From assembly GCA_963930775.1 (NCBI GenBank), contig OZ005700.1, positions 5,714,609 to 5,778,608 of the forward strand: a stretch of DNA of 64,000 nucleotides, in the 5' to 3' direction. Source of the DNA: Cliona cf. orientalis. Taxonomy: Eukaryota; Porifera; Demospongiae; Clionaida; Clionaidae. Below the pieces are notes generated by a model, which was not told where the DNA came from, did no database searches, and saw nothing but the letters and a program-made list of their open reading frames with translations. The position numbers were made by a program, and so were the translations under genes. Shown here piece by piece: positions 1 through 64,000 of this stretch; positions within the stretch are counted from its first letter, which is position 1; each line of letters opens with the position of its first letter.

Positions 1-406
1 CTTGACTTGCATGTGGGAGACATTACTGGTTGTTTATGCACCCCTCAAAAATAAATTATTTTTTTCCATACATAGTATTAGATTAAGTATGGTATCTCTC
101 TAATTTTCGGCAAAGGTCGTCATACATATATGCTATAAATGGGAATAGAATGCGCACATTGATGGAATGTTGAATATTACCATAGTGTTCCAGGCAAGCA
201 TCCATGGGCGCTTAAAAACAACGTGCTACATGGACACTTACCCGGGAGTGGGCACTTGCCCGGGATAGTACGGTAACCTCCAAAAAATTTGGCGAAGTTT
301 AAACAAAAGTATTATTTTTATGCTGAATTATTAGAAGAAATATGGTCTATGTATAGCTACTGCATTATGCTTTAATTTGTACATGTATACTTAATGTCAT
401 CCACAG
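1..406. other. Intron sequence before exon 1, repeat remnant
   Basis: The first 55 bases match the start of the hairpin element at 11796-11850 (ACTTGC.TGTGG.AGA followed by GCACCCCTCAAAAA), so the window opens inside a copy of that repeat. The rest is AT-rich, and I see no gene before the splice acceptor at 401-406. Confidence 0.5.
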
Positions 407-3400
407 ATCTATAGGACATACTACTATGTCATCCAAAATGGAACAGACCCAAACCGGTGGTACTTATACTTGCCTTTTATTGTGCGTAGCCTTGCCACTG
501 GGACAGCAATGAAGTTGTTTGTCCATCTAAGGATTCCTTCTGAGGCATTTCAAGGCCTTCTCAAAAATATCAAGTATGTGTCTTAATTATTATAAGTTTA
601 CCATATCCCCAGTAGCTATGATAATGGTGCATGTGATAAAATGGTTGTCAATATAGTGCACAGTCTACATTCAATCACAAAGACAGGCTTGACAGAGTCT
701 GATACAATGTACCAATTCTCAACCTTGATAGTGACATATAGTTTGCAATGTGCATGCGTTCTAATACTACTTGCATGGGTTTTTTTGACAGACTTTGCAC
801 ACAATGAACAGATGTACGCTGTCTCCAGAATTGTCTGGAACCAAGACAATTGCTACATTTTGTTGTTCTTCAATATAGATAGCTTCACCTACATGTATGG
901 CGGCAAGACAAACTAACTCTTCTTGTAGAGGTACATACATGTAATAGTGGAGTCAGCTAGCATCATGATGTGCACAGTAAATGCAGCTACTAGACAATCC
1001 TGTTTATCCAAGGTACGTAGCTTGTTCAGCGATCAAAGTCTCATCATCTTCTGGTAGATCGATCAGTATCAAATAATTTTCCTGGAATTGGCATGATGCT
1101 CCTTTAGTTCAAAACCAGGAAAATTAACAGAAACAGAAAACAATGACAAACAATAATAACAAGAGTAAATTAATAGCTCTTGATAATAATTATCATCACA
1201 TGATTGTATACCTTAGGGGGACAATTATGTACAGATCCATATTTCTATGATTTTGGCTGAATCACAATTTGAGTGCTAAAATTTGCGATTTGTATGCGAA
1301 AGTAGTACAGGGTTGACAAAATATCTAATGCTCTAGTTTTTGGACCAATCCACAGAAATACTGTAGATTGGGAAATTTTCGTCGTCAAAAAATTTTCGTT
1401 GACGATCTTTCCCGACGAAAAGTAAATACCGTATAGCGGGTAAATTTGGCGAGCATTAAATTTGGCGAATCACTCCCTTATAGATATTGGCGAATTTTAA
1501 ATTTGGCGACTTGATAAATTGTGAGCGCAAGCGCATGACGCGCTAAACAAGTGACGTAATGCATGGATCAGCTGCTGGCCGGCCGGCCACTCCATTGCCG
1601 ACCTAGCCGCTAGCAGCTGGGTTCGAGGCTAGCAGCTGTCGAAAATGGAGACATGTCAGATCCTGAGTTGTGTTCGAGGCACATGTTGATGACGAAGGTA
1701 GCGTCGGATGTTTAACCTGAAAGAACTTGAGCAGCGACATTGATTCCTAACAACCGATTCTGTTTTAGGTTGCGAGCAATCAATCTAATTTTGCTGAATT
1801 CGCACTGCTCTCGTTCACATGCGCATGCGCACACGTAGTCATTACATCATAAAATATGGTTATTTAAATATTGGTGAGTTTTATTTTGGCGATTTTCTTC
1901 AAAATTCGCCAAATCGCCAAATTAAAACCTCACCAAAGTTTCCCGCTATGCGGTATACAAAATATTTTTTGCGTATTAGTTAATACAATGATGTATTACA
2001 TACATTTGTGCATGCAACAAAAATCAGACTGCGTGAAAATTTAACAAGCGAAATATTTTACTGGCAAAATATCTCAATCTGCAGTAGCAAACGTTAGTAC
2101 CTGCAAAAAATAGTCCCCCTAAGGTAACATGACATAATATGTGCTGACGCAAATAAGGTAAGTGACCTCAACATCTGATTCGGACACTTTTGATCATAAT
2201 CAAATTGATTGATATACTATATTATTATACCAAATGGCGGGTAATTTTCATGGGTGCTAATTTTCGTGGAAAGTCCGAAAAGGCCCTCAAAATGAATTTT
2301 TATGGCTTTAAATTTCGTGATAGCAATAATACAGGGGCGTGGCACTGCACAAGTGTAATAGATTCACGTGCTGATCTTGCTCACGATCTTCTTTGTTACT
2401 AAGCCATGCACACCTACAGAGACTTGGGACAAATAACATGAGATAGAAGAATAATATTATTAGTGTCGAAGATGCTATCAGCTGGATGACAGTGGCTACT
2501 GTACTGTTGCTTGCTAACACTGGAAAGTGTTGGCCGCACTGCTACGATGTTTGTGGCTGCGCCCATCATCATGGACTCGCATAACCTAGGTATTAATTTT
2601 CGTGGATGGAATAATTTCGTGACTGCCAAGTCAACCATGAAAATAACAAAAAATAGCACCCCACGTTACCCGCCATATGGTATGTAATATAATAATAATA
2701 TGACGCATGAGCTCAAAATGCATAATATATTATTATTACAATCACAACTTAACATCCTCTATAGGTGGAAGCAACTCGTTTTTGTTACTCTATTCTACCT
2801 TTTCTTTGTCTACATTTATGCCCTGTTTGGTGTGCAGTGGATTGGTGGACTTCCTCAGACTTGTTTGCATTCCAAGACAAATATGTAAGTACATGCATGT
2901 GTTGATTATTGACCTACCGTAGGATTGGTATGTTATGCGAGGTTAAATTTATGCGATTTTCTAGTTAAGTATTGTGCTATTTTTATTTATGCGATAATAC
3001 CATGAGCCAGACTCCATCCTCGAGGGTGGTTGTCTGGGCACGAGACTACCTGCTCTAGTAGAGGAAAGAGCTATCAGCCCTTAGAGGTGATTAACGCTGA
3101 AAATACTCACCAGTAGTCCGTAAACATCAGTAGCGTACTTCCCTCTGGCTCTTTCCAGACTTAACTGTAACAGGAGTACAAGACATAACAATAGTTCATG
3201 GACATGAGAACAATTATTGATTACTAATTATTGCTTCGCCTATTCTAGACTAGCCCTGATTTGGTGCTCATTGCTTTTTATAAATAGCTAGTCTTATTCT
3301 CTCTATCAGTATCTCTAAATCCTTGAACCAATGTTGTTACATTGGTGGCAGCGGTGGCTGGGATCCTGCTGTGCGGGATCAGAACTTCAAGATGTCCTCT

Positions 3401-6400
3401 ACGACGAGTATCTGGATGCCTAAACATTACACGGTATCGGAAGATTTTGATTTGTGGATAAGTAGGTTTGAATCCTACTGCAGGGCTGCTAAAGTAGCCG
3501 ATGCAGCGAAGTGTGATGTCCTCCTTGCAGCACTGGATGATGGTGCGTTCAAGGCTGTGGATTCGCTCGCGCTAACGGATGCAGTGTTAGCCGACTACGA
3601 CCAGCTGAAATCAGCCATAAAGAATCGGTTTTCACCGACAACAAGCTCCTTTGAATTGCGTTTTAACCTTCGGTGCCGCCGGCAGAAGGATGGAGAAGAT
3701 TTTGATAACTTTGCTGAAGAGCTTTCTCGGCTAGCAACTAAAGCATATCCGGAATTGGCTGCAAAGACTAGGCTCGAGGTTGTACGTGATCAGTTTATTG
3801 AAGGTCTACGTGATGAATATATTCAGGAACGGCTTTTGCAAGAAGCCCCAAAAGACGTCAAGGCAGCACTAAAGCTTGCGAAACAACTCAAATCAGCTAA
3901 AGCAGCCCAACGGAGTTTGAAGGAGTCGACACAGCCTCCGAAGCCAATAATGATTAATAACATCACTGAGGTCTTTGATTTTCAACAAGAAGTTCGGAGA
4001 GGTGTCCAAGAAGTGCTGAAAGACTACCTACCTTCTAACCAGTTGCCTACGGATAGCGCAGATAAGTAACCCCAGCACAGTACAGGCAGCCACGCCCTCC
4101 CCATCGGAAGGGCAGAGTAATGTTAAACAGCCACTTATATGCTGGGGCTGTGGCAACCCAGGGCATATCAGGGCCAGATGTCCCAACAAATCTGAGATAT
4201 GTTCTGGATGCGGTGGACGAGGACACAATCAGCAAGAATGCCCTACGTGGTTGCGCACACAGACTGGAGGGGGCAATGGAGCTACCCGTGGAGCAACTGT
4301 ATCTAGCAGTACCACAGAGCATGACTTGTATTCTGGTGTTTTTGTTGACTTGCTGGTTGAAGGAGAAATGGTAGCCTGCTTGGTCGACACTGGATCTGCC
4401 ATCTCCTTGATCAACAGGTCCTTGTTGCAGTGTAGCTCTGCTCTCCGTAATCTTCCCTTCCAAGGAACTACCCTTTCGGTAGTTACTGCTAATGGACTAC
4501 CCATTCAGGTTTTGGGCACCATAGAAGCACAAGTCAAGGTGGCATCAGAGTTAATAACCCACAAATTCTACATTGCGAACGATTTAACTGGAGATGGAAT
4601 TCTTGGAATGGATTTTCTTAGACCTTTGGGAGCGAATGTTGACCTTGGAGAGAGCTGTCTGCGATTGCGAAACTCTGAATTGCCGTTGAGGTACTCTGCC
4701 AGGATTGACTTTGCCAAGGAGAGGTTCGGAGGACCTTTCACCACCTGGCCCACAAGCAAGCTGGTTTTCTGAATGAAGCTTGTACTGGGTTCAATGATCC
4801 CCTCGTAATCTCCTGGACTTGTCTCTAGATCAATCTTCGCTGGAAAGACTACTTCATGGTTAGCAGGAACAACGGTGTTCTCTTTAAGAACTATTTTAGC
4901 AACTGCAATTTGCTTGGCATCGGGTGTTAGCAGTATCGTCTGGAGCTGCATGCACCAGTGAGGTTGCTGAATCTATCCAACCAGGATGTTAAACTTTACA
5001 AAGGTATGCACATTGGTACATTTTCCCCAGTTGAGCATATTCGTATGCATTGCCAAGATGATGTAACGTGCATATGGTATCTACAGAATCCAAATCCTGA
5101 AAGGAGAAGCTTGCCAATTCCCCATCCTTGAATGAGGATCAAAGACGAGAATTGTTGAATCTGCTTGGAGATTTTGAGAGCGTTTTTTCCCAATCACCAA
5201 TTGACTACAGAAAAACGACTCTGATCGAGCACCAAATAGATACAGGTGCAGCACACCCTATAAGGCAAGCTCCAAGGAAAGTTCCTCATGTCTTGCGTAA
5301 AGAGATCAATAAGCAAATTGATTCCATGCTGGAGAATGGCATTATCCAGCCCAGCAAGAGCCCATGGTCTTCTCCGATTGTGGTAGTGCCAAAAAAAGAT
5401 GGAGGGATCAGACTTTGTGTAGACTACAGGAAGTTGAACGCAGTCACAATCAAGGATGCGTATTCTTTACCCCGAATCGCTGACACACTAGAGGCTCTTG
5501 CTGGATCGAGTTACTTTTCTACCATCGACTTATCATCAGGATATTCATAATTGGCAAGTGGGAGTTCACCCTGACGATCGACACAAAACAGCATTCACAA
5601 GCCATCGAGGCCTGTTCGAATTTCATGTGCTGCCGTTTGGCCTCTGTAATGCACCAGCAACTTTTGAACGACTCATGGAGTTTGTTCTAGCCGGCCTCAT
5701 TGGTAACTCGTGCTTAGTTTACCTGGATGATATTGTGATCTTTTCGCACACATTTGGAGATCACCTTGCTCACCTTACTGAAGTGTTCTCAAGACTTCAA
5801 CAGGCAAGTCTGAAGCCAAAGCCTTCCAAGTGCTTCCTTCTCAGAGATGAAATTGCTTACCTTGGGCATAGAGTATCAAAGAATGGAATTGCGACTGATC
5901 CAAACAAGACAGAAGCAATTGAAAAATATCCACCCCCCACGAATGCCCAGGAGGTCAAGCAGTTCATTGGGTTTACGTCTTATAGGCGCTTCATCCCACG
6001 ATTTGCAGAAATTGCATCACCATTACATCGCCTTACACAGAAGTCTTCTCCATTCAGATGGACCCCTGAGTGTCAAAAGGCCTTCGAAGAACTCAAACGG
6101 AGATTTGTGCAGGCACCGGTGTTAGCCTTCCCAAACTTTGAACTCCCATTCCGTCTATACACAGATGCCTCTGACTATGGAATAGGTGCTGTACTGTCGC
6201 AGGAGCAGGATGGAGCAGAACGTGTAATAGCCTATGCCAGCCGCCAGCTCTCTAAAACAGAGAGAAAAGGTTCCACTACAGAAAAAGAGGCCCTAGCCAT
6301 GGTTTGGTCTGTCAAGCAATTCAGACAGTATCTCTTGGGTCTCAGGTTTATCCTCATTACAGACCATCAACCTTTGTGAAATGGCTAAAAACAATCAAGG

Positions 6401-9400
6401 ACCCTGCACCAAAATTTGCTAGATGGGTGATGACTCTACAAGAGTACGACTTTGATGTTGAATATAGGGCAGGCAAACACCACCAAAATGCTGATGCGAT
6501 GTCCAGGATTCACTGTGATCAGGTGTCTGTGGTCTCCTCCACATTTCTTAATGCTGCTGTTAATTTAGCTGAAGCACAGCAAGAAGACCCAAACATTTCA
6601 CAGCTCATTGGATGGAAACGGCACAAAGCAAACCTTGATAAAGTGGATAGAACATGCATTAACAAGGAAATGAAGTGCCTATTGAATCAGTGGGATAGAC
6701 TCCAAGTTACTGACAATTTGCTGGTTTGTCGATGGAAACCTACCAACCAATCGCAATCAGAGATGCAAATTGTGTTGCCAGCTATCCACAGGAATGAAGT
6801 ACTGCACCAACTTCACAACTGCCCGTCTGGTGGGCACTTGGGTGTGGCAAAAACGGCTGCCAAAGTGCAACGGAGATATTATTGGCCAGGGTGGCTGGAT
6901 GATGTGAAAAGACATGTAAGACAATGTGAAGAGTGCTCACGGAGAAAAGGTCCCAAGTGACTACCAATAGCCCCACTGACCAGTATGCCGATTGGAAAAC
7001 CATTCGAGATGATTGCGATGGATGTCTGTGGCCCATTACCAGTTACTGATTGGGGAAACAAGTGTATCCTCGTGGCTGCTGACTATTTTTCTAAATGGCC
7101 GGAATGTTGGGCTATCCTGGATCAGGAGGCTAAAACAATTGCTCGTTGCTTGGAAGAACTGATTGGTCGCCATGGTGTACCCCAGGCTCTCTTGACAGAT
7201 CAAGGAAAAAACTTTGAATGTAAGGTGATTTCTGAAATTTGCAAGCTACTCAAAATCGAGAAACTGAGAACAACAGCATACCATCCACAATGTGATGGCC
7301 AGGTTGAAAGGTTCAACAGGACACTGGGGAACATGTTAGCAACAATTGCCGGCAACAATCAAAAGGAATGGGATCTCTACTTGCATCAAGTGTTGCTTGC
7401 TTATCGAACAAGCATTAACGAATCAACTGGAGCTACTCCATTCTCCTTACTCTATGGAAGAGAAGCGAGATTACCAGTGGATTTATGTTTCGATCCTCCA
7501 CCAGATCATGATCAATCAGTTACCACATATGGTGAATATACGAAACAACTTCAACAGAAACTGGATATCTCATTTCAGATTGCCAGGAGGAAGTTGCAGC
7601 TCGCGCAAAAGCGACAAGCTGATGAATATGATCGAAAGGCTTGGGGAAGTCCATACAACCAAGGAGATCGAGTGTGGCTACTTAACCCGAGCACACCACG
7701 TGGACTCTCTCCCAAATTGGACAGGACCGTATGTTGTGAAACGGAATATCCACAATATAGACTACGTCATCCAGTTGGAAAGAGGGCGTAAAGTCTTGAC
7801 AGTCCACCACAACCGGCTGAAACCCTGCTACACACCAAAAGAAACTGTTGAAGCATCCGCCACAACGCCAGAAGCACAACCACTCCTAGAAGAACCAACG
7901 ACAGGGTCACAGAACACTGAAACTCGAGAACCAGAGATAGGAGTCATTCCCAACCAAGAAATAGATGATGGCAACTCATAACGACCTAGGAGGAACAGAC
8001 GACCTCCCAACAGATATGAGGATGCAGTCTACGACTATGACGAACTAATACCTTAATCACGGGTCGTGATTCTTCAACAGTGGGGCAAATGTAACAGGAG
8101 TACAAGACATAATAATAGTTCATGGACATGAGAACAATTATTGATTACTAATTATTGCTTTGCCTATTCTAGACTAGCCCTGATTTGGTGCTCATTGCTT
8201 TCTATAAATAGCTAGTCTTATTCTCTCTATCAGTATCTCTAAATCCTTGAACCAATATTGTCATACCGTTCGGCCAAACAGACTGAGTGCTTACTAGCAG
8301 ATCGATCGCACGTGCAATATGACCACGTGTACGCGGCGCGTGCCTCGGCCGGCCGCCCTACTGCACAATGTATGTAATGCGCGTATTTATTTTGCGATCT
8401 TTAATTGTGCGATTTCGATAAAATTCGCATAATTGCATAATTAAAAATGCCGCATAACATACCAATCCTACGGTATACATGTAGGAAAATCTGGTGTTAA
8501 GCTTAAGCTTCTCAATTATTGAATTGATTCATGCTTTAAAATTAAAAATCCTGCCATAAATAATACCGTAGAATCCCGCAATTATACCCCCCCCCTGCGC
8601 GCATAAGCCCCCCTGCATTTTTAGCTCAAGTTCCTGCGTAGGTAGTTTTGTCTCGCGTATAAGCCCCCCCTCCCACAGCAAAATGTGATATTTAGAGTCC
8701 ATAGGCCAATAAAAACAGTAGCTACAGCTAGCAAATTAGCTATTTGTGTCATAATATTATGCCTTACTTTATCGTTTTTCTTGAGTTTTGCCTATCAAAC
8801 AGCCAGAGAAAGTACAGAGATCATGCGCCCACGTGGCATTCGACAGTCGGTAATGGTCATCGCACGGAAATGTAAGGATCCCGCGAATAAGCCCCCTCCC
8901 CACTTTTGCCCAATGCTAACATGCATAAAGTGGGGGCGAAATTGTGGGATTCTATGGTATATATTATGCCTGAACTGTATTGCTATTGGGCTGTAGTATA
9001 ATACAATAGTAATGCATAATTAATCTGTTATTTCAGGACAAGCATCCCATTGACACACTGCAACAGACTTGCTTCCAGTCGTGAAGCAATGTGCTTCGGG
9101 GATAGCAAAATGGCCTGTAACAACTCTATTGAAGCAGCTAGTCCACTAAATATCGATTATCGTGATAGAGTTTATCTCGGACAGTTCAGAAGTATAGGTA
9201 GGTACTCACCATTCCCTGTGGTGATATCCAAGTGTGTATACATGTACATACCGTGTAGTGGGAAACTCTTTCAATAATATTATAGTGATTTGATGAACTT
9301 GGTATAAATCTCCAGATCAAAAACTTGCCAACTTAACTTACATTCAGATTGCCAAATTTAAACTTCTCCAGTACCAATGGAGAGCCATTTCACCAAATTT

Positions 9401-12400
9401 AATGCTCACCAAAGGTGCCGCTATATGGTTTATACAAGAAGGAGTTGGTAGGACACTCTGCACATAGTATCAGGAGTCCTGGTAATTATATAATATGAGG
9501 CTGATGCAAAAAGAATCCTACCAAAATTATCACGATTATAAAACATTTGTTTATACTATATGCAACAAAAAATATTTTTCAGATGATCATTTTTCTTGTA
9601 TAGTCCGTGTCCTAACCTGGAGGGCATGAAAGATGCGCTCTTCTACAAGTTCAGAAGGCCCACAATTGGTCAGATTTGCAGTGCCATGTGCACAAACAAG
9701 GGTGGCCATAGAGATGCATTCTCGAATGAATGGCGCAAAGCGCCATGCGTTTCGAGAGGCCTGCTCAGCAGGCCACCGAGCCTCGAGTGAAGCGAGAGAC
9801 GAGGTCTGTTCTTTGTCATAGCCTGGTAGATTTGACAATAGGTTCAAAGTTCGTGCTGCTGCAGCTGGCATGCGCACTGTACTAACGATTAACATACGTA
9901 TAGCTAGGGAGATGAGACTTTCTCTGTGTATGTGAGCTTTAATACTGTGAGTAATTCTCATGCATAGCCATTATTCCATGATTGTGACATCAAACATACT
10001 TGTTTGTAGATGAATCATAATAGAAGTGCACACATGCACACTGATTTTAAGTTATTGGCAGTGTTCTTCCTAGGCCCTTTCAGCATAGTGGCCCCCATGC
10101 CTTCAGTATCCTTATTTCTTTACTGTGGTAACAAAACTGATTTATGTGTTCACCCAAACCACGCCCACCTGCTATGCCTTCGATCCTTGCTGGGGAGAAC
10201 CCTGATTGGGGGCAGAGTGAAACATTTTTGTTCAACGTGACCATTTCCAACCAAAAGGAAGCAAGATGTCATTCATACAAAAATTAACCCAATGAAAAAG
10301 TTTCTTAGCACAAAATTTACATATCTACAGTATTCTCAAACGAAGTATACAGAGCACGTGCTGGCTTGATTAATGAGCAAAGAGAGAAGGGCAGCAAGGA
10401 GCAGAGAAAAAACCTTTGACCAGTGATGTGCTGTAAATAAGCCATACATGTGTATATGCAGAAAGTTTGCCGGGAGAAATTTTTAATACATAAATATTTT
10501 ATCCTGCATTATAGTCATTATATAGAGGATGTGGTGACCTTTAACGCATAAGTAGGGATGACCCGGATATGCCATATATGTAATACATTACAAAACATCA
10601 AATATCTCAAAGCAAATAAATATCTAAGATTTTTAACTTTCATACCGTAGGTCGGGTTTTAATTGCGAGTATCTATTAATTGCGAATTGCGAGTTTTTGT
10701 ACATTTCGCAATTAATAGATTTGCGAACATAAACGTGCACGTATACTACAGTACGGTACGGGGTCCTCTATCACAATTTGGCCTGACTTGACTACAACGC
10801 AATAATTAAACTACGCAATTAAAACCTGTCCTACGGTATTTGTGATCTACACCAGAACACCTATCTATCAAGCCCCAAAACGTCCATGGAAACAATCAGG
10901 TATGCCTTAACCAGCTCTTTTTGTCTGTTGGAAACAAGTGCAAATTGTCAATCCTTCTTTCATCTCTTCCAGCAAGACTGGCTTGACTTCTCACCTTAGT
11001 TCAAGTATAAATCCACTCCATTTTGCTAAGCGTACATCTATGGCACGCTATTTTTGTGTTACCATGACGGTTGATAAATGGTGGGTTTATGCAGCACATT
11101 TCACACTATCGGTCATCTCCGATACGTCATTTCAATTCTGTCATATAATGCGCATGCTTGTATAGTGTTGCCATAGTGAAGTCATGTGACAGATGATGTC
11201 AGTGCTAGTGGCGCGTGCCGGCGCATAGAGCATAGCGTGAGCGCCAACAGGCTAGCACTAGCACGTGCTCGATCAATCGCTGAACCAGACTATGAGCACT
11301 CAGTGATAACTAAACATCGCTTCCTAATCAGAAGGTACTCACCGCTACGTGGCCCAAAACAGCCTTCTTTCAATTTTGTCACTGAGCCAGCTATCTTCAG
11401 GAATGAGTTGATGAGGGGCGGAGGCTACAATCTCATCTTCCCAGTGGTACAGCAATGCCATGGGATGAAGCTCTTGAGTATGGTATTCAGGGTACCAGGC
11501 TTTGCAGGTTGTGTGTTGAGCTCTAGCCACTGAGCCAATGTTTCAGGAGGCAAGGCCTGCGCTCACTGGCTGCTGCAATACCCGATTTTAGCATAGCTAA
11601 AACAACAAAGCACTTGGCAGAAGCCATTACACTGATACCTCCACAAGTATAAAAACAATTGAATAAAATTGAAGGATGAAGTAGGGATGGCAGGATCAAA
11701 AAGTACATAAACAAGATTTGTAGGGATAATCACATCCACTATACATCACTACGCTTGCTTTTCTCGATTATCATGCACCTAACCATTAAGCACTTTTGAC
11801 TTGCGTGTGGAAGATATTACTGTTTTTGCACCCCTCAAAAAGCAAGTGTAGGGATGTATAGTGGATGTGATTATCCCTACAAATCTTGTTTATGTAGTTT
11901 TTGATCCTGCCATCCCTACTTCATCCTTCAATTTTATTCAATTGTTTTTATACTTGTTTCTGTTCTTTTTTTATTGCTCTCAGTACAATTCACTATTATT
12001 ACGGTTTGCTGTCAATATTCCTGAGTGTAGAAGATGGGAAGTGCTGACTGAGATCATATCTGCTCAAAATTTGTAGCCACACCTGGGCCTATGCCTATGC
12101 GATGAAGCAGACTGACAAAGAAGGCAACTTTAGGCGGCCAAAGTAGCTACGAGACTCTTCCGTTTAGGGAGAAAACCAAGTTCTAAGTTTTATTGTTGGC
12201 AGCAGCTGATCTGTACCGTGACCTTACCGCTCCTCGAGCCTTGCGCAGGCTCCATGCCATCCATGATCTATCCAGCGGAGCACTAGCACTGCACGCACTA
12301 GCGCCTTACCGTTCCTCGAGCCTTGCGTTTCATATCCACGATCGATCGATCCAGAAGAGCACAAGCGCTAGGGAATCGCCGAGGGCGAGGAAGCTGTCAC

Positions 12401-15400
12401 ATGATTTCACCATGGCAACACATTCTGAGCATGCGCATTATATCACAAAATGGCGTATCAGACACGCCCAGTATTGTCAATGCGCCGTACACACCCACTA
12501 TTAAGTAAATGTCAAGATAACGCGAAATTAGCGTGCCACTGCACTGCGCGCTACTAAATGGAATGGATTTATACTCAAACAAAGATGAGAGGTCAAGGCA
12601 ATCTTGAGCTAGCCCTGGAAACTAGAAAGAAAGAAAGATTGACAAATGGCCATTTTTTGAACATCTGGTTCTGGCATATACAATTGAGTTGATGGATGAT
12701 CTTGGTCTTATTAGATAGATAATTTGCTGGAGATTCTGATTTTCACACTTAGAAATTTCATAAAGTTACCTATTTTGAGATATTTGGGTATTTGTAATGT
12801 ATTACATATATGGCATATCCGTGCCATCCCTACTTATAGAGTCTACCGACTCTATGATGAAATTTCAATCTATAAAATTTAGTATGTATCATTGTATATT
12901 ATACAAGTGAAGGACAATCATTGAATAACTAGAGCTCTGTAGAGCACATACCCCGCACGCACATTGCGCAATCTATGGAGTTGCATGCTTTTGTGTGCAT
13001 GGCTATAATTTTGTGAACTTCATTATTCAGAAAATTAGTGGAAATGCTGCACCAGATCTAGACTACTAGGAGATATGAACTGATACTTCCAATATTTTAT
13101 TGTAATAGTATAGCCATCTTACATTATGATTTGGGTCCATAAGGCTGCAGATTTCAGCTCCGTCATAGATTTCACGAGCATTATTGATTTTGACGATCTT
13201 TACCAGTCATATTCTTGGCTACTTAGTTGTGCACATGAGCAGAAAACACAATGGACATGCATTATGCATTGAGTGGGCACTGTCGATAGGCGTGGCTACA
13301 TTAGCCAACAAAAAGGCACTATTTGTGATGCCCGTTGACCGTGTCCATTGATTTGATGCACACTGATGCCAGTTTTTTGCCGGATTCGATTGATTCGTTG
13401 TGCTTACAAGTCACTTAGGTACCTACATCTCGAGATATGGCGATTTTTGTGCTCACAACGACAACGACACGACCGATTACTTTACCCCTTGCGCACGCGC
13501 GCGGGGTAATTGGGGCGAGCCGAAGCGAGCCCCACACAAGTGATGTCAATCAAGATTTTCCGTTTATATATAATATTATAATATTATTGCTCAGGCTCAC
13601 CCCACATAAACGGGTATGAACTGCATGAATGAGATATGTATATATATATATATAATATAATATTATATATGGTACGTCGGTCCTTAGTTTAATACGCCCC
13701 GCCCAACATCCATCATTCCGTATATATGCTGCTCTAATTCAACGACTTGCAAATTTACATTCATGTGTGCTATGGCCTATGCGCTAGGCCATTGCTATGA
13801 ACGCTAGAACAAAGCATACACCAGCGAAAAGCTCAGAACTGAGGCTTCAGAGGATAGGAGGCAAGAGCGAAACAGAGTTCGTTGTCAATCGGAGCCTCAG
13901 CTCAACAGCGGCCAAGAGTAAGAGACAGCCACACAGTCGGCAGAACAGAAAGAGGCCATTCTACATGTGTGCATCCTGCAGCTTATAGTTTATAGTGGGC
14001 GTGGCGCAACATAAATCACTGTGCACGATCACTGTCACTCGGGCTCGCCCCACAATGCCGTGCATTTCCCTAGTATATTATATATAATTATGTATATAAT
14101 ATTATATATCTGCCGTCTGTCATTCCGTATATACCTGTCTTCTATTTCAACGATACGCAATATTTCTTCCGTTGCGTGCATGCGCATACGACGTAGGGGA
14201 CACGAGCCAAGTGTGAGCAGGTACCCTGGTGCGAGAGGGAGCAAATACTTCAACGTAGGGAAAGAGGGCAAGCTCTGTGACATCGAGCGGCTAAAAAGGA
14301 AGAAAGACTGATAAATGCAGGAACAGATATCAGAAATTACAAAAGGAGAGCTGCAGAGACAGAGTAAGAGGGGCAAGGCTACAGTGTCGTTCTAGGCAGG
14401 CAGAGCGAAACATTTTGAGTGCAGATGCTCCATGTGAGACTCCAAATTCAAGGCTCTAAAAAGATCAAGAACAAGTGACTGTTGCTTGCAAAATGATCAT
14501 CGCTGAACTATGAGTAGCTAGAGATACGTTCTAACCATAGTTTCCACTCCCTCGAGTCAATCATAAAATTAATTCCGATCTGTATACCAAATCATTTGTA
14601 CTTGTGTGGGATTTGTGGAGCTCGCCCCATTGATGTTAAAACATCGTCTCTAGTAATTACCCCGCGCGCATGCCCAAGGGGTAAAGTAATCGGTTGTGTC
14701 ATTGTCGTCGTTGTCGTCGTTGTTGTCGTCGTGAGCACAAAAATCGCCATATCTCGAGATACAGGCATCTAAGCGACTGGTAAGCACAACGAATCGATCG
14801 AATTCGGCAAAAAACTAGCTTCAGTGTGCGTCAAATCGATGGACACGGTCCACGGGTGTCACAAATAGTGCCTTTTTGTTGGCTAACGTAGCCACGCCTA
14901 TCGACAGTGCCTACTCAATGCATAATGCATGCCCATTGTGTTTTCTGCTCATGCGCATAACTAAGTAGCTAAGAATATGACTGGTAAAGATCGTCGAAAT
15001 TAATAATGCTTGTGAAATCTATAGTCCATCCGCATCCGCTGACGGAGCTGAAATCTGCGGCCCTATGGCTATACTATTACAACAAAATATTGGAAGTATC
15101 AGTTCATATCTCCTAGTTGTCTAGATCTGGTGCAGAGAGAGTGCTTTTGTCACCGGGACCTCTGGTAGCCACATACAAGCATTTCCACTAACTTTCTGAA
15201 GTTCACACAAAAGCAATAATTTCTATAGATTGCACAATGTGCGCGCGGGGTATGTGCTCTACAGAGCTCTAGTTAATATATTTAATAGCAAGCATATGCA
15301 CGTTTCTTTGACACAAGTGTCCACTGTCCATTGTGCACAATGCTAGCCTGGTGTCTGGATGTGTCTGGTCAGCATGTTAAACATGTATAGACAAACTTTT

Positions 15401-18400
15401 GGATTACCATGCACTCAGTCTTCCAATGGTCTTGTAACCTGAAATCGAAGGTTAATATTACATGCGTATACAAACCATGCCAGGTAGCTATAGTATTGAA
15501 AGACATGAATTGCCCAGAGGGCAATAAAAAAAGGAACAAAACAAGTATAAAAAATAATTAAATAAATTGAAGGATGAAGTAGGGATGACAGGGTCAAAGA
15601 GTACACGAACAAGATTAGGGATAATCACATCCACTATACATCCCTTACGCTTGCTTTTCTCAATTATCATGCTCCTAGCTGTTGATGGTGAACCATTGGT
15701 GCTATCCTTAATTTGAAGTATATGCATGTGGAAGAAATTCACTATGCTCATAGGGGTGGGGGATAATCAGCTTTGATCGTTGCATTACTGCCTGGTTAGT
15801 TAATTACTCAAAAAGCAAGCGTAGGGATGTATAGTGGATGTGATTATCCCTAATCTAGTTTGTATACTTTTGACCCTGTCATCCCTACTTCATCCTTCAA
15901 TTTATTTATATTTGTTATTATAATATAGAGGATGTGGTGACCTTTAACACATTGGTGAAAACTTATTTCACTGAATATTTCTGCAATACAAACTGGCTGG
16001 GCTTAATTATTGGCGAAATTTTTATCCAGCAAATTTTTTACATAATATATTATATGGTAGCACATGCTTAAGTTTCACTCTAGTGCTAGATTCACTGCTA
16101 CATTGCAGCTGGGTGCCTGGCAATGTTATCAACAATGTAACTGACGCTATACCATTATGTGTTAATGTAGTACCTTGCATATCACATCTATTATTATGTA
16201 CACATTACATTGATGCACAGCTGATGCACTGTTTGCTGTATATGAAGCTTCAAGTTTGGAACTGTGGTATTTCATGTATCAAGCTGCTACAAGTGGTGGT
16301 ACACGAACTACTGGACATATCCTAGTATTTTATGTCACTCTGGTATTTTTCCTTGTCTTCCTTGTTCAGGTGAGTATTTGCAGCTGATTATGAGTACGGG
16401 TTTGAAATGACAGGATTTCATGCAAAACTGCTGGGGATTCTGAGGGTTCACTTCTCCACAACTAGAGCTCTGTAGAGCACATACCCCGCACACTCTGTAG
16501 CCACTGTAGCGTAGTATTGCGGCGTAATATATGATTAGACGACCCTTTCCAACATTAAGCTAGAGCATGTGCAGTTACATCAGCATACTCGTATGCTAAA
16601 AGAGTGGGTGTGGTTGATAAGCCACAGGCATGCTGAACAGAAAATGCATGATTTGTAGCACTAGTAAGCCTTTTTGAGCGATTCGAAGCGAGTACATACC
16701 AGTTTTTCACTGATATCTACCAAATGGTTGTGCTTACAGCATGCACAGATGCCTAGAACGCAAGATCTGGCGATTTTCGTGCTGACGACAACGACAACAG
16801 ACGATTGCTTTACCCCTTGCGCATGCGCATGGGGTAATTAACTGAAGACCTCAGGGACTACACTTTTTTACCCATGTTGACTACAAATACTAGAATACCT
16901 ATTATTGGTGGATAAATTTTGGTATAGAATAATGACAAATACCGTGTAGCTGGAAATGTTGGTATGAGTTATTTGGCGACTGGGTCCCAAACGGACTTTG
17001 CAAAATAATGATAGGTTTAATTTAGTGATTCAGTACAGGATGGCCATACTTATATGTAAAGGCAGGCCTCCAAATTATTATCTGCTAGTCCCATTCCCAT
17101 ACCAGACTGGAAACGGGGTTTCTCGGGATCTAACAAATGTTTTACTACATGTATCTCCATGCAGTACATATCTATGTGTATACAGAGCTATTGTTTGGGG
17201 AAGCCTGGGGTCTGGGGGGGGGGGGGGGGGGGGGGGATATCCTAAACAGATTAATTTCATAATATTGGCTTGCATGTATACAAACATGTATGCACTGTTC
17301 TACTTTTATGTAGCAAAGCATCTTTCTTGTTGTGATAATTGAATCATTTGCTGGCCTACGTGGTGACTCGTATTTAGATTCTTCCAAGAAAGACAAAAAA
17401 AAGCCAGTAATCGTTCTTGAACATTCTGATGATAACCTTCGCCTACAATATCTCAAGAACCATGAATCAACGACAGCGTTTGAAAAAATGCTAAAAAAAT
17501 ACTATATTGATGTAATTGAGAAATTATTTCTGATTCTTGTTCTAGTGGATGCTGTTGTTACTGCAACTAAACACACAGGCATGTGTGATACCTGGCTGCT
17601 AGTACTCCGCATTTGGCAGGTAACTATCTATTATATCCTCAAATTTGTACATTCGTATACTGTATGTTCTATATCACTGAATCTACCATCTCTACGTATA
17701 AGTAGGGATGGCCCAGACACTCTCACAGATACAATATACCATATTATTGTTGACTGTAACACAGCATGGTGCAAGTTACAGTGGTCTACAATACAGGAGG
17801 CTTAGCGTATGAACACTATATTTTTCACCACTCTGATCTTGCAAGAGTTCCCTTCGTGTGTCTGCATGTTTATCTCTGCTACCACACACGTGTAAATTTA
17901 TGTGTTAAACATAGATGTCATTAGGCTAACTCTTCATAGTGTTTTCAAGGTGTTTATCATGTGGGTTTAACTGAAAGCTGTGTCTATAGTACCAGCACTG
18001 GTGCTGGAACGTTCTTCAAGTAGTATCAGTATCACATAGCCTAGCTGCCAAAGAAATCGAATCCAGTAGCCACCATTCCATGACCCAGAGTAGGCAACTT
18101 TGCCACTATCGCTATCACTGTCAGCTACCATTTTTTGCCAATTTATAGACCTTACCTACCTAATATAGTAATTATTAGTTAATAACCATTGCTTAAACCC
18201 TGCCATACTTCTACTTCTAGCCTCACTAGCTGCCCAGTGCATAGTAATAACTTTAATTTTGATTGATGCTGGAATCTATAGTTGCCGATATTCTAAGCCC
18301 AAAATTTTGGGTATTGGTGCCAATACTATAAATGTGTACAGTTCTAGGTTTGTTAAAAGTGTTGGTAATTGCCATTCCTGTGGTTTAGTTACTGTGACTG

Positions 18401-21400
18401 TACTGCATGACTGTCCTGCAAACATAGGGATACTTAGTGCGTCATGCAAGCATGAAATAGCACAAAGGGTTAATAAAATTTATTTGGTGATTGTATGTTT
18501 GTTGCAGCCCATTGTGAGTGCCTTGTTTATGATTGAGATTGCTGGCGTGCTGGTTGCTCATTTGTTCTATAGTCCAAGTCAATGCAGATTATTTTATTCA
18601 AACGGTTACTATTGGTATTTGATGGGCGTTGCTGTATGCAGTATGATTGCAAGCATACCAGTGGAACAATTGTACAACCCTAAAATGGTTGGCAATGGAT
18701 TGGCGTTATTTCAGGTAAGTTTTAATATTCTTAGAAATCATGCTGTGGTTTCTACACATGGACCGGATCCCCCCTAGAGTATATTGAGATTTTGAGCATG
18801 GTGTCATAATCCATCGGAATCTGCCTTGTGGGAGTATTTGTACATGATTCCTTTCCTTAGGCTTAGCAGGTCCATATTTCTGGAAAATTCACAATTTTCT
18901 CTATAGTTTTCTGTTTACTATTTACCAGGCTCTTCGGTTGCCGCGTGCTATTCGTCTTTTCCCCCCTTTAAAGACATTTGTTTTCAAGATTCTTGGAGGA
19001 GGATTGAAATTGCTAGTAGTTTTCCTGATTGTAGCCGTGTTCCTTGTGTGGTTTGCTGTTGTCAGTATGCAGATCTTTGGTTACCTTGATTCAGAACCAG
19101 AATGTGGTATATTCAACATTGATGAATCATTTGGAAATTTTTTTTATGTAAGGGTGGTTGTTTTGCGTGCATGATTTCTACGTGTGTTTACATTCTTCAT
19201 TCAGGCTTTGCAGTCCATATTCCAGATAGTGATGCAGGAAGGGTGGACAGAGCTGATGGGTGAAATAATGTGTCATCGTGATTATATCTGGTGGCTTATG
19301 AACATATACTTCATTGTACTTCACCTGCTTGGCTCACTGATCCTGCTAAATTTTTTTGTGGCTGTTATTTTGGACAATCTGGACTACGATGATGAAAAAA
19401 AGAAGGAAAAGTTTGAAAAGGAATTCAAGCAGAGGAAAGTTGAAAAAGTTTCCTGGAAGTTAAAAGTATTTAAATGTTGTGGTCCAAAACGAATCCGAGT
19501 TCCCAAGCTTTCATCTGCTGATGCTCCAGATCTGATTGAGGCTGATGTTCGAAAATTTTACAGTATTGGATCCGGAGAAGCGTCAGATTTCCCTGTTGCA
19601 TTTGATGTTCCAGAGCAACCACTAATAACCAATGAGCAATCCCAACCTCCCTCTGAGTTATCTGGTCTAGAACTTCTGACAAAAGGAAAAGACGCTGCTG
19701 CTAACGTTGCTTCTCATGAAAGCAAGTACTGGCATGTTCAAGGAATTTTAAATTATGTCAAAGCCTTTCGGCAGCACAATAGGGAAGCTGAAGCTACTGC
19801 AAGGCCTACGTTTGATATCTTGAGAGGAAAAACTGATACTCAGGGGGGACTGAATATTGGACAGCTAGAACCATCCAGGTAAACACAACTAGAGCTCCCT
19901 AGAGCCCAAAACCCTCGGCGCGTTGTATGGCACTTGCCTCACAATCAGGCAAGAGTACAATATTAGGCCATGCAAACTGCATTGATTTGTAGCAGCTTCT
20001 ATACAAATGTATGGAATTTTGATCCCGGGTAAGCCGGGTATGGGCCTTACCCAGTAATACTAAAACTTTATCACAGAAAATTATGCTCAGTGGCAAATAC
20101 TCAACATTTAGCTGTATGCAGAGTTTTAACATGCCAGCAGGGGGATCACATCACTCGCCTTCTGCTGCACCCATTGTTGTATTTTTGGTGTTTAGGTACC
20201 CACAAAATAGGACAATTTTATGTACACAACATGTACGTAGAATATTCATATAGCTGCATGTATTATGTATTGAATTAGCTTGCTTCACGTGAGTATTGCG
20301 TAGCTAAGGTTGATGTCAATTTTTTTGTCCAGTGAAGATTTTTGGGTATAAAATATCATGGTGTGATATCTTTTTCCACCAATTAGAGACAGGTTCTGAG
20401 GATATGGACCATGTCATCCGAAACGTGACTTTTAACTGTTTTTCAAGCTGCCACAGTTTCAAGACCTTAAGAGCCCCAGGCGTTCCTACTTGGTTATTGA
20501 TAGTTTCGGCCTTCTACTTCACAGATCAATGTTAAAGCTACTAGCAAGCCTCCTGTACCAAGTTGTGAGCTACCAAAGTGAGGCATAAAAAGGCTTGTCC
20601 TACCCACACCAGAAATGGTCAGGGGTTGGAATTCCCCTGCGAGCATAGCAGGATGATACGAGAACTATCACTATATGCATTTTAAAAATACTGGATAGTG
20701 GGAAACGTTTGAGGGAGAAAACGTTCACGGATCAGTAGGAAGTGAGCATTTTGCAGAGAAAACTTTCGCAGAATGCTACATGTATATCACGTATAGCTGG
20801 GTTGGATGTGCCTAAATTTTGTGGAGGGAACTGTCGCAGGTGGCTCTCAAACCACAATATTTGTGAAGGTTTTCTCCCTCGAGCGTTTCCCGCTGTATGG
20901 TATAAATTGGAAAAGTGCGATCTGGTCCTATTTCTCATCCTACCTCTTTTCTTTGAGTATTAAATTAGAGATACCAAATTATTGGAATAAGCATAGTGCA
21001 TATACATGTAATGGAATAATAAATTATTATTGATGCATATGCAGGGCTAAGAGTGAGTATGATGAATATCGAGAAAAGTTTCGACTCTTTGACAGTGCTT
21101 TGTTTTGTATGCCTCCTGACCACCGACTAAGAAGATTTTGTAACAAGGTACTTACTTCTCAGCTGGATGCTCCTATTAGTGGCCAGGCAATGGAGTCACA
21201 AGAACTGAAAGTGTTCTTTGCAGCAAGATTCAAATTCATCATTTGGTGAGTAATGGTATCCATGAACTATTAACAATAGAATGCTTCATTCAGTATGTGA
21301 ACTACACTAGCTATTAATGTTGTAGTTGATTCACCACTCAAATAATATATGAAATACTAGAGCTCATAGAGCACATACCCCGCGTGCCATGGCAATATCA

Positions 21401-24400
21401 CCCATGGCCATGCCTCTTCTTAGTGGCCTCTATTCTTTGAAGTTTAATCTCTTGCTACTTACGAACGTTTTCGTTCCCTTCTGAGATCCATGATCACAAA
21501 ATTAATGGCATTAATTTTGTGCTAGAAGCATGCTGTAGAGAAGCTTGAGCATGCGCAATAGACTTCATAAGGTACTAGGTGGGCGTGTCCAATGTGGGTG
21601 TGGTTGATATATTTGCACGATTTGTAGCTTCCCTGGGTACTGCCTAGGGTTAAGAATGAGAGAAAAGGTGCTTTTTCACTGTCTTACACCATTTTATCCC
21701 ATTTATTGACCCTACATTCGCTTAAATGTTGAGATTTGCCGATTTTTATGCTGACAGACGACAGACGACAGACAAACAGATTGCTTTACCCCTTGCTGTG
21801 CATACGCGCACGCAGGGTAATGAATCCCTTTCAAACTAGAGCTCTATAGATCACATACCCTGCACACACATTATGCAATCTGTAGGTCTACGTATACTTT
21901 TGTGTGTCTGCATGGTTAAAAAAAAGTGACCGGAAATGCTGGATGAACTAGTAAGTTATTCCTAGGGTCAGTACTAGTCAGCAGTGTTTCTGATATGATC
22001 AAATTTCTCTAAGATATCATTATTTAGTTTGTCTAAGTATGGATTTATCGCGTGCATACTTGTGGCTACCTATTGCGTAGTGTTTAGTTAGCCAGGTCTT
22101 GGCCTACTAGCTGCTATATAGCTTAATAGATTTGAGTTCAGCCTTCAAGCTAATAGTTCTAATCGATTTTGAACTTGGTCACCTCATCTATCAAAATTAG
22201 CAGAAATGGGCAGCTTATTTCAGCTTCATAGTAAAGGCAGTTGGCTATTCTCCAAGCCATGCAACACTACAAGCCTTGCATTTATTCGGGGCGAGCCTGA
22301 GCGAGCCCCGAATACACGAGGTACAGGAAGCGGTTTTATATGTATATACATATGTATACTTGTATGTATGTATGTTTGTGGGGTGATCATTTCAGTGAGG
22401 AGAGAGTTAAAATTAATTATTTTGAACGCGTAAGGTAATGGTCGTCATGCGCATGCGCATACGCCCGCACTGCACCATCGATCTGAGAGACAACTGTAGG
22501 CGAGGCCTAAAACTTGAAAGGAGAGTGCTGTACCACTCTGGCAAGGCTCAGGTCCACGATTAACATCACTGGTAGACTCCACTTTCCTGAGCATGAAGAT
22601 GACTGCATGGAGGCTTATCCTCTCAGGGCCTGGCTACAGGTACTTGGACTCATGATCATGGCATGTAGACTACTAAATATAGCATAGGTGATCAACATTA
22701 TTGGACTATAGCTATTATACTAGCAATCTGTGATACTTTCACTGTGGTCGTAGCTTCTCAGGCCTGGCTATTGAGATACCACCCCATGTGCGCATGCATG
22801 CCTATGTGCTTTCAAAGAAATCTTGTGACTTTGCGAAGGCTCGCCCCGCACAGATGATTTCATCAGCACTAGTAGCTTATGAGAAGAGAGCAGTGGATAT
22901 CACCACAGAGGAAGATATTCTTCGCTAAGGTAGTGAGCGTTCTTTCCATGCCTTGTAGTGTCATTCTAGTAACTCAAATGGCAGTATGAGTGTGAAATTA
23001 ATTACCCAGTTAGTCTGTGGGACTTTTGTATTGAGACAAAAATTAATAACTATATTATGGTTAGCCATGAAAATCCCCATGGTTTCGGAATTTTATGGGT
23101 TTTTCATGGCTTTGGTATGTCAAAATTTTGTAGGTATTTCATTGGTTAATGTTTCATAGTAAAATCATATTATGCTCATGGTATATATTCACAAGTAAGT
23201 GACCCCATGAAATGTTAACGTTTCCTAGGGTTATATTGATAGCTACGAGCTAGATCGTGTTACACCAATCTGGCATTATTTCTCTCAATGAAAAATAATT
23301 CATTATAATAAATTATTTTTCATTGAGAGAAATAATACCAGATTGGTGTAACACAATCTAGCTCGTAGCTATGAATATGACGAACACCCAATCAAGAAGT
23401 TTGCTGAAATATTTCCTAGGGTTGATGGTCATGAAATATCTTGCATTATGTTGCATACATATATGCATATGTACATAATGTGAATATTAGTTATTCATGG
23501 AAATTTCATAGAGATTTCGGTTGATTCCTGATATAAATGTCCCGAAATATGCCAAGTCAGCAAAATTATTTAAACAAAAATACTATTTATATTGCTATCA
23601 ATGTTTCTTGCATTCCCATGTTTCTGGCGTTCCCACTGCTAGTGGGTGTTCCTAGCGTTCTCATTGTTCCTGAAGTAACCAGCATTCCTAACTTTCCCCG
23701 AGTCCCTAGCGTTCCTAACATTCCACTCTTCTTCATTGTTCCTGAAATTCCCAGTGTTCCCACTGTTCCAAGCGTTTCTGGTGTTTCCACTGCCTACTTG
23801 GTGTTCTCACTATTCCTAGCGTTCTCAGTGTTCCTGAAGTGCCCAGCGTTCCTATCGTTCCCCTGTTCCTAGCGTTTCTGGTGTTCCCAGCTACTTCAAG
23901 GGCCTCACTGTTCCTAGCGTGCCCAGCGTTCCTAATGTTCCCCCTGTTCCTCATTTTTCCTGAAGTTCCCAGCGTCCCTAGCGTTCCCACTGTTCCTAGC
24001 ATTTGTGGCGTTCCCACTGCTACTTGGTGTTCCCATTCCTAACGTTCCCCCTGTTCCTGGTATTCTCATTGTTTTTGAAGTCCCCAGCGTTCCTAGCGTT
24101 CCCACTGCTCCTAGCGTTCTTTGCATCCCCACTGTTCCTTGCGTTCTCATTGTTCCTGAATTGCACAAATTCCTGATGTTCCCCCTATTCCTCTTAGTTT
24201 CTGAAGTTCCCAGCGTTCCTAGTGTTCCCACTGTTCCCATCGTTTCTGGCGTTACCACTGCTACTTCGTGTTCCCACTGTTCCTAGCGTTCTCATTGTTC
24301 CTGAAAGTGCCCAGCGTTCATAGCGTTCCCACTACTCCTAGCGTTTCTGGCATTCCCACTGCTACTTGGTGTTCCCACTATTCCTAGCATTCCTAACGTT

Positions 24401-27400
24401 CCCTCTATTCCTGGCGTTCTCATTGTTCTTGAAGTCCCCAGCATTCCTAGCGTTCCCACTGCTCCTAGCGTTCTTTGTTTTCCCACTGTTCCTTGCGTTC
24501 TCATTGTTTCTGAAGTGCACAGAGTTCCTGACATTCCCCCTGTTCCTCATTGTTCTGAACTTTCCAGCGTTCCTAGCATTCCCCTGTTCCTAGCGTTTCT
24601 GGCGTTCCCACTGCTACTTCATGTTCCCACTGTTCCTAGCGTTCTCATTGTTCCTGAAAGTGCCCAGCATTCCTAACGTTCCCACTACTCCTAGCGTTTC
24701 TGGCGTTCCCACTGCTACTTAGTATTCCCACTGTTCCTAACGTTCTCATTGTTCCTGAAAGTGCCCAGCGTTCCTATAATGTTCCCACTATTCTCAATGT
24801 TCTTGGTATTCCTACTATTTCTAGTGTTGTCATTGTTCCTGAAGTCTCAAGCACTGCTAGTGTTCCCAATATTATTATAATTTTTCGGGTGTTCCCACAG
24901 TTCCTAGTGTTCTCATTGTTCCTGACGTCCTCAGCGTTCCTAGTGTTTTCAGTGTTCCTGCAGTCTCCATCATTCCTGATGTTCCCACTGTTCTCGATGT
25001 TATTAGGTTCCCACTGTTCTCAAGGTTCCTTGTGTTGCCACTGTTTCTAGTGTTTTCATTGTTCCTGCAGTCTCCGGCGTTCTTAGCTTTCTTAGAATGT
25101 TAGGAACGCTGGGGACTTCAGGAACAACGAGAACGTTGGAATGCTGGGGACTTCAGGAACAACGAGAACACTGGGAACGCTGGGGACATCAGGAACAACG
25201 AGAACACTGGAAATGCTGGGGACTTCAGGAACAACTAGAACATTGGGAACGCTGGGAACTTCAGGAACAATGAGAACGCTAGGGGCAGTGGGAACGCTAG
25301 GAACGCTGGGCACTTCAGGAACAACGAGAATGATAGGAACAGTGGGAACACTGGGGACTTCAGGAACAACGAGAATATTAGGAACACTGGGGACTTCAGG
25401 AACAACGAGAATGTTGGAACGCTGGGGACTTCAGGAACAACAAGAACACTGGGAACGCTGGGGACTTCAGGAACAACTAGAACACTGGGAACACTGGGGA
25501 CTTCAGGAACAACTAGAACGCTAGGAACGGTGGGAATGCTGGGCACTTCAGGAACAATGATAATGTTAGGAACAGTGGGAACGCTAGGAACACTGGGGAC
25601 ATTAGGAACAACGAGAATGTTAGGAACGCTGGGGACTTCAGGAACGTGAACATTGGAATGCTGGAACAACGTGAACGCTAGGGAGTTCAGGAACAATGAG
25701 AACACTGGGAACGCTGGGGACTTCAGGAACAATGAAAACGCTAGGAACAGTGGGAGTGCTAGGAACGCTGAACACATCAGGAACAATGAGAACCCTAGAA
25801 TATCTAGTGATAGTGGGAACATCAGAAATACACTAGGAACGGTAGGAAGAACAGGAGCATTGAGAACAGTGGGAATGCGTTATAGTATTGTATTGTGTAT
25901 GATACACACAAGAATTTGCTGACTTGGTATATTTCGGGACATTTACATTAGGAATCAACCGAGATTTCATATAAATACGTCTACTATACTAGTGCTACCT
26001 ATATTAATATAGCTATCTTACGTATACATGTACATCCTGGTTCAGTTCCATAGGGCATCACATTTTGGTGACATAATAGCCCTGTACTGTTTGGCTGGTA
26101 GTTATATATCCACTTATGACCATAATACATTTCGACGATCTTTACCAGTTCATAGCCTGCATGCATTATGCATTATGCATTGAGTAGGCACTATTGATAG
26201 GCGTGGCTATGATGGCCAACAAAAAAGGTACTATTTGTGGCGATCATAGACTGTGTCCCTCTGTGTGAAGCATACTGAAGCCAGTTTTTCACCAAATTCG
26301 ATTTATTCTTACGAGTAGCTTAGATGCCTATACGGTGATTTTTGTGCTCGTGACGACAATAATGACATGACCGATCACTTTAGCCCTTCAGTGGCGGATC
26401 CAGGATTTCTGGAAGGGGGGTTCTGATATGCAAAGCGCGCGCGAATTTTTAGAAGCCACGCCCACTTTCGGGCAAAACCACGCCCTCTTTCGATCGTTTT
26501 TGAGACAAACTACCAGCTCTATCAGTCCAATCGATCTGTTTTCGAACGAATTTTTTCTAAAGCATTCTAAGGTGAGCCATAGCAGCAGTTTTGTTAGTTC
26601 TGTAGGCAGAAAGGGGGGTTCCATTTTAATACCTAACATCCATGTACGTCTTAGTGCTAGGTGTAGCCAAAGGGGGGTTCCTGTGCATCCCTGGATCCCC
26701 CTCTGGATCCGCCACTGCCCTTGCACATGCGCGCAGGATAAAGATTCAAATCAGAAAACAGCATAATCTATTGTCGTTACTGCCATGTACACTTAGCTGA
26801 CTATTGATTCTACCTTAAATGTTCCTTGATTTTGAAGGTATGGCAGCATTAAACTTGCATAGTGACAATGTCATAATAATTATTGTACTATAGCTACTTC
26901 CTGTAAACTAGTCATATTCCCAATGCCATGCTCACATTCTGTGTCATCTCTGATAGGCGATTGAGCTACATTTATGAGTTTTATTGTGAATTACGTATCT
27001 AATGTTCATACATGTACTGATAGATTTTTATTCTTTACAACATCACACTTGAAACATGAAAGTGGGAAAATATATAAATTTGCTGATACAGGGGGTGCTC
27101 AAGCACCCCTCCCTCTCAGCCAAGACAACATACAGGCTTCCATAGACACTGGCCTAAGTAGCTGGCTCTAGCACCTTTCTAGCCAAGAAACCTTAATCTG
27201 ACATCATAAATTTAGCTATATATCTGATAAACCTGTCTGTAGGGGCAAAAATTTGACTTCTCCATGTTTTCTGGTTGTTGGTTCTCGTATCGCAGCAATT
27301 AGGATAATTTCACAAAAAGGGGGAGGCTTACATCACAATATCAACAAATAATAGATTACCTTAAGCTGACTATTTTTTGCAGGTATTAATGTTTGATAAT

Positions 27401-30400
27401 TTTGCAGATTGACCCAAAAATGCAAGATTCTGTACCCACTATATTAGCTATATGCACTATAGAACATTAGAATGTGTTGACCCTGTATCATTTCCACATA
27501 CCAATCACAAAACTTAGTGCTCACAAACTGTTTTAAGCCACAATCGCAGAAGAATGTACCTGCAAATAATTGTCACCCTAAGGTAACCACTTGTACATAT
27601 GTGTAGGGCAACAGTTTGTGTGATCCTAGTTGCATGTGCATAGAATAGAAAGTTTCATGCATCGCTTGGTCAGTAAGTACATACATCTTCACTTCAAATT
27701 AGAGTGAAACAACAGACTTGACTTTCCTTCTACCTTCAGGTATATTGTGAGTCTTCTTCCCTACTTCACTTGGGTGATGTTCATCATCACTTTAGGCACC
27801 ATTGCTGTTCAGTTTTATGAACAGTACACTAATATGCCAAATGCCAACCCTTCCTATGTATGGTTGGCTGATATAGCATTTGTGTCTGCTACGCTGGTGG
27901 AGCTAATTTTAAAGGTAACCAGTACATAGTACTCAAGCTATGTGTATTACAGTTACTGCAATCAATCCTGCAGATATTAGCTAGAGGACTGTTCTTCAAT
28001 CCTAATGCTGCTATCAGTCAGGTCTGGGATGTGCTTGATTGGATAATAGTAGTTGCCACATTTGCTGTCAGTATTCTATACTGTAGACACTGCTACAGTT
28101 ATGAGATGCCTGTGAGGTTTGAGATTACCTTCACAGGCCTACCACTGTGGCTCCTGTGAGTTTCTAGTTGATATAAAGGTATGTATATTATACCCTCTCT
28201 TTTGTTAGGGCTCTACTCTTCTTCCGACAGATTCGTCCTTTACGGCTAATCAGTCTCATTCCAAGCATGCGTAGAGTGATATATGATGTTCTTCTTGGCT
28301 GGAGAAAGTTTCTTCAGGCTGCTATTTTGCTTATTGGATTTGTATTTATGTTTGCCAGCCTTGGTGTTCAGTTGTTTGCTGGTCAGGGCAGTCCTCAACA
28401 ATTTTGTAATGATCCTTCAATTAATAGTCTTAAAGATTGTACTGGAGAGTTTGAGATCAACATAGAGGCATCACCTCAGGAACTTCTTCCCTCAAACAAT
28501 ACTATAATTAGTATTCATGTTCCAAGAGTATGGTGAGCGTCATGAATATTCTCATGCTTTCATAACAGTTGACAACTAAACACAGGTTTGAGAGTCGGCG
28601 TGACTTCAGGTTTGATGACACCTTCCAAGCTCTGGTAACTTTGTTTGAAGTTTTAACTCTTGAAGGCTGGCTTGATGTAAGAGATGTCTTTGAGGGAAAG
28701 TTTGATTGGGTATGCATACAACCAGCAATTTTGATGATAATACACATGTAATTGTTTTCTTATGAAGTACATGAGATTCTATCTTCACGTCTTTGTGTTC
28801 CTTGGGGTGAACCTGGGCCTCCAGTTGTTCGTTGGTATTGTAGTCAATAACTTCAATGAGCACAAGCCTGATCACTCAGCCTTACTCACCGTCTCCCAGA
28901 AGCGTTGGCAGGATCTTATTGAGAGGATTGCTCTCACACGACCCATTAAGCAACCTCCTGAACCACGTATGCAATACCTTCATAAATATTATGACGTGTG
29001 TGTAACGCTTTATGGTGTTAGCTTATTTACACTTACATCCAGGTAACAACAAGATCAGATCCTTTTTCTACAAGCTGTTTATCAGTACCTATTATAAGCA
29101 CATCTCCAGTGTTATCATTGCTGCCAACTCGACCCTACTTTCTGTGCCAGTAAGTTTGGCATTATGATAGAGGAACAAACCAGTGACCATGCCCGGCCAC
29201 TCCTGTGCCAAGAGCTTTGCCATAGAAGCCATGTCCAAAGCAATAACTATAGATATATACGTATGTACAAACATATTAGATTGGTGTTATCTATATTATG
29301 TTGACTAGCGATTTAATCGCTAGTTTGGTAAGAGGACTCACTCTCCAGCTAGCTACTGTCGCTGCAACACGTGTATGCCATACATATTACTAAGCGATCG
29401 TAGCTAGCTTGGAAATACAATCTGGATCTCTATCGTGCACTATAAAACGATAGTACAAAGCCCAGTTTTAGTCTGATGCTGCCTATTTCAGCCATGTGTA
29501 CTCCCCATTTACAGCCCTGCTGACCATACAAGCCATTTTTGCTTTCTTTAGGAAGATGATCAATTATTATCACTGTAGGAACCAAGATTCAAGAAGCTAG
29601 GTAGAATCATGACTGCTACTAGTGTACAAAAGCACTGCCAGCTACATAGCTGGCTAGCAAATGGTATGATGTCATACGGTCGCTATGGAGTTGTTGTAGT
29701 TGTCAGATGATGTCAGTGCATTACTATAGTAGTGCAGATGTAGTGGGCTTTAAATAATACCACGCCCCCTTGGACTGCATGGGCATGGTACAACTATTAT
29801 TTAGAGGCAAGCATAACAAGGGTGTTGAATAATTGTTAAACTACATTAGTATACTTTCATGCAAATCTAATCACTACTTTCATTCTATTTTGCTGCAATC
29901 TTTCTAAGTGCATACTGCATACAGTCTGCACGAAGGGTCAAATTTCTAATTCACGCGGAAGTGAATCACGCACCCGGAAGTTAATTTACACTATGGGGAT
30001 TTTGTATGGGCGAATTTTAACATGGCGGACAGAACAGGTGGTCAACTCGAGTCGACGGTACGTGTCAGCAACGCCGGTGTGAAGGCTTTTGAGCCAAGAA
30101 CTGGTTGAAACAACTATATTATGAGCTACACGCAGTCGTTTCAAGAGTTGTCCTGATGTAGGTTGTGTAAAACAGCTCTCCTGCTGCTGCCACTATCTGC
30201 AGGGATCCTCATTTCAACATATTTAAGAATCTTTGAACATATACTTGCACGCCTGCAATGGACCTAAAACTCGGTACAGGACTTCAATACCATAATATGT
30301 ACAACATACTTTCTTCAAGAGATACAGGTTGGCCCTAGTTGGGATCTGTGAGGTGCATAAAACCGAAAATTTCCACTATATTCAAGGCCCTCAGTCAGAG

Positions 30401-33400
30401 CCTACCCAACGCTGATGGCTGGATTAAATGGATGGTCTTAAGATTCTGTCCTAACACTCTCCAGTAGAACCAACATCATACTCCAATTCACAATAATTTG
30501 TGAGTGATGGTCTACTTCATACAACACATTTGGAGATTTTTGAGTCTGGAGCATTTTCAGAATTTTTTTTTTGAACATGGTGAAGATAAGCAGCCAATCT
30601 TTCAAAAACACCAGTGTAGATACATTACAACCAGTAGTTTAACATATGTTATAGCTGAATCCAAGGGCTTATCGACCGCCAAAGGCGGTCGATAAGCCCT
30701 TGCTGAATCTTGATTGTTTCTATTTGTAAGAGATTTTTTGGTATCAAATCCTGATTTTTGTAATATGGTGCACTTGGCTCCCTTGACCCTGCTTGGCCCG
30801 CTGACCTTTTTGGCGGTGGCACTAATATTAATCTTAAAAACGCGCGCAACCGTATACAATCACGTTCATACAACGTGTGCGCAATATATTATCATGAATG
30901 CGCATACGTTTGGCGCTCACGCAATGCGCTAGCCCTAGGTGTATACGTATATCATGGCCTGGCAACCAAAGTAAACAACGTACTTCATGTACAAATAAGA
31001 AAGTGTATGGAAAACGTGCCCCCTTCGTGCAGACTGATGCTACAACATTCACGTATAAGCTCAAGATTGGTTATCCACAGAGGTGTATCCACACCTGCAA
31101 GCACACTCCCACTACATCTCTAGATTGAGCAGCTACTATTGGATAGTACCTACCATTCAGAGTGAATACGAACACTTAGTGCAGATTCCTAAAGTGTACT
31201 GAACAGGCACACTAAGTATTTGCAGGATCTATGAAGCCGGAGTCAGCAGAAGCATAGTAAACAGTGTGTTTTTGGTTGAGAAAGAGCCGAGTCATCTATT
31301 GTCCTGACAGGCATATATCACATTCTCAGCGAAGTTCACATGATTCATATCTTTAAAGACCTACACTGTATAAGAATCACTTGATATCAGATGTACAAAC
31401 CAGACTCTAGCATGAACAAAACACAGACACACACAGCACACAGAATGACTTCTGTGCCCCTCAATGCATGCGCCAAGGGTTATAATAATATTATTATTAT
31501 GATGTGTGTACTTTATAATATTATATTATTATTCCAGTGGGATGATGACTACGAGGATTTGAGAAACGCAGATCAGTATCTCATTGGATTCTTTGTTGCC
31601 TTTGCTGCTTTTTACATCTTAGAGGTACAACATGTGTGTATACTGACTTGTGCTTGTAGCTACTACTGCCTTTCCCAGGTCATCAAAATAATAATTGTTT
31701 ATTTTATAGTTTCTACTGAAGCTGGTAGCATTTGGAATGAACTACTTTCAGAGTTGGAGGAATGTATTTGACTCCCTACTTGCTCTCTTAGCATTTGTCT
31801 ACATCACTCTTGCAATAATTTATTTGTCCAATGGCAGCTTAGATGTAAGTAGAAACTCACATTGCTTTATTAATAATAAACTAAAACGTTTTTTCCAAAG
31901 ATTCAAAACGTTGCTGATGTTGCACTGGTCCTTTCTGTCTTGAAGCTTCTCACCATTCTCATGAAATATGTTCGTAAGATAGATTTCATTGACATTTGTG
32001 ATGGTTTATATATTATCTATAGAGCACATTCCAAAATCTCCTGACCACTGTTGGTAATACCCTAATCAGAAGTGCCTCGCTATTTGGAGCTCTATTGGCT
32101 ATTATTGTTTCCTATGCTTTTGTTGGAATTCTCTTCTTCAGTAATGTTCGTTCTGGAGAAGCCATTGACTATGGATTAGTGAACTTCAATGAGGTGTTTG
32201 TTTCCATTGCTATTGTGCTTCGAGTGATGACTGGAGAAGATTGGCACCAGATTTTAGCCGATGCACGGGTCAGTGATGCATGCATGCTGCTAAATACCAT
32301 ATAGCCAGAAATATTGGCAGCAACTAAATTTGGCAGTTGGGCCCAAAATAATTACCATTGCAAAAATTGGTGAATTTAAATTTGGTGGTTTGGAATGGCA
32401 TTGCCATACCAAGAGTAATACTCTTGCCATACAGATATGTGAGTAAGAAATTCTGGCAGATTTTAATTTGGCAATTGACTGCCAAATTGCAAAATTTAAT
32501 TTCCCACCAAATTTTCTTGCTATACAGTAACCCCTTATATTACCCAATTTTATTTCATGTGCAAGGAATAAAGTACTCATATTTTTGTTATTTAAACCAA
32601 AATTTCAAATTTTGGTGAGCTCACAGCTAAAAGCATGCCCATTGCTGGATTTCTACTTGCCCCCGTATGGCGGGTAGTTTTCGTGGAAAGTCTAAAAAGG
32701 CCCTCAAAATTAATTTTTGTCATTTTAAATTCCGTGACAGCAACCAGTCCAGGGGCGTGGCACTGCTGCACAAACGATGATGTAATCGATATGTATGCTC
32801 GCAATCTTCTTTGTTATATACTAAGCCATACCTATAGAGATCTGGACAAATAGCATGAGATAAAAGAATATTGATGACAATGGCTACTGTTTCTTGCTAA
32901 TACTGGGAAGTGTTGGCCGCGCTGCACGATGTTTGTGGCCACGCCCATCATCATGAACTCACATATCATTGTAGGCATTAATTTTCGTGGGTGGAAAATT
33001 TCGTGTCTGCCCAGTCAACCACGAAAAAAACGAAAATTAGCACCCCATGAAAATTATCCACCATACAGTATTACCGTGTTTATGCTAATAAAACACAAGA
33101 GCTAATTAGCGCAAGAAAATTTGCGTCATAGAAGTTTTCATAATGTAGAGTGTGATGACCTTTACCAGAAAATTGCGCAAAAGTTAATATTTTTAGCTGC
33201 GTTCTATTAGAATAAACACGGTATTGTATAAGATTAACATTGCTTACTGTGTGTCATTGTTTATGATTCGAGTTCTGAATGTTACTCGTATAGGTGGAGC
33301 CACCTTACTGCTCTGAAGAGCGTGCTGATTGTGGGAGTCCTGTTATAGCTTTATTTGTATTCCTCTCCTACTATATTGGGGTAACTTTCATTCTCATCAA

Positions 33401-36400
33401 TGTATTCGTAGGTAAGTGTAGCTTGATGATATTATTATACCGACAATATCCAGAAATGTAATAATTTATTAGACTAACTGTGAGTAGGCTGCATGTAGTT
33501 TGTGATGTGATCTTGAGGGGAATAAAAATTAATACTGGATAAAAATCAAACCCTGATCTGTCAACAATTGCCGCAATGCGGTTTGCTATTGAATACAATT
33601 GCTGCAATCATAGATCATACAGATTATGTAAACAGGATTGGAAACCACTCACGTGAGCAATAGAACGTGTGTGCACACTCTGTGTTATAGTTTGCATTCC
33701 TGGACAGCCCAGTTGCTATGACAATTTGAGCCAAAAATGGATGACCACAGTGCACTTATCAACTGATAACAGCAAAATAGAAGTAGTTTCAAGCTTGAAG
33801 AAGGCTTATTCCGGTGAAGGTGTCCCTACTGTAAATGTGGCCAGCAAAATTGAATTTCTGAAGCCTCTCCACTCAACGCTACAGTCCTACAAAGTCCAAG
33901 AAGCAAAAATGACCGATTTTTCACTAATTGCTCGCTCACAGAAGACAGCGCATCCATCAAGAAGTGCCTATTCCAGTGTGCCAGTACAGTGACTTTGCCC
34001 TTGCCACTCTTTTGTGGCTGTGGCCCTTGCACGATTCAAAATAGAGTCCTACAAAGCGTTTCCCCGTTGTTCACTCTCGCCATAGACGGAAAAAAACAAG
34101 AGCAAATTTGTTTGGCCACAACAGTGAGAGTACAGTACCTGCATGCTGACTTGCATACTGACTTGCTGGTAGTGTTTTCCTATCTCAGAGCATTAACTTT
34201 TGTTGCTTTTTGACACTGTAATTTCAACACCAATACACATAGAACTCGACAAAGCCATCTACCTTGACCATAACACAGAGTGTGCAGCCATCGCGTATGC
34301 AAATGTATTACTCATGTGAGTGGTTTCCAATCCCGTTTACATAGTTCTGCGATTTCCTATTGAATACTGTATAGCCAAAAATTTCACAGAAAATTTTAAT
34401 ACTTTAATACTTTAATACTTAATACTTTCTCTCAAGCCCAGTTTTTTTATAGTAGCATTTCATGAAATGCAGTAAAGGTCACTGTGTTATATCATGTATG
34501 TAATCATTAACATACAAGAAAAAAATTCTCATTAATTTTTATCAATAACGGCAAGCGGCACAATTGGTAAAACTTTAATATTTTTGGCTATGCAAGTATT
34601 GCTAAGTCAGTTAAGAGGGTAGTATAATTATTATGATATTCCTCATTACTTTTTGTTTGATGCTGTATAGCCGTTCTACTGGAGAGTTTCTCAATTTTTT
34701 ACAATGAGGAGGATACTGAATTGAGTCATGGTGTGGTCAAAGATTTCAGACAAAATTGGTTACATTTTGACCAGAAAGCTTCTGTGAGAGATTAGATTTA
34801 GTACCAACAGTATAATGTAATTCTGACATTTATAGGGAACCGTCTCCAACAGCAGAGTTAAACTTTTTCTTAGGACACTCAGGCTGCAAGACTTCTTCAC
34901 CTATCACATAAATGAGAATGGTGTAAAGGTTGGGTATTAAGTTTTACCCATTCATACCATTACTACTTCTTTGTAACAGGAGCGTAAGAAATGTAACACA
35001 CTGAATGATCCGTTAATACTCAGAGAAATGGCAGAAGAACTCCGTAGAGATCCTAGACAGCTCGGAGGTAGACCAGACCAGGGTCTTTCTCAGCTGCAAT
35101 TCTCCTCTCTAGATACAAATAGAGAAACACATTCCTTTCAAGATGTTTTGAAGTAAGAAAATGTCATATTCTGCATAATTAGACACTTTTCTCACTTTAG
35201 GACAGTAGCTTACAGAGCTGAAGATATATCCAAACGTCTTGTTCCCCATGAACTTTATATAAGAGAAGAATTAGAAGAAAGCGTTCAATTTGATGTAAGA
35301 CCAGTTATAGTATCCCGGGTTAGCACCCATGGACACTAAAAACATAGCTTGCAATTTTAGCCTGCGTGGACAGGATATAAGTTGCATCTGTTTGTACAAA
35401 GCAGGTACATTGACCCTTGAAATTTGGTGTAGGTGGATGGGGGGCTAGTCTGTACTCCTTGCTAAGAGTATTCAATTGCAAGGCATTTATGCTGGGGGAG
35501 TTAATACTTAGTATGTGGTATTAATTTTGTAACCATAATAATATTAAGTGACATCGTTCTCGGTTGCTCTGCATGAATAAACGAAGATTCTTTTCGGACA
35601 ACTTAACTGTTCGGTAAAACTTGCCGACGTTTCGACTAGATGCTCTAGTCATCCTCAGGGCATCTAGTCGAAACGTCGGCAAGTTTTACCGAACAGTTAA
35701 GTTGTCCGAAAAGAATCTTCGTTTATTCATAATAATATTATTATCATCTTATAATTATACAAACTATTGACATTGTGTAAAGTGTTTGGATACAATAATT
35801 GACTTAATAATTACCCGGGGTCAAAGTTGTCAAGCCACAGTTTTTTATCGGTGTGCATTATGTGCTACATGTCCCCCCAGTTACAATAATAATAAAAAAT
35901 TTTGTAGTTTCAGTGCAAGTCGTCATTAGCCCTAAATAATTAATTTTATCTTAATATCCAAAATTCCTATCATCACAGGTTGCTGAAAGCTGCATTCTCA
36001 AATGGATGCAATCTTTTGTGAAGCCAGTTATTAAAACCCAGGCTAGATACAGAAGGCAAACGGTATTATGAAAATTATTATTATACCTAATAGTATTGCA
36101 ACACTATGAATATTGCTGTCAATTATTATAGATGTCACAGAGTGTGCTTCGTAGAACTCCCCATTTGGGGTTGAGAGAAGAATCAGGTAATGTGATGAAT
36201 ACACAAAGTCTTGTCCTAGCAAGGCTAATGAACTTCAATAATTCTAGTTGTGTGGGATACTCCCGAAGATGGTGGATGGAATGAGCACTATACATCAGCC
36301 CCTGATACTGAAGACGAGAATGATTTTGCCAGTGGTGTGTGTCATGGACAACATTCCCTTATCAAGCAATCGGATCAGGGCCCAACAAATAAGGCATTGG

Positions 36401-36540
36401 CAAAATCTTATGCTAAGCTGGAGAAAGCTGTTCCTTTGGGACATAAGCCAGAAAAGTGGCATGACTGGTTTGAAATGCAAGCTGATTGGATGAAGAATGT
36501 TGAAAAAGATCCAGAGCATTATTTTGATGACTATCTTTAA
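407..36540 (+). CDS. NALCN: NALCN-type sodium-leak channel, 27 exons, 5' partial
   Basis: Four-domain voltage-gated-like cation channel of the plasma membrane. The NALCN family carries resting sodium leak, in animals together with UNC79, UNC80 and an NLF-1/FAM155 subunit. Exons: 407-573, 2765-2884, 9037-9197, 16221-16369, 17314-17619, 18508-18714, 18929-19147, 19205-19878, 21045-21245, 27740-27914, 27974-28155, 28209-28532, 28586-28709, 28768-28966, 29043-29149, 31538-31624, 31710-31844, 31901-31973, 32023-32268, 33294-33411, 34671-34783, 34836-34928, 34980-35152, 35201-35294, 35979-36062, 36132-36186, 36248-36540. About 1,625 residues are present; human NALCN has 1,738 in total, so the part before the domain I S4 lies upstream of the window. 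The pores contain SSLELW, MQEGW, TLEGW and TGEDW, giving an EEEE filter. All introns are GT-AG and phases agree except at exon 18/19. S4 charge is sparse in domains I and IV, as is typical for this family. Cch1-like or Cav channels were considered, but linkers and loop cysteines fit NALCN best. Confidence 0.9.
1209..2126. mobile_element. TIR element with CCTTAGGGGGAC termini, hosting another element
   Basis: The ends TACCTTAGGGGGACAATTA and TAGTCCCCCTAAGGTA are inverted copies, about 918 bp apart, in NALCN intron 1. A second TIR element (1427-1955) sits inside. The termini resemble those of the 208-224 bp elements at 47843-48066 and 59889-60095, so this may be the same family enlarged by the insertion. 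No transposase is visible. Confidence 0.6.
1427..1955. mobile_element. Nested TIR element with GC-rich core
   Basis: Left end TACCGTATAGCGGGTAAATT and right end CCCGCTATGCGGTA are inverted repeats; inner copies of ATTTGGCGA extend the similarity. The middle (about 1530-1740) is much richer in G+C than the AT-rich arms. It contains an ATG at 1646 opening a short frame that soon stops. It is non-autonomous; the TA at the ends would fit a TA target duplication. Confidence 0.65.
2228..2682. mobile_element. Family B miniature element, copy 1 (about 455 bp)
   Basis: Starts near ATGGCGGGTAATTTTCATGG and ends with TTACCCGCCATATGGTA. Inner sequence (AAAGTCCGAAAAGGCCCTCAAAAT, CAGGGGCGTGGCACTGC, ATCATCATGGACTCGCA) recurs at 32662-33070, 50293-50690, 50716-51152 and 60669-61104. 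Open frames inside are shared only because the repeat is shared. Confidence 0.75.
3166..3341 (+). repeat. 5' LTR
   Basis: Starts TGTAACAGGAG and ends GTTGTTACA, so the termini are perfect TGTAAC/GTTACA inverted repeats. It contains TATAAATAGC, a plausible TATA box, at about 3278. It differs from the 3' LTR at six positions out of 176, all transitions. Confidence 0.93.
3392..4069 (+). pseudogene. gag capsid-like frame of the Ty3/gypsy element
   Basis: A 226-residue open frame from ATG at 3392 (an in-frame ATG also exists at 3323, inside the LTR). It has the gag-type pattern [12 protein letters not shown] and an [12 protein letters not shown] helix about 100 residues later, typical of the retrotransposon capsid domain. 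The frame ends in TAA at 4067-4069, before the zinc knuckles, which lie in another frame. A one-base change around 4050-4069 probably separated them; programmed shifting cannot be ruled out. Confidence 0.85.
4140..4772 (+). pseudogene. Zinc knuckles and aspartic protease of the Ty3/gypsy element
   Basis: The frame starts with two intact CX2CX4HX4C nucleocapsid knuckles ([14 protein letters not shown], then [14 protein letters not shown]), followed by a retropepsin with the active-site triplet DTG in [10 protein letters not shown] near 4387 and the ILGMDFL motif near 4600. After about 4690 the plus-strand frame is no longer protease-RT linker: the real linker reads on the minus strand up to about 4945, showing a local inversion. 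The frame stops at 4770-4772. Confidence 0.85.
5128..6379 (+). pseudogene. Reverse transcriptase and RNase H of the Ty3/gypsy element
   Basis: The first frame (5128-5550) gives the RT fingers with [19 protein letters not shown] and the palm motif TIDLSSGY. A frame change near 5545 moves to 5498-6379, which has [16 protein letters not shown], the catalytic YLDD box near 5730 and RNase H beginning [16 protein letters not shown] with TEKEALA. Another frame change near 6375 follows ITDHQPL. The catalytic aspartates are visible but one protein cannot be made. Confidence 0.9.
6370..7981 (+). pseudogene. Integrase of the Ty3/gypsy element
   Basis: The rest of RNase H ([15 protein letters not shown]) leads into the integrase HHCC zinc finger ([15 protein letters not shown] ... 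CEECSRR). A TGA at 6958-6960 interrupts the frame just before the catalytic core. The core keeps the D,D,E triad: [14 protein letters not shown] and [10 protein letters not shown] further frame change near 7700 shifts into the C-terminal part ([19 protein letters not shown], then [10 protein letters not shown]). No chromodomain is seen. Confidence 0.9.
8090..8265 (+). repeat. 3' LTR
   Basis: Same length as the 5' LTR with six transitional differences (about 3.4 %). Its end reads TTGTCATA instead of TTGTTACA, so the inverted terminus is damaged. Confidence 0.9.
8564..8960. mobile_element. TIR element with poly-C/poly-G arms
   Basis: Ends TACCGTAGAATCCCGCAATT and AATTGTGGGATTCTATGGTA are imperfect inverted repeats, each next to a run of C or G (ATACCCCCCCCC, GTGGGGGCG). 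A partial copy lies at about 59217-59292. A 103-codon frame at 8685-8996 crosses the right end and is not a gene. Confidence 0.65.
9590..9750 (-). repeat. Exon-like repeated segment, copy 1
   Basis: On the minus strand this reads [12 protein letters not shown], then [14 protein letters not shown], followed by a GTTAGG donor-like site. The same arrangement occurs on the plus strand at about 41930-42026, ending ALQ before GTAAGG. Similarity at both DNA and protein level suggests two copies of a captured 5' exon or part of a mobile element. Function unknown. Confidence 0.5.
10643..10838. mobile_element. 196-bp TIR element, GTCGGGTTTTAATTGCG family
   Basis: Ends TACCGTAGGTCGGGTTTTAA and its near-perfect inverted copy at 10838. 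A second copy, in opposite orientation, lies at 63795-63986, sharing the core words CTATTAATTGCG and GTACCGTACTG. Non-autonomous. Confidence 0.75.
11645..11957. mobile_element. Hairpin element H, copy 1
   Basis: Left arm (ACAAGTATAAAAACAATTGAAT ... ACTATACATC) is repeated inverted on the right (GATGTATAGTGG ... CAATTGTTTTTATACTTGT), leaving a loop of about 60 bp. Arms are over 110 bp. Other copies are at 15541-15915, 59293-59672 and 60434-61252; a half copy is at 56570-56650. Confidence 0.75.
12185..12640. repeat. Dispersed repeat shared with 61855-62165
   Basis: The segment with CACATGATTTCACCATGGCA, then GAGCATGCGCATTATAT and TTTATACTCAAACAAAG, recurs at 61940-62120. Overlapping open frames in both copies (103 and 91 codons) have no family resemblance. 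It may be a larger mobile element with a CpG-rich core. Confidence 0.5.
12928..13510 (+). mobile_element. Family C element, copy 1
   Basis: Runs from ACTAGAGCTCTGTAGAGCACATACCCC to CTTTACCCCTTGCGCACGCG..GGGGTAATT. Internal landmarks such as CATTATGCATTGAGTGGGCA, GGCGTGGCTACATTAGCCAA and GTGCTCACAACGACAACGAC recur in copies at 14653-15273 (minus), 16461-16840, 21357-21820, 26130-26745 and 45640-45845. No protein-coding part. Confidence 0.7.
13511..14650. repeat. GGGGCGAGCC-bounded repeat region between inverted family C copies
   Basis: Begins GGGGCGAGCCGAAGCGAGCC and ends near GTGGAGCTCGCCCCA. A related pair of ends frames 22283-22857. Contains (TA)n and AATATTATA tracts at 13630-13670 and 14080-14110. 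Flanking family C copies point in opposite directions, so the whole block 12928-15273 is a large imperfect inverted repeat. No gene seen. Confidence 0.45.
14653..15273 (-). mobile_element. Family C element, copy 2 (reverse)
   Basis: Reverse-oriented copy, from TAATTACCCCGCGCGCATGC to TATGTGCTCTACAGAGCTCTAGT, with the same internal order of landmarks as the copy at 12928-13510. Confidence 0.7.
15541..15915. mobile_element. Hairpin element H, copy 2
   Basis: Arms ACAAGTATAAAAAATAATTA...GATTATCATG and GCAAGCGTAGGGATG...CATCCTTCAATTTATT are inverted; the loop of about 130 bp differs from copy 1. Lies in NALCN intron 3. Confidence 0.7.
16461..16840 (+). mobile_element. Family C element, copy 3 (shortened)
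   Basis: Starts ACTAGAGCTCTGTAGAGCAC and ends TTACCCCTTGCGCATGCGC..GGGGTAATT, about 200 bp shorter than copy 1. Situated in NALCN intron 4. Confidence 0.65.
17214..17236 (+). repeat. G23 homopolymer tract
   Basis: Uninterrupted run of 23 G in NALCN intron 4, sense strand. It is one of at least eight such runs of 17 to 27 G in the window. Confidence 0.9.
17314..19878 (+). other. NALCN: NALCN I-II linker and domain II, exons 5-8
   Basis: Exon 5 completes S6 ([15 protein letters not shown]), gives a lysine-rich linker and domain II S1 ([13 protein letters not shown]). Exon 6 holds S2-S3, and exons 6-7 meet in S4 ([16 protein letters not shown], arginines spaced by three). Exon 8 encodes the pore (FQIVMQEGW, glutamate at 19238-19240), S6 ([14 protein letters not shown]) and the start of the cytoplasmic II-III linker with a charged [11 protein letters not shown] stretch. 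Introns 6 and 7 are 214 and 57 nt. Confidence 0.88.
17620..18507. other. NALCN intron 5, nothing recognised
   Basis: 888 bp of AT-rich intron. The splice donor GTAACT and acceptor TTTGTTGCAG are clear. I see no inverted-terminus element, RNA gene or additional coding exon. Confidence 0.6.
20688..20902. mobile_element. Family E miniature TIR element, copy 1
   Basis: Ends TACTGGATAGTGGGAAACG and CGTTTCCCGCTGTATGGTA with inner GAGGGAGAAAACGTT / AGGTTTTCTCCCTCGAG. The better preserved copy is at 53262-53473. Lies in NALCN intron 8. Confidence 0.7.
21357..21820 (+). mobile_element. Family C element, copy 4
   Basis: Begins ACTAGAGCTCATAGAGCACATACCCCGC and ends CTTTACCCCTTGC...GCAGGGTAA. A further start (CTAGAGCTCTATAGATCACAT) follows directly at 21836, so two copies abut. 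Confidence 0.6.
22283..22857. repeat. GGGGCGAGCC-bounded repeat
   Basis: Starts CGGGGCGAGCCTGAGCGAGC and ends GGCTCGCCCCGCACAG. Related at its ends to 13511-14650. Contains a TATG/TGTA microsatellite at 22340-22380. Confidence 0.4.
23240..23372. repeat. 133-bp near-perfect hairpin
   Basis: The left arm starts AGCTACGAGCTAGATCGTGT and its inverted copy ends at 23370; the arms are about 60 bp with a tiny AT loop. In NALCN intron 9, just before the minisatellite. Confidence 0.85.
23583..25890. repeat. Large minisatellite with orientation switch
   Basis: From 23583 to about 25085 the sequence is built of variants of GTTCCTAGCGTTCCCACT and GTTCCTGAAGT.CCCAGC. From about 25093 to 25890 the same units run reversed (GAACGCTGGGGACTTCAGGA, ACAA.GAGAACGCTAGGAAC). 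The base unit is about 15 bp in higher-order groups near 45-48 bp. Long open frames (for example 195 codons on the minus strand, 25235-25822) arise because units are multiples of three. Lies in NALCN intron 9. Confidence 0.92.
26399..26717. mobile_element. Miniature TIR element with 5-bp target duplication
   Basis: Perfect inner termini CAGTGGCGGATCCAG and CTGGATCCGCCACTG are flanked on both sides by CCCTT (26394-26398 and 26718-26722). The target is the CCCCTTGCGC end of a family C copy, so the insertion order is clear. No transposase inside. Confidence 0.85.
29150..31537. other. NALCN intron 15
   Basis: 2.4 kb intron. It holds a palindrome at 30662-30702, and at about 30020-30070 a GC-richer piece where an ATG (30024) opens a short frame [12 protein letters not shown] before GTACGTG, which looks like a 5' exon with a donor site. 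No complete gene or TIR element was recognised. Confidence 0.5.
30662..30702. repeat. 41-bp perfect palindrome
   Basis: Arms CAAGGGCTTATCGACCGCC and its reverse complement around a 3-base centre AAA. Confidence 0.9.
32295..32529. mobile_element. Family F miniature TIR element, copy 1
   Basis: Ends TACCATATAGCCAGAAATATT and AAATTTTCTTGCTATACAGTA, with repeated inner AAATTTGGCAGTT words in both orientations. The copy at 57927-58129 is better preserved. Begins 26 bp after the donor of NALCN exon 19. Confidence 0.65.
32662..33070. mobile_element. Family B miniature element, copy 2
   Basis: CCGTATGGCGGGTAGTTTTCGTGG at the left and ATTATCCACCATACAGTA at the right, with the family's GGGGCGTGGCACTGC and CATCATCATGAACTC inner words. 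Confidence 0.7.
33616..34345. mobile_element. TIR element with a 107-codon open frame
   Basis: Left ATGTAAACAGGATTGGAAACC and right GGTTTCCAATCCCGTTTACAT are inverted repeats extending to CACTCACGTGAG / CTCATGTGAGTG. Inside, a frame at 33669-33992 contains [18 protein letters not shown] and [18 protein letters not shown], of even composition unlike the AT-rich intron around it. I do not recognise the product. In NALCN intron 20. Confidence 0.55.
34836..36540 (+). other. NALCN: NALCN cytoplasmic C-terminus, exons 22-27
   Basis: Six exons of 55-293 nt encode a charged cytoplasmic tail with no membrane segments. Exon 25 has a [19 protein letters not shown] segment, matching in position the basic IQ-like helix of vertebrate NALCN. 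The last exon is acidic (DTEDENDF) and ends DDYL followed by TAA at 36538-36540. The final stretch resembles the acidic end of vertebrate NALCN only in composition. Confidence 0.8.
35573..35730. repeat. 158-bp near-perfect hairpin
   Basis: Arms of about 71 bp (left from ATGAATAAACGAAGATTCTT, right its inverse) enclose a 16-base loop TCTAGTCATCCTCAGG. The minus strand reads CTGAGGATGACTAG...CTAGTCGAAACGTC, a motif with hammerhead-like core words. Lies in NALCN intron 24. Confidence 0.88.
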
Positions 36541-37525
36541 TAGATTATTATGCACTCAGTAACAATTTACTTTTTTGTGGTTATTAGGTAATTATGATGA
36601 AACCTATGAGGTAATTATGAGAAAATTCAGGGCCTTGATGGAGCCCTTCTGGGACTTGAAATTCAGTGAAATAATATGTGACATGCTATGAGAAAAGGGA
36701 CCACTCAGGATATTTTATAAAAATTGAGATTTTGGCGTGGATTGATAGCTCTATGTGTGCTAAATCCAATGGTGCAGTTTCAAAAATATATTGATCACAA
36801 GCCGAGTTATGACCTTTTTTATGCACTCAGGTAGGTATATTCGTTTTTCGGAAAATGTGCATTTTAATTGAAATTTACATTAATTTATATGCATGCGCCC
36901 AAGTTAGTTTACATGTTACAACCCTATGAACATAGCATATCACTATGAAGCCAAAAATCTACATTTTCTAATAGACCAAAAAACAGAGAAGTGAAAAATA
37001 ATAATCTTCCACACATTTTGGCAATTATTACAAAATGAAAAAATATCCCAAGTGGTCCCTTTTCTCATAGCGGGTCACATATAGAGTATCTTGCGCGTGT
37101 ATCCAACGAATACCTTACAAGCAGCGACGGCCGAACTTCACGCGTTCTCTAGCCCTGCGCTATATAATTATAGTACGCACCATGAGCAGCGTGCGCGTGC
37201 TGCCGAACCAGTCTAGCTGTACTGCGCTATTGAGTTCTTAGCTTGCGTTGAAAATTTTCACTATCGAGGTCCAGAGACACTCTCAGATTCCCGATGATCC
37301 GAGGCTAGTCTACGACTGAGGCACCGACATCGTACTGTACAGTGAAGTGAACCCACTATATTGACGACCTTTACCACATACATCATTTCAACTATGCAGC
37401 TACCGAGTGCATGATCAAGTTTTCATTATTATAACAAGACTTAATGTTAGATAGCATAGCTGCTCTATCGGCAGAGTGAGTGTTTAAGACTAATAATTAT
37501 ACAATATGAAATTCAAATATGTTTT
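36541..37525. other. Intergenic spacer between convergent genes
   Basis: 985 bp between the NALCN stop and the CFAP stop. No consensus AATAAA is evident close to either stop. Most of the left half is a TIR element (36676-37081). Confidence 0.6.
36676..37081. mobile_element. 406-bp TIR element after the NALCN stop
   Basis: Ends ATGTGACATGCTATGAGAAA and TTTCTCATAGCGGGTCACAT are inverted and continue with AGGGACCACT / AGTGGTCCCT. It starts 136 bp after the stop, so it probably lies in or near the 3' UTR. Confidence 0.75.
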
Positions 37526-40500
37526 TTAGTCAACCTGCACTAGTGCAGGAAAGGCACGCATGCGGAGTCTCTCCAATTCACTCCTCAATATTGAGATTTG
37601 ATTATCTTGGGTCTTGATAGTTTCAACCAATTTCTGCCTGGTCACTATATCATTCATCCTCTGCTCTTGATTGGCTTCAGATAAGGGTACTCCTATTAAT
37701 ACATGGGTAATAATGTCTAATAAGACTTAGTATGTTCTCTATGGGGGGTGGATAGTGTCAAAAGTACAGTCACTGTTTTGGAGGAGGGTGACTTCACTGA
37801 GGAGGGGGATGGTTTCAACTGGAGGGGGTGCTTTTCAGTTGGAGGATACCACTGTTTGTGGAGGAGGGGTGCGTTTTGATCTCGAGGAGGGGTCTAGCTC
37901 ATCTGGAGTAGGGGGTCATAGTTCGCTGGAGGAGGGGTGCGTTTTGATCTCGAGGAGGGGGTCTAGCTCATCTGGAGTAGGGGGTCATACTTCGCTGGAG
38001 GAGGGGTGCATTTTGATCGCGAGGAGGGGATCATACTTTCGCTGGACAAGGGGTACATTTTGATCTCGAGGGGTCTGCTACCTCCACTGGAGGAGGGGCA
38101 TATTTGAAGCAATGGAATGGAGCTAGCAGTTGCCGATAGATGCCGTTTGTGTCTATTATAATTATGTGGGTGTGGCACATTTCGCACATGCGCATAAAAA
38201 ATCTTCGCGTCATGTGGCATGGCCTAGTGGCGTGATTCTGGACTGCTATAGACGTACTACTGGTGTCTCTTGTACAAAGGTGCTACATTTATTCAATGAA
38301 GCGCAGATATTTGATAATTAATTTTGTTCGTAGCACATACAATTATTGAACCTTTGTACGACAGGAGACACCACCAGCACATTTATAGTAGTCCAAAACA
38401 ACTCATTTCCAAGCGACTTGCTTCCCAGCACACGTTCCGCACCATCATGGTACCAGCACATAGCGCGAAGACTAAAATAATGTTAACAGATTTGCGCATG
38501 CGTAAAAATGTGCCACACCCACAATATTCTGTTCGGTAGTCGGCTCCTCGATATCAAATGCATCCTCGTCCAACCAGAGTATCACCCCCTACTTCAGATG
38601 AACTAGAGCCCTCCTTGAGATCAAAACACACCCCTCCTTGATCCTCCAACAAAAGTGTGTGACCCCCCCTACTCCAGGTGATGTAGACCCCCTCCTCGAA
38701 ATCAAATGCACCCCTCCCCAGCAAAGCATGACCCCCTACTCCGGATGCGCTAGACCCCCTCCTCGAGATCAAAACGCACTCCTCCACAAAAACTGGTATC
38801 CTCCAACAGAAAAGTACCCCTTCCAGTTGAAACCACCCCCCTCCTCAGAGAAGTCACCCTCCTCCAAAACACTGACTGTACTTTTGACACTATCCACCCC
38901 CATAGTCCTCTGATATCACAATCATGGGATAATGTGGCTAATAAGCATTAGCTATTAAGGCCTAGGTTACGGGATAGTGTTCCGCCCACGCATGGTCAAA
39001 GTTCACATGAATAATGAATGAGACAGTTATATTCCAGTTTTTGTCCACATTCTTTGCACAGTCAAGGCACAGTAAGTAGCTCTCCTGATGCCTGCCCCAT
39101 GGTCAACAAAAACTAAAAGCAAGCCTGCCACTATCTATCTGCAAGCGCGGGTAAGTTTTGCAATTTTCTGCGTCAGTTTTTGCCAAGGTAAACAGCCTCT
39201 ATGTAATGACATACAAACGAAACGATAGCTTACGAGTCTCTAGAGGGCCAAGTATAGCGTTTGAACTCTGTCAAGCTATACGAACAGAAAGCGAACATAA
39301 AAACTTACTGCTCAGCTGCCATGTGACTCGCTTAATGGCGGCCCTCCAGGACAAAACCTTGTCTGACGACTCACCATCTTAGAAAGCGCTATACTTGGCC
39401 CTGCTCCGATCGATGGACTATCGTGAACGATGGTCTGCAAAAGTTGACGCAGAAATTCTAACTCTTGTTTACAACTGGAAATGGTCGACGTTCGTTCGCG
39501 TTTCCGTTAAGGTTACGGGATAGTATTTCGACGCGCAATTTATAAATGATTGCGCACGGACACAGTTCACGTATGTTTTAATGCGGTTTAGTCGGAAACG
39601 CGAACGAACGTCGACCATTTCCAGTTGTAAACAAGAGTTCGAATTTCTGCGTCAACTTTTGAAGACCAGAGACTCGAACAAACTGACTTCGCTGTCGTTC
39701 ACGATAGTCCATCGATCGTAGCAGGGCCAAGTATAGCGCTTTTTCGAAAACTCTAAGATGGTGAGTCGTCGAACAAGGTTTTGTCCTGGAGGGCCGCCAT
39801 TAAGCGAGTCACATGGCAGCTGAGCAGTAAGTTTTTATGTTCGCTTTCTATTCGTATAGCTCGACAGAGTTCAAACGCTATACTTGGCCCTCTAGAGACT
39901 CGTAAGTTATCGTTTCGTTTGTATGTCATTACATAGAGGCTGTTTACCTTGGCAAAAACTGACGCAGAAAATTGCAAAACTTACCCACGCCTGCCGATAG
40001 ACAGTGGCAGGTTTGCTTTTAGTTTTTATGGACCATGAGGCAGGCATCAGGAGAGCTACTTACCTGTGCCTTGACTGTGCAAAGAACGTGGACAAAAACT
40101 GGAATATAACTGTCTCATTTATTATTCATGTGAACTTTGACCATGCGTGGGCGGAACACTATCCCGTTGTCGGAGTATAGTTGAACCCCCCCCCCCCGGA
40201 TACTTGGACCCCGGGGTCCAAAGCCCCAAGGATATTTGGACCCCGGTCCATTCGTAATCAGGCATGAATGGACCCCCCTATGGATAGAATGACCCCCCTC
40301 TCTCCAAGCTCGCGCTCGCGAACCTGTGCGTTGCAGGCTGCTTGCTTGTCGCTGTCACACAAAATGGATGAGTATGACGAGCTTTGTACCTATCTAGAAA
40401 GTGGTACATATCCCGAACGGTTATCTAAAGATGGCAGTATCATAATAGCTAATATTACTTGTCAGAGTCTGTCTTGATGCATTCTGATGTGTGACATAAA

Positions 40501-43500
40501 AAAATCTATCTATCTAGCTATCTATGCTTAGCGGAGCTAGGTATTGGATTGGATCCAAAGCCGCAATAGCGCTAGCTGTCAACCTACTAGCCTCGTACCC
40601 AGGCCCTTTGAGGAAGGCCTGGGTAGCTACGAGGCTATCAACCTACACGAAAGAAATTCAATGCGATTATGGAGAAAATCTAAGCAAAAGTTGAAATGAC
40701 TCACTAGTCTAAGACGATTTATTTAGAATAATAATAATATTATTACAAATAGCTACTGTGATCTGATTGGTCACTCAGAGGTCTCTTACAAGTTCTCATC
40801 AGGCCCTTAGTAGCACCCTCGCTGTGGTCGGGATGCTACAGTGCTAGCCTCGGGCCATACTCCATAGATAGTAGAAAGGGTAATAGTATTATACCCTTTC
40901 TACTAGCTATCTATGCTCGGGCTTAAAAAGCGTAAAGACCTTGGACTCACTCTCTAAGTATTATTTAATAGGTTGGGAAGGAGATCGAGGCCAGGGGTAG
41001 TATGCGAACTTTGATTCGAATGGGGGTCCATTCTTCCAGGGAGGGGTCCACGGAACTTTAGGATGATTGGACCGAGGGGGTCCAATAATCCTAGTACTAT
41101 TGGACCCGGGTCCCGTAGTAGGGGGGGGGGTCCAATCATACTGCGACACCGTAACCAACAGTAAGCTCACACACTCAGAAAATTAGTATCATCTCAAAGC
41201 ATCATGAACTTTGAACCTATTATTGCATATAGACCATACCCTTTGCAGGTGATCAAACTCACTACCACAGGAGGATGGTCGTAATTAACCTTTGGCTAAT
41301 AGGTCATTAATTAAATCATTAGCATGGGCTTTCGTGAAGATTTTTAGAGGATATTGCAATTTTTGAACTTGGTGCTATTGCTTTACTTGGGGGAGCTTGA
41401 GCCTATTAACTAGCACTCGAGAGTAGGTCTTTGAATGTTACTTAGCTGCGTTTCACAAAATTAAATAATAGTTAGAGACCAAGTCCAAGGTCTCTACGCA
41501 TTTTAAGAGACCCGAAGGCCCGAGGCTGTAGCATCCCGAGCGAAGCGAGGGTGCTACTAAGGGCCTGAGGGTCTCTTAAAAGCGTAGAGACCATTGGACG
41601 AGGTCTCTAACTGGTTTAGAATATAGCAACTGTAACCGTGGTAGTTGACCTGAGGACTAGGCTACTGTTGCACTGTGCATCTTTCTTTGCCCTTGGCTAT
41701 ACTTGTAGGTCTCTATGAAACTTGTAGGTCTCTATGAGAACTTGTAGGTCTCTATGAAAACTTGTAGGTCTCTATGAGAAATAGAGACCTCTGAGTGTCC
41801 AATCAGATCACAGTATTTGTTACAACTATATTCTAATACCTAAAAAGTGCCCTGCATGGAGTGCTAACTAACAGGGGCTCCCCGAGTATATCTATAGTGC
41901 TGAGCTTGAATTTCACAATGATATCCTCGGTGCCGTTCATTCGAGAGTGCTTCTGTATTATGGCCACGCTGACCAATCGTGAGCCTTCTGAACTTGTTGT
42001 AAAGCGCATCTTTTATGCCCTCCAGGTAAGGACACGGACTATACTAAATATTACCGTAGATCGCGAATTTTTCGTTATTAAAAAATTTTCGTCCATGACC
42101 TTTTCTGATGGTTTCTATGGGAAATCAACTAAACAGTGTCTAATAACTTTAAATCCTAGCAACAACACCCATAAGCTTGACATATAAACTGCTGCCCAGC
42201 AGCAATCCTAACCATAGGCATATATGGAAATTTACAAGTTTATATAAATATGAGCTTTTTACAAGTTCATATGGGAAATAGAAACCTGCTCCAAATCCTT
42301 CAGATCACAGTATTTGTTACAACTAGAACTAGGATCTAAGAGAAACGATCATCTGAAAAATAATTATCTTTCGTTGTATATACTGAGTATCTTAAGCCCT
42401 GTTTACACGTACCAAACCAATTTAAACTGAACCGGATTCACACGCACATGCTTGACCCGAGTTAAGATATTCACAGCCCACTACTAGTATACTATGCACT
42501 TAATCCACATGGGTTACAACCCGGGTTGACTAATTCGGTTTATAAGTGGATTAGCACATTTACACGTAAGCGAGTTAGTTTACCACGGATCCTGACCTGA
42601 GTTAAGCCCTACATGTAAATGAGGCTTTAATGGACTTCAACTTACCTGCTAGATCCTCCACTTGCTGCTGCTCTGCAACAGACACCTGACATTCCAGTAC
42701 TTCCTGATCTAAGTGTTGATTTTGAATAAGCCTGTCATTTATTTCACTCTCAAGTTTGCTTAGAGTCCTTTTATACTCCCATACTGACTTCTTGTACATC
42801 TAGTGGAATGTGGTATTATTACAAGTCAAAGAGAGTGCTTCTTGGAGTGGAAATGTTTTATACAATAACTCAAATTGAGGCTTGAGCTTGTCAGTGCAAT
42901 CTACCATGTTTATTCTAATAAAACACACGCTAAAAACATAATTTTTGGTGATTTTCTGGTTACCCTACATCAAGATACATTGTAGATCACAAATTTTCAT
43001 GTGTTAATTAGATCTTGTGATTTAAATTTATAGCATAAACATGGTAAGGCCAGGCAAACTGAATTTGCAGTTTATCGTCACCATCCGCATGGATTTTCAG
43101 ATGGAATACAACTATCTTTGGCCCTATCCCTCGAGCACTGCAAGTGAAGGGCATGGCTTAGGCTATCCTGAATTCGAACCTAGCGTTTCACACACTCTTT
43201 TACTAGTTTGAAATCTGAATAATGACTGCCTGCCCGCATGCAAATTGAAAAATCTGTGACGATAAACTGTGAATTTAATTTGCCCTGCCTAACCTGTACA
43301 TGTGCATGCAATCGATCCTTGTCAAGTACCTAGAAGCAAAGTCAGCTTTTCACCATTTACAACATGGCACTTGCCACTCATTACAAAACTTGGCACCTCC
43401 GAAAATTACCTTCCATTCATACGCACAGCATGATTGATTTTAAAGTGCCCTCTGATTACCATAATAATATTATGTGGAAATTGTGCCAAGCCCAGCTAGT

Positions 43501-46500
43501 ATTACTGAAAAATTAAACTTTTTGTCAATGCAGTATATAGAGGTCGCCATATCCTATTATTCAATAGTAGAGGACAAAAAATTTTAGCATGACAAAATTT
43601 CACCTATGAGAGCAGGTGGTGAAATAGACAAAAATATAATATTAAGATTATGGTATCAGTTGTTCCATTCTGAGTACCCATAAAAAAGATTATCAGTAAT
43701 TTTAATATCCACTCATTTATGCTCTTTTTTGTTCTACAAGACGGGATAGCCATACACTAAGTAAAGGAATTTCCAGTTTGTGGAAAGAGGAAAACAAAAT
43801 TGTGGCCAAGGTGAGGCTTGAAACTCATAAGCATAATATATTATTATGATGTATGCAATTTTTGCCAGAATTATAGTAATTCCCAATAAGGTAATAATTG
43901 GGCAGGAGAGTGAAAATCATGTCATTAAAATTGATGCAGACATACATCAATGAACTAGATCTCTATTATATAGAGCACATACCACAGATTTGCAATGATA
44001 TTTCACATGCATACTAGTCGCTTGATAGTATTTAGATTGCCTATTTGGATTTTCTCTATCTTTACATAATAATTGTAACCTAGTGCATAAATTTTACAAG
44101 CAATTACAATAAGAGAATCAGTTACTCGTCCCTAGCTCATGCATGTGGGATGATGAGAAGAGCAATGTCAGCATGATCTATATGAGGCCCTTTCAAAATG
44201 CTGAAAGTATGAACTTTCCCTCGTTATAATAATATTATTATATAATCTTTAGGAGGCTGTTCTACTGTACCTTCTGGTTCAACTCAATAGTTTTCTCTAG
44301 TGTGTCAATCTCATTTCGATCCTTGGAAGTAACATTCTCTTCCATGAGTCGTTGTTGCAATTCTTTGGTCACTCTCAGCATCTGAATATCTTTGGCTTTC
44401 TCCATCAAATCCTCTGCTTCCATGTGCATCTTTTGATGCTCCCTTTATCATAAAATAAGCATACTGTTATATTATAGTGTTTCATTTAGGGCCTACCCCC
44501 AAACCTTGAAGTCAATAATAGTTATGTATTCATGTTGAAGCACACTAACTACCCCATTTACTCACAAAATGTGAACTACCATAGGATAGTTTTTAATTGT
44601 GTGTAGATAGCAAACTTTGAATTCAATATAATTGCAAACATTGGCCCCATACTGTTATATAGCACAAGTGAGGGGCTCGCTTCACTTATCCTTGCTACAC
44701 TCAATTTGATTATCTTCTATCACAGCCATACATATGCATATAGGAGTGTTGTAAACAGCTACAAGTATAAAAATAAGCAAATGTAGGGTGGCAGTAACAA
44801 AAAGCACCAACACAAGAGTGGTAGTGATGAAAAACCAATACTGTACCTTATTGTTGCCTTATTTATAAGCCCCCGTGTGGTTGGGGGGGGGGGGGGGGGT
44901 GGAGGGGGGGCTTGTCTTTGGGAGGATACAGTACTAGGAGATATCCGATACTACATCTTTATTTTAAGTTTTGATCATGAGTCATCACTGCTTGACTGGA
45001 TGTCTCCTAGTATTAGTTTTCCATCATTACCACTCTTGTTCCGGTGCTTTTTGTTGCTGCCAATATGGGGTGCCAAGTGTGTCAAAAACACTTAAAAATG
45101 CTATAATAATAGCGATTCCGGATGATCGACCTAGGTGCATAAAAGCAGTTACAACTCAGCAACAGAGGGGATTGACAACAAAAAAAACAAAAATCACAAG
45201 ATAGCTTAGAAAATCTTTCATTTAAGCCTCGAAACAAGCAAACTGGTTGAGTACACGCCTTGCAGATTTAATATTTAGCTCTATGGAAAAATGTATGGAA
45301 AAACAATAATCGGCACGTAAATTGGGTACACTTCAACCTTTCAACAAAAAATACATATTGCTGAATAGGCCTCACCAAGTGGAAGCTATCAACACCTTAA
45401 TCATATAAATTGCTATTGCCACCAGTTTGCACCATCGAGCCGAAAAATTAGGTGTCCGGAATCGCTAATAATATTATTATATATACCTGCCACCCCTACT
45501 TTTGCTTCATTTAATTGTTTTTATCCTTGTTTGTGTTCATTTTTTGTTAACTTTGTACACAAACTAGACACCATGCAATGTATCATGCGGATACTGAATT
45601 AGTTATCATTGTTATTAATTACCGCATCTGCACGTGCAACAGGTAAAGTATTCGGCTATGTCATCGTCGTTGTCGTGAGCACCAAAATCGCCACATCTCA
45701 AGATCTACACACCTGAACGACTTGTAAGCACAATGAATCAAAAGAATTTGGCAAAAAACTGGCTGGCTGAAATTTCCACGATTGCGGAATTAACTTTTCT
45801 GTAGCTACAGATTGTGCAGTGTGCGTGCAGGGTATAGAGCTCTAGTTACAGAAAATAAAAATAACATTAAATTTTTGTTAGGAATTCGAACAGCAATAAA
45901 CAAAACCAGTAGCTTCTTTCTGAAGCTGTAGCACTTGTATACAAGTCCTAAGATTTTTTCATAGAATAAATATCAGGACTTGAGTGGAGATCGAACCCAC
46001 ACACTCGCATCTGCTCTACCAGTTGAACTACCAAACCCCTGAGAGCAAGACGGGGGGGGGGGGGGGGGGGGGGGGGGGTATACAAGTGCTACTTCTTGGT
46101 GCCCATTACATTAAATTTCTCTTATAGAACACCCCTGGGTGACGATGCTGTCACCTGTGGCACTCAGCCAGGTGAAATCATCAAATATAATCATAAGCTG
46201 TAGCACTTGTATACAAGTCCTAAGATCTTTTTATAGAAAAAATCTCAGGACTGGAGTGGGATTGAACCCACACACTCACATCTCTGGTGTGATGCTGTAC
46301 AGTCTGTCCAGGCCACTGCTTGTACCTAAAACCAATATTGTCACTGGTGCTAAAACCAATACTGCCACTGGTGCTCATACAGTTGAGTTGCCAAGCCCCT
46401 GGGAGCAAGCAAAATCTTAGGGCTTGCATATTATATAAGTGCTACAGCTCATGATTATTTGATGAGTTCGGCCTGATGGCTCGAACATCTAGCCGAGTGC

Positions 46501-49500
46501 CGCAGGTGCATGACAGCATCGTCACCCAGGGTTGTTCCATAAGAGAAGTTTAATTTAATATCTAAAGCTTCTTTCTGGTTCACAAAGGAAGGCATATTAT
46601 ACATACCAAAGTAGTTGTGGGTGTGCATTATTTACAGCTTGATTCACGGGTGTGGTATCCATAAATAATTATTGTACTAGGTGTACATGTATATACATAA
46701 TAGTTCTGTGGCGCTGTACTTGAAACACTTAACGAAGGGTGAAAACTGCTGGAATTTCACACAATTGATCCTGAAACTAAATTGAATGATATGTGGCATC
46801 GAATTACATAAAAGAGGGAGAAAATGTGATTTTTGCCACCCTTGGGTTCCATATGTAAACAACCCTTTCTATGTATGTCAATAGGCTTTCTAGGTGTAAA
46901 CTCACTCATAGAACACAATGGTCAAGGTTAGAAGTTCTAAAACCATTCCATTCTTGAGATATTTTCATTTTTGTAATGTATCTTGTATGTAATGTTTGGG
47001 CCATCCCGACTTATAGATAGAGTCTACTGACTATGATTCTAGGGTATACGTATTGCAACTATACATGATACCGACTCAATGATACTATAATATTGCAACT
47101 ATGTATGAAGATACTGAAGAGGTACCACAATGATGACACGGACAATAGTGGTATCTTTCTTGTGAATTAGGCTGCATAGCTAACTACAATGTCATGTAAG
47201 TGACCATTGTCATCTGATTTTGTACAGTTTATCCAGGCCACTGCTTGTACCTAAAACCAATACTGTCACTGGTGCTCATACAGAGACTACCTATATTAAT
47301 TTTAGTTTCTAGCACTCAACAGCCAGAGATAATATAGTTAATCTTCAGGATAAATCGTCTCCGCTGACTTCCTATGACAGACAGACAGATACATGTATGA
47401 TTATGTTTGTGAACCAATAAATTGCAAGAAGTTGCAAATAGACTTGTCATTATTTGTTGTTATTGTTGTTGTTGTTGGGGTAAGAGAGTTGAGGTGATTC
47501 ATCAAACCAATGATTAAACTCTCCTTATCTTTTACAGACACGTGTTTGATATTCTGCAGATTGGCTCCCAAAACACAAACTTGGTGCCCACTAAAACAAA
47601 CTTCGGCTGTAATGCACTATTACTGTCAGTACAAATCGCATAACTTATTAAGTAATAACACCATAATGAAATGAAGCACTATCGTGCAAAACCTCGGCAT
47701 GTTGCGATCTATAGCTAGTAGCTAAGCAAGCTGCACGTTATCAAGGTTGTAATACTGTGCCCAGCTCTAGAGTCACCACAAGAATGCAATACACATTGTG
47801 CAAAATTATGTAATAGTACCACAGATCAGCAGATCTAGTGCATACCTTAAGGACACTTTTTGTTTGTGGGTATATACTAAATTTAGCAAAATTAGCGATT
47901 TGCCCAATTTTCGCTAATATTTGTACCCGCGAATATTAAAATTTTCAACATTTTTGAATAAATAGAATGTTAATCTTGATAAATCGCTAAAATGAGTATC
48001 CGCTAAATGCACTATTTCCAAAATTCACTAAGATTTGTACCTGCAAATAATCGTAGCCCTAAGGTACTTAGCCTCGGTTCCAGGACCTTTGAGGGGGAGC
48101 AGAAAGGGCCTGGTAACTACTGCATGTGCATGCTCCAACCACCCCAAGAAAACCTAGAGCGCTGCAAACGTCTGTATGCCTTTCCCCCCTCCACCTGCGG
48201 CCTGGGTATGAGGCTACACTGAAGTCTCAAGAAGAAGGCTGTGGTGGTCAGCAAATGTCACCAGAACTTTTGAACAAAGTGTTTTCAATGCAATCCATAC
48301 AATGCATATTTTGAAAATTCCATAAGCCTCATACCAAGGCTCTAGTGGGGAGGAGAAAAGAGAGCCTGGTATCAATTGCATGCGCATGCACTTAATTTCC
48401 CCAGATTGTGGATATTTTTTGTATACTATCCGTATATTTAAACTTGAACCCAGGCAAATGTTCAGCAGAACTACAAGGACCGCACAACAACAAAGGTTTT
48501 TCAGCCAATGAGTGAGCTGTATTTGTGCTACAATAGCTGACTGGACTTGGCCTCATTCGATGTTTTCATTGCTTGAAGGAGTAGGAGAGCATTGACCTTG
48601 ATAGACTGACGCCCAATGAGGCTTGTTTGAATTCGTAAAACTACTCTGGACAACACCATTGAATAAATTAAACAGCCTCATTGTCGAGATACAGTGCTAT
48701 TCAAATGTTGATTACATACTTTTTGTTGTAGTCACGTGGATTTAAATAAGTGCATGTGCACGCAATTGATACCAGGTTCTCCTTTCCCCTCCCCCCTAGA
48801 GCGTTGGTAGGAGGCTAATAAACGCAGCTTGCTTGGTAACAGAGAGACTGACTGACACACACACACAGAACTACTCTACCCCTCGCACATGTGCTGAGGG
48901 TTAATTGTACCTACTCTAGATCTGTTATGATGACAACTTTACCATTCCAGCATACAAATTCCCTTCTTGAAATCCTTGCACTCAGCCATAGCATGCAATT
49001 TCCCTTCACCAAGTGTCTAGTTACAAAGATTAATATGATTATGATACTGGTTATGATACCACATCATATTACCTTAATCTGACTGTTTAGCTCTTCAATG
49101 CGACTACGATGCACAAAAACACTGTCGGAGAAATTTGGTATGAATTTGCCCATGTCTATTTCAACTTGACCCTGCTTAAGCAAGAATTGAATTTCCAAAT
49201 TTAAATCAGAAACCATCTTATCTTCTTGCAACCTGTATAGGAAATTATTATGTGTCATAGCTACAGCATATCATCGAGGGGTAGGAAAGCCTTCATCCAC
49301 AGTGATCTTTTTTAGGTATTGAGAGATATGGTGCAATTGAAGATCACCCATTATTTGTCATAATCATAGTTATTAATAGCAGGGAGCTCATTTCGCTCGT
49401 CCCCCGCAACACATTAAACGTCAGAAGGCTCAGAGTCACATATTAGAAATTCATTATACTATTGTAATAACATACTTGTTAAGCTCTTTGAAGGCATCTT

Positions 49501-52500
49501 GGATGACCTGTTGTACATGGTCATCCTCAGCTTGTCTCTTGTTGAGGAAAGCAGTCATTTCTGCCATTTTCAAAGCCATTGCTTTTACCTATAAGCAAAG
49601 AGAGTTTGTTATTAATAATCTACTAAATAAAGCACTATAGTGCAAAATTCTTGGCATAAATGCATGCACTAAGCAGTATTGTATGTCCACCATTAATACT
49701 GCAAGTTCCTCACATAATAATATATTGGGTAACAGTGTCAAACATAAAGTATATGTACAACAAATTGATCTGCAGATAGATCTGCAGGCTGTGCTGACTC
49801 AGCAACTTGATCTGCAAATCGATCTGCAGGTTGTGCTGACTATATATAATCTATAATTCAATCCACAAAATGTTTGGACTCAAATTGATCTGCACACTGC
49901 AAATCAACCTATATGCAAATGTGCAATACATACAATTATGGCATCAGCTGGGGGGGGGGGGGGGGGTGTAAATGGCTTCATCTGCACCCAATCCATACAC
50001 CAGTGCATCCACCATAATATAGCTACATACTTTTATACTGTAGCTATATAATTACCCCGCACGCGTACGCAAGGGGTAAAATAATTGGTTTTGCTGTCGT
50101 TGTTGTTATGAGTACAATATCTCAAGGTGTAGGCGTCTAAGCAACTCGTAGGCACAATGAATCAATCTATTTTGGAGAAAAACTGGCCTTAGTGTGCTTT
50201 AAATCGAGGGACACACACCACAAACATCACAAATAGTGTCTTTCTGTTGGCCAACGTAGCTATGCCTATCGACAGTGCCTACTCAATACATAACACCTTA
50301 TGGTGAGCAATTTTCGTGGAAAGTCAGAGAAAGCCCTAAGAATTTATTTTCATGATTTTAAATTTCATGACAGCAACCCAGTCCAGGGGCGTGGCACTGC
50401 ACAAATGATGATGTAATTGATACATGTGCTCGATTTCGTGTCACAAAGCTGCATCTGCAGAGACTTCGACAAATAGCATGAGATAGAAGAATATTAGTGT
50501 TGAGGATGCCATTAACTGGATGACAGTGCCACTGTTGCTTGCTAACAGTTGGCCGCGCTGCCACGATGATTTTGGCCATGCCCATCATCCATCCACTCGC
50601 CCCTGTATAATATCACCACAGGCATTAATGATCTTCGTGAGTGGAAATTTTCGTGACTGCCAAGTCAAGGTCACCACTCACAGTTGATACCCATGTACTA
50701 AGTGTGGTACATGGGGTGTATGCGGGTAATTTTCATGGGGGCTAATTTTCGTGGAAAGTCCGAAAAGGCCCTCAAAATCAATTTTCATGAATTTAAATTT
50801 TGTGACAGCAACCAGTCCAGGAGCGTGGCACTGCTGCACAAGCGATGATGTCGTACTCGCAATCTCGCTCACGATCACTAAGCCATACCTACAGAGACTT
50901 GGACAAATAGCATGAGATAGAAGAATATTAGTGTCGAATATGCTATCAGCTGGATGATAATGGCTACTGTTGCTTGCTAATACTATGAAGTGTTGGCTGC
51001 GCTGCAATGATGTTTGTGGCCACGCCCATCATCATGGACTTGCACATCACTGTAGGCATTAATTTTCGTGGGTGGGAAAATTTCGTGACTGCCAAGTCAA
51101 CCACGAAAGTAACGAATATTAGCACCCCACGAAAATTACCCACCATACGGTAGTGGGAGTTTACAACATTTGAAATCTCAGCAGGCAAAGCTTGGGGGGG
51201 GGGGGGGGGGGGTGGGCGTGGAGATAGTGAGATATACTTCATTAAGCCAGTCCCTTTTTATGACTACTCAAGCGTCATTTTAATTAGGGGTTTACTAATA
51301 ATATTATACTACAGATACCTTTTGTTCACTAGCAACCTTCCTTCTTCGATATGCAGTGAACCTGTCCCAAACAGGATACTCAAGCCCTTCTGGCATGTTG
51401 GATGCATCGTCAAATTCTGCCATAGGATCATCGTTCCCATCCAGCTGTGCTTGTCTCCTTCCAGTTACTGATGATGATGGTCTAAAAGCAAATGGGTTCT
51501 GCGAGTTAGTATCAGGCTTCATCCCTTCATTGCTTGGACCTTGCTTGAGTTTAAATACTCTAGGTCTTTTCCTAAACAGCTTGTAAAGCAGATCGATGAA
51601 TGGCTCACAGTCAGAAAAATCTCTTTTGAAAGATTTGTCCAGCTCTCTATCTTCTGCTACCATCTGTGCATATTGTTCATGAAGCTCTTCAATGTCACGC
51701 CTAGTACCAGTAATTCTGCCTCCAATATGTACCTATGCACAAAGACAATCAACGGATATTCTCTGCATACCTAACCTTACTTTAGATATCTTCTTTTCTT
51801 CTAACACTGTGCCAAGTTGGATCTCTTTCTGTGTCACTTCTTCATCGGTGAGTAAGGCTCTCGTCAAACAAAGCATCATTAATTCTTGTTGGTGGATCGC
51901 CATTTCTATCTTTATTTTCAAGTGAAATAACTTGAGTATGCGCTCATCAAACTGATCCATCTCCTGAACAATTGACACCTGAAGTTTCCTAAGTTCAGCT
52001 TCGAATGCCTTCTTTAGCTTTTCCCTCTCCTCTAAAAATTCAGTCTCTTTCTTCTCAAAGTCTCTGGCCATTCTGATTTCTTCTTCTGACATTTCACTAG
52101 GATCCTTGGACAGGAAGTCTGGTCTTGGTAGATCCTAGAGAACAAGCAAATACTTCAAGCTCATACATGGGATCACGTAAGCCAAGGGAGTGCATGAAGT
52201 TCGACCAGCCATACTTAGTAGCTTGTAAGGTATTCACTGGATACATCCATCAGATACTCTACACATTTACAAGTCTTAGAAAAGCTCCACCGACACACGG
52301 TGTGTGAAATTGCCACGCCCACTTCTCCCCCCAAATTTTTTTCTGGATGAAACCCTGAATGTTGGCTGGACATGAATCTGACATCAAGTTATATGAAGTG
52401 GGCGTGGCAGTTTCACACACCGTGTTCCCCCTCCTCCCCCATTAACCATTAAGATGTGTTTTTGGATGTCACTGAGATACTATATTACGTGATTTCATCT

Positions 52501-55500
52501 AGTGCTCTTAAATAATTTAAGTTATTATGAAAACTTGACCACTTGCCCAGTAGCTGCATGTAATGGTTCGTGTGGTAAAAGGTCGTCAATATAGTGCGTA
52601 CACACATTGATACTGCACTGGCGCCTCAATCACAGAGATGGAGTCTGAGAGTCGACCGCGGCCGACTCTCGACCTCGATACTGATAATTTTCAATCACAA
52701 GAGATGAACTCGACAGCTTCTGAACATCAGGTTAGTCGCGGCATGGCACACAGCGTGCGTGCTATATATAGCACAAGGCTAGCTTTTTTTATCCACGGGA
52801 TTACGTCAGCCAAGAGAACGCGTGAAGTTCGGCCGGCGGTACTTCGCAGAGAAAGTAGCGCTCAGCTTATAATGTATTTGCTGGATACATGCGTCAGATA
52901 CTCTACATATATACCGATTTTCAAGTCTCAGAAAGGCTCCACGGAGGCCCTGAATTTTCTGGCAATTACCTCATAGATTACGTCATCATTACCTAATAAC
53001 CGCAGAAAAGTAAATTTCTACTGGGCAAGTAATTACTGATCACTCGCACCACAAAAATTGCACACTAGTGACCCTCCCCCACTACCTTCGCTATCTCTCT
53101 CTTTCTCTCGAGCTTTCTCTCTCCTTTCCCTTTTTTCTTCTTTCTCTCTTCCTTTTGGTGGGTATTATGGGGGGGGGGGGGGGGGGGGGGGGCTTTCCCC
53201 ACCCCCCACCCCCCCCCCAAAACCCTGACATTGGTGTTGGTCTGACATAGTAATAGAGTTATACCGTATAGCGGGAAATTTTCGAGGGAGAAAACTTTCG
53301 CGGATCGGTAGGAAAGGAGCATTTCGCGGAGAAAACTTTCACGGAACGTTAAGACTGATCGCATAATGGATGTGGCATGCCTTAGAATTTCGTGGAGAAA
53401 ACTTTCGCGGATGGCTGAAAAATCGCGAAATTCGTGAAAGTTTTCTCCCTTGAAAATTTTCCGCTATACGGTAGTCTGTTATGCTCATAGATCATTATTA
53501 CCACATAATCACAAGAAGTAAATTGCTACTACGGGTATGTATAACAAATTTTGGCAATTTTCAGGGAGGGGGTGCCAGTCATTGGGGGGGGGGGGGGGGG
53601 GGGGGGGGAGGGGAGAATCCCAGGGTGCCCCCCTCTGTAATAATTCCTGCTTTAAATATCTAATATTTAGATCGTATCAACTAGATCCCCAAGCAGGTAT
53701 GTTATAGTTATAGCATGGGGCCAGGGATTTATGGCAGTAAACCGACCTGAGTCCGAGAGCGTAGCCAGAGGACAAGGGTGGTTTACCAATCTAGCCCTTC
53801 TCCCGTTTTTTACAAAATCTTTCTATGACGGCAAGCATGAGAAGGCTCCACATTCGTTCATTCATGAGTAAAAGTTCATCCGGCCATGTGTCCATCTGTC
53901 TGGGTTGAATGTAACAGGCACATGTGAAAGAAATAAATAGCTCCATTGTTGCCGTGCATGCTACCAGTAAAACACATAATGGATGGCCAAGGAAGCAAGC
54001 AAGCAAAGCAAGGATCGAGCTTGAATGAGAAAGAGCAAGAGTGTGGGTGTTTAGAAAGGAAGCCAAAAATACACGTGCTGAAATTGGATACGACTGATGG
54101 ATCATAAATGAGACAGCAGCAGCAAGGCACTGCCAGATAAGATACAGCAGGGAGTAGAGGTAAGAGAAACAAACACCAAGAATTACCACAAAAAGAATAG
54201 ACGTACAGGCTTCAAAGGCAATTAAATAGGCGCCAGAGAGAGTTAGACAGCTATAGTTGACAAGGATCAGAGGCAGAATAGTAGCCTTTCATATCGATAT
54301 GTTGCTACATGAATGCTATGCACTAATTATTACTATGATATATTATAAGGGAGCCTAACCTTGAGTATGCGTTTACGGTGTAGGCTATAAACACAGTGAG
54401 CAAATGCTTGCCCCCACATCACACTAGTACTAGATATTTTCTGCATGCTTAAATTTTGGATGGAGTCTCTGTATACAATATGTATTTGGTTTTGGCTAAC
54501 CTTGAAAAGATCCTCTTCAACATTGGCCTCTAGTCGTCCACCCATCATCATGTCCAGGGCCCTTTCCCTGGGGTTATCTCCCATCTCTGCTCTACGCCTT
54601 TTCTCCTCCTGCTTAGCCTCTTCCTCCAGTTTCTTCTCTTCTTCAGGAGAGATATATTTTTCAACAAGAACCTCACTATCTTTAACAACTAATAATTTTT
54701 CCGGTGTTTCATCCTCATCCAGACTGGGATTCATAATAGCATCACTGAGCTTTAGTTGTTGAACTATTTTACCAATACGAATATTCTTTTCTTTGATCCG
54801 TGTAATTTCCATTACTTTCTGCCTGAAAACTTCATCAAACTCTTCATTAAATCTTTTCTTGATTTGGTAGATACAATCCTGTGGAGAGTATCAGTGAAGT
54901 AAGTTCTCTAAAGAGATTATTTGCCAATAATCAGACCTCAAGAATTGCAATTTGGTGTTTTCTAGCAAAGGATGAGTACAAATTGAACTGATCATACAGC
55001 AATTCACAAGCACCACCTAGTTGGGCCGCATGACTGCCAAGTAATGCATTAGAGTTGCCCTTTCCCTCCTGCTGCTGCTTTGGCTTTGCTTGATTTTCTA
55101 GCTCTTCTGCCATCTCATCCTCATCTAATCTTAAATCCTGTGATACACAGTATCATTAGTACGCAAGTGTCAGTAATTTTATGCCCTCACGTCCATGTGA
55201 AGAGATTGAAGTGTTAGCTTCAAGTCACTTCCTACTTCTTGGCGAATCTGTGAGATTTGTTTGGTACTCTTTATACTCTAGTTATGTGTATAAATACAAA
55301 TACTTACTGTTTTCTCTCTATTTTCAATACTTCGAAGCGCTTTAATTCTGTTTAGTTCATTTAACACAGATGCACTACGAGTTTTCAAGGGGTAATTACA
55401 GACTTCAAGACAACTGTTAAATGCCTATATAGATATACATCGAAGTTTCAGCAGAGTCAAGCCACATGTATATAATATATCTATATTACATGGACCATTA

Positions 55501-56249
55501 TTGGCTATACTAATACAACAATAGCCTCATCCCCAGGCTCCCTGATCTTTTCAACATATGTGTATTGAATGATCAGGGAGCCTCAAAATGAGGCTAGCAA
55601 AGCACCTTCAGCATGTGTCCCTTGACAGCCATCCCATCCCAACACTCAGTCCTTATCTGCTCTCTGATAAACATGCAAGCCAAATTAGAAAGCTCAATCT
55701 CTTTCGTCACTTGTAAAATAAGTTGGTCTTCTTCAGCTTGCATCCTTAAGTGTTCTTCAGTATCCAGGATGAACTCTTGCCTATCCAGTCTTTCAATGTC
55801 TGGGAGCTGTTCATTGATGGCAATCATATTAAGAACTTTTTCTCGAAGTTGGCTGATCTCTTGTCTTAGTTCTGCCTTAATTATTGCATATTTATCATCT
55901 TCCATTTTAAGTACCTGTAAAGACAGCCCAAGAATGAATAGTTACAAGACCAATTATGATAAAAACAAACATTCTCTTTGGCAGTTTCGAGCCATGTTCT
56001 ATCACAGTTGAACAAGTCCATATTGTTGTCAAACGGTGTATTCTCCACCGACTGCAAAGATCCCATGGAGAGTTGAGCAGACTCCGCTGCAGCTACTTTT
56101 TCAGCAAAACTCTGGACATGTTCACTCAATCTTGGAATAGATAGTATGAAATAATAACTCAACTAACATGTAAGCTAAAGGCTAGTTACTTCATCCTCCA
56201 GCAGGTGATTATTCCTGAGTCTCCTGAAGTGATCAAGTACTGTCCATCT
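37526..56249 (-). CDS. CFAP43: CFAP43/CFAP44-family axonemal WD40-coiled-coil protein, 5' partial
   Basis: Fourteen exons on the minus strand, in transcript order: 56190-56249, 55971-56130, 55606-55914, 55308-55424, 55191-55277, 54937-55137, 54501-54878, 51781-52134, 51319-51732, 49476-49588, 49073-49232, 44271-44438, 42646-42799, 37526-37692. All junctions are GT-AG with matching phases, giving about 946 residues. The first exon is the end of a WD40 repeat (DGQYLITSGDSGIITCW); the rest is charged coiled coil with landmarks ECWDGMAVKGHMLK, NPRERALDMMMGG, RPDFLSKDP, GGRITGTRRDIEELH, LYKLFRKRPRV and the C-terminal LRSELERLRMRAFPALVQ. CFAP43 and CFAP44 form a pair in the axoneme near the tether of inner dynein arms and are needed for flagellar beating. 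I lean to CFAP43 from the C-terminal tail; CFAP44 remains possible. The N-terminal WD40 exons were not found. Confidence 0.82.
37741..38903. mobile_element. Foldback element with long GGAGGAGGGG arms
   Basis: Left end ATGGGGGGTGGATAGTGTCA and right end TGACACTATCCACCCCCAT start arms of about 360 bp made of repeated AGGAGGGGTGCGTTTTGAT / GTCTAGCTCATCTGGAGTAG units. An inner inverted pair (GGTGTCTCTTGTACAAAGG / CCTTTGTACGACAGGAGACA) surrounds the centre. Open frames in the arms follow the repeat unit. In the last CFAP intron. Confidence 0.85.
38970..40165. repeat. 1.2-kb palindrome
   Basis: Left arm about 38970-39520 and right arm about 39590-40165 are near-perfect inverted copies, both starting CGGGATAGTGTTCCGCCCAC from outside. 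Each arm holds the same 74-codon frame (39158-39382 plus; 39753-39977 minus) differing at only a few residues. The centre is 60-80 bp of unlike sequence. Confidence 0.9.
40167..41150. mobile_element. TIR element with GGACCCC-rich ends
   Basis: Ends GTTGTCGGAGTATAGTTGAACCCC and the inverted GGGGTCCAATCATACTGCGACACC. Sub-terminal GGACCCCGG motifs recur in both arms. A frame at 40268-40477 contains MDEYDELCTYLESGTYPE, reminiscent of the N-terminus of GIN/KRBA2-type integrase proteins, but this is weak. Abuts the palindrome at 40165. Confidence 0.65.
41700..41785. repeat. Short tandem ACTTGTAGGTCTCTATGA array
   Basis: Four consecutive near-identical 18-20 bp units ending in GAGACC; related AGGTCTCTTA / TTAAGAGACC inverted pieces occur at 40778-40930 and 41470-41605. 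Confidence 0.8.
41880..42050 (+). repeat. Exon-like repeated segment, copy 2
   Basis: Reads PFIRECFCIMATL and PSELVVKRIFYALQ followed by GTAAGGACACGGAC, a good donor. DNA similarity to 9590-9750 (minus) is clear. Whether it is a captured exon or part of an element is unknown. Confidence 0.5.
42392..42630. mobile_element. 239-bp TIR element next to a CFAP exon
   Basis: Ends TAAGCCCTGTTTACACGTA and TACATGTAAATGAGGCTTTA are imperfect inverted repeats, and internal words (GAACCGG, CCGGGTTGACTAATTCGG) are repeated. The right end lies 15 bp from the donor of exon 42646-42799. Confidence 0.65.
43045..43292. mobile_element. 248-bp TIR element
   Basis: Ends AAGGCCAGGCAAACTGAATT and AATTTAATTTGCCCTGCCT, followed inward by GCAGTTTATCGTCA / TGACGATAAACTGT. 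In the intron between CFAP exons 42646-42799 and 44271-44438. Confidence 0.75.
45950..46052 (-). repeat. tRNA-derived SINE-like element, copy 1
   Basis: On the minus strand an A box TAGTTCAACTGG (46019-46030) and a B-box-like GGTTCGATCTC (45987-45997) lie 33 nt apart, shorter than in a functional tRNA, within a body starting GGGGTTTGGTAG. A flank shared with copy 2 (GTAGCACTTGTATACAAGTC) follows. It abuts a G27 tract (46052-46078). Confidence 0.7.
46190..46445 (-). repeat. tRNA-derived SINE-like element, copy 2, interrupted
   Basis: Same ends and flank as copy 1. B box GGTTCAATCCC (46258-46268) is intact, but about 100 bp containing two copies of CACCAGTG.CA.TATTGGTT separates it from the A-box half (46380-46400). 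The inserted sequence recurs at 47220-47281. Confidence 0.6.
47843..48066. mobile_element. Family D miniature element, copy 1
   Basis: Ends TACCTTAAGGACAC and GTAGCCCTAAGGTA; AT-rich interior with repeated TCGCTAA and TAGCGA words. Copy 2 at 59889-60095 is collinear. Confidence 0.8.
50293..50690. mobile_element. Family B miniature element, copy 3 (right end worn)
   Basis: CCTTATGGTGAGCAATTTTCG start with the family's inner sequence; its right end is degraded by about 50690. Confidence 0.55.
50716..51152. mobile_element. Family B miniature element, copy 4
   Basis: Starts GTATGCGGGTAATTTTCATGG and ends GAAAATTACCCACCATACGGTA; full set of family words. Copies 3 and 4 lie head to tail within 30 bp in the CFAP intron 49589-51318. 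Confidence 0.75.
52294..52425. repeat. Short inverted-repeat element, CACACCGTG ends
   Basis: ACACGGTGTGTGAAATTGCC and its reverse complement GGCAGTTTCACACACCGTGT are about 132 bp apart, continuing with ACGCCCACTTC / GAAGTGGGCGT. Confidence 0.75.
52485..53040. mobile_element. TIR element with exon-like cargo
   Basis: Inverted words GACCACTTGCCCAGTAG and CTACTGGGCAAGTAA, and outer ACGTGATTTCATC / GATTACGTCATC, bound about 500 bp. Inside, ATG at 52638 opens MESESRPRPTLDLDTDN...NSTASEHQ, ending at a GTTAGTCG donor-like site, in GC-rich sequence. The part 52764-52960 is a second copy of 52145-52290. Confidence 0.5.
53169..53192 (+). repeat. G24 tract followed by C-rich tract
   Basis: 24 G then CTTTCCCCACCCCCCACCCCCC. 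A second long run (24 G) is at 53585-53608. Others in the window: 44883-44899, 46052-46078, 49950-49966, 51194-51212, 63080-63102. Confidence 0.9.
53262..53473. mobile_element. Family E miniature TIR element, copy 2
   Basis: Ends TACCGTATAGCGGGAAATTT and AAATTTTCCGCTATACGGTA, with GAAAACTTTCGCGGA repeated three times inside. In CFAP intron 52135-54500. Confidence 0.8.
53700..54300. other. Intron segment without recognised element
   Basis: About 600 bp of non-repetitive-looking CFAP intron sequence. A 132-codon minus frame (53791-54189) has hydrophobic stretches but no family resemblance, and an overlapping frame is similarly open. I do not call it a gene. Confidence 0.4.
54501..56249 (-). 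other. CFAP43: CFAP protein: last WD40 strand and first coiled-coil block
   Basis: Seven closely spaced exons, most separated by introns of 30-80 nt. After the WD40 end come AEKVAAAESAQLS, LRQEISQLREKVLNM, LDRQEFILDTEEHLRM, IRTECWDGMAVKGHMLK, YPLKTRSASVLNELNRIK, the region ELLYDQFNLYSSFARKHQI, and FDEVFRQKVMEITRIKEKN. The last exon has the acidic SLDEDETPEK segment and a glutamate/lysine run. Confidence 0.85.
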
Positions 56250-56663
56250 CTAGAGAATATAAGGCAACTGCAACCACCACTTCGATAGCAATGAGGTGTG
56301 CTAAACATAATATGTTCCTGTAATATTAAGTACCATCAGTAACTTGGGACTCAGAGCTTCTGTAAATGAAAACTGCAGTGAATACTTTTTCACCTGTATA
56401 TGCCCTGAGGTCAAAACCTCCCTTAGATAGTGTAGGATGGGTGTAATTGTGATCACATGCTCTGTAGCCCATAGTGAGCTTATATGCATGCATGATAAGG
56501 GGTTCAAATTGCCGGTCAATAATCAACATAATGTTATGATCAGATGCCTAGTTACAGGAATCGAGTGCATAGTATACGTGATTATCCCTACAAATTTTGT
56601 TTGTGCACTTTTTGGCACTGCCATCCGGATCCCTACCTTGTCCTTTAATAGGTGCATGATAAA

Positions 56664-57237
56664 TACCGTACAGCCGGAAATTTTCACCTGGAGAAAATTT
56701 TCGCCTTTTTCGCCCAGGCGCGCTGTGGGCGAAAATTTTTTCGGCGAATTATTTTACTCAGTGAAAATTTTGTCAAGCTGAAATTTTTACACACACAGGT
56801 TCTTACACGTGGCTGCCAAGCTGTACTAGTAATGATCGACAATCAGCTGGTATTCAAACCCCATCTTTCTCAATCTGTAGAGTCTAGCTTGATGTCGTTA
56901 CTATCCTACTTCCACGTTGCTCCTCGGGTTTGCCCGATCCTTCCGGACCCCTACTGGCGGAGCTATCTCCTTCCGCCATCGCAGAGGCCAACGCTGCTGT
57001 GAACGGCGTGCAGCAAGCGAAGACTAAGGGAAGTAAGAAGCGAGGGACGTACAGGGAGATCGATCGGATCGCGCGCATGCGAATACGGTACCAGATCATT
57101 CGAAAGCTCCACCCACTACTTCCTGGTGAGCAACTCGCGCTGTGGGCGAAATTAAATTTGGCGAAATTTTTGTGCCAATACAAAGCATGAGCATTGAGCG
57201 AAATTTTTATCCAGCGAAAATTTTGTGCTATACGGTA
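56664..57237. mobile_element. TIR element carrying a GC-rich coding-like fragment
   Basis: Ends TACCGTACAGCCGGAAATTT and AAATTTTGTGCTATACGGTA, with TTTTCGCC/GGCGAAA words inside. The core, about 56890-57130, is distinctly GC-rich and has an open frame with SAIAEANAAVNGVQQAKTK and KRGTYREIDRIARMR. This resembles N-terminal segments of repeated sponge and cnidarian transposon-linked proteins, from memory only. Confidence 0.6.
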
Positions 57238-57260
57238 TCAGAATACCATACTTCATTATT

Positions 57261-57873
57261 AGTCTCATGACCCAGCCCCCTAAAACGCACGCAAAAAAGG
57301 GGTCTGGTAACATTGTGTACAACGAGTTGTCCCAAACTCTGGAATGTGGCGCGACCAATCAGATCGCTCCGTTTGCAATTAACGCGCAAAGCGCACAATT
57401 TTTCATGAAAATAATTTACGGCGCTCATGTCTAGAACACGCCAGAAGGGCTCTATCATAGTATGGTGACTTCAAGTGGGCAGAAGACATCGAGTCAGTCC
57501 AGCGATCACCTCTCCATTATATTAGAGCGATACTGCGCCATATATTGTCTACAGCGAACAAACAAGGGCTATAGAAACCTTTCCTAGCCCTTGCTTATTC
57601 GTTTTTAAGCTTAGAGCCTTCATTGGAGGTAAAGATGTGTTGGTTAGCTTACCTACTGGCTATGGGAAGTCACTTTGTTTTGCATTGTTACCTCGCCATG
57701 ACAAGATGAGTGGATAAAGCCATCAATAGTCTCTTGCGCAAATTTACGTGAACGTTAATTACATTCCAACGTGTCTACGTAGGCAATTATTGAATTCCGC
57801 TGCGACAACTCGTTGTACACAATGTTACCAGACCCCTTTTTCGCGTGCGTTTAGGAAGCTGGGTCACGAGACT
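57261..57873. mobile_element. TIR element with RecQ-like helicase fragment and 10-bp target duplication
   Basis: Long inverted ends beginning TAGTCTCATGACCCAG and ending CTGGGTCACGAGACTA continue for about 75 bp (for example GGGGTCTGGTAACATTGTGT). ACTTCATTAT lies directly outside each end. Target length and long ends suit Mutator-like elements. The same family is seen at 62208-62541. Confidence 0.75.
57570..57719 (+). pseudogene. RecQ-like helicase motif I fragment
   Basis: The frame reads FIGGKDVLVSLPTGYGKSL and continues CFALLPR, then stops at TAA (57717-57719). PTGYGKS is the Walker A of RecQ-family DNA helicases, and the preceding GKDV.V.LP fits. About 45 residues only; no other helicase motif follows. 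It lies within the TIR element at 57261-57873, so it is cargo or the relic of a larger element. Confidence 0.65.
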
Positions 57874-57926
57874 AACTTCATTATGTGGCACAAAAAATGA
57901 TGTTGACTCCCATACAAAGAAGAAGA

Positions 57927-58129
57927 TACCGTATAGCTGGAAAATTTGGCAGTTTGGTGGTCTATATTACAACCGCCAAATTAAAATCTGCCAAAATTTC
58001 CTACTCGCATATATACGTATGGCGATCCCGTACCGAACCGCCAAATTTAAATCCGCTAATATTCTTGCAATAGCGATTTTGGGTTCAACCACCAAATTTA
58101 TTCCCGCCAATATTTCCGGCTATACGGTA
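57927..58129. mobile_element. Family F miniature TIR element, copy 2
   Basis: Ends TACCGTATAGCTGGAAAATT and AATATTTCCGGCTATACGGTA; inner CCGCCAAATT words repeat in both orientations. Confidence 0.8.
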
Positions 58130-59292
58130 GCTTCCAATTCAGTGTATTAGCGATATATTATTCTAATGGAACACAGGATCCAATTTTACATAAGAAATTA
58201 GCATAATTTAATGAGTTCTCATAACGTTAGGAGTGATTGACAACCTCTACCAGAAAAACGCACGTTTTTCAAAAATCCTTCAAGTCTTCTTGACTCTATG
58301 CATGTGGCATATCATGTACCTATAATATGACTCATGAGGGTGGGGATAGTCAGTACCGGATACCATACAGAGGGAAAGTTTCACTGGCATAAAATTTCGC
58401 AAAATTGCTTGTTACTGTTAATTCACAGAAGTTAACAATATCAACATACCGGTAATACTATAATAATATTATTATTATGCCGGGTTGAACACACAACGTC
58501 AAAATGTCCAGGTGGGCTTTGAATGATGTACATACTGGAATTCATGGAGGAAATGGCTTCCGAGTCAGACATGTTCACTTCTGAGTGTGAATCAGTCTGA
58601 TTCGTACTCGTTGCACTGAGGGCATGCCTTGTGTCCAAACGTTGGTTAAGTGGCTAAAGCTACACAGAAGTTCTGCATAAGAGGTTCATCCCATAGCCTG
58701 TTCCAGCTTGGCGTGATCCCACAGGTACAATTGGTACTCATCGTCATACAATTATTAAGTAGCATTTCCACTACTGTTAAATTCACAAACTTGTAACCAT
58801 ACACACAAAGTAGTTAATAGATTGCACAATATACATGCAGGGTATGTGCTCTTCAGAGCTCTAGTTTTGAGTTAAGAAATCAAGTTTGAAGGCTATGGAA
58901 AGTATGGTTTGTTGAACATCATAAAAATGTCATGTCGAACTTTGGGCATTAATACTTGAGTTAAGAGAATCCACTTGAGCTTCTCAATGCATTTATAATA
59001 GAGTTTCAGATTAAAAATTTAATTTCAACCTCAAAGATATTGCTACTTTCGTCCAAATTTGTATGGCTCCCCTATTAGCTATAGTGAGTCTAGCGAAGAG
59101 ATAATAAATGTGGTTTTATCTATATGTAGATGTTCTTAAGCCTCAAACAATGGAAATTAAACTTGCTCTCTTGCGTTGAGCATGTAGCATTCGTCGGTTG
59201 ATAATGGTCACCATGCGGAAGCTCCCACCCCAATTTCACCCAATGCTAGCATGCCAAAAGGGGAAAGGTGTAATTGTGGGACTCTATGGTAT

Positions 59293-59672
59293 ACAAACAT
59301 GAAAACAATGTAATTGAAAGATAAAGTAGGGATGGCATGCAGGGTCAAAAAACAAGATTAGATCCACTATACATCCCTACGCTTGCTTTTGTCGATTATC
59401 ATGCACCTGTTGACGGTGACCTGTTGGTGCTATCCTTATACTAATTGTATACATGTGGGAGAAATTTATTTATCCACTATCCTCATATAGGGAGTGGGGG
59501 ATAATCAGTTATGATCATCGCATTACTGACTGGGTAGTTGGCTAATTCCTGTACCTACTCAAAAAGCAAGCGTAGGGATGTATAGTGGATGTGATTATCC
59601 CTACAAATCTTGTTTGTGTACTTTTTGACCCTGCCATCCTTACTTCATCTTTCAATTACATTGTTTTTTATG
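59293..59672. mobile_element. Hairpin element H, copy 3
   Basis: Left arm from ATGAAAACAATGTAATTGAA and right arm ending CAATTACATTGTTTTTTATG are inverted; both contain the TAGGGATG/CATCCCTA core. Confidence 0.7.
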
Positions 59673-59888
59673 CTTGTTTCTGTTCTTTTTTTATTCCTCT
59701 TTAGGATAAATCATGTATCAATGCCACCTGACATGGTTTTCCCATTAACTCATATACGTAGAGAATGAGTAGGGTAGGATATTTCCAGATAGAGGCAGCT
59801 GCAGTTAACGGATGCCTCGCACATAATTGCGTCTATACATGTATGTAATCCTTCATCACTTGCCACAAGGCAGGGACAATGCAAGCAC

Positions 59889-60095
59889 TACCTTAAGGAC
59901 ACTTGTTTGCGGGTACTAAATTTAGCGAAATAGTGATTTGCCCAATTTTTGCTAAAAATTGTGCGAATACTAATTAATTAGTTTCAATATTTTTTAGTAA
60001 ATAGAATGATAATTTTCGAAAAATCGCTAAAATGAGTACCTGCTAAACGCACTATTTCCGAAATCTGCTAAAATTTATACCGTAGCCCTAAGGTA
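59889..60095. mobile_element. Family D miniature element, copy 2
   Basis: TACCTTAAGGACACTTG to CGTAGCCCTAAGGTA, collinear with 47843-48066 over its length. Confidence 0.8.
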
Positions 60096-60433
60096 TTCTG
60101 AATCTCATTTTGGTGGGCCAGGGGTGCATCCACACGGAAGCTACACAGAAGCAGTTGAGTTGCAACTTTTGTTGTCTAAAAACTGTTTTCCAATGGTGGC
60201 TAAGATTTCTCATAATTTGCAGACCTCACCAAGCCATCAATTTTTATAATTAAGCATACACCAGAATCTCTCTTTTTTTGAAAAGCGGTATATAGTTTAT
60301 GGATAATGTACATATTCATATTCCGTTTCACACAATTTTTAGATGGATCTTCAAATCGGAGAATGCCTTCTATGATGCATTGGATGCCATTTACGTGACA
60401 TGTATTCATAATAGCAACAGTAATTTTTTTATA

Positions 60434-61252
60434 CAAGTATAAAAAACAATTCAATAAAATTGAAGGATGAAGTAGGGATGGCAGTGCCAAAAAATACACA
60501 AACAAGATTCGTAGGGATAACGTATCACATCCACTATACATCCCTATAGGCACTTGGTTTTCTCATACACTTCTGATTCAATATGTAAAGTGTCACTATA
60601 TTTTGATATTGATCCATGGGTATATATTATACACTATAGATTTTCCATTCCTGTATGCATGTGCCCCACACCGTAAGGCGGGTAATTTTCGTGGGGTGCT
60701 AATTTTCGTTATTTTCGTGGTTGATTTGGCAGTCACGAAATTTTCCCACCCACGAAAATTAATGCCTACGGTGATATGCGAGTCCATGATGATGGGCGTG
60801 GCTACAAACATCGTTGCAGCACGGCCAACACTTCCCAGTATTAGCAAGCAACAGTATAATAGCCATTGTCATCCAGTTGATAGCGTATTTGACACTAATA
60901 TTCTTCTATCTCATGTTATTTGTCCTAGTCTCTGTAGGAATGGCTTAGTTACAAAGAAGATCGCAAGCGCGTGTATCAATTACATCATAGCTTGTGCAGA
61001 AGTGCCACGCCGATGGACTGGTTGCTGTCACGAAATTTAAAACCACGAAAATTAATTTTGAGGGCCTTTTCGGACTTTCCACGAAAATTACCCGCCATAC
61101 GGTATATAATACGTGTGTGCACGGCTACTCAAAAAGCAAGCGTAGGGACGTATAGTGGATGTCATATGTTATCCCTACGAATCTTGTTTGTGTACTTTTT
61201 GGCACTGCCATCCCTACTTCATCCTTCAATTTTATTCAATTGTTTTTATACT
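60434..61252. mobile_element. Hairpin element H, copy 4, split by family B
   Basis: Left arm 60434-60545 and right arm 61130-61252 are inverted copies. The loop contains a complete family B element at 60669-61104. Confidence 0.75.
60669..61104 (-). mobile_element. Family B miniature element, copy 5 (reverse, nested)
   Basis: Starts CCGTAAGGCGGGTAATTTTCG and ends GAAAATTACCCGCCATACGGTA. The inner order is reversed compared with copy 1. It sits in the loop of hairpin element H copy 4. Confidence 0.8.
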
Positions 61253-61854
61253 TGTTACTGCTCTTTTTTTTAGTGCCCTCAGGGCCTGGTAGTTCATGAT
61301 TGTCATTAATTTTCATCAATGCCACCTAGCTGACTAATCTCGTGGGGACAGAGACTATACATACGGTATACCATGGCGACCTGTTATTCGTTGTTTATGG
61401 AACTAGCTACAACTTCAAAAATTCTGGACCTAGCTACATCCAACCGTGCTCCAGCAATAATACAATATTATTATAGGGAAGCAAGTACACCACTGATTCA
61501 GCATGTTTGTGTGATCTTAGCCTTTGAGTCAGGCAGCTATGGTACCCCAAACACACCTTGAGTTCAAACTTGAATACTCCTGTAAGTGCAAATCCCAGGC
61601 AGTCTTTTGATAGCTAGCTAGAACGTCTTCTTTTTCATCACACACTACTGAATGTGGATCAGTGGGGTTCTCGAGACAGCTCAACGTCTAGATTTGACCT
61701 GCGAATGAAGCCACGCCCCTTGCTATCTCGATCCTGAAATTGGCTGACTCGACTGGCAAACTTAAAAGAAGGCTGTTTAGAACCAAGTAGCGACGAAAAC
61801 CTTTGGTTTCGGGAGCGTATTTTATAGGCCAGTAAGCTTACTGCTGATAAGTTG

Positions 61855-62165
61855 CCACCATAATTGGCAGTTCACTGAGCTGATCAGCTGAGCGCTTGAT
61901 CGAGCAGATCCCGGCGCACGCACGCCACGTGCATCGGTCACATGACTTCACCATGGCAACACCGTATGAGCATGCGCATTATGTGACAAAAAGGCTAATG
62001 AGACACACCCACTCGCAAAACACGCGCTGTACACACCCACAATTAAATCGCTATCCTGATAACACAAAACTAGCGTGTGCGCGCTACAAAATGGAGTGTA
62101 TTTATACTCGAACCAAGGTGAGTGGCCCAAGGAGTCTTGAGTTAGCCCTGGTAATGAAAAAGAAA
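61855..62165. repeat. Dispersed repeat, partner of 12185-12640
   Basis: CACATGACTTCACCATGGCA, GAGCATGCGCATTATGT and TTTATACTCGAACCAAGG match the earlier copy in the same order. Confidence 0.55.
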
Positions 62166-62207
62166 GAATGAGAAAATGCACTTTCTTTAAAAACAGTTAG
62201 TTCAGGC

Positions 62208-62541
62208 TAGTCTCGTGCCCAGCCCCCTTCATGCACGCGCGAGAAAGGGTCTGGTCAAAAGGATTGCATTAATGCGTCCGGCTGGAATGCAATAATTGGC
62301 AATTCTGGTGTGCAACTAACCGCCACTTCCGCGATTCGTACGGTACCATACAGACAGAGCGCACGCGTGCGAGTACGTACGGACCACGCATAATTACATT
62401 CCACTACATGTAATGTCACGTGACCATGGTTCTGCAACCTGATTGGGCCGCAATACACGTACCTCGAGGACAAGGAAGTGCAACCCTTTTGACCAGACCC
62501 TTTCTCGCGTGCGTGCATGAAGGGGGCTGGGCACGAGAGTA
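62208..62541. mobile_element. Short Mutator-like TIR element, same family as 57261-57873
   Basis: Ends TAGTCTCGTGCCCAGCCCCC and GGGGGCTGGGCACGAGAGTA, extended by GCACGCGCGAGAAAGGGTCTGG. Flanks AGTTCAGGC and GGTTCAGGC form a 9-bp target duplication with one mismatch. No helicase cargo here. Confidence 0.75.
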
Positions 62542-62813
62542 GGTTCAGGCATACCTGATTTTTTCCATGGATGTTTTAGGGCTTGATAGATAGATATTCT
62601 GGCGTAGATCATGAATATGTAGGTGAAAAATCTTAAAATTTTTTTCTGTTCCAATTATTAAGATTTTTATTTTGTATTACATATATGGCATATCCTACTT
62701 ATAGAGTCTATCGACTCTATGATTCTGTGGTGACATGGAGCTAGCTGGTTTAAAAGTGATCATGAAGATGGCTGGTCATTCAAAATACTAGAACCAAGTG
62801 TGTGCAATTAAGT

Positions 62814-62850
62814 AGCCTCGTACCCAGGCCCTTTGCAAAGGGCCTGGGTA
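62814..62850. repeat. Short hairpin ACCCAGGCCCTTTG
   Basis: TACCCAGGCCCTTTGCAAAGGGCCTGGGTA is a perfect inverted repeat; a similar one is at 40593-40640. Confidence 0.85.
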
Positions 62851-63794
62851 TGATCCCTAGTTGGCTCATCTACTACAGATGGGTTTGAAGCCATAGAGAT
62901 CAAAAGGCACCGCCAGTGCAATAAATCGCCTTTGTACCACTGAAGCCATAGAGATCAAAGGCACCGCCAGTGCTGCTGGTAGGCTGTTGGTAGCTCTAGG
63001 ACCAGGTGAGAATAAAGTAATTAACCCCTACTTATACAGTGCATGCTTGGTGCAGTGGTGGAGGAAGACGGCTGTGACTGGGGGGGGGGGGGGGGGGGGG
63101 GGCACAGTGGGTGAGTCACGTGTCTACCACAATAGGGATCTATTGAAGGAATATCATGCAAGGGGGGGCACGTGCCCCTGGTGCCCCCCTGGTTCCGCCA
63201 CCTATGTGGTGGTTTTGCTTAGCAACTACAACTTCTACTGTGCCTTCTTGGTGGTTTTGCCTAGCAACTACAACTTATACCTCACGTTCTTTGTGGTTTT
63301 GTTTGCCATTGCTGATTAGTTTCACAGAATTGAATTTTAAGCAGTGAAGTAGTAATGATTATAGCCACAGAGTAGAAAGTATAGGCCTGATTTTTTTAGT
63401 GTCATGGGTGGTCGAAAGGTCAGAGAAAGCTCCAAAACAGCCACCTATCCACAGAATAAGCAGAATAGTTACCTGGACAGTTTTTAATATACCATAGGCA
63501 TGGTAGGGACTCAGGGCCTGCCATGTGGGCCTAATTTGCTATGATATCCATGCAGCTAGTCTGCAAACCTGATTGTTGGCCTCAAAATTACGGTGACCAT
63601 CTGTAGAGGATCCTAGTAGATAGCCAACTAGCGATCCGGGCCATAGCTGCAGATCAAGAGCCCATAGCATCAGTGAAAGTAACTTTCTGCACACTTGGTT
63701 CTAGTGTTTGAATGACCAGCCATCATCACTTTTAAACCAGCTAGCTCCATGTCACCACAGAATAAGCTAGAGAAATAGCTTCATCTTCCGAATA

Positions 63795-63986
63795 TACCGT
63801 AGGACGGGTTTTAATTGCGTAGTTTAATCAGGCCAAATTGTGAATCCAATAATTGCGATGGACGACCCCGTACCGTACTGAAGTATACGTGCAAGTTTAT
63901 GTTTGCGAATCTATTAATTGCGAAACGTAGAAAGACTCGCAATTCGCAATTAATAGATACTAGCAATTAAAACCCGACCTATGGTA
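63795..63986. mobile_element. 192-bp TIR element, reverse copy of 10643-10838
   Basis: TACCGTAGGACGGGTTTTAA to AAAACCCGACCTATGGTA, collinear in reverse with the earlier copy. Confidence 0.75.
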
Positions 63987-64000
63987 CACTGAGACTGGTA

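Follow-up and report, generated by a model that had tools for sequence, protein, structure and literature searches.

The selectivity filter of NALCN is described as one of four residue sets, EEEE, EDEE, EKEE or EEKE (PMC3557258). Vertebrate NALCN has the EEKE set (E280/E554/K1115/E1389; PMC7672056), whereas the NALCN channels of sponges, Trichoplax and cnidarians are without the lysine and carry EEEE or EDEE, which Senatore et al. (2013) inferred to be the likely ancestral state (PMC3557258). The same pattern for early animals is repeated in a second source (PMC4436565). In the fly, the composition of the ring matters, since a mutant was rescued by an EEKE channel but not by a mutated EEEE channel (cited in PMC3557258), and EEEE NALCN is listed with channels that are described as cation non-selective or calcium-permeable (PMC5824947). 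The residue that follows the filter residue is also described as regular. According to the text of a 2023 review, the filter residue is always followed immediately by glycine in domains I to III (DI to DIII) of animal NALCN, and not in DIV; an aspartate follows the filter glutamate of DIV in NALCN, whereas in animal Cav channels it follows that of DII (PMC10120453).

Here we describe a gene of the sponge Cliona cf. orientalis, located in a window of 64,000 nucleotides (the whole stretch of DNA that was analyzed), whose product we identify by similarity as a NALCN. A model assembled manually, on the basis of open frames and their splice sites, joins 23 exons on the forward strand (2765 to 35294) into one spliced reading frame of 1,423 residues without a stop codon; every exon has AG just before it and GT just after it. 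The first exon recognized encodes S5 of DI (2765..2884); it was found by tblastn with a stretch of mammalian NALCN DI (E = 0.011), is flanked by AG and GT, and forms part of a DI query that matches NALCN (its translation begins with 33 residues that are not reproduced here). A phase- and codon-scored exon search supplied the DI turret exon (9037..9197), which aligns to NALCN DI. This exon was chosen because its frame leads on into the DI pore and because three of the four DI turret cysteines lie in it (in THC, AMC and MAC); the fourth, QTC, which comes first in order, is located in the S5 exon. The top-scoring candidates of the same search were frames of a retrotransposon and were passed over by eye. 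DI is completed by the exon of its pore and S6 (16221..16369) and by an exon that holds the end of S6 and the I-II linker (17314..17619).

The remaining exons, all on the forward strand, follow the order of a four-domain channel. In DII, exons of the voltage sensor (18508..18714) and of S4-S5 (18929..19147), both labeled by eye, precede the exon that encodes the pore, S6 and II-III linker sequence (19205..19878), and a further II-III linker exon follows (21045..21245). DIII comprises the S1-S2 (27740..27914) and S2-S3 (27974..28155) exons, again labeled by eye, an exon with S4, S5 and a turret with two cysteines (28209..28532), the pore exon (28586..28709) and an exon with S6 and the III-IV linker (28768..28966). 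By-eye labels also apply to the exons of the III-IV linker and DIV S1 (29043..29149), DIV S1-S2 (31538..31624) and DIV S2-S3 (31710..31844). The exon of DIV S3-S4 (31901..31969) ends at a weak donor (GTTCGT), and its boundary there is less certain. It is followed by the exons of DIV S5 and pore (32023..32268), of the post-pore loop with two cysteines and S6 (33294..33411), and of the end of S6 and the start of the C-terminal domain (34671..34783), the last of these within a stretch aligned to NALCN residues 1320 to 1480. Three more exons (34836-34922, 34980-35152 and 35201-35294) are open and in phase, and we tentatively assign them, by eye, to the NALCN C-terminus.

The interval 16221-32268, which the initial annotation gave for the channel, coincides with the 5' end of the DI pore exon on one side and with the 3' end of the DIV pore exon on the other, and in that sense is accurate; the whole gene is larger. 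It spans at least 2765 to 35294 and probably extends to a stop at 36540, where an open frame taken from the list of reading frames (36232..36540, forward strand) ends in a stop codon and may be the last coding exon, although it is not joined to the model. Upstream of DI S5, neither tblastn with the mammalian NALCN DI stretch nor the reading frames of at least 38 residues yielded an exon in the window. The model contains four pore loops; DI S1-S4 were not located by either search; the corresponding exons may lie before the start of the window or may be short and diverged. We consider it probable that the window holds an intact-looking NALCN gene of the early-branching animal type, of which no exon ahead of DI S5 was found.

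The four filter glutamates proposed by the initial annotation are confirmed in the frame of the spliced model. Their GAA codons, at 16259-16261 (SLELW, motif starting at residue 105 of the model), 19238-19240 (MQEGW, residue 397), 28662-28664 (TLEGW, residue 930) and 32236-32238 (TGEDW, residue 1216), all fall in one reading frame, and the set is therefore EEEE, one of the four published for NALCN. The frames through the filters read as 27 residues (not reproduced here) and VMTGEDWHQ. The DIII glutamate occupies the position of the vertebrate lysine, so that the contrast with vertebrate EEKE drawn at the outset is correct. Among sponges, placozoans and cnidarians, however, the ring is no departure, because EEEE has already been published for these animals (PMC3557258, PMC4436565); the result is known in kind and is a further instance of a pattern already in print. 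The annotation's description of the ring as calcium-channel-like is an inference; Senatore et al. (2013) were unable to confirm selectivity by in vitro expression (PMC3557258).

Aligned to mammalian NALCN, the filters read SLELW against SQEGW in DI, MQEGW against TQEGW in DII, and TLEGW against SLKGW in DIII, while TGEDW is common to both in DIV. Over 21 residues around the filter, identities number 11 in DI, 9 in DII, 12 in DIII and 9 in DIV. Of the acidic residues numbered in human NALCN as E275, D558, D561 and D1390 (PMC7672056), matching by eye indicates that E275 and the DIV aspartate D1390 are kept, and that the places of D558 and D561 are taken by glutamate and glycine, respectively. 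Threonine, serine or cysteine is described as highly conserved where the first pore helix ends (PMC7672056); in DII of the Cliona gene this place, two residues before the glutamate, holds methionine rather than threonine (also matched by eye).

The unusual part of the gene is the leucine in the DI filter, more so than the EEEE ring. The claim that LELW replaces the usual QEGW in DI is borne out by the codons and by an alignment to NALCN in which the register is free of gaps (10 residues, not reproduced here, against VYEASS-Q-E-G-W). Leucine stands before the filter glutamate, where glutamine is expected, and again after it (CTG, 16262-16264), where glycine is expected; in DII and DIII glycine follows the filter glutamate. 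The second leucine breaks the statement on glycine in the text of the 2023 survey (PMC10120453), and in this respect contradicts a rule on NALCN filters that was stated as universal. The rule is a regularity that the survey found and does not define the family. Among the papers listed by searches of an open-access library, none was seen to report a NALCN in which a residue other than glycine follows the DI filter residue. Many Nav channels do have a non-glycine, possibly aromatic, residue at this place (PMC10120453, section 13). We tentatively suggest that the gene may encode a working NALCN with a filter outside the 2023 classification, in which an EEEE ring, a DIV aspartate and a bulky hydrophobic residue beside the DI glutamate would together alter calcium permeation or block, a possibility that we would not yet call probable. 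The gene offers a natural variant for probing the role of the filter-adjacent DI residue in the passage of sodium and calcium.

LELW, the insertions near DI S6 and the DII methionine could instead mean relaxed constraint rather than a working new filter. The gene would then be a NALCN duplicate, decaying or relaxed in function, whose DI filter is no longer under constraint. Sponges can carry two NALCN genes, as Amphimedon does (PMC3557258, PMC12412391), and in alignment to NALCN the departures in DI extend beyond LELW to an insertion of two residues before S6 and one extra residue within S6. The DI-DII part also scores below the DIII-DIV part in comparison with NALCN (126 versus 344 bits), though a long, poorly matched linker lies within the DI-DII query. 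Against such decay, the 1,423 modeled residues are free of stop codons, the four DI turret cysteines, the VYEASS before the filter and the filter tryptophan are all kept, and the identity around the DI pore (11 of 21) is much like that around the other three (9, 12 and 9). On balance, we find a relaxed duplicate unlikely.

A different explanation of LELW would be that the true DI pore differs from the one read here, because a canonical QEGW exon exists at another place or because the assembly is in error at this point. In its favor, 13.3 kb separate the DI S5 exon from the DI pore exon, with a retrotransposon within. A motif scan ([EDK][GDASN]W, forward strand, positions 1-37000), which by design misses other residues after the glutamate, gave 15 matches; three are the pores of DII, DIII and DIV, and the other 12 are unlike pores by eye, none of them resembling a DI pore. 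When the four pore peptides were compared with the window by tblastn (E up to 50), they matched their own exons, each other's repeats weakly, and otherwise sequence at chance level, with no extra copy of a pore exon. Two weak DI-pore-like matches were among these: one in the intron after the DI pore exon (16667-16723, E = 3.5), without the tryptophan, and one upstream of S5 (1610-1648, E = 7.4, or 0.58 with the DIII peptide), followed soon after by a stop. Both scores are no better than expected by chance, and in neither match is the filter position occupied by glutamate or lysine. Neither method revealed a QEGW exon for DI in the window. As to assembly error, TTG GAA CTG differs from CAR GAA GGN at four bases or more, all of them outside the shared GAA; a single base error therefore cannot explain LELW. 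This explanation is highly improbable.

Nor was a lysine-bearing alternative pore exon, which had been named beforehand as telling against the initial reading, found in these searches of the window. With 53 and 58 bases on the two sides of the DIII pore exon, and 57 bases 5' of the DII pore exon, the flanking introns are judged too short to hold a further exon. The intron 3' of the DII pore exon measures 1,166 bases; it contains no pore-like match by the motif scan, and only chance-level matches by tblastn of the pore peptides.

The assignment of the gene to NALCN, which the initial annotation had also made, agrees with similarity scores against PDB chains, which served for the whole family comparison. 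Among these chains, a DIII-DIV query scores 344 bits with NALCN, 185 bits with Cav1.2 (the best Cav) and 141 bits with Nav1.8 (the best Nav), and a DI-DII query scores 126, 105 (Cav1.2) and 74 bits (Nav1.5), respectively. The DIV query gives 98.7 bits with NALCN and 72.5 bits with Nav1.5, the best other channel. A query from DI S5 to S6 matches NALCN chains with up to 54.6 bits (E = 1.3e−13) and no Cav or Nav chain in PDB at E up to 1; its sole other match is an unrelated protein (E = 0.24). The aspartate after the filter glutamate, moreover, is located as in NALCN: it is present in DIV (TGEDW, GAT after GAA), and the DII place that marks Cav1 and Cav2 is glycine (MQEGW). The turret cysteines of the model follow a 4-0-2-2 pattern (43 residues, not reproduced here), which does not discriminate for NALCN because Cav and Nav share it (PMC6259924). 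A search of prokaryote genome contigs with a 1,173-residue model gave no match, as expected. That the gene is a Cav or Nav is hardly credible: Cav channels too have an EEEE filter, and with the DII pore exon as the sole query the scores lie close together (88.2 bits for NALCN, 82.7 bits for Cav1), but the longer queries favor NALCN and the position of the aspartate is that of NALCN rather than of animal Cav.

Overall, the best explanation, in which we have considerable confidence, is an EEEE NALCN with a DIV aspartate, a single set of pore exons and a leucine in the DI filter. Such a protein would form a cation leak channel with UNC79, UNC80 and FAM155. Because the DIII lysine is missing, calcium might enter or bind more readily than in vertebrate EEKE NALCN. 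The DIV aspartate would be expected to keep the channel sensitive to block by external calcium; in mammalian NALCN, D1390A is cited as affecting calcium block more than E1389A does (PMC7712781). The bulky leucine beside the ring may reshape the DI side of the filter, as may the larger residues at this place in many Nav channels. If this is true, the calcium permeation or block of this leak channel might differ from that of other EEEE NALCNs.

Compared with the described channels, the Cliona protein resembles vertebrate NALCN in the DIV TGEDW, in the VYEASS that precedes the DI filter and in the DI turret cysteines, and differs from it in the replacement of the DIII lysine by glutamate, of QEGW by LELW in DI and of TQEGW by MQEGW in DII. 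With the EEEE and EDEE channels of early animals (PMC3557258) it shares the family, and with the EEEE form all four glutamates, in a version without lysine; it differs from them, as far as their description allows the comparison, in having SLELW where only glycine is described after the DI filter residue (PMC10120453). The EEEE ring is common to this protein and to Cav1 and Cav2, whose aspartate lies in DII and not, as here, in DIV. Finally, Nav1 and Nav2 are similar in that, in many of them, something other than glycine likewise follows the DI filter residue (PMC10120453, section 13), but their rings are DEKA, DKEA or DEEA rather than EEEE, and the Cliona protein scores lower with Nav chains.

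The NALCN sodium-leak-channel gene in our hand-built model carries an LTR retrotransposon (3163-8261) inside the intron that separates the exon for the S5 helix of the first channel repeat (DI) from the exon for the DI turret, the loop between S5 and pore. Its direct repeats (3163-3337 and 8087-8261) are 175 bases each and 97% alike, and the frames between them match aspartyl protease, reverse transcriptase, RNase H and integrase, with a weak match to gag. From the gene order, we take the element to be of the Ty3/gypsy type. Part of another NALCN intron (21246-27739) is occupied by a long tandem-repeat array (23601-25820), for which TRF gives 36 rows that overlap one another and have periods between 17 and 278. 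Long open frames on the plus and minus strands arise from this array, and they are probably not genes.

Pore queries from DI and DIII weakly matched two pore-like peptides, FEASSCRKW (1610-1690) and a peptide of 13 residues (16652-16723), with E values of 0.58 to 7.4. The filter glutamate is absent from both, and the matches are probably due to chance.

Downstream of NALCN there is a cilium-protein gene in the opposite orientation: all four scanned frames at 51304-55941 on the minus strand have hits to the Cfap43 coiled-coil family, with E values between 3e-40 and 5.7e-28.

The model's DI S6 helix reads LVQQSIF (16364-17319), compared with LVKNVF in mammalian NALCN, and is one residue longer, at the exon junction. 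A weaker alternative donor, GTTCAG, lies 6 bases upstream, and its use would instead make DI S6 one residue shorter. Two residues ahead of the DII filter glutamate, where one paper describes Thr/Ser/Cys as highly conserved (PMC7672056), the model has Met (19232-19234) and mammalian NALCN has Thr.
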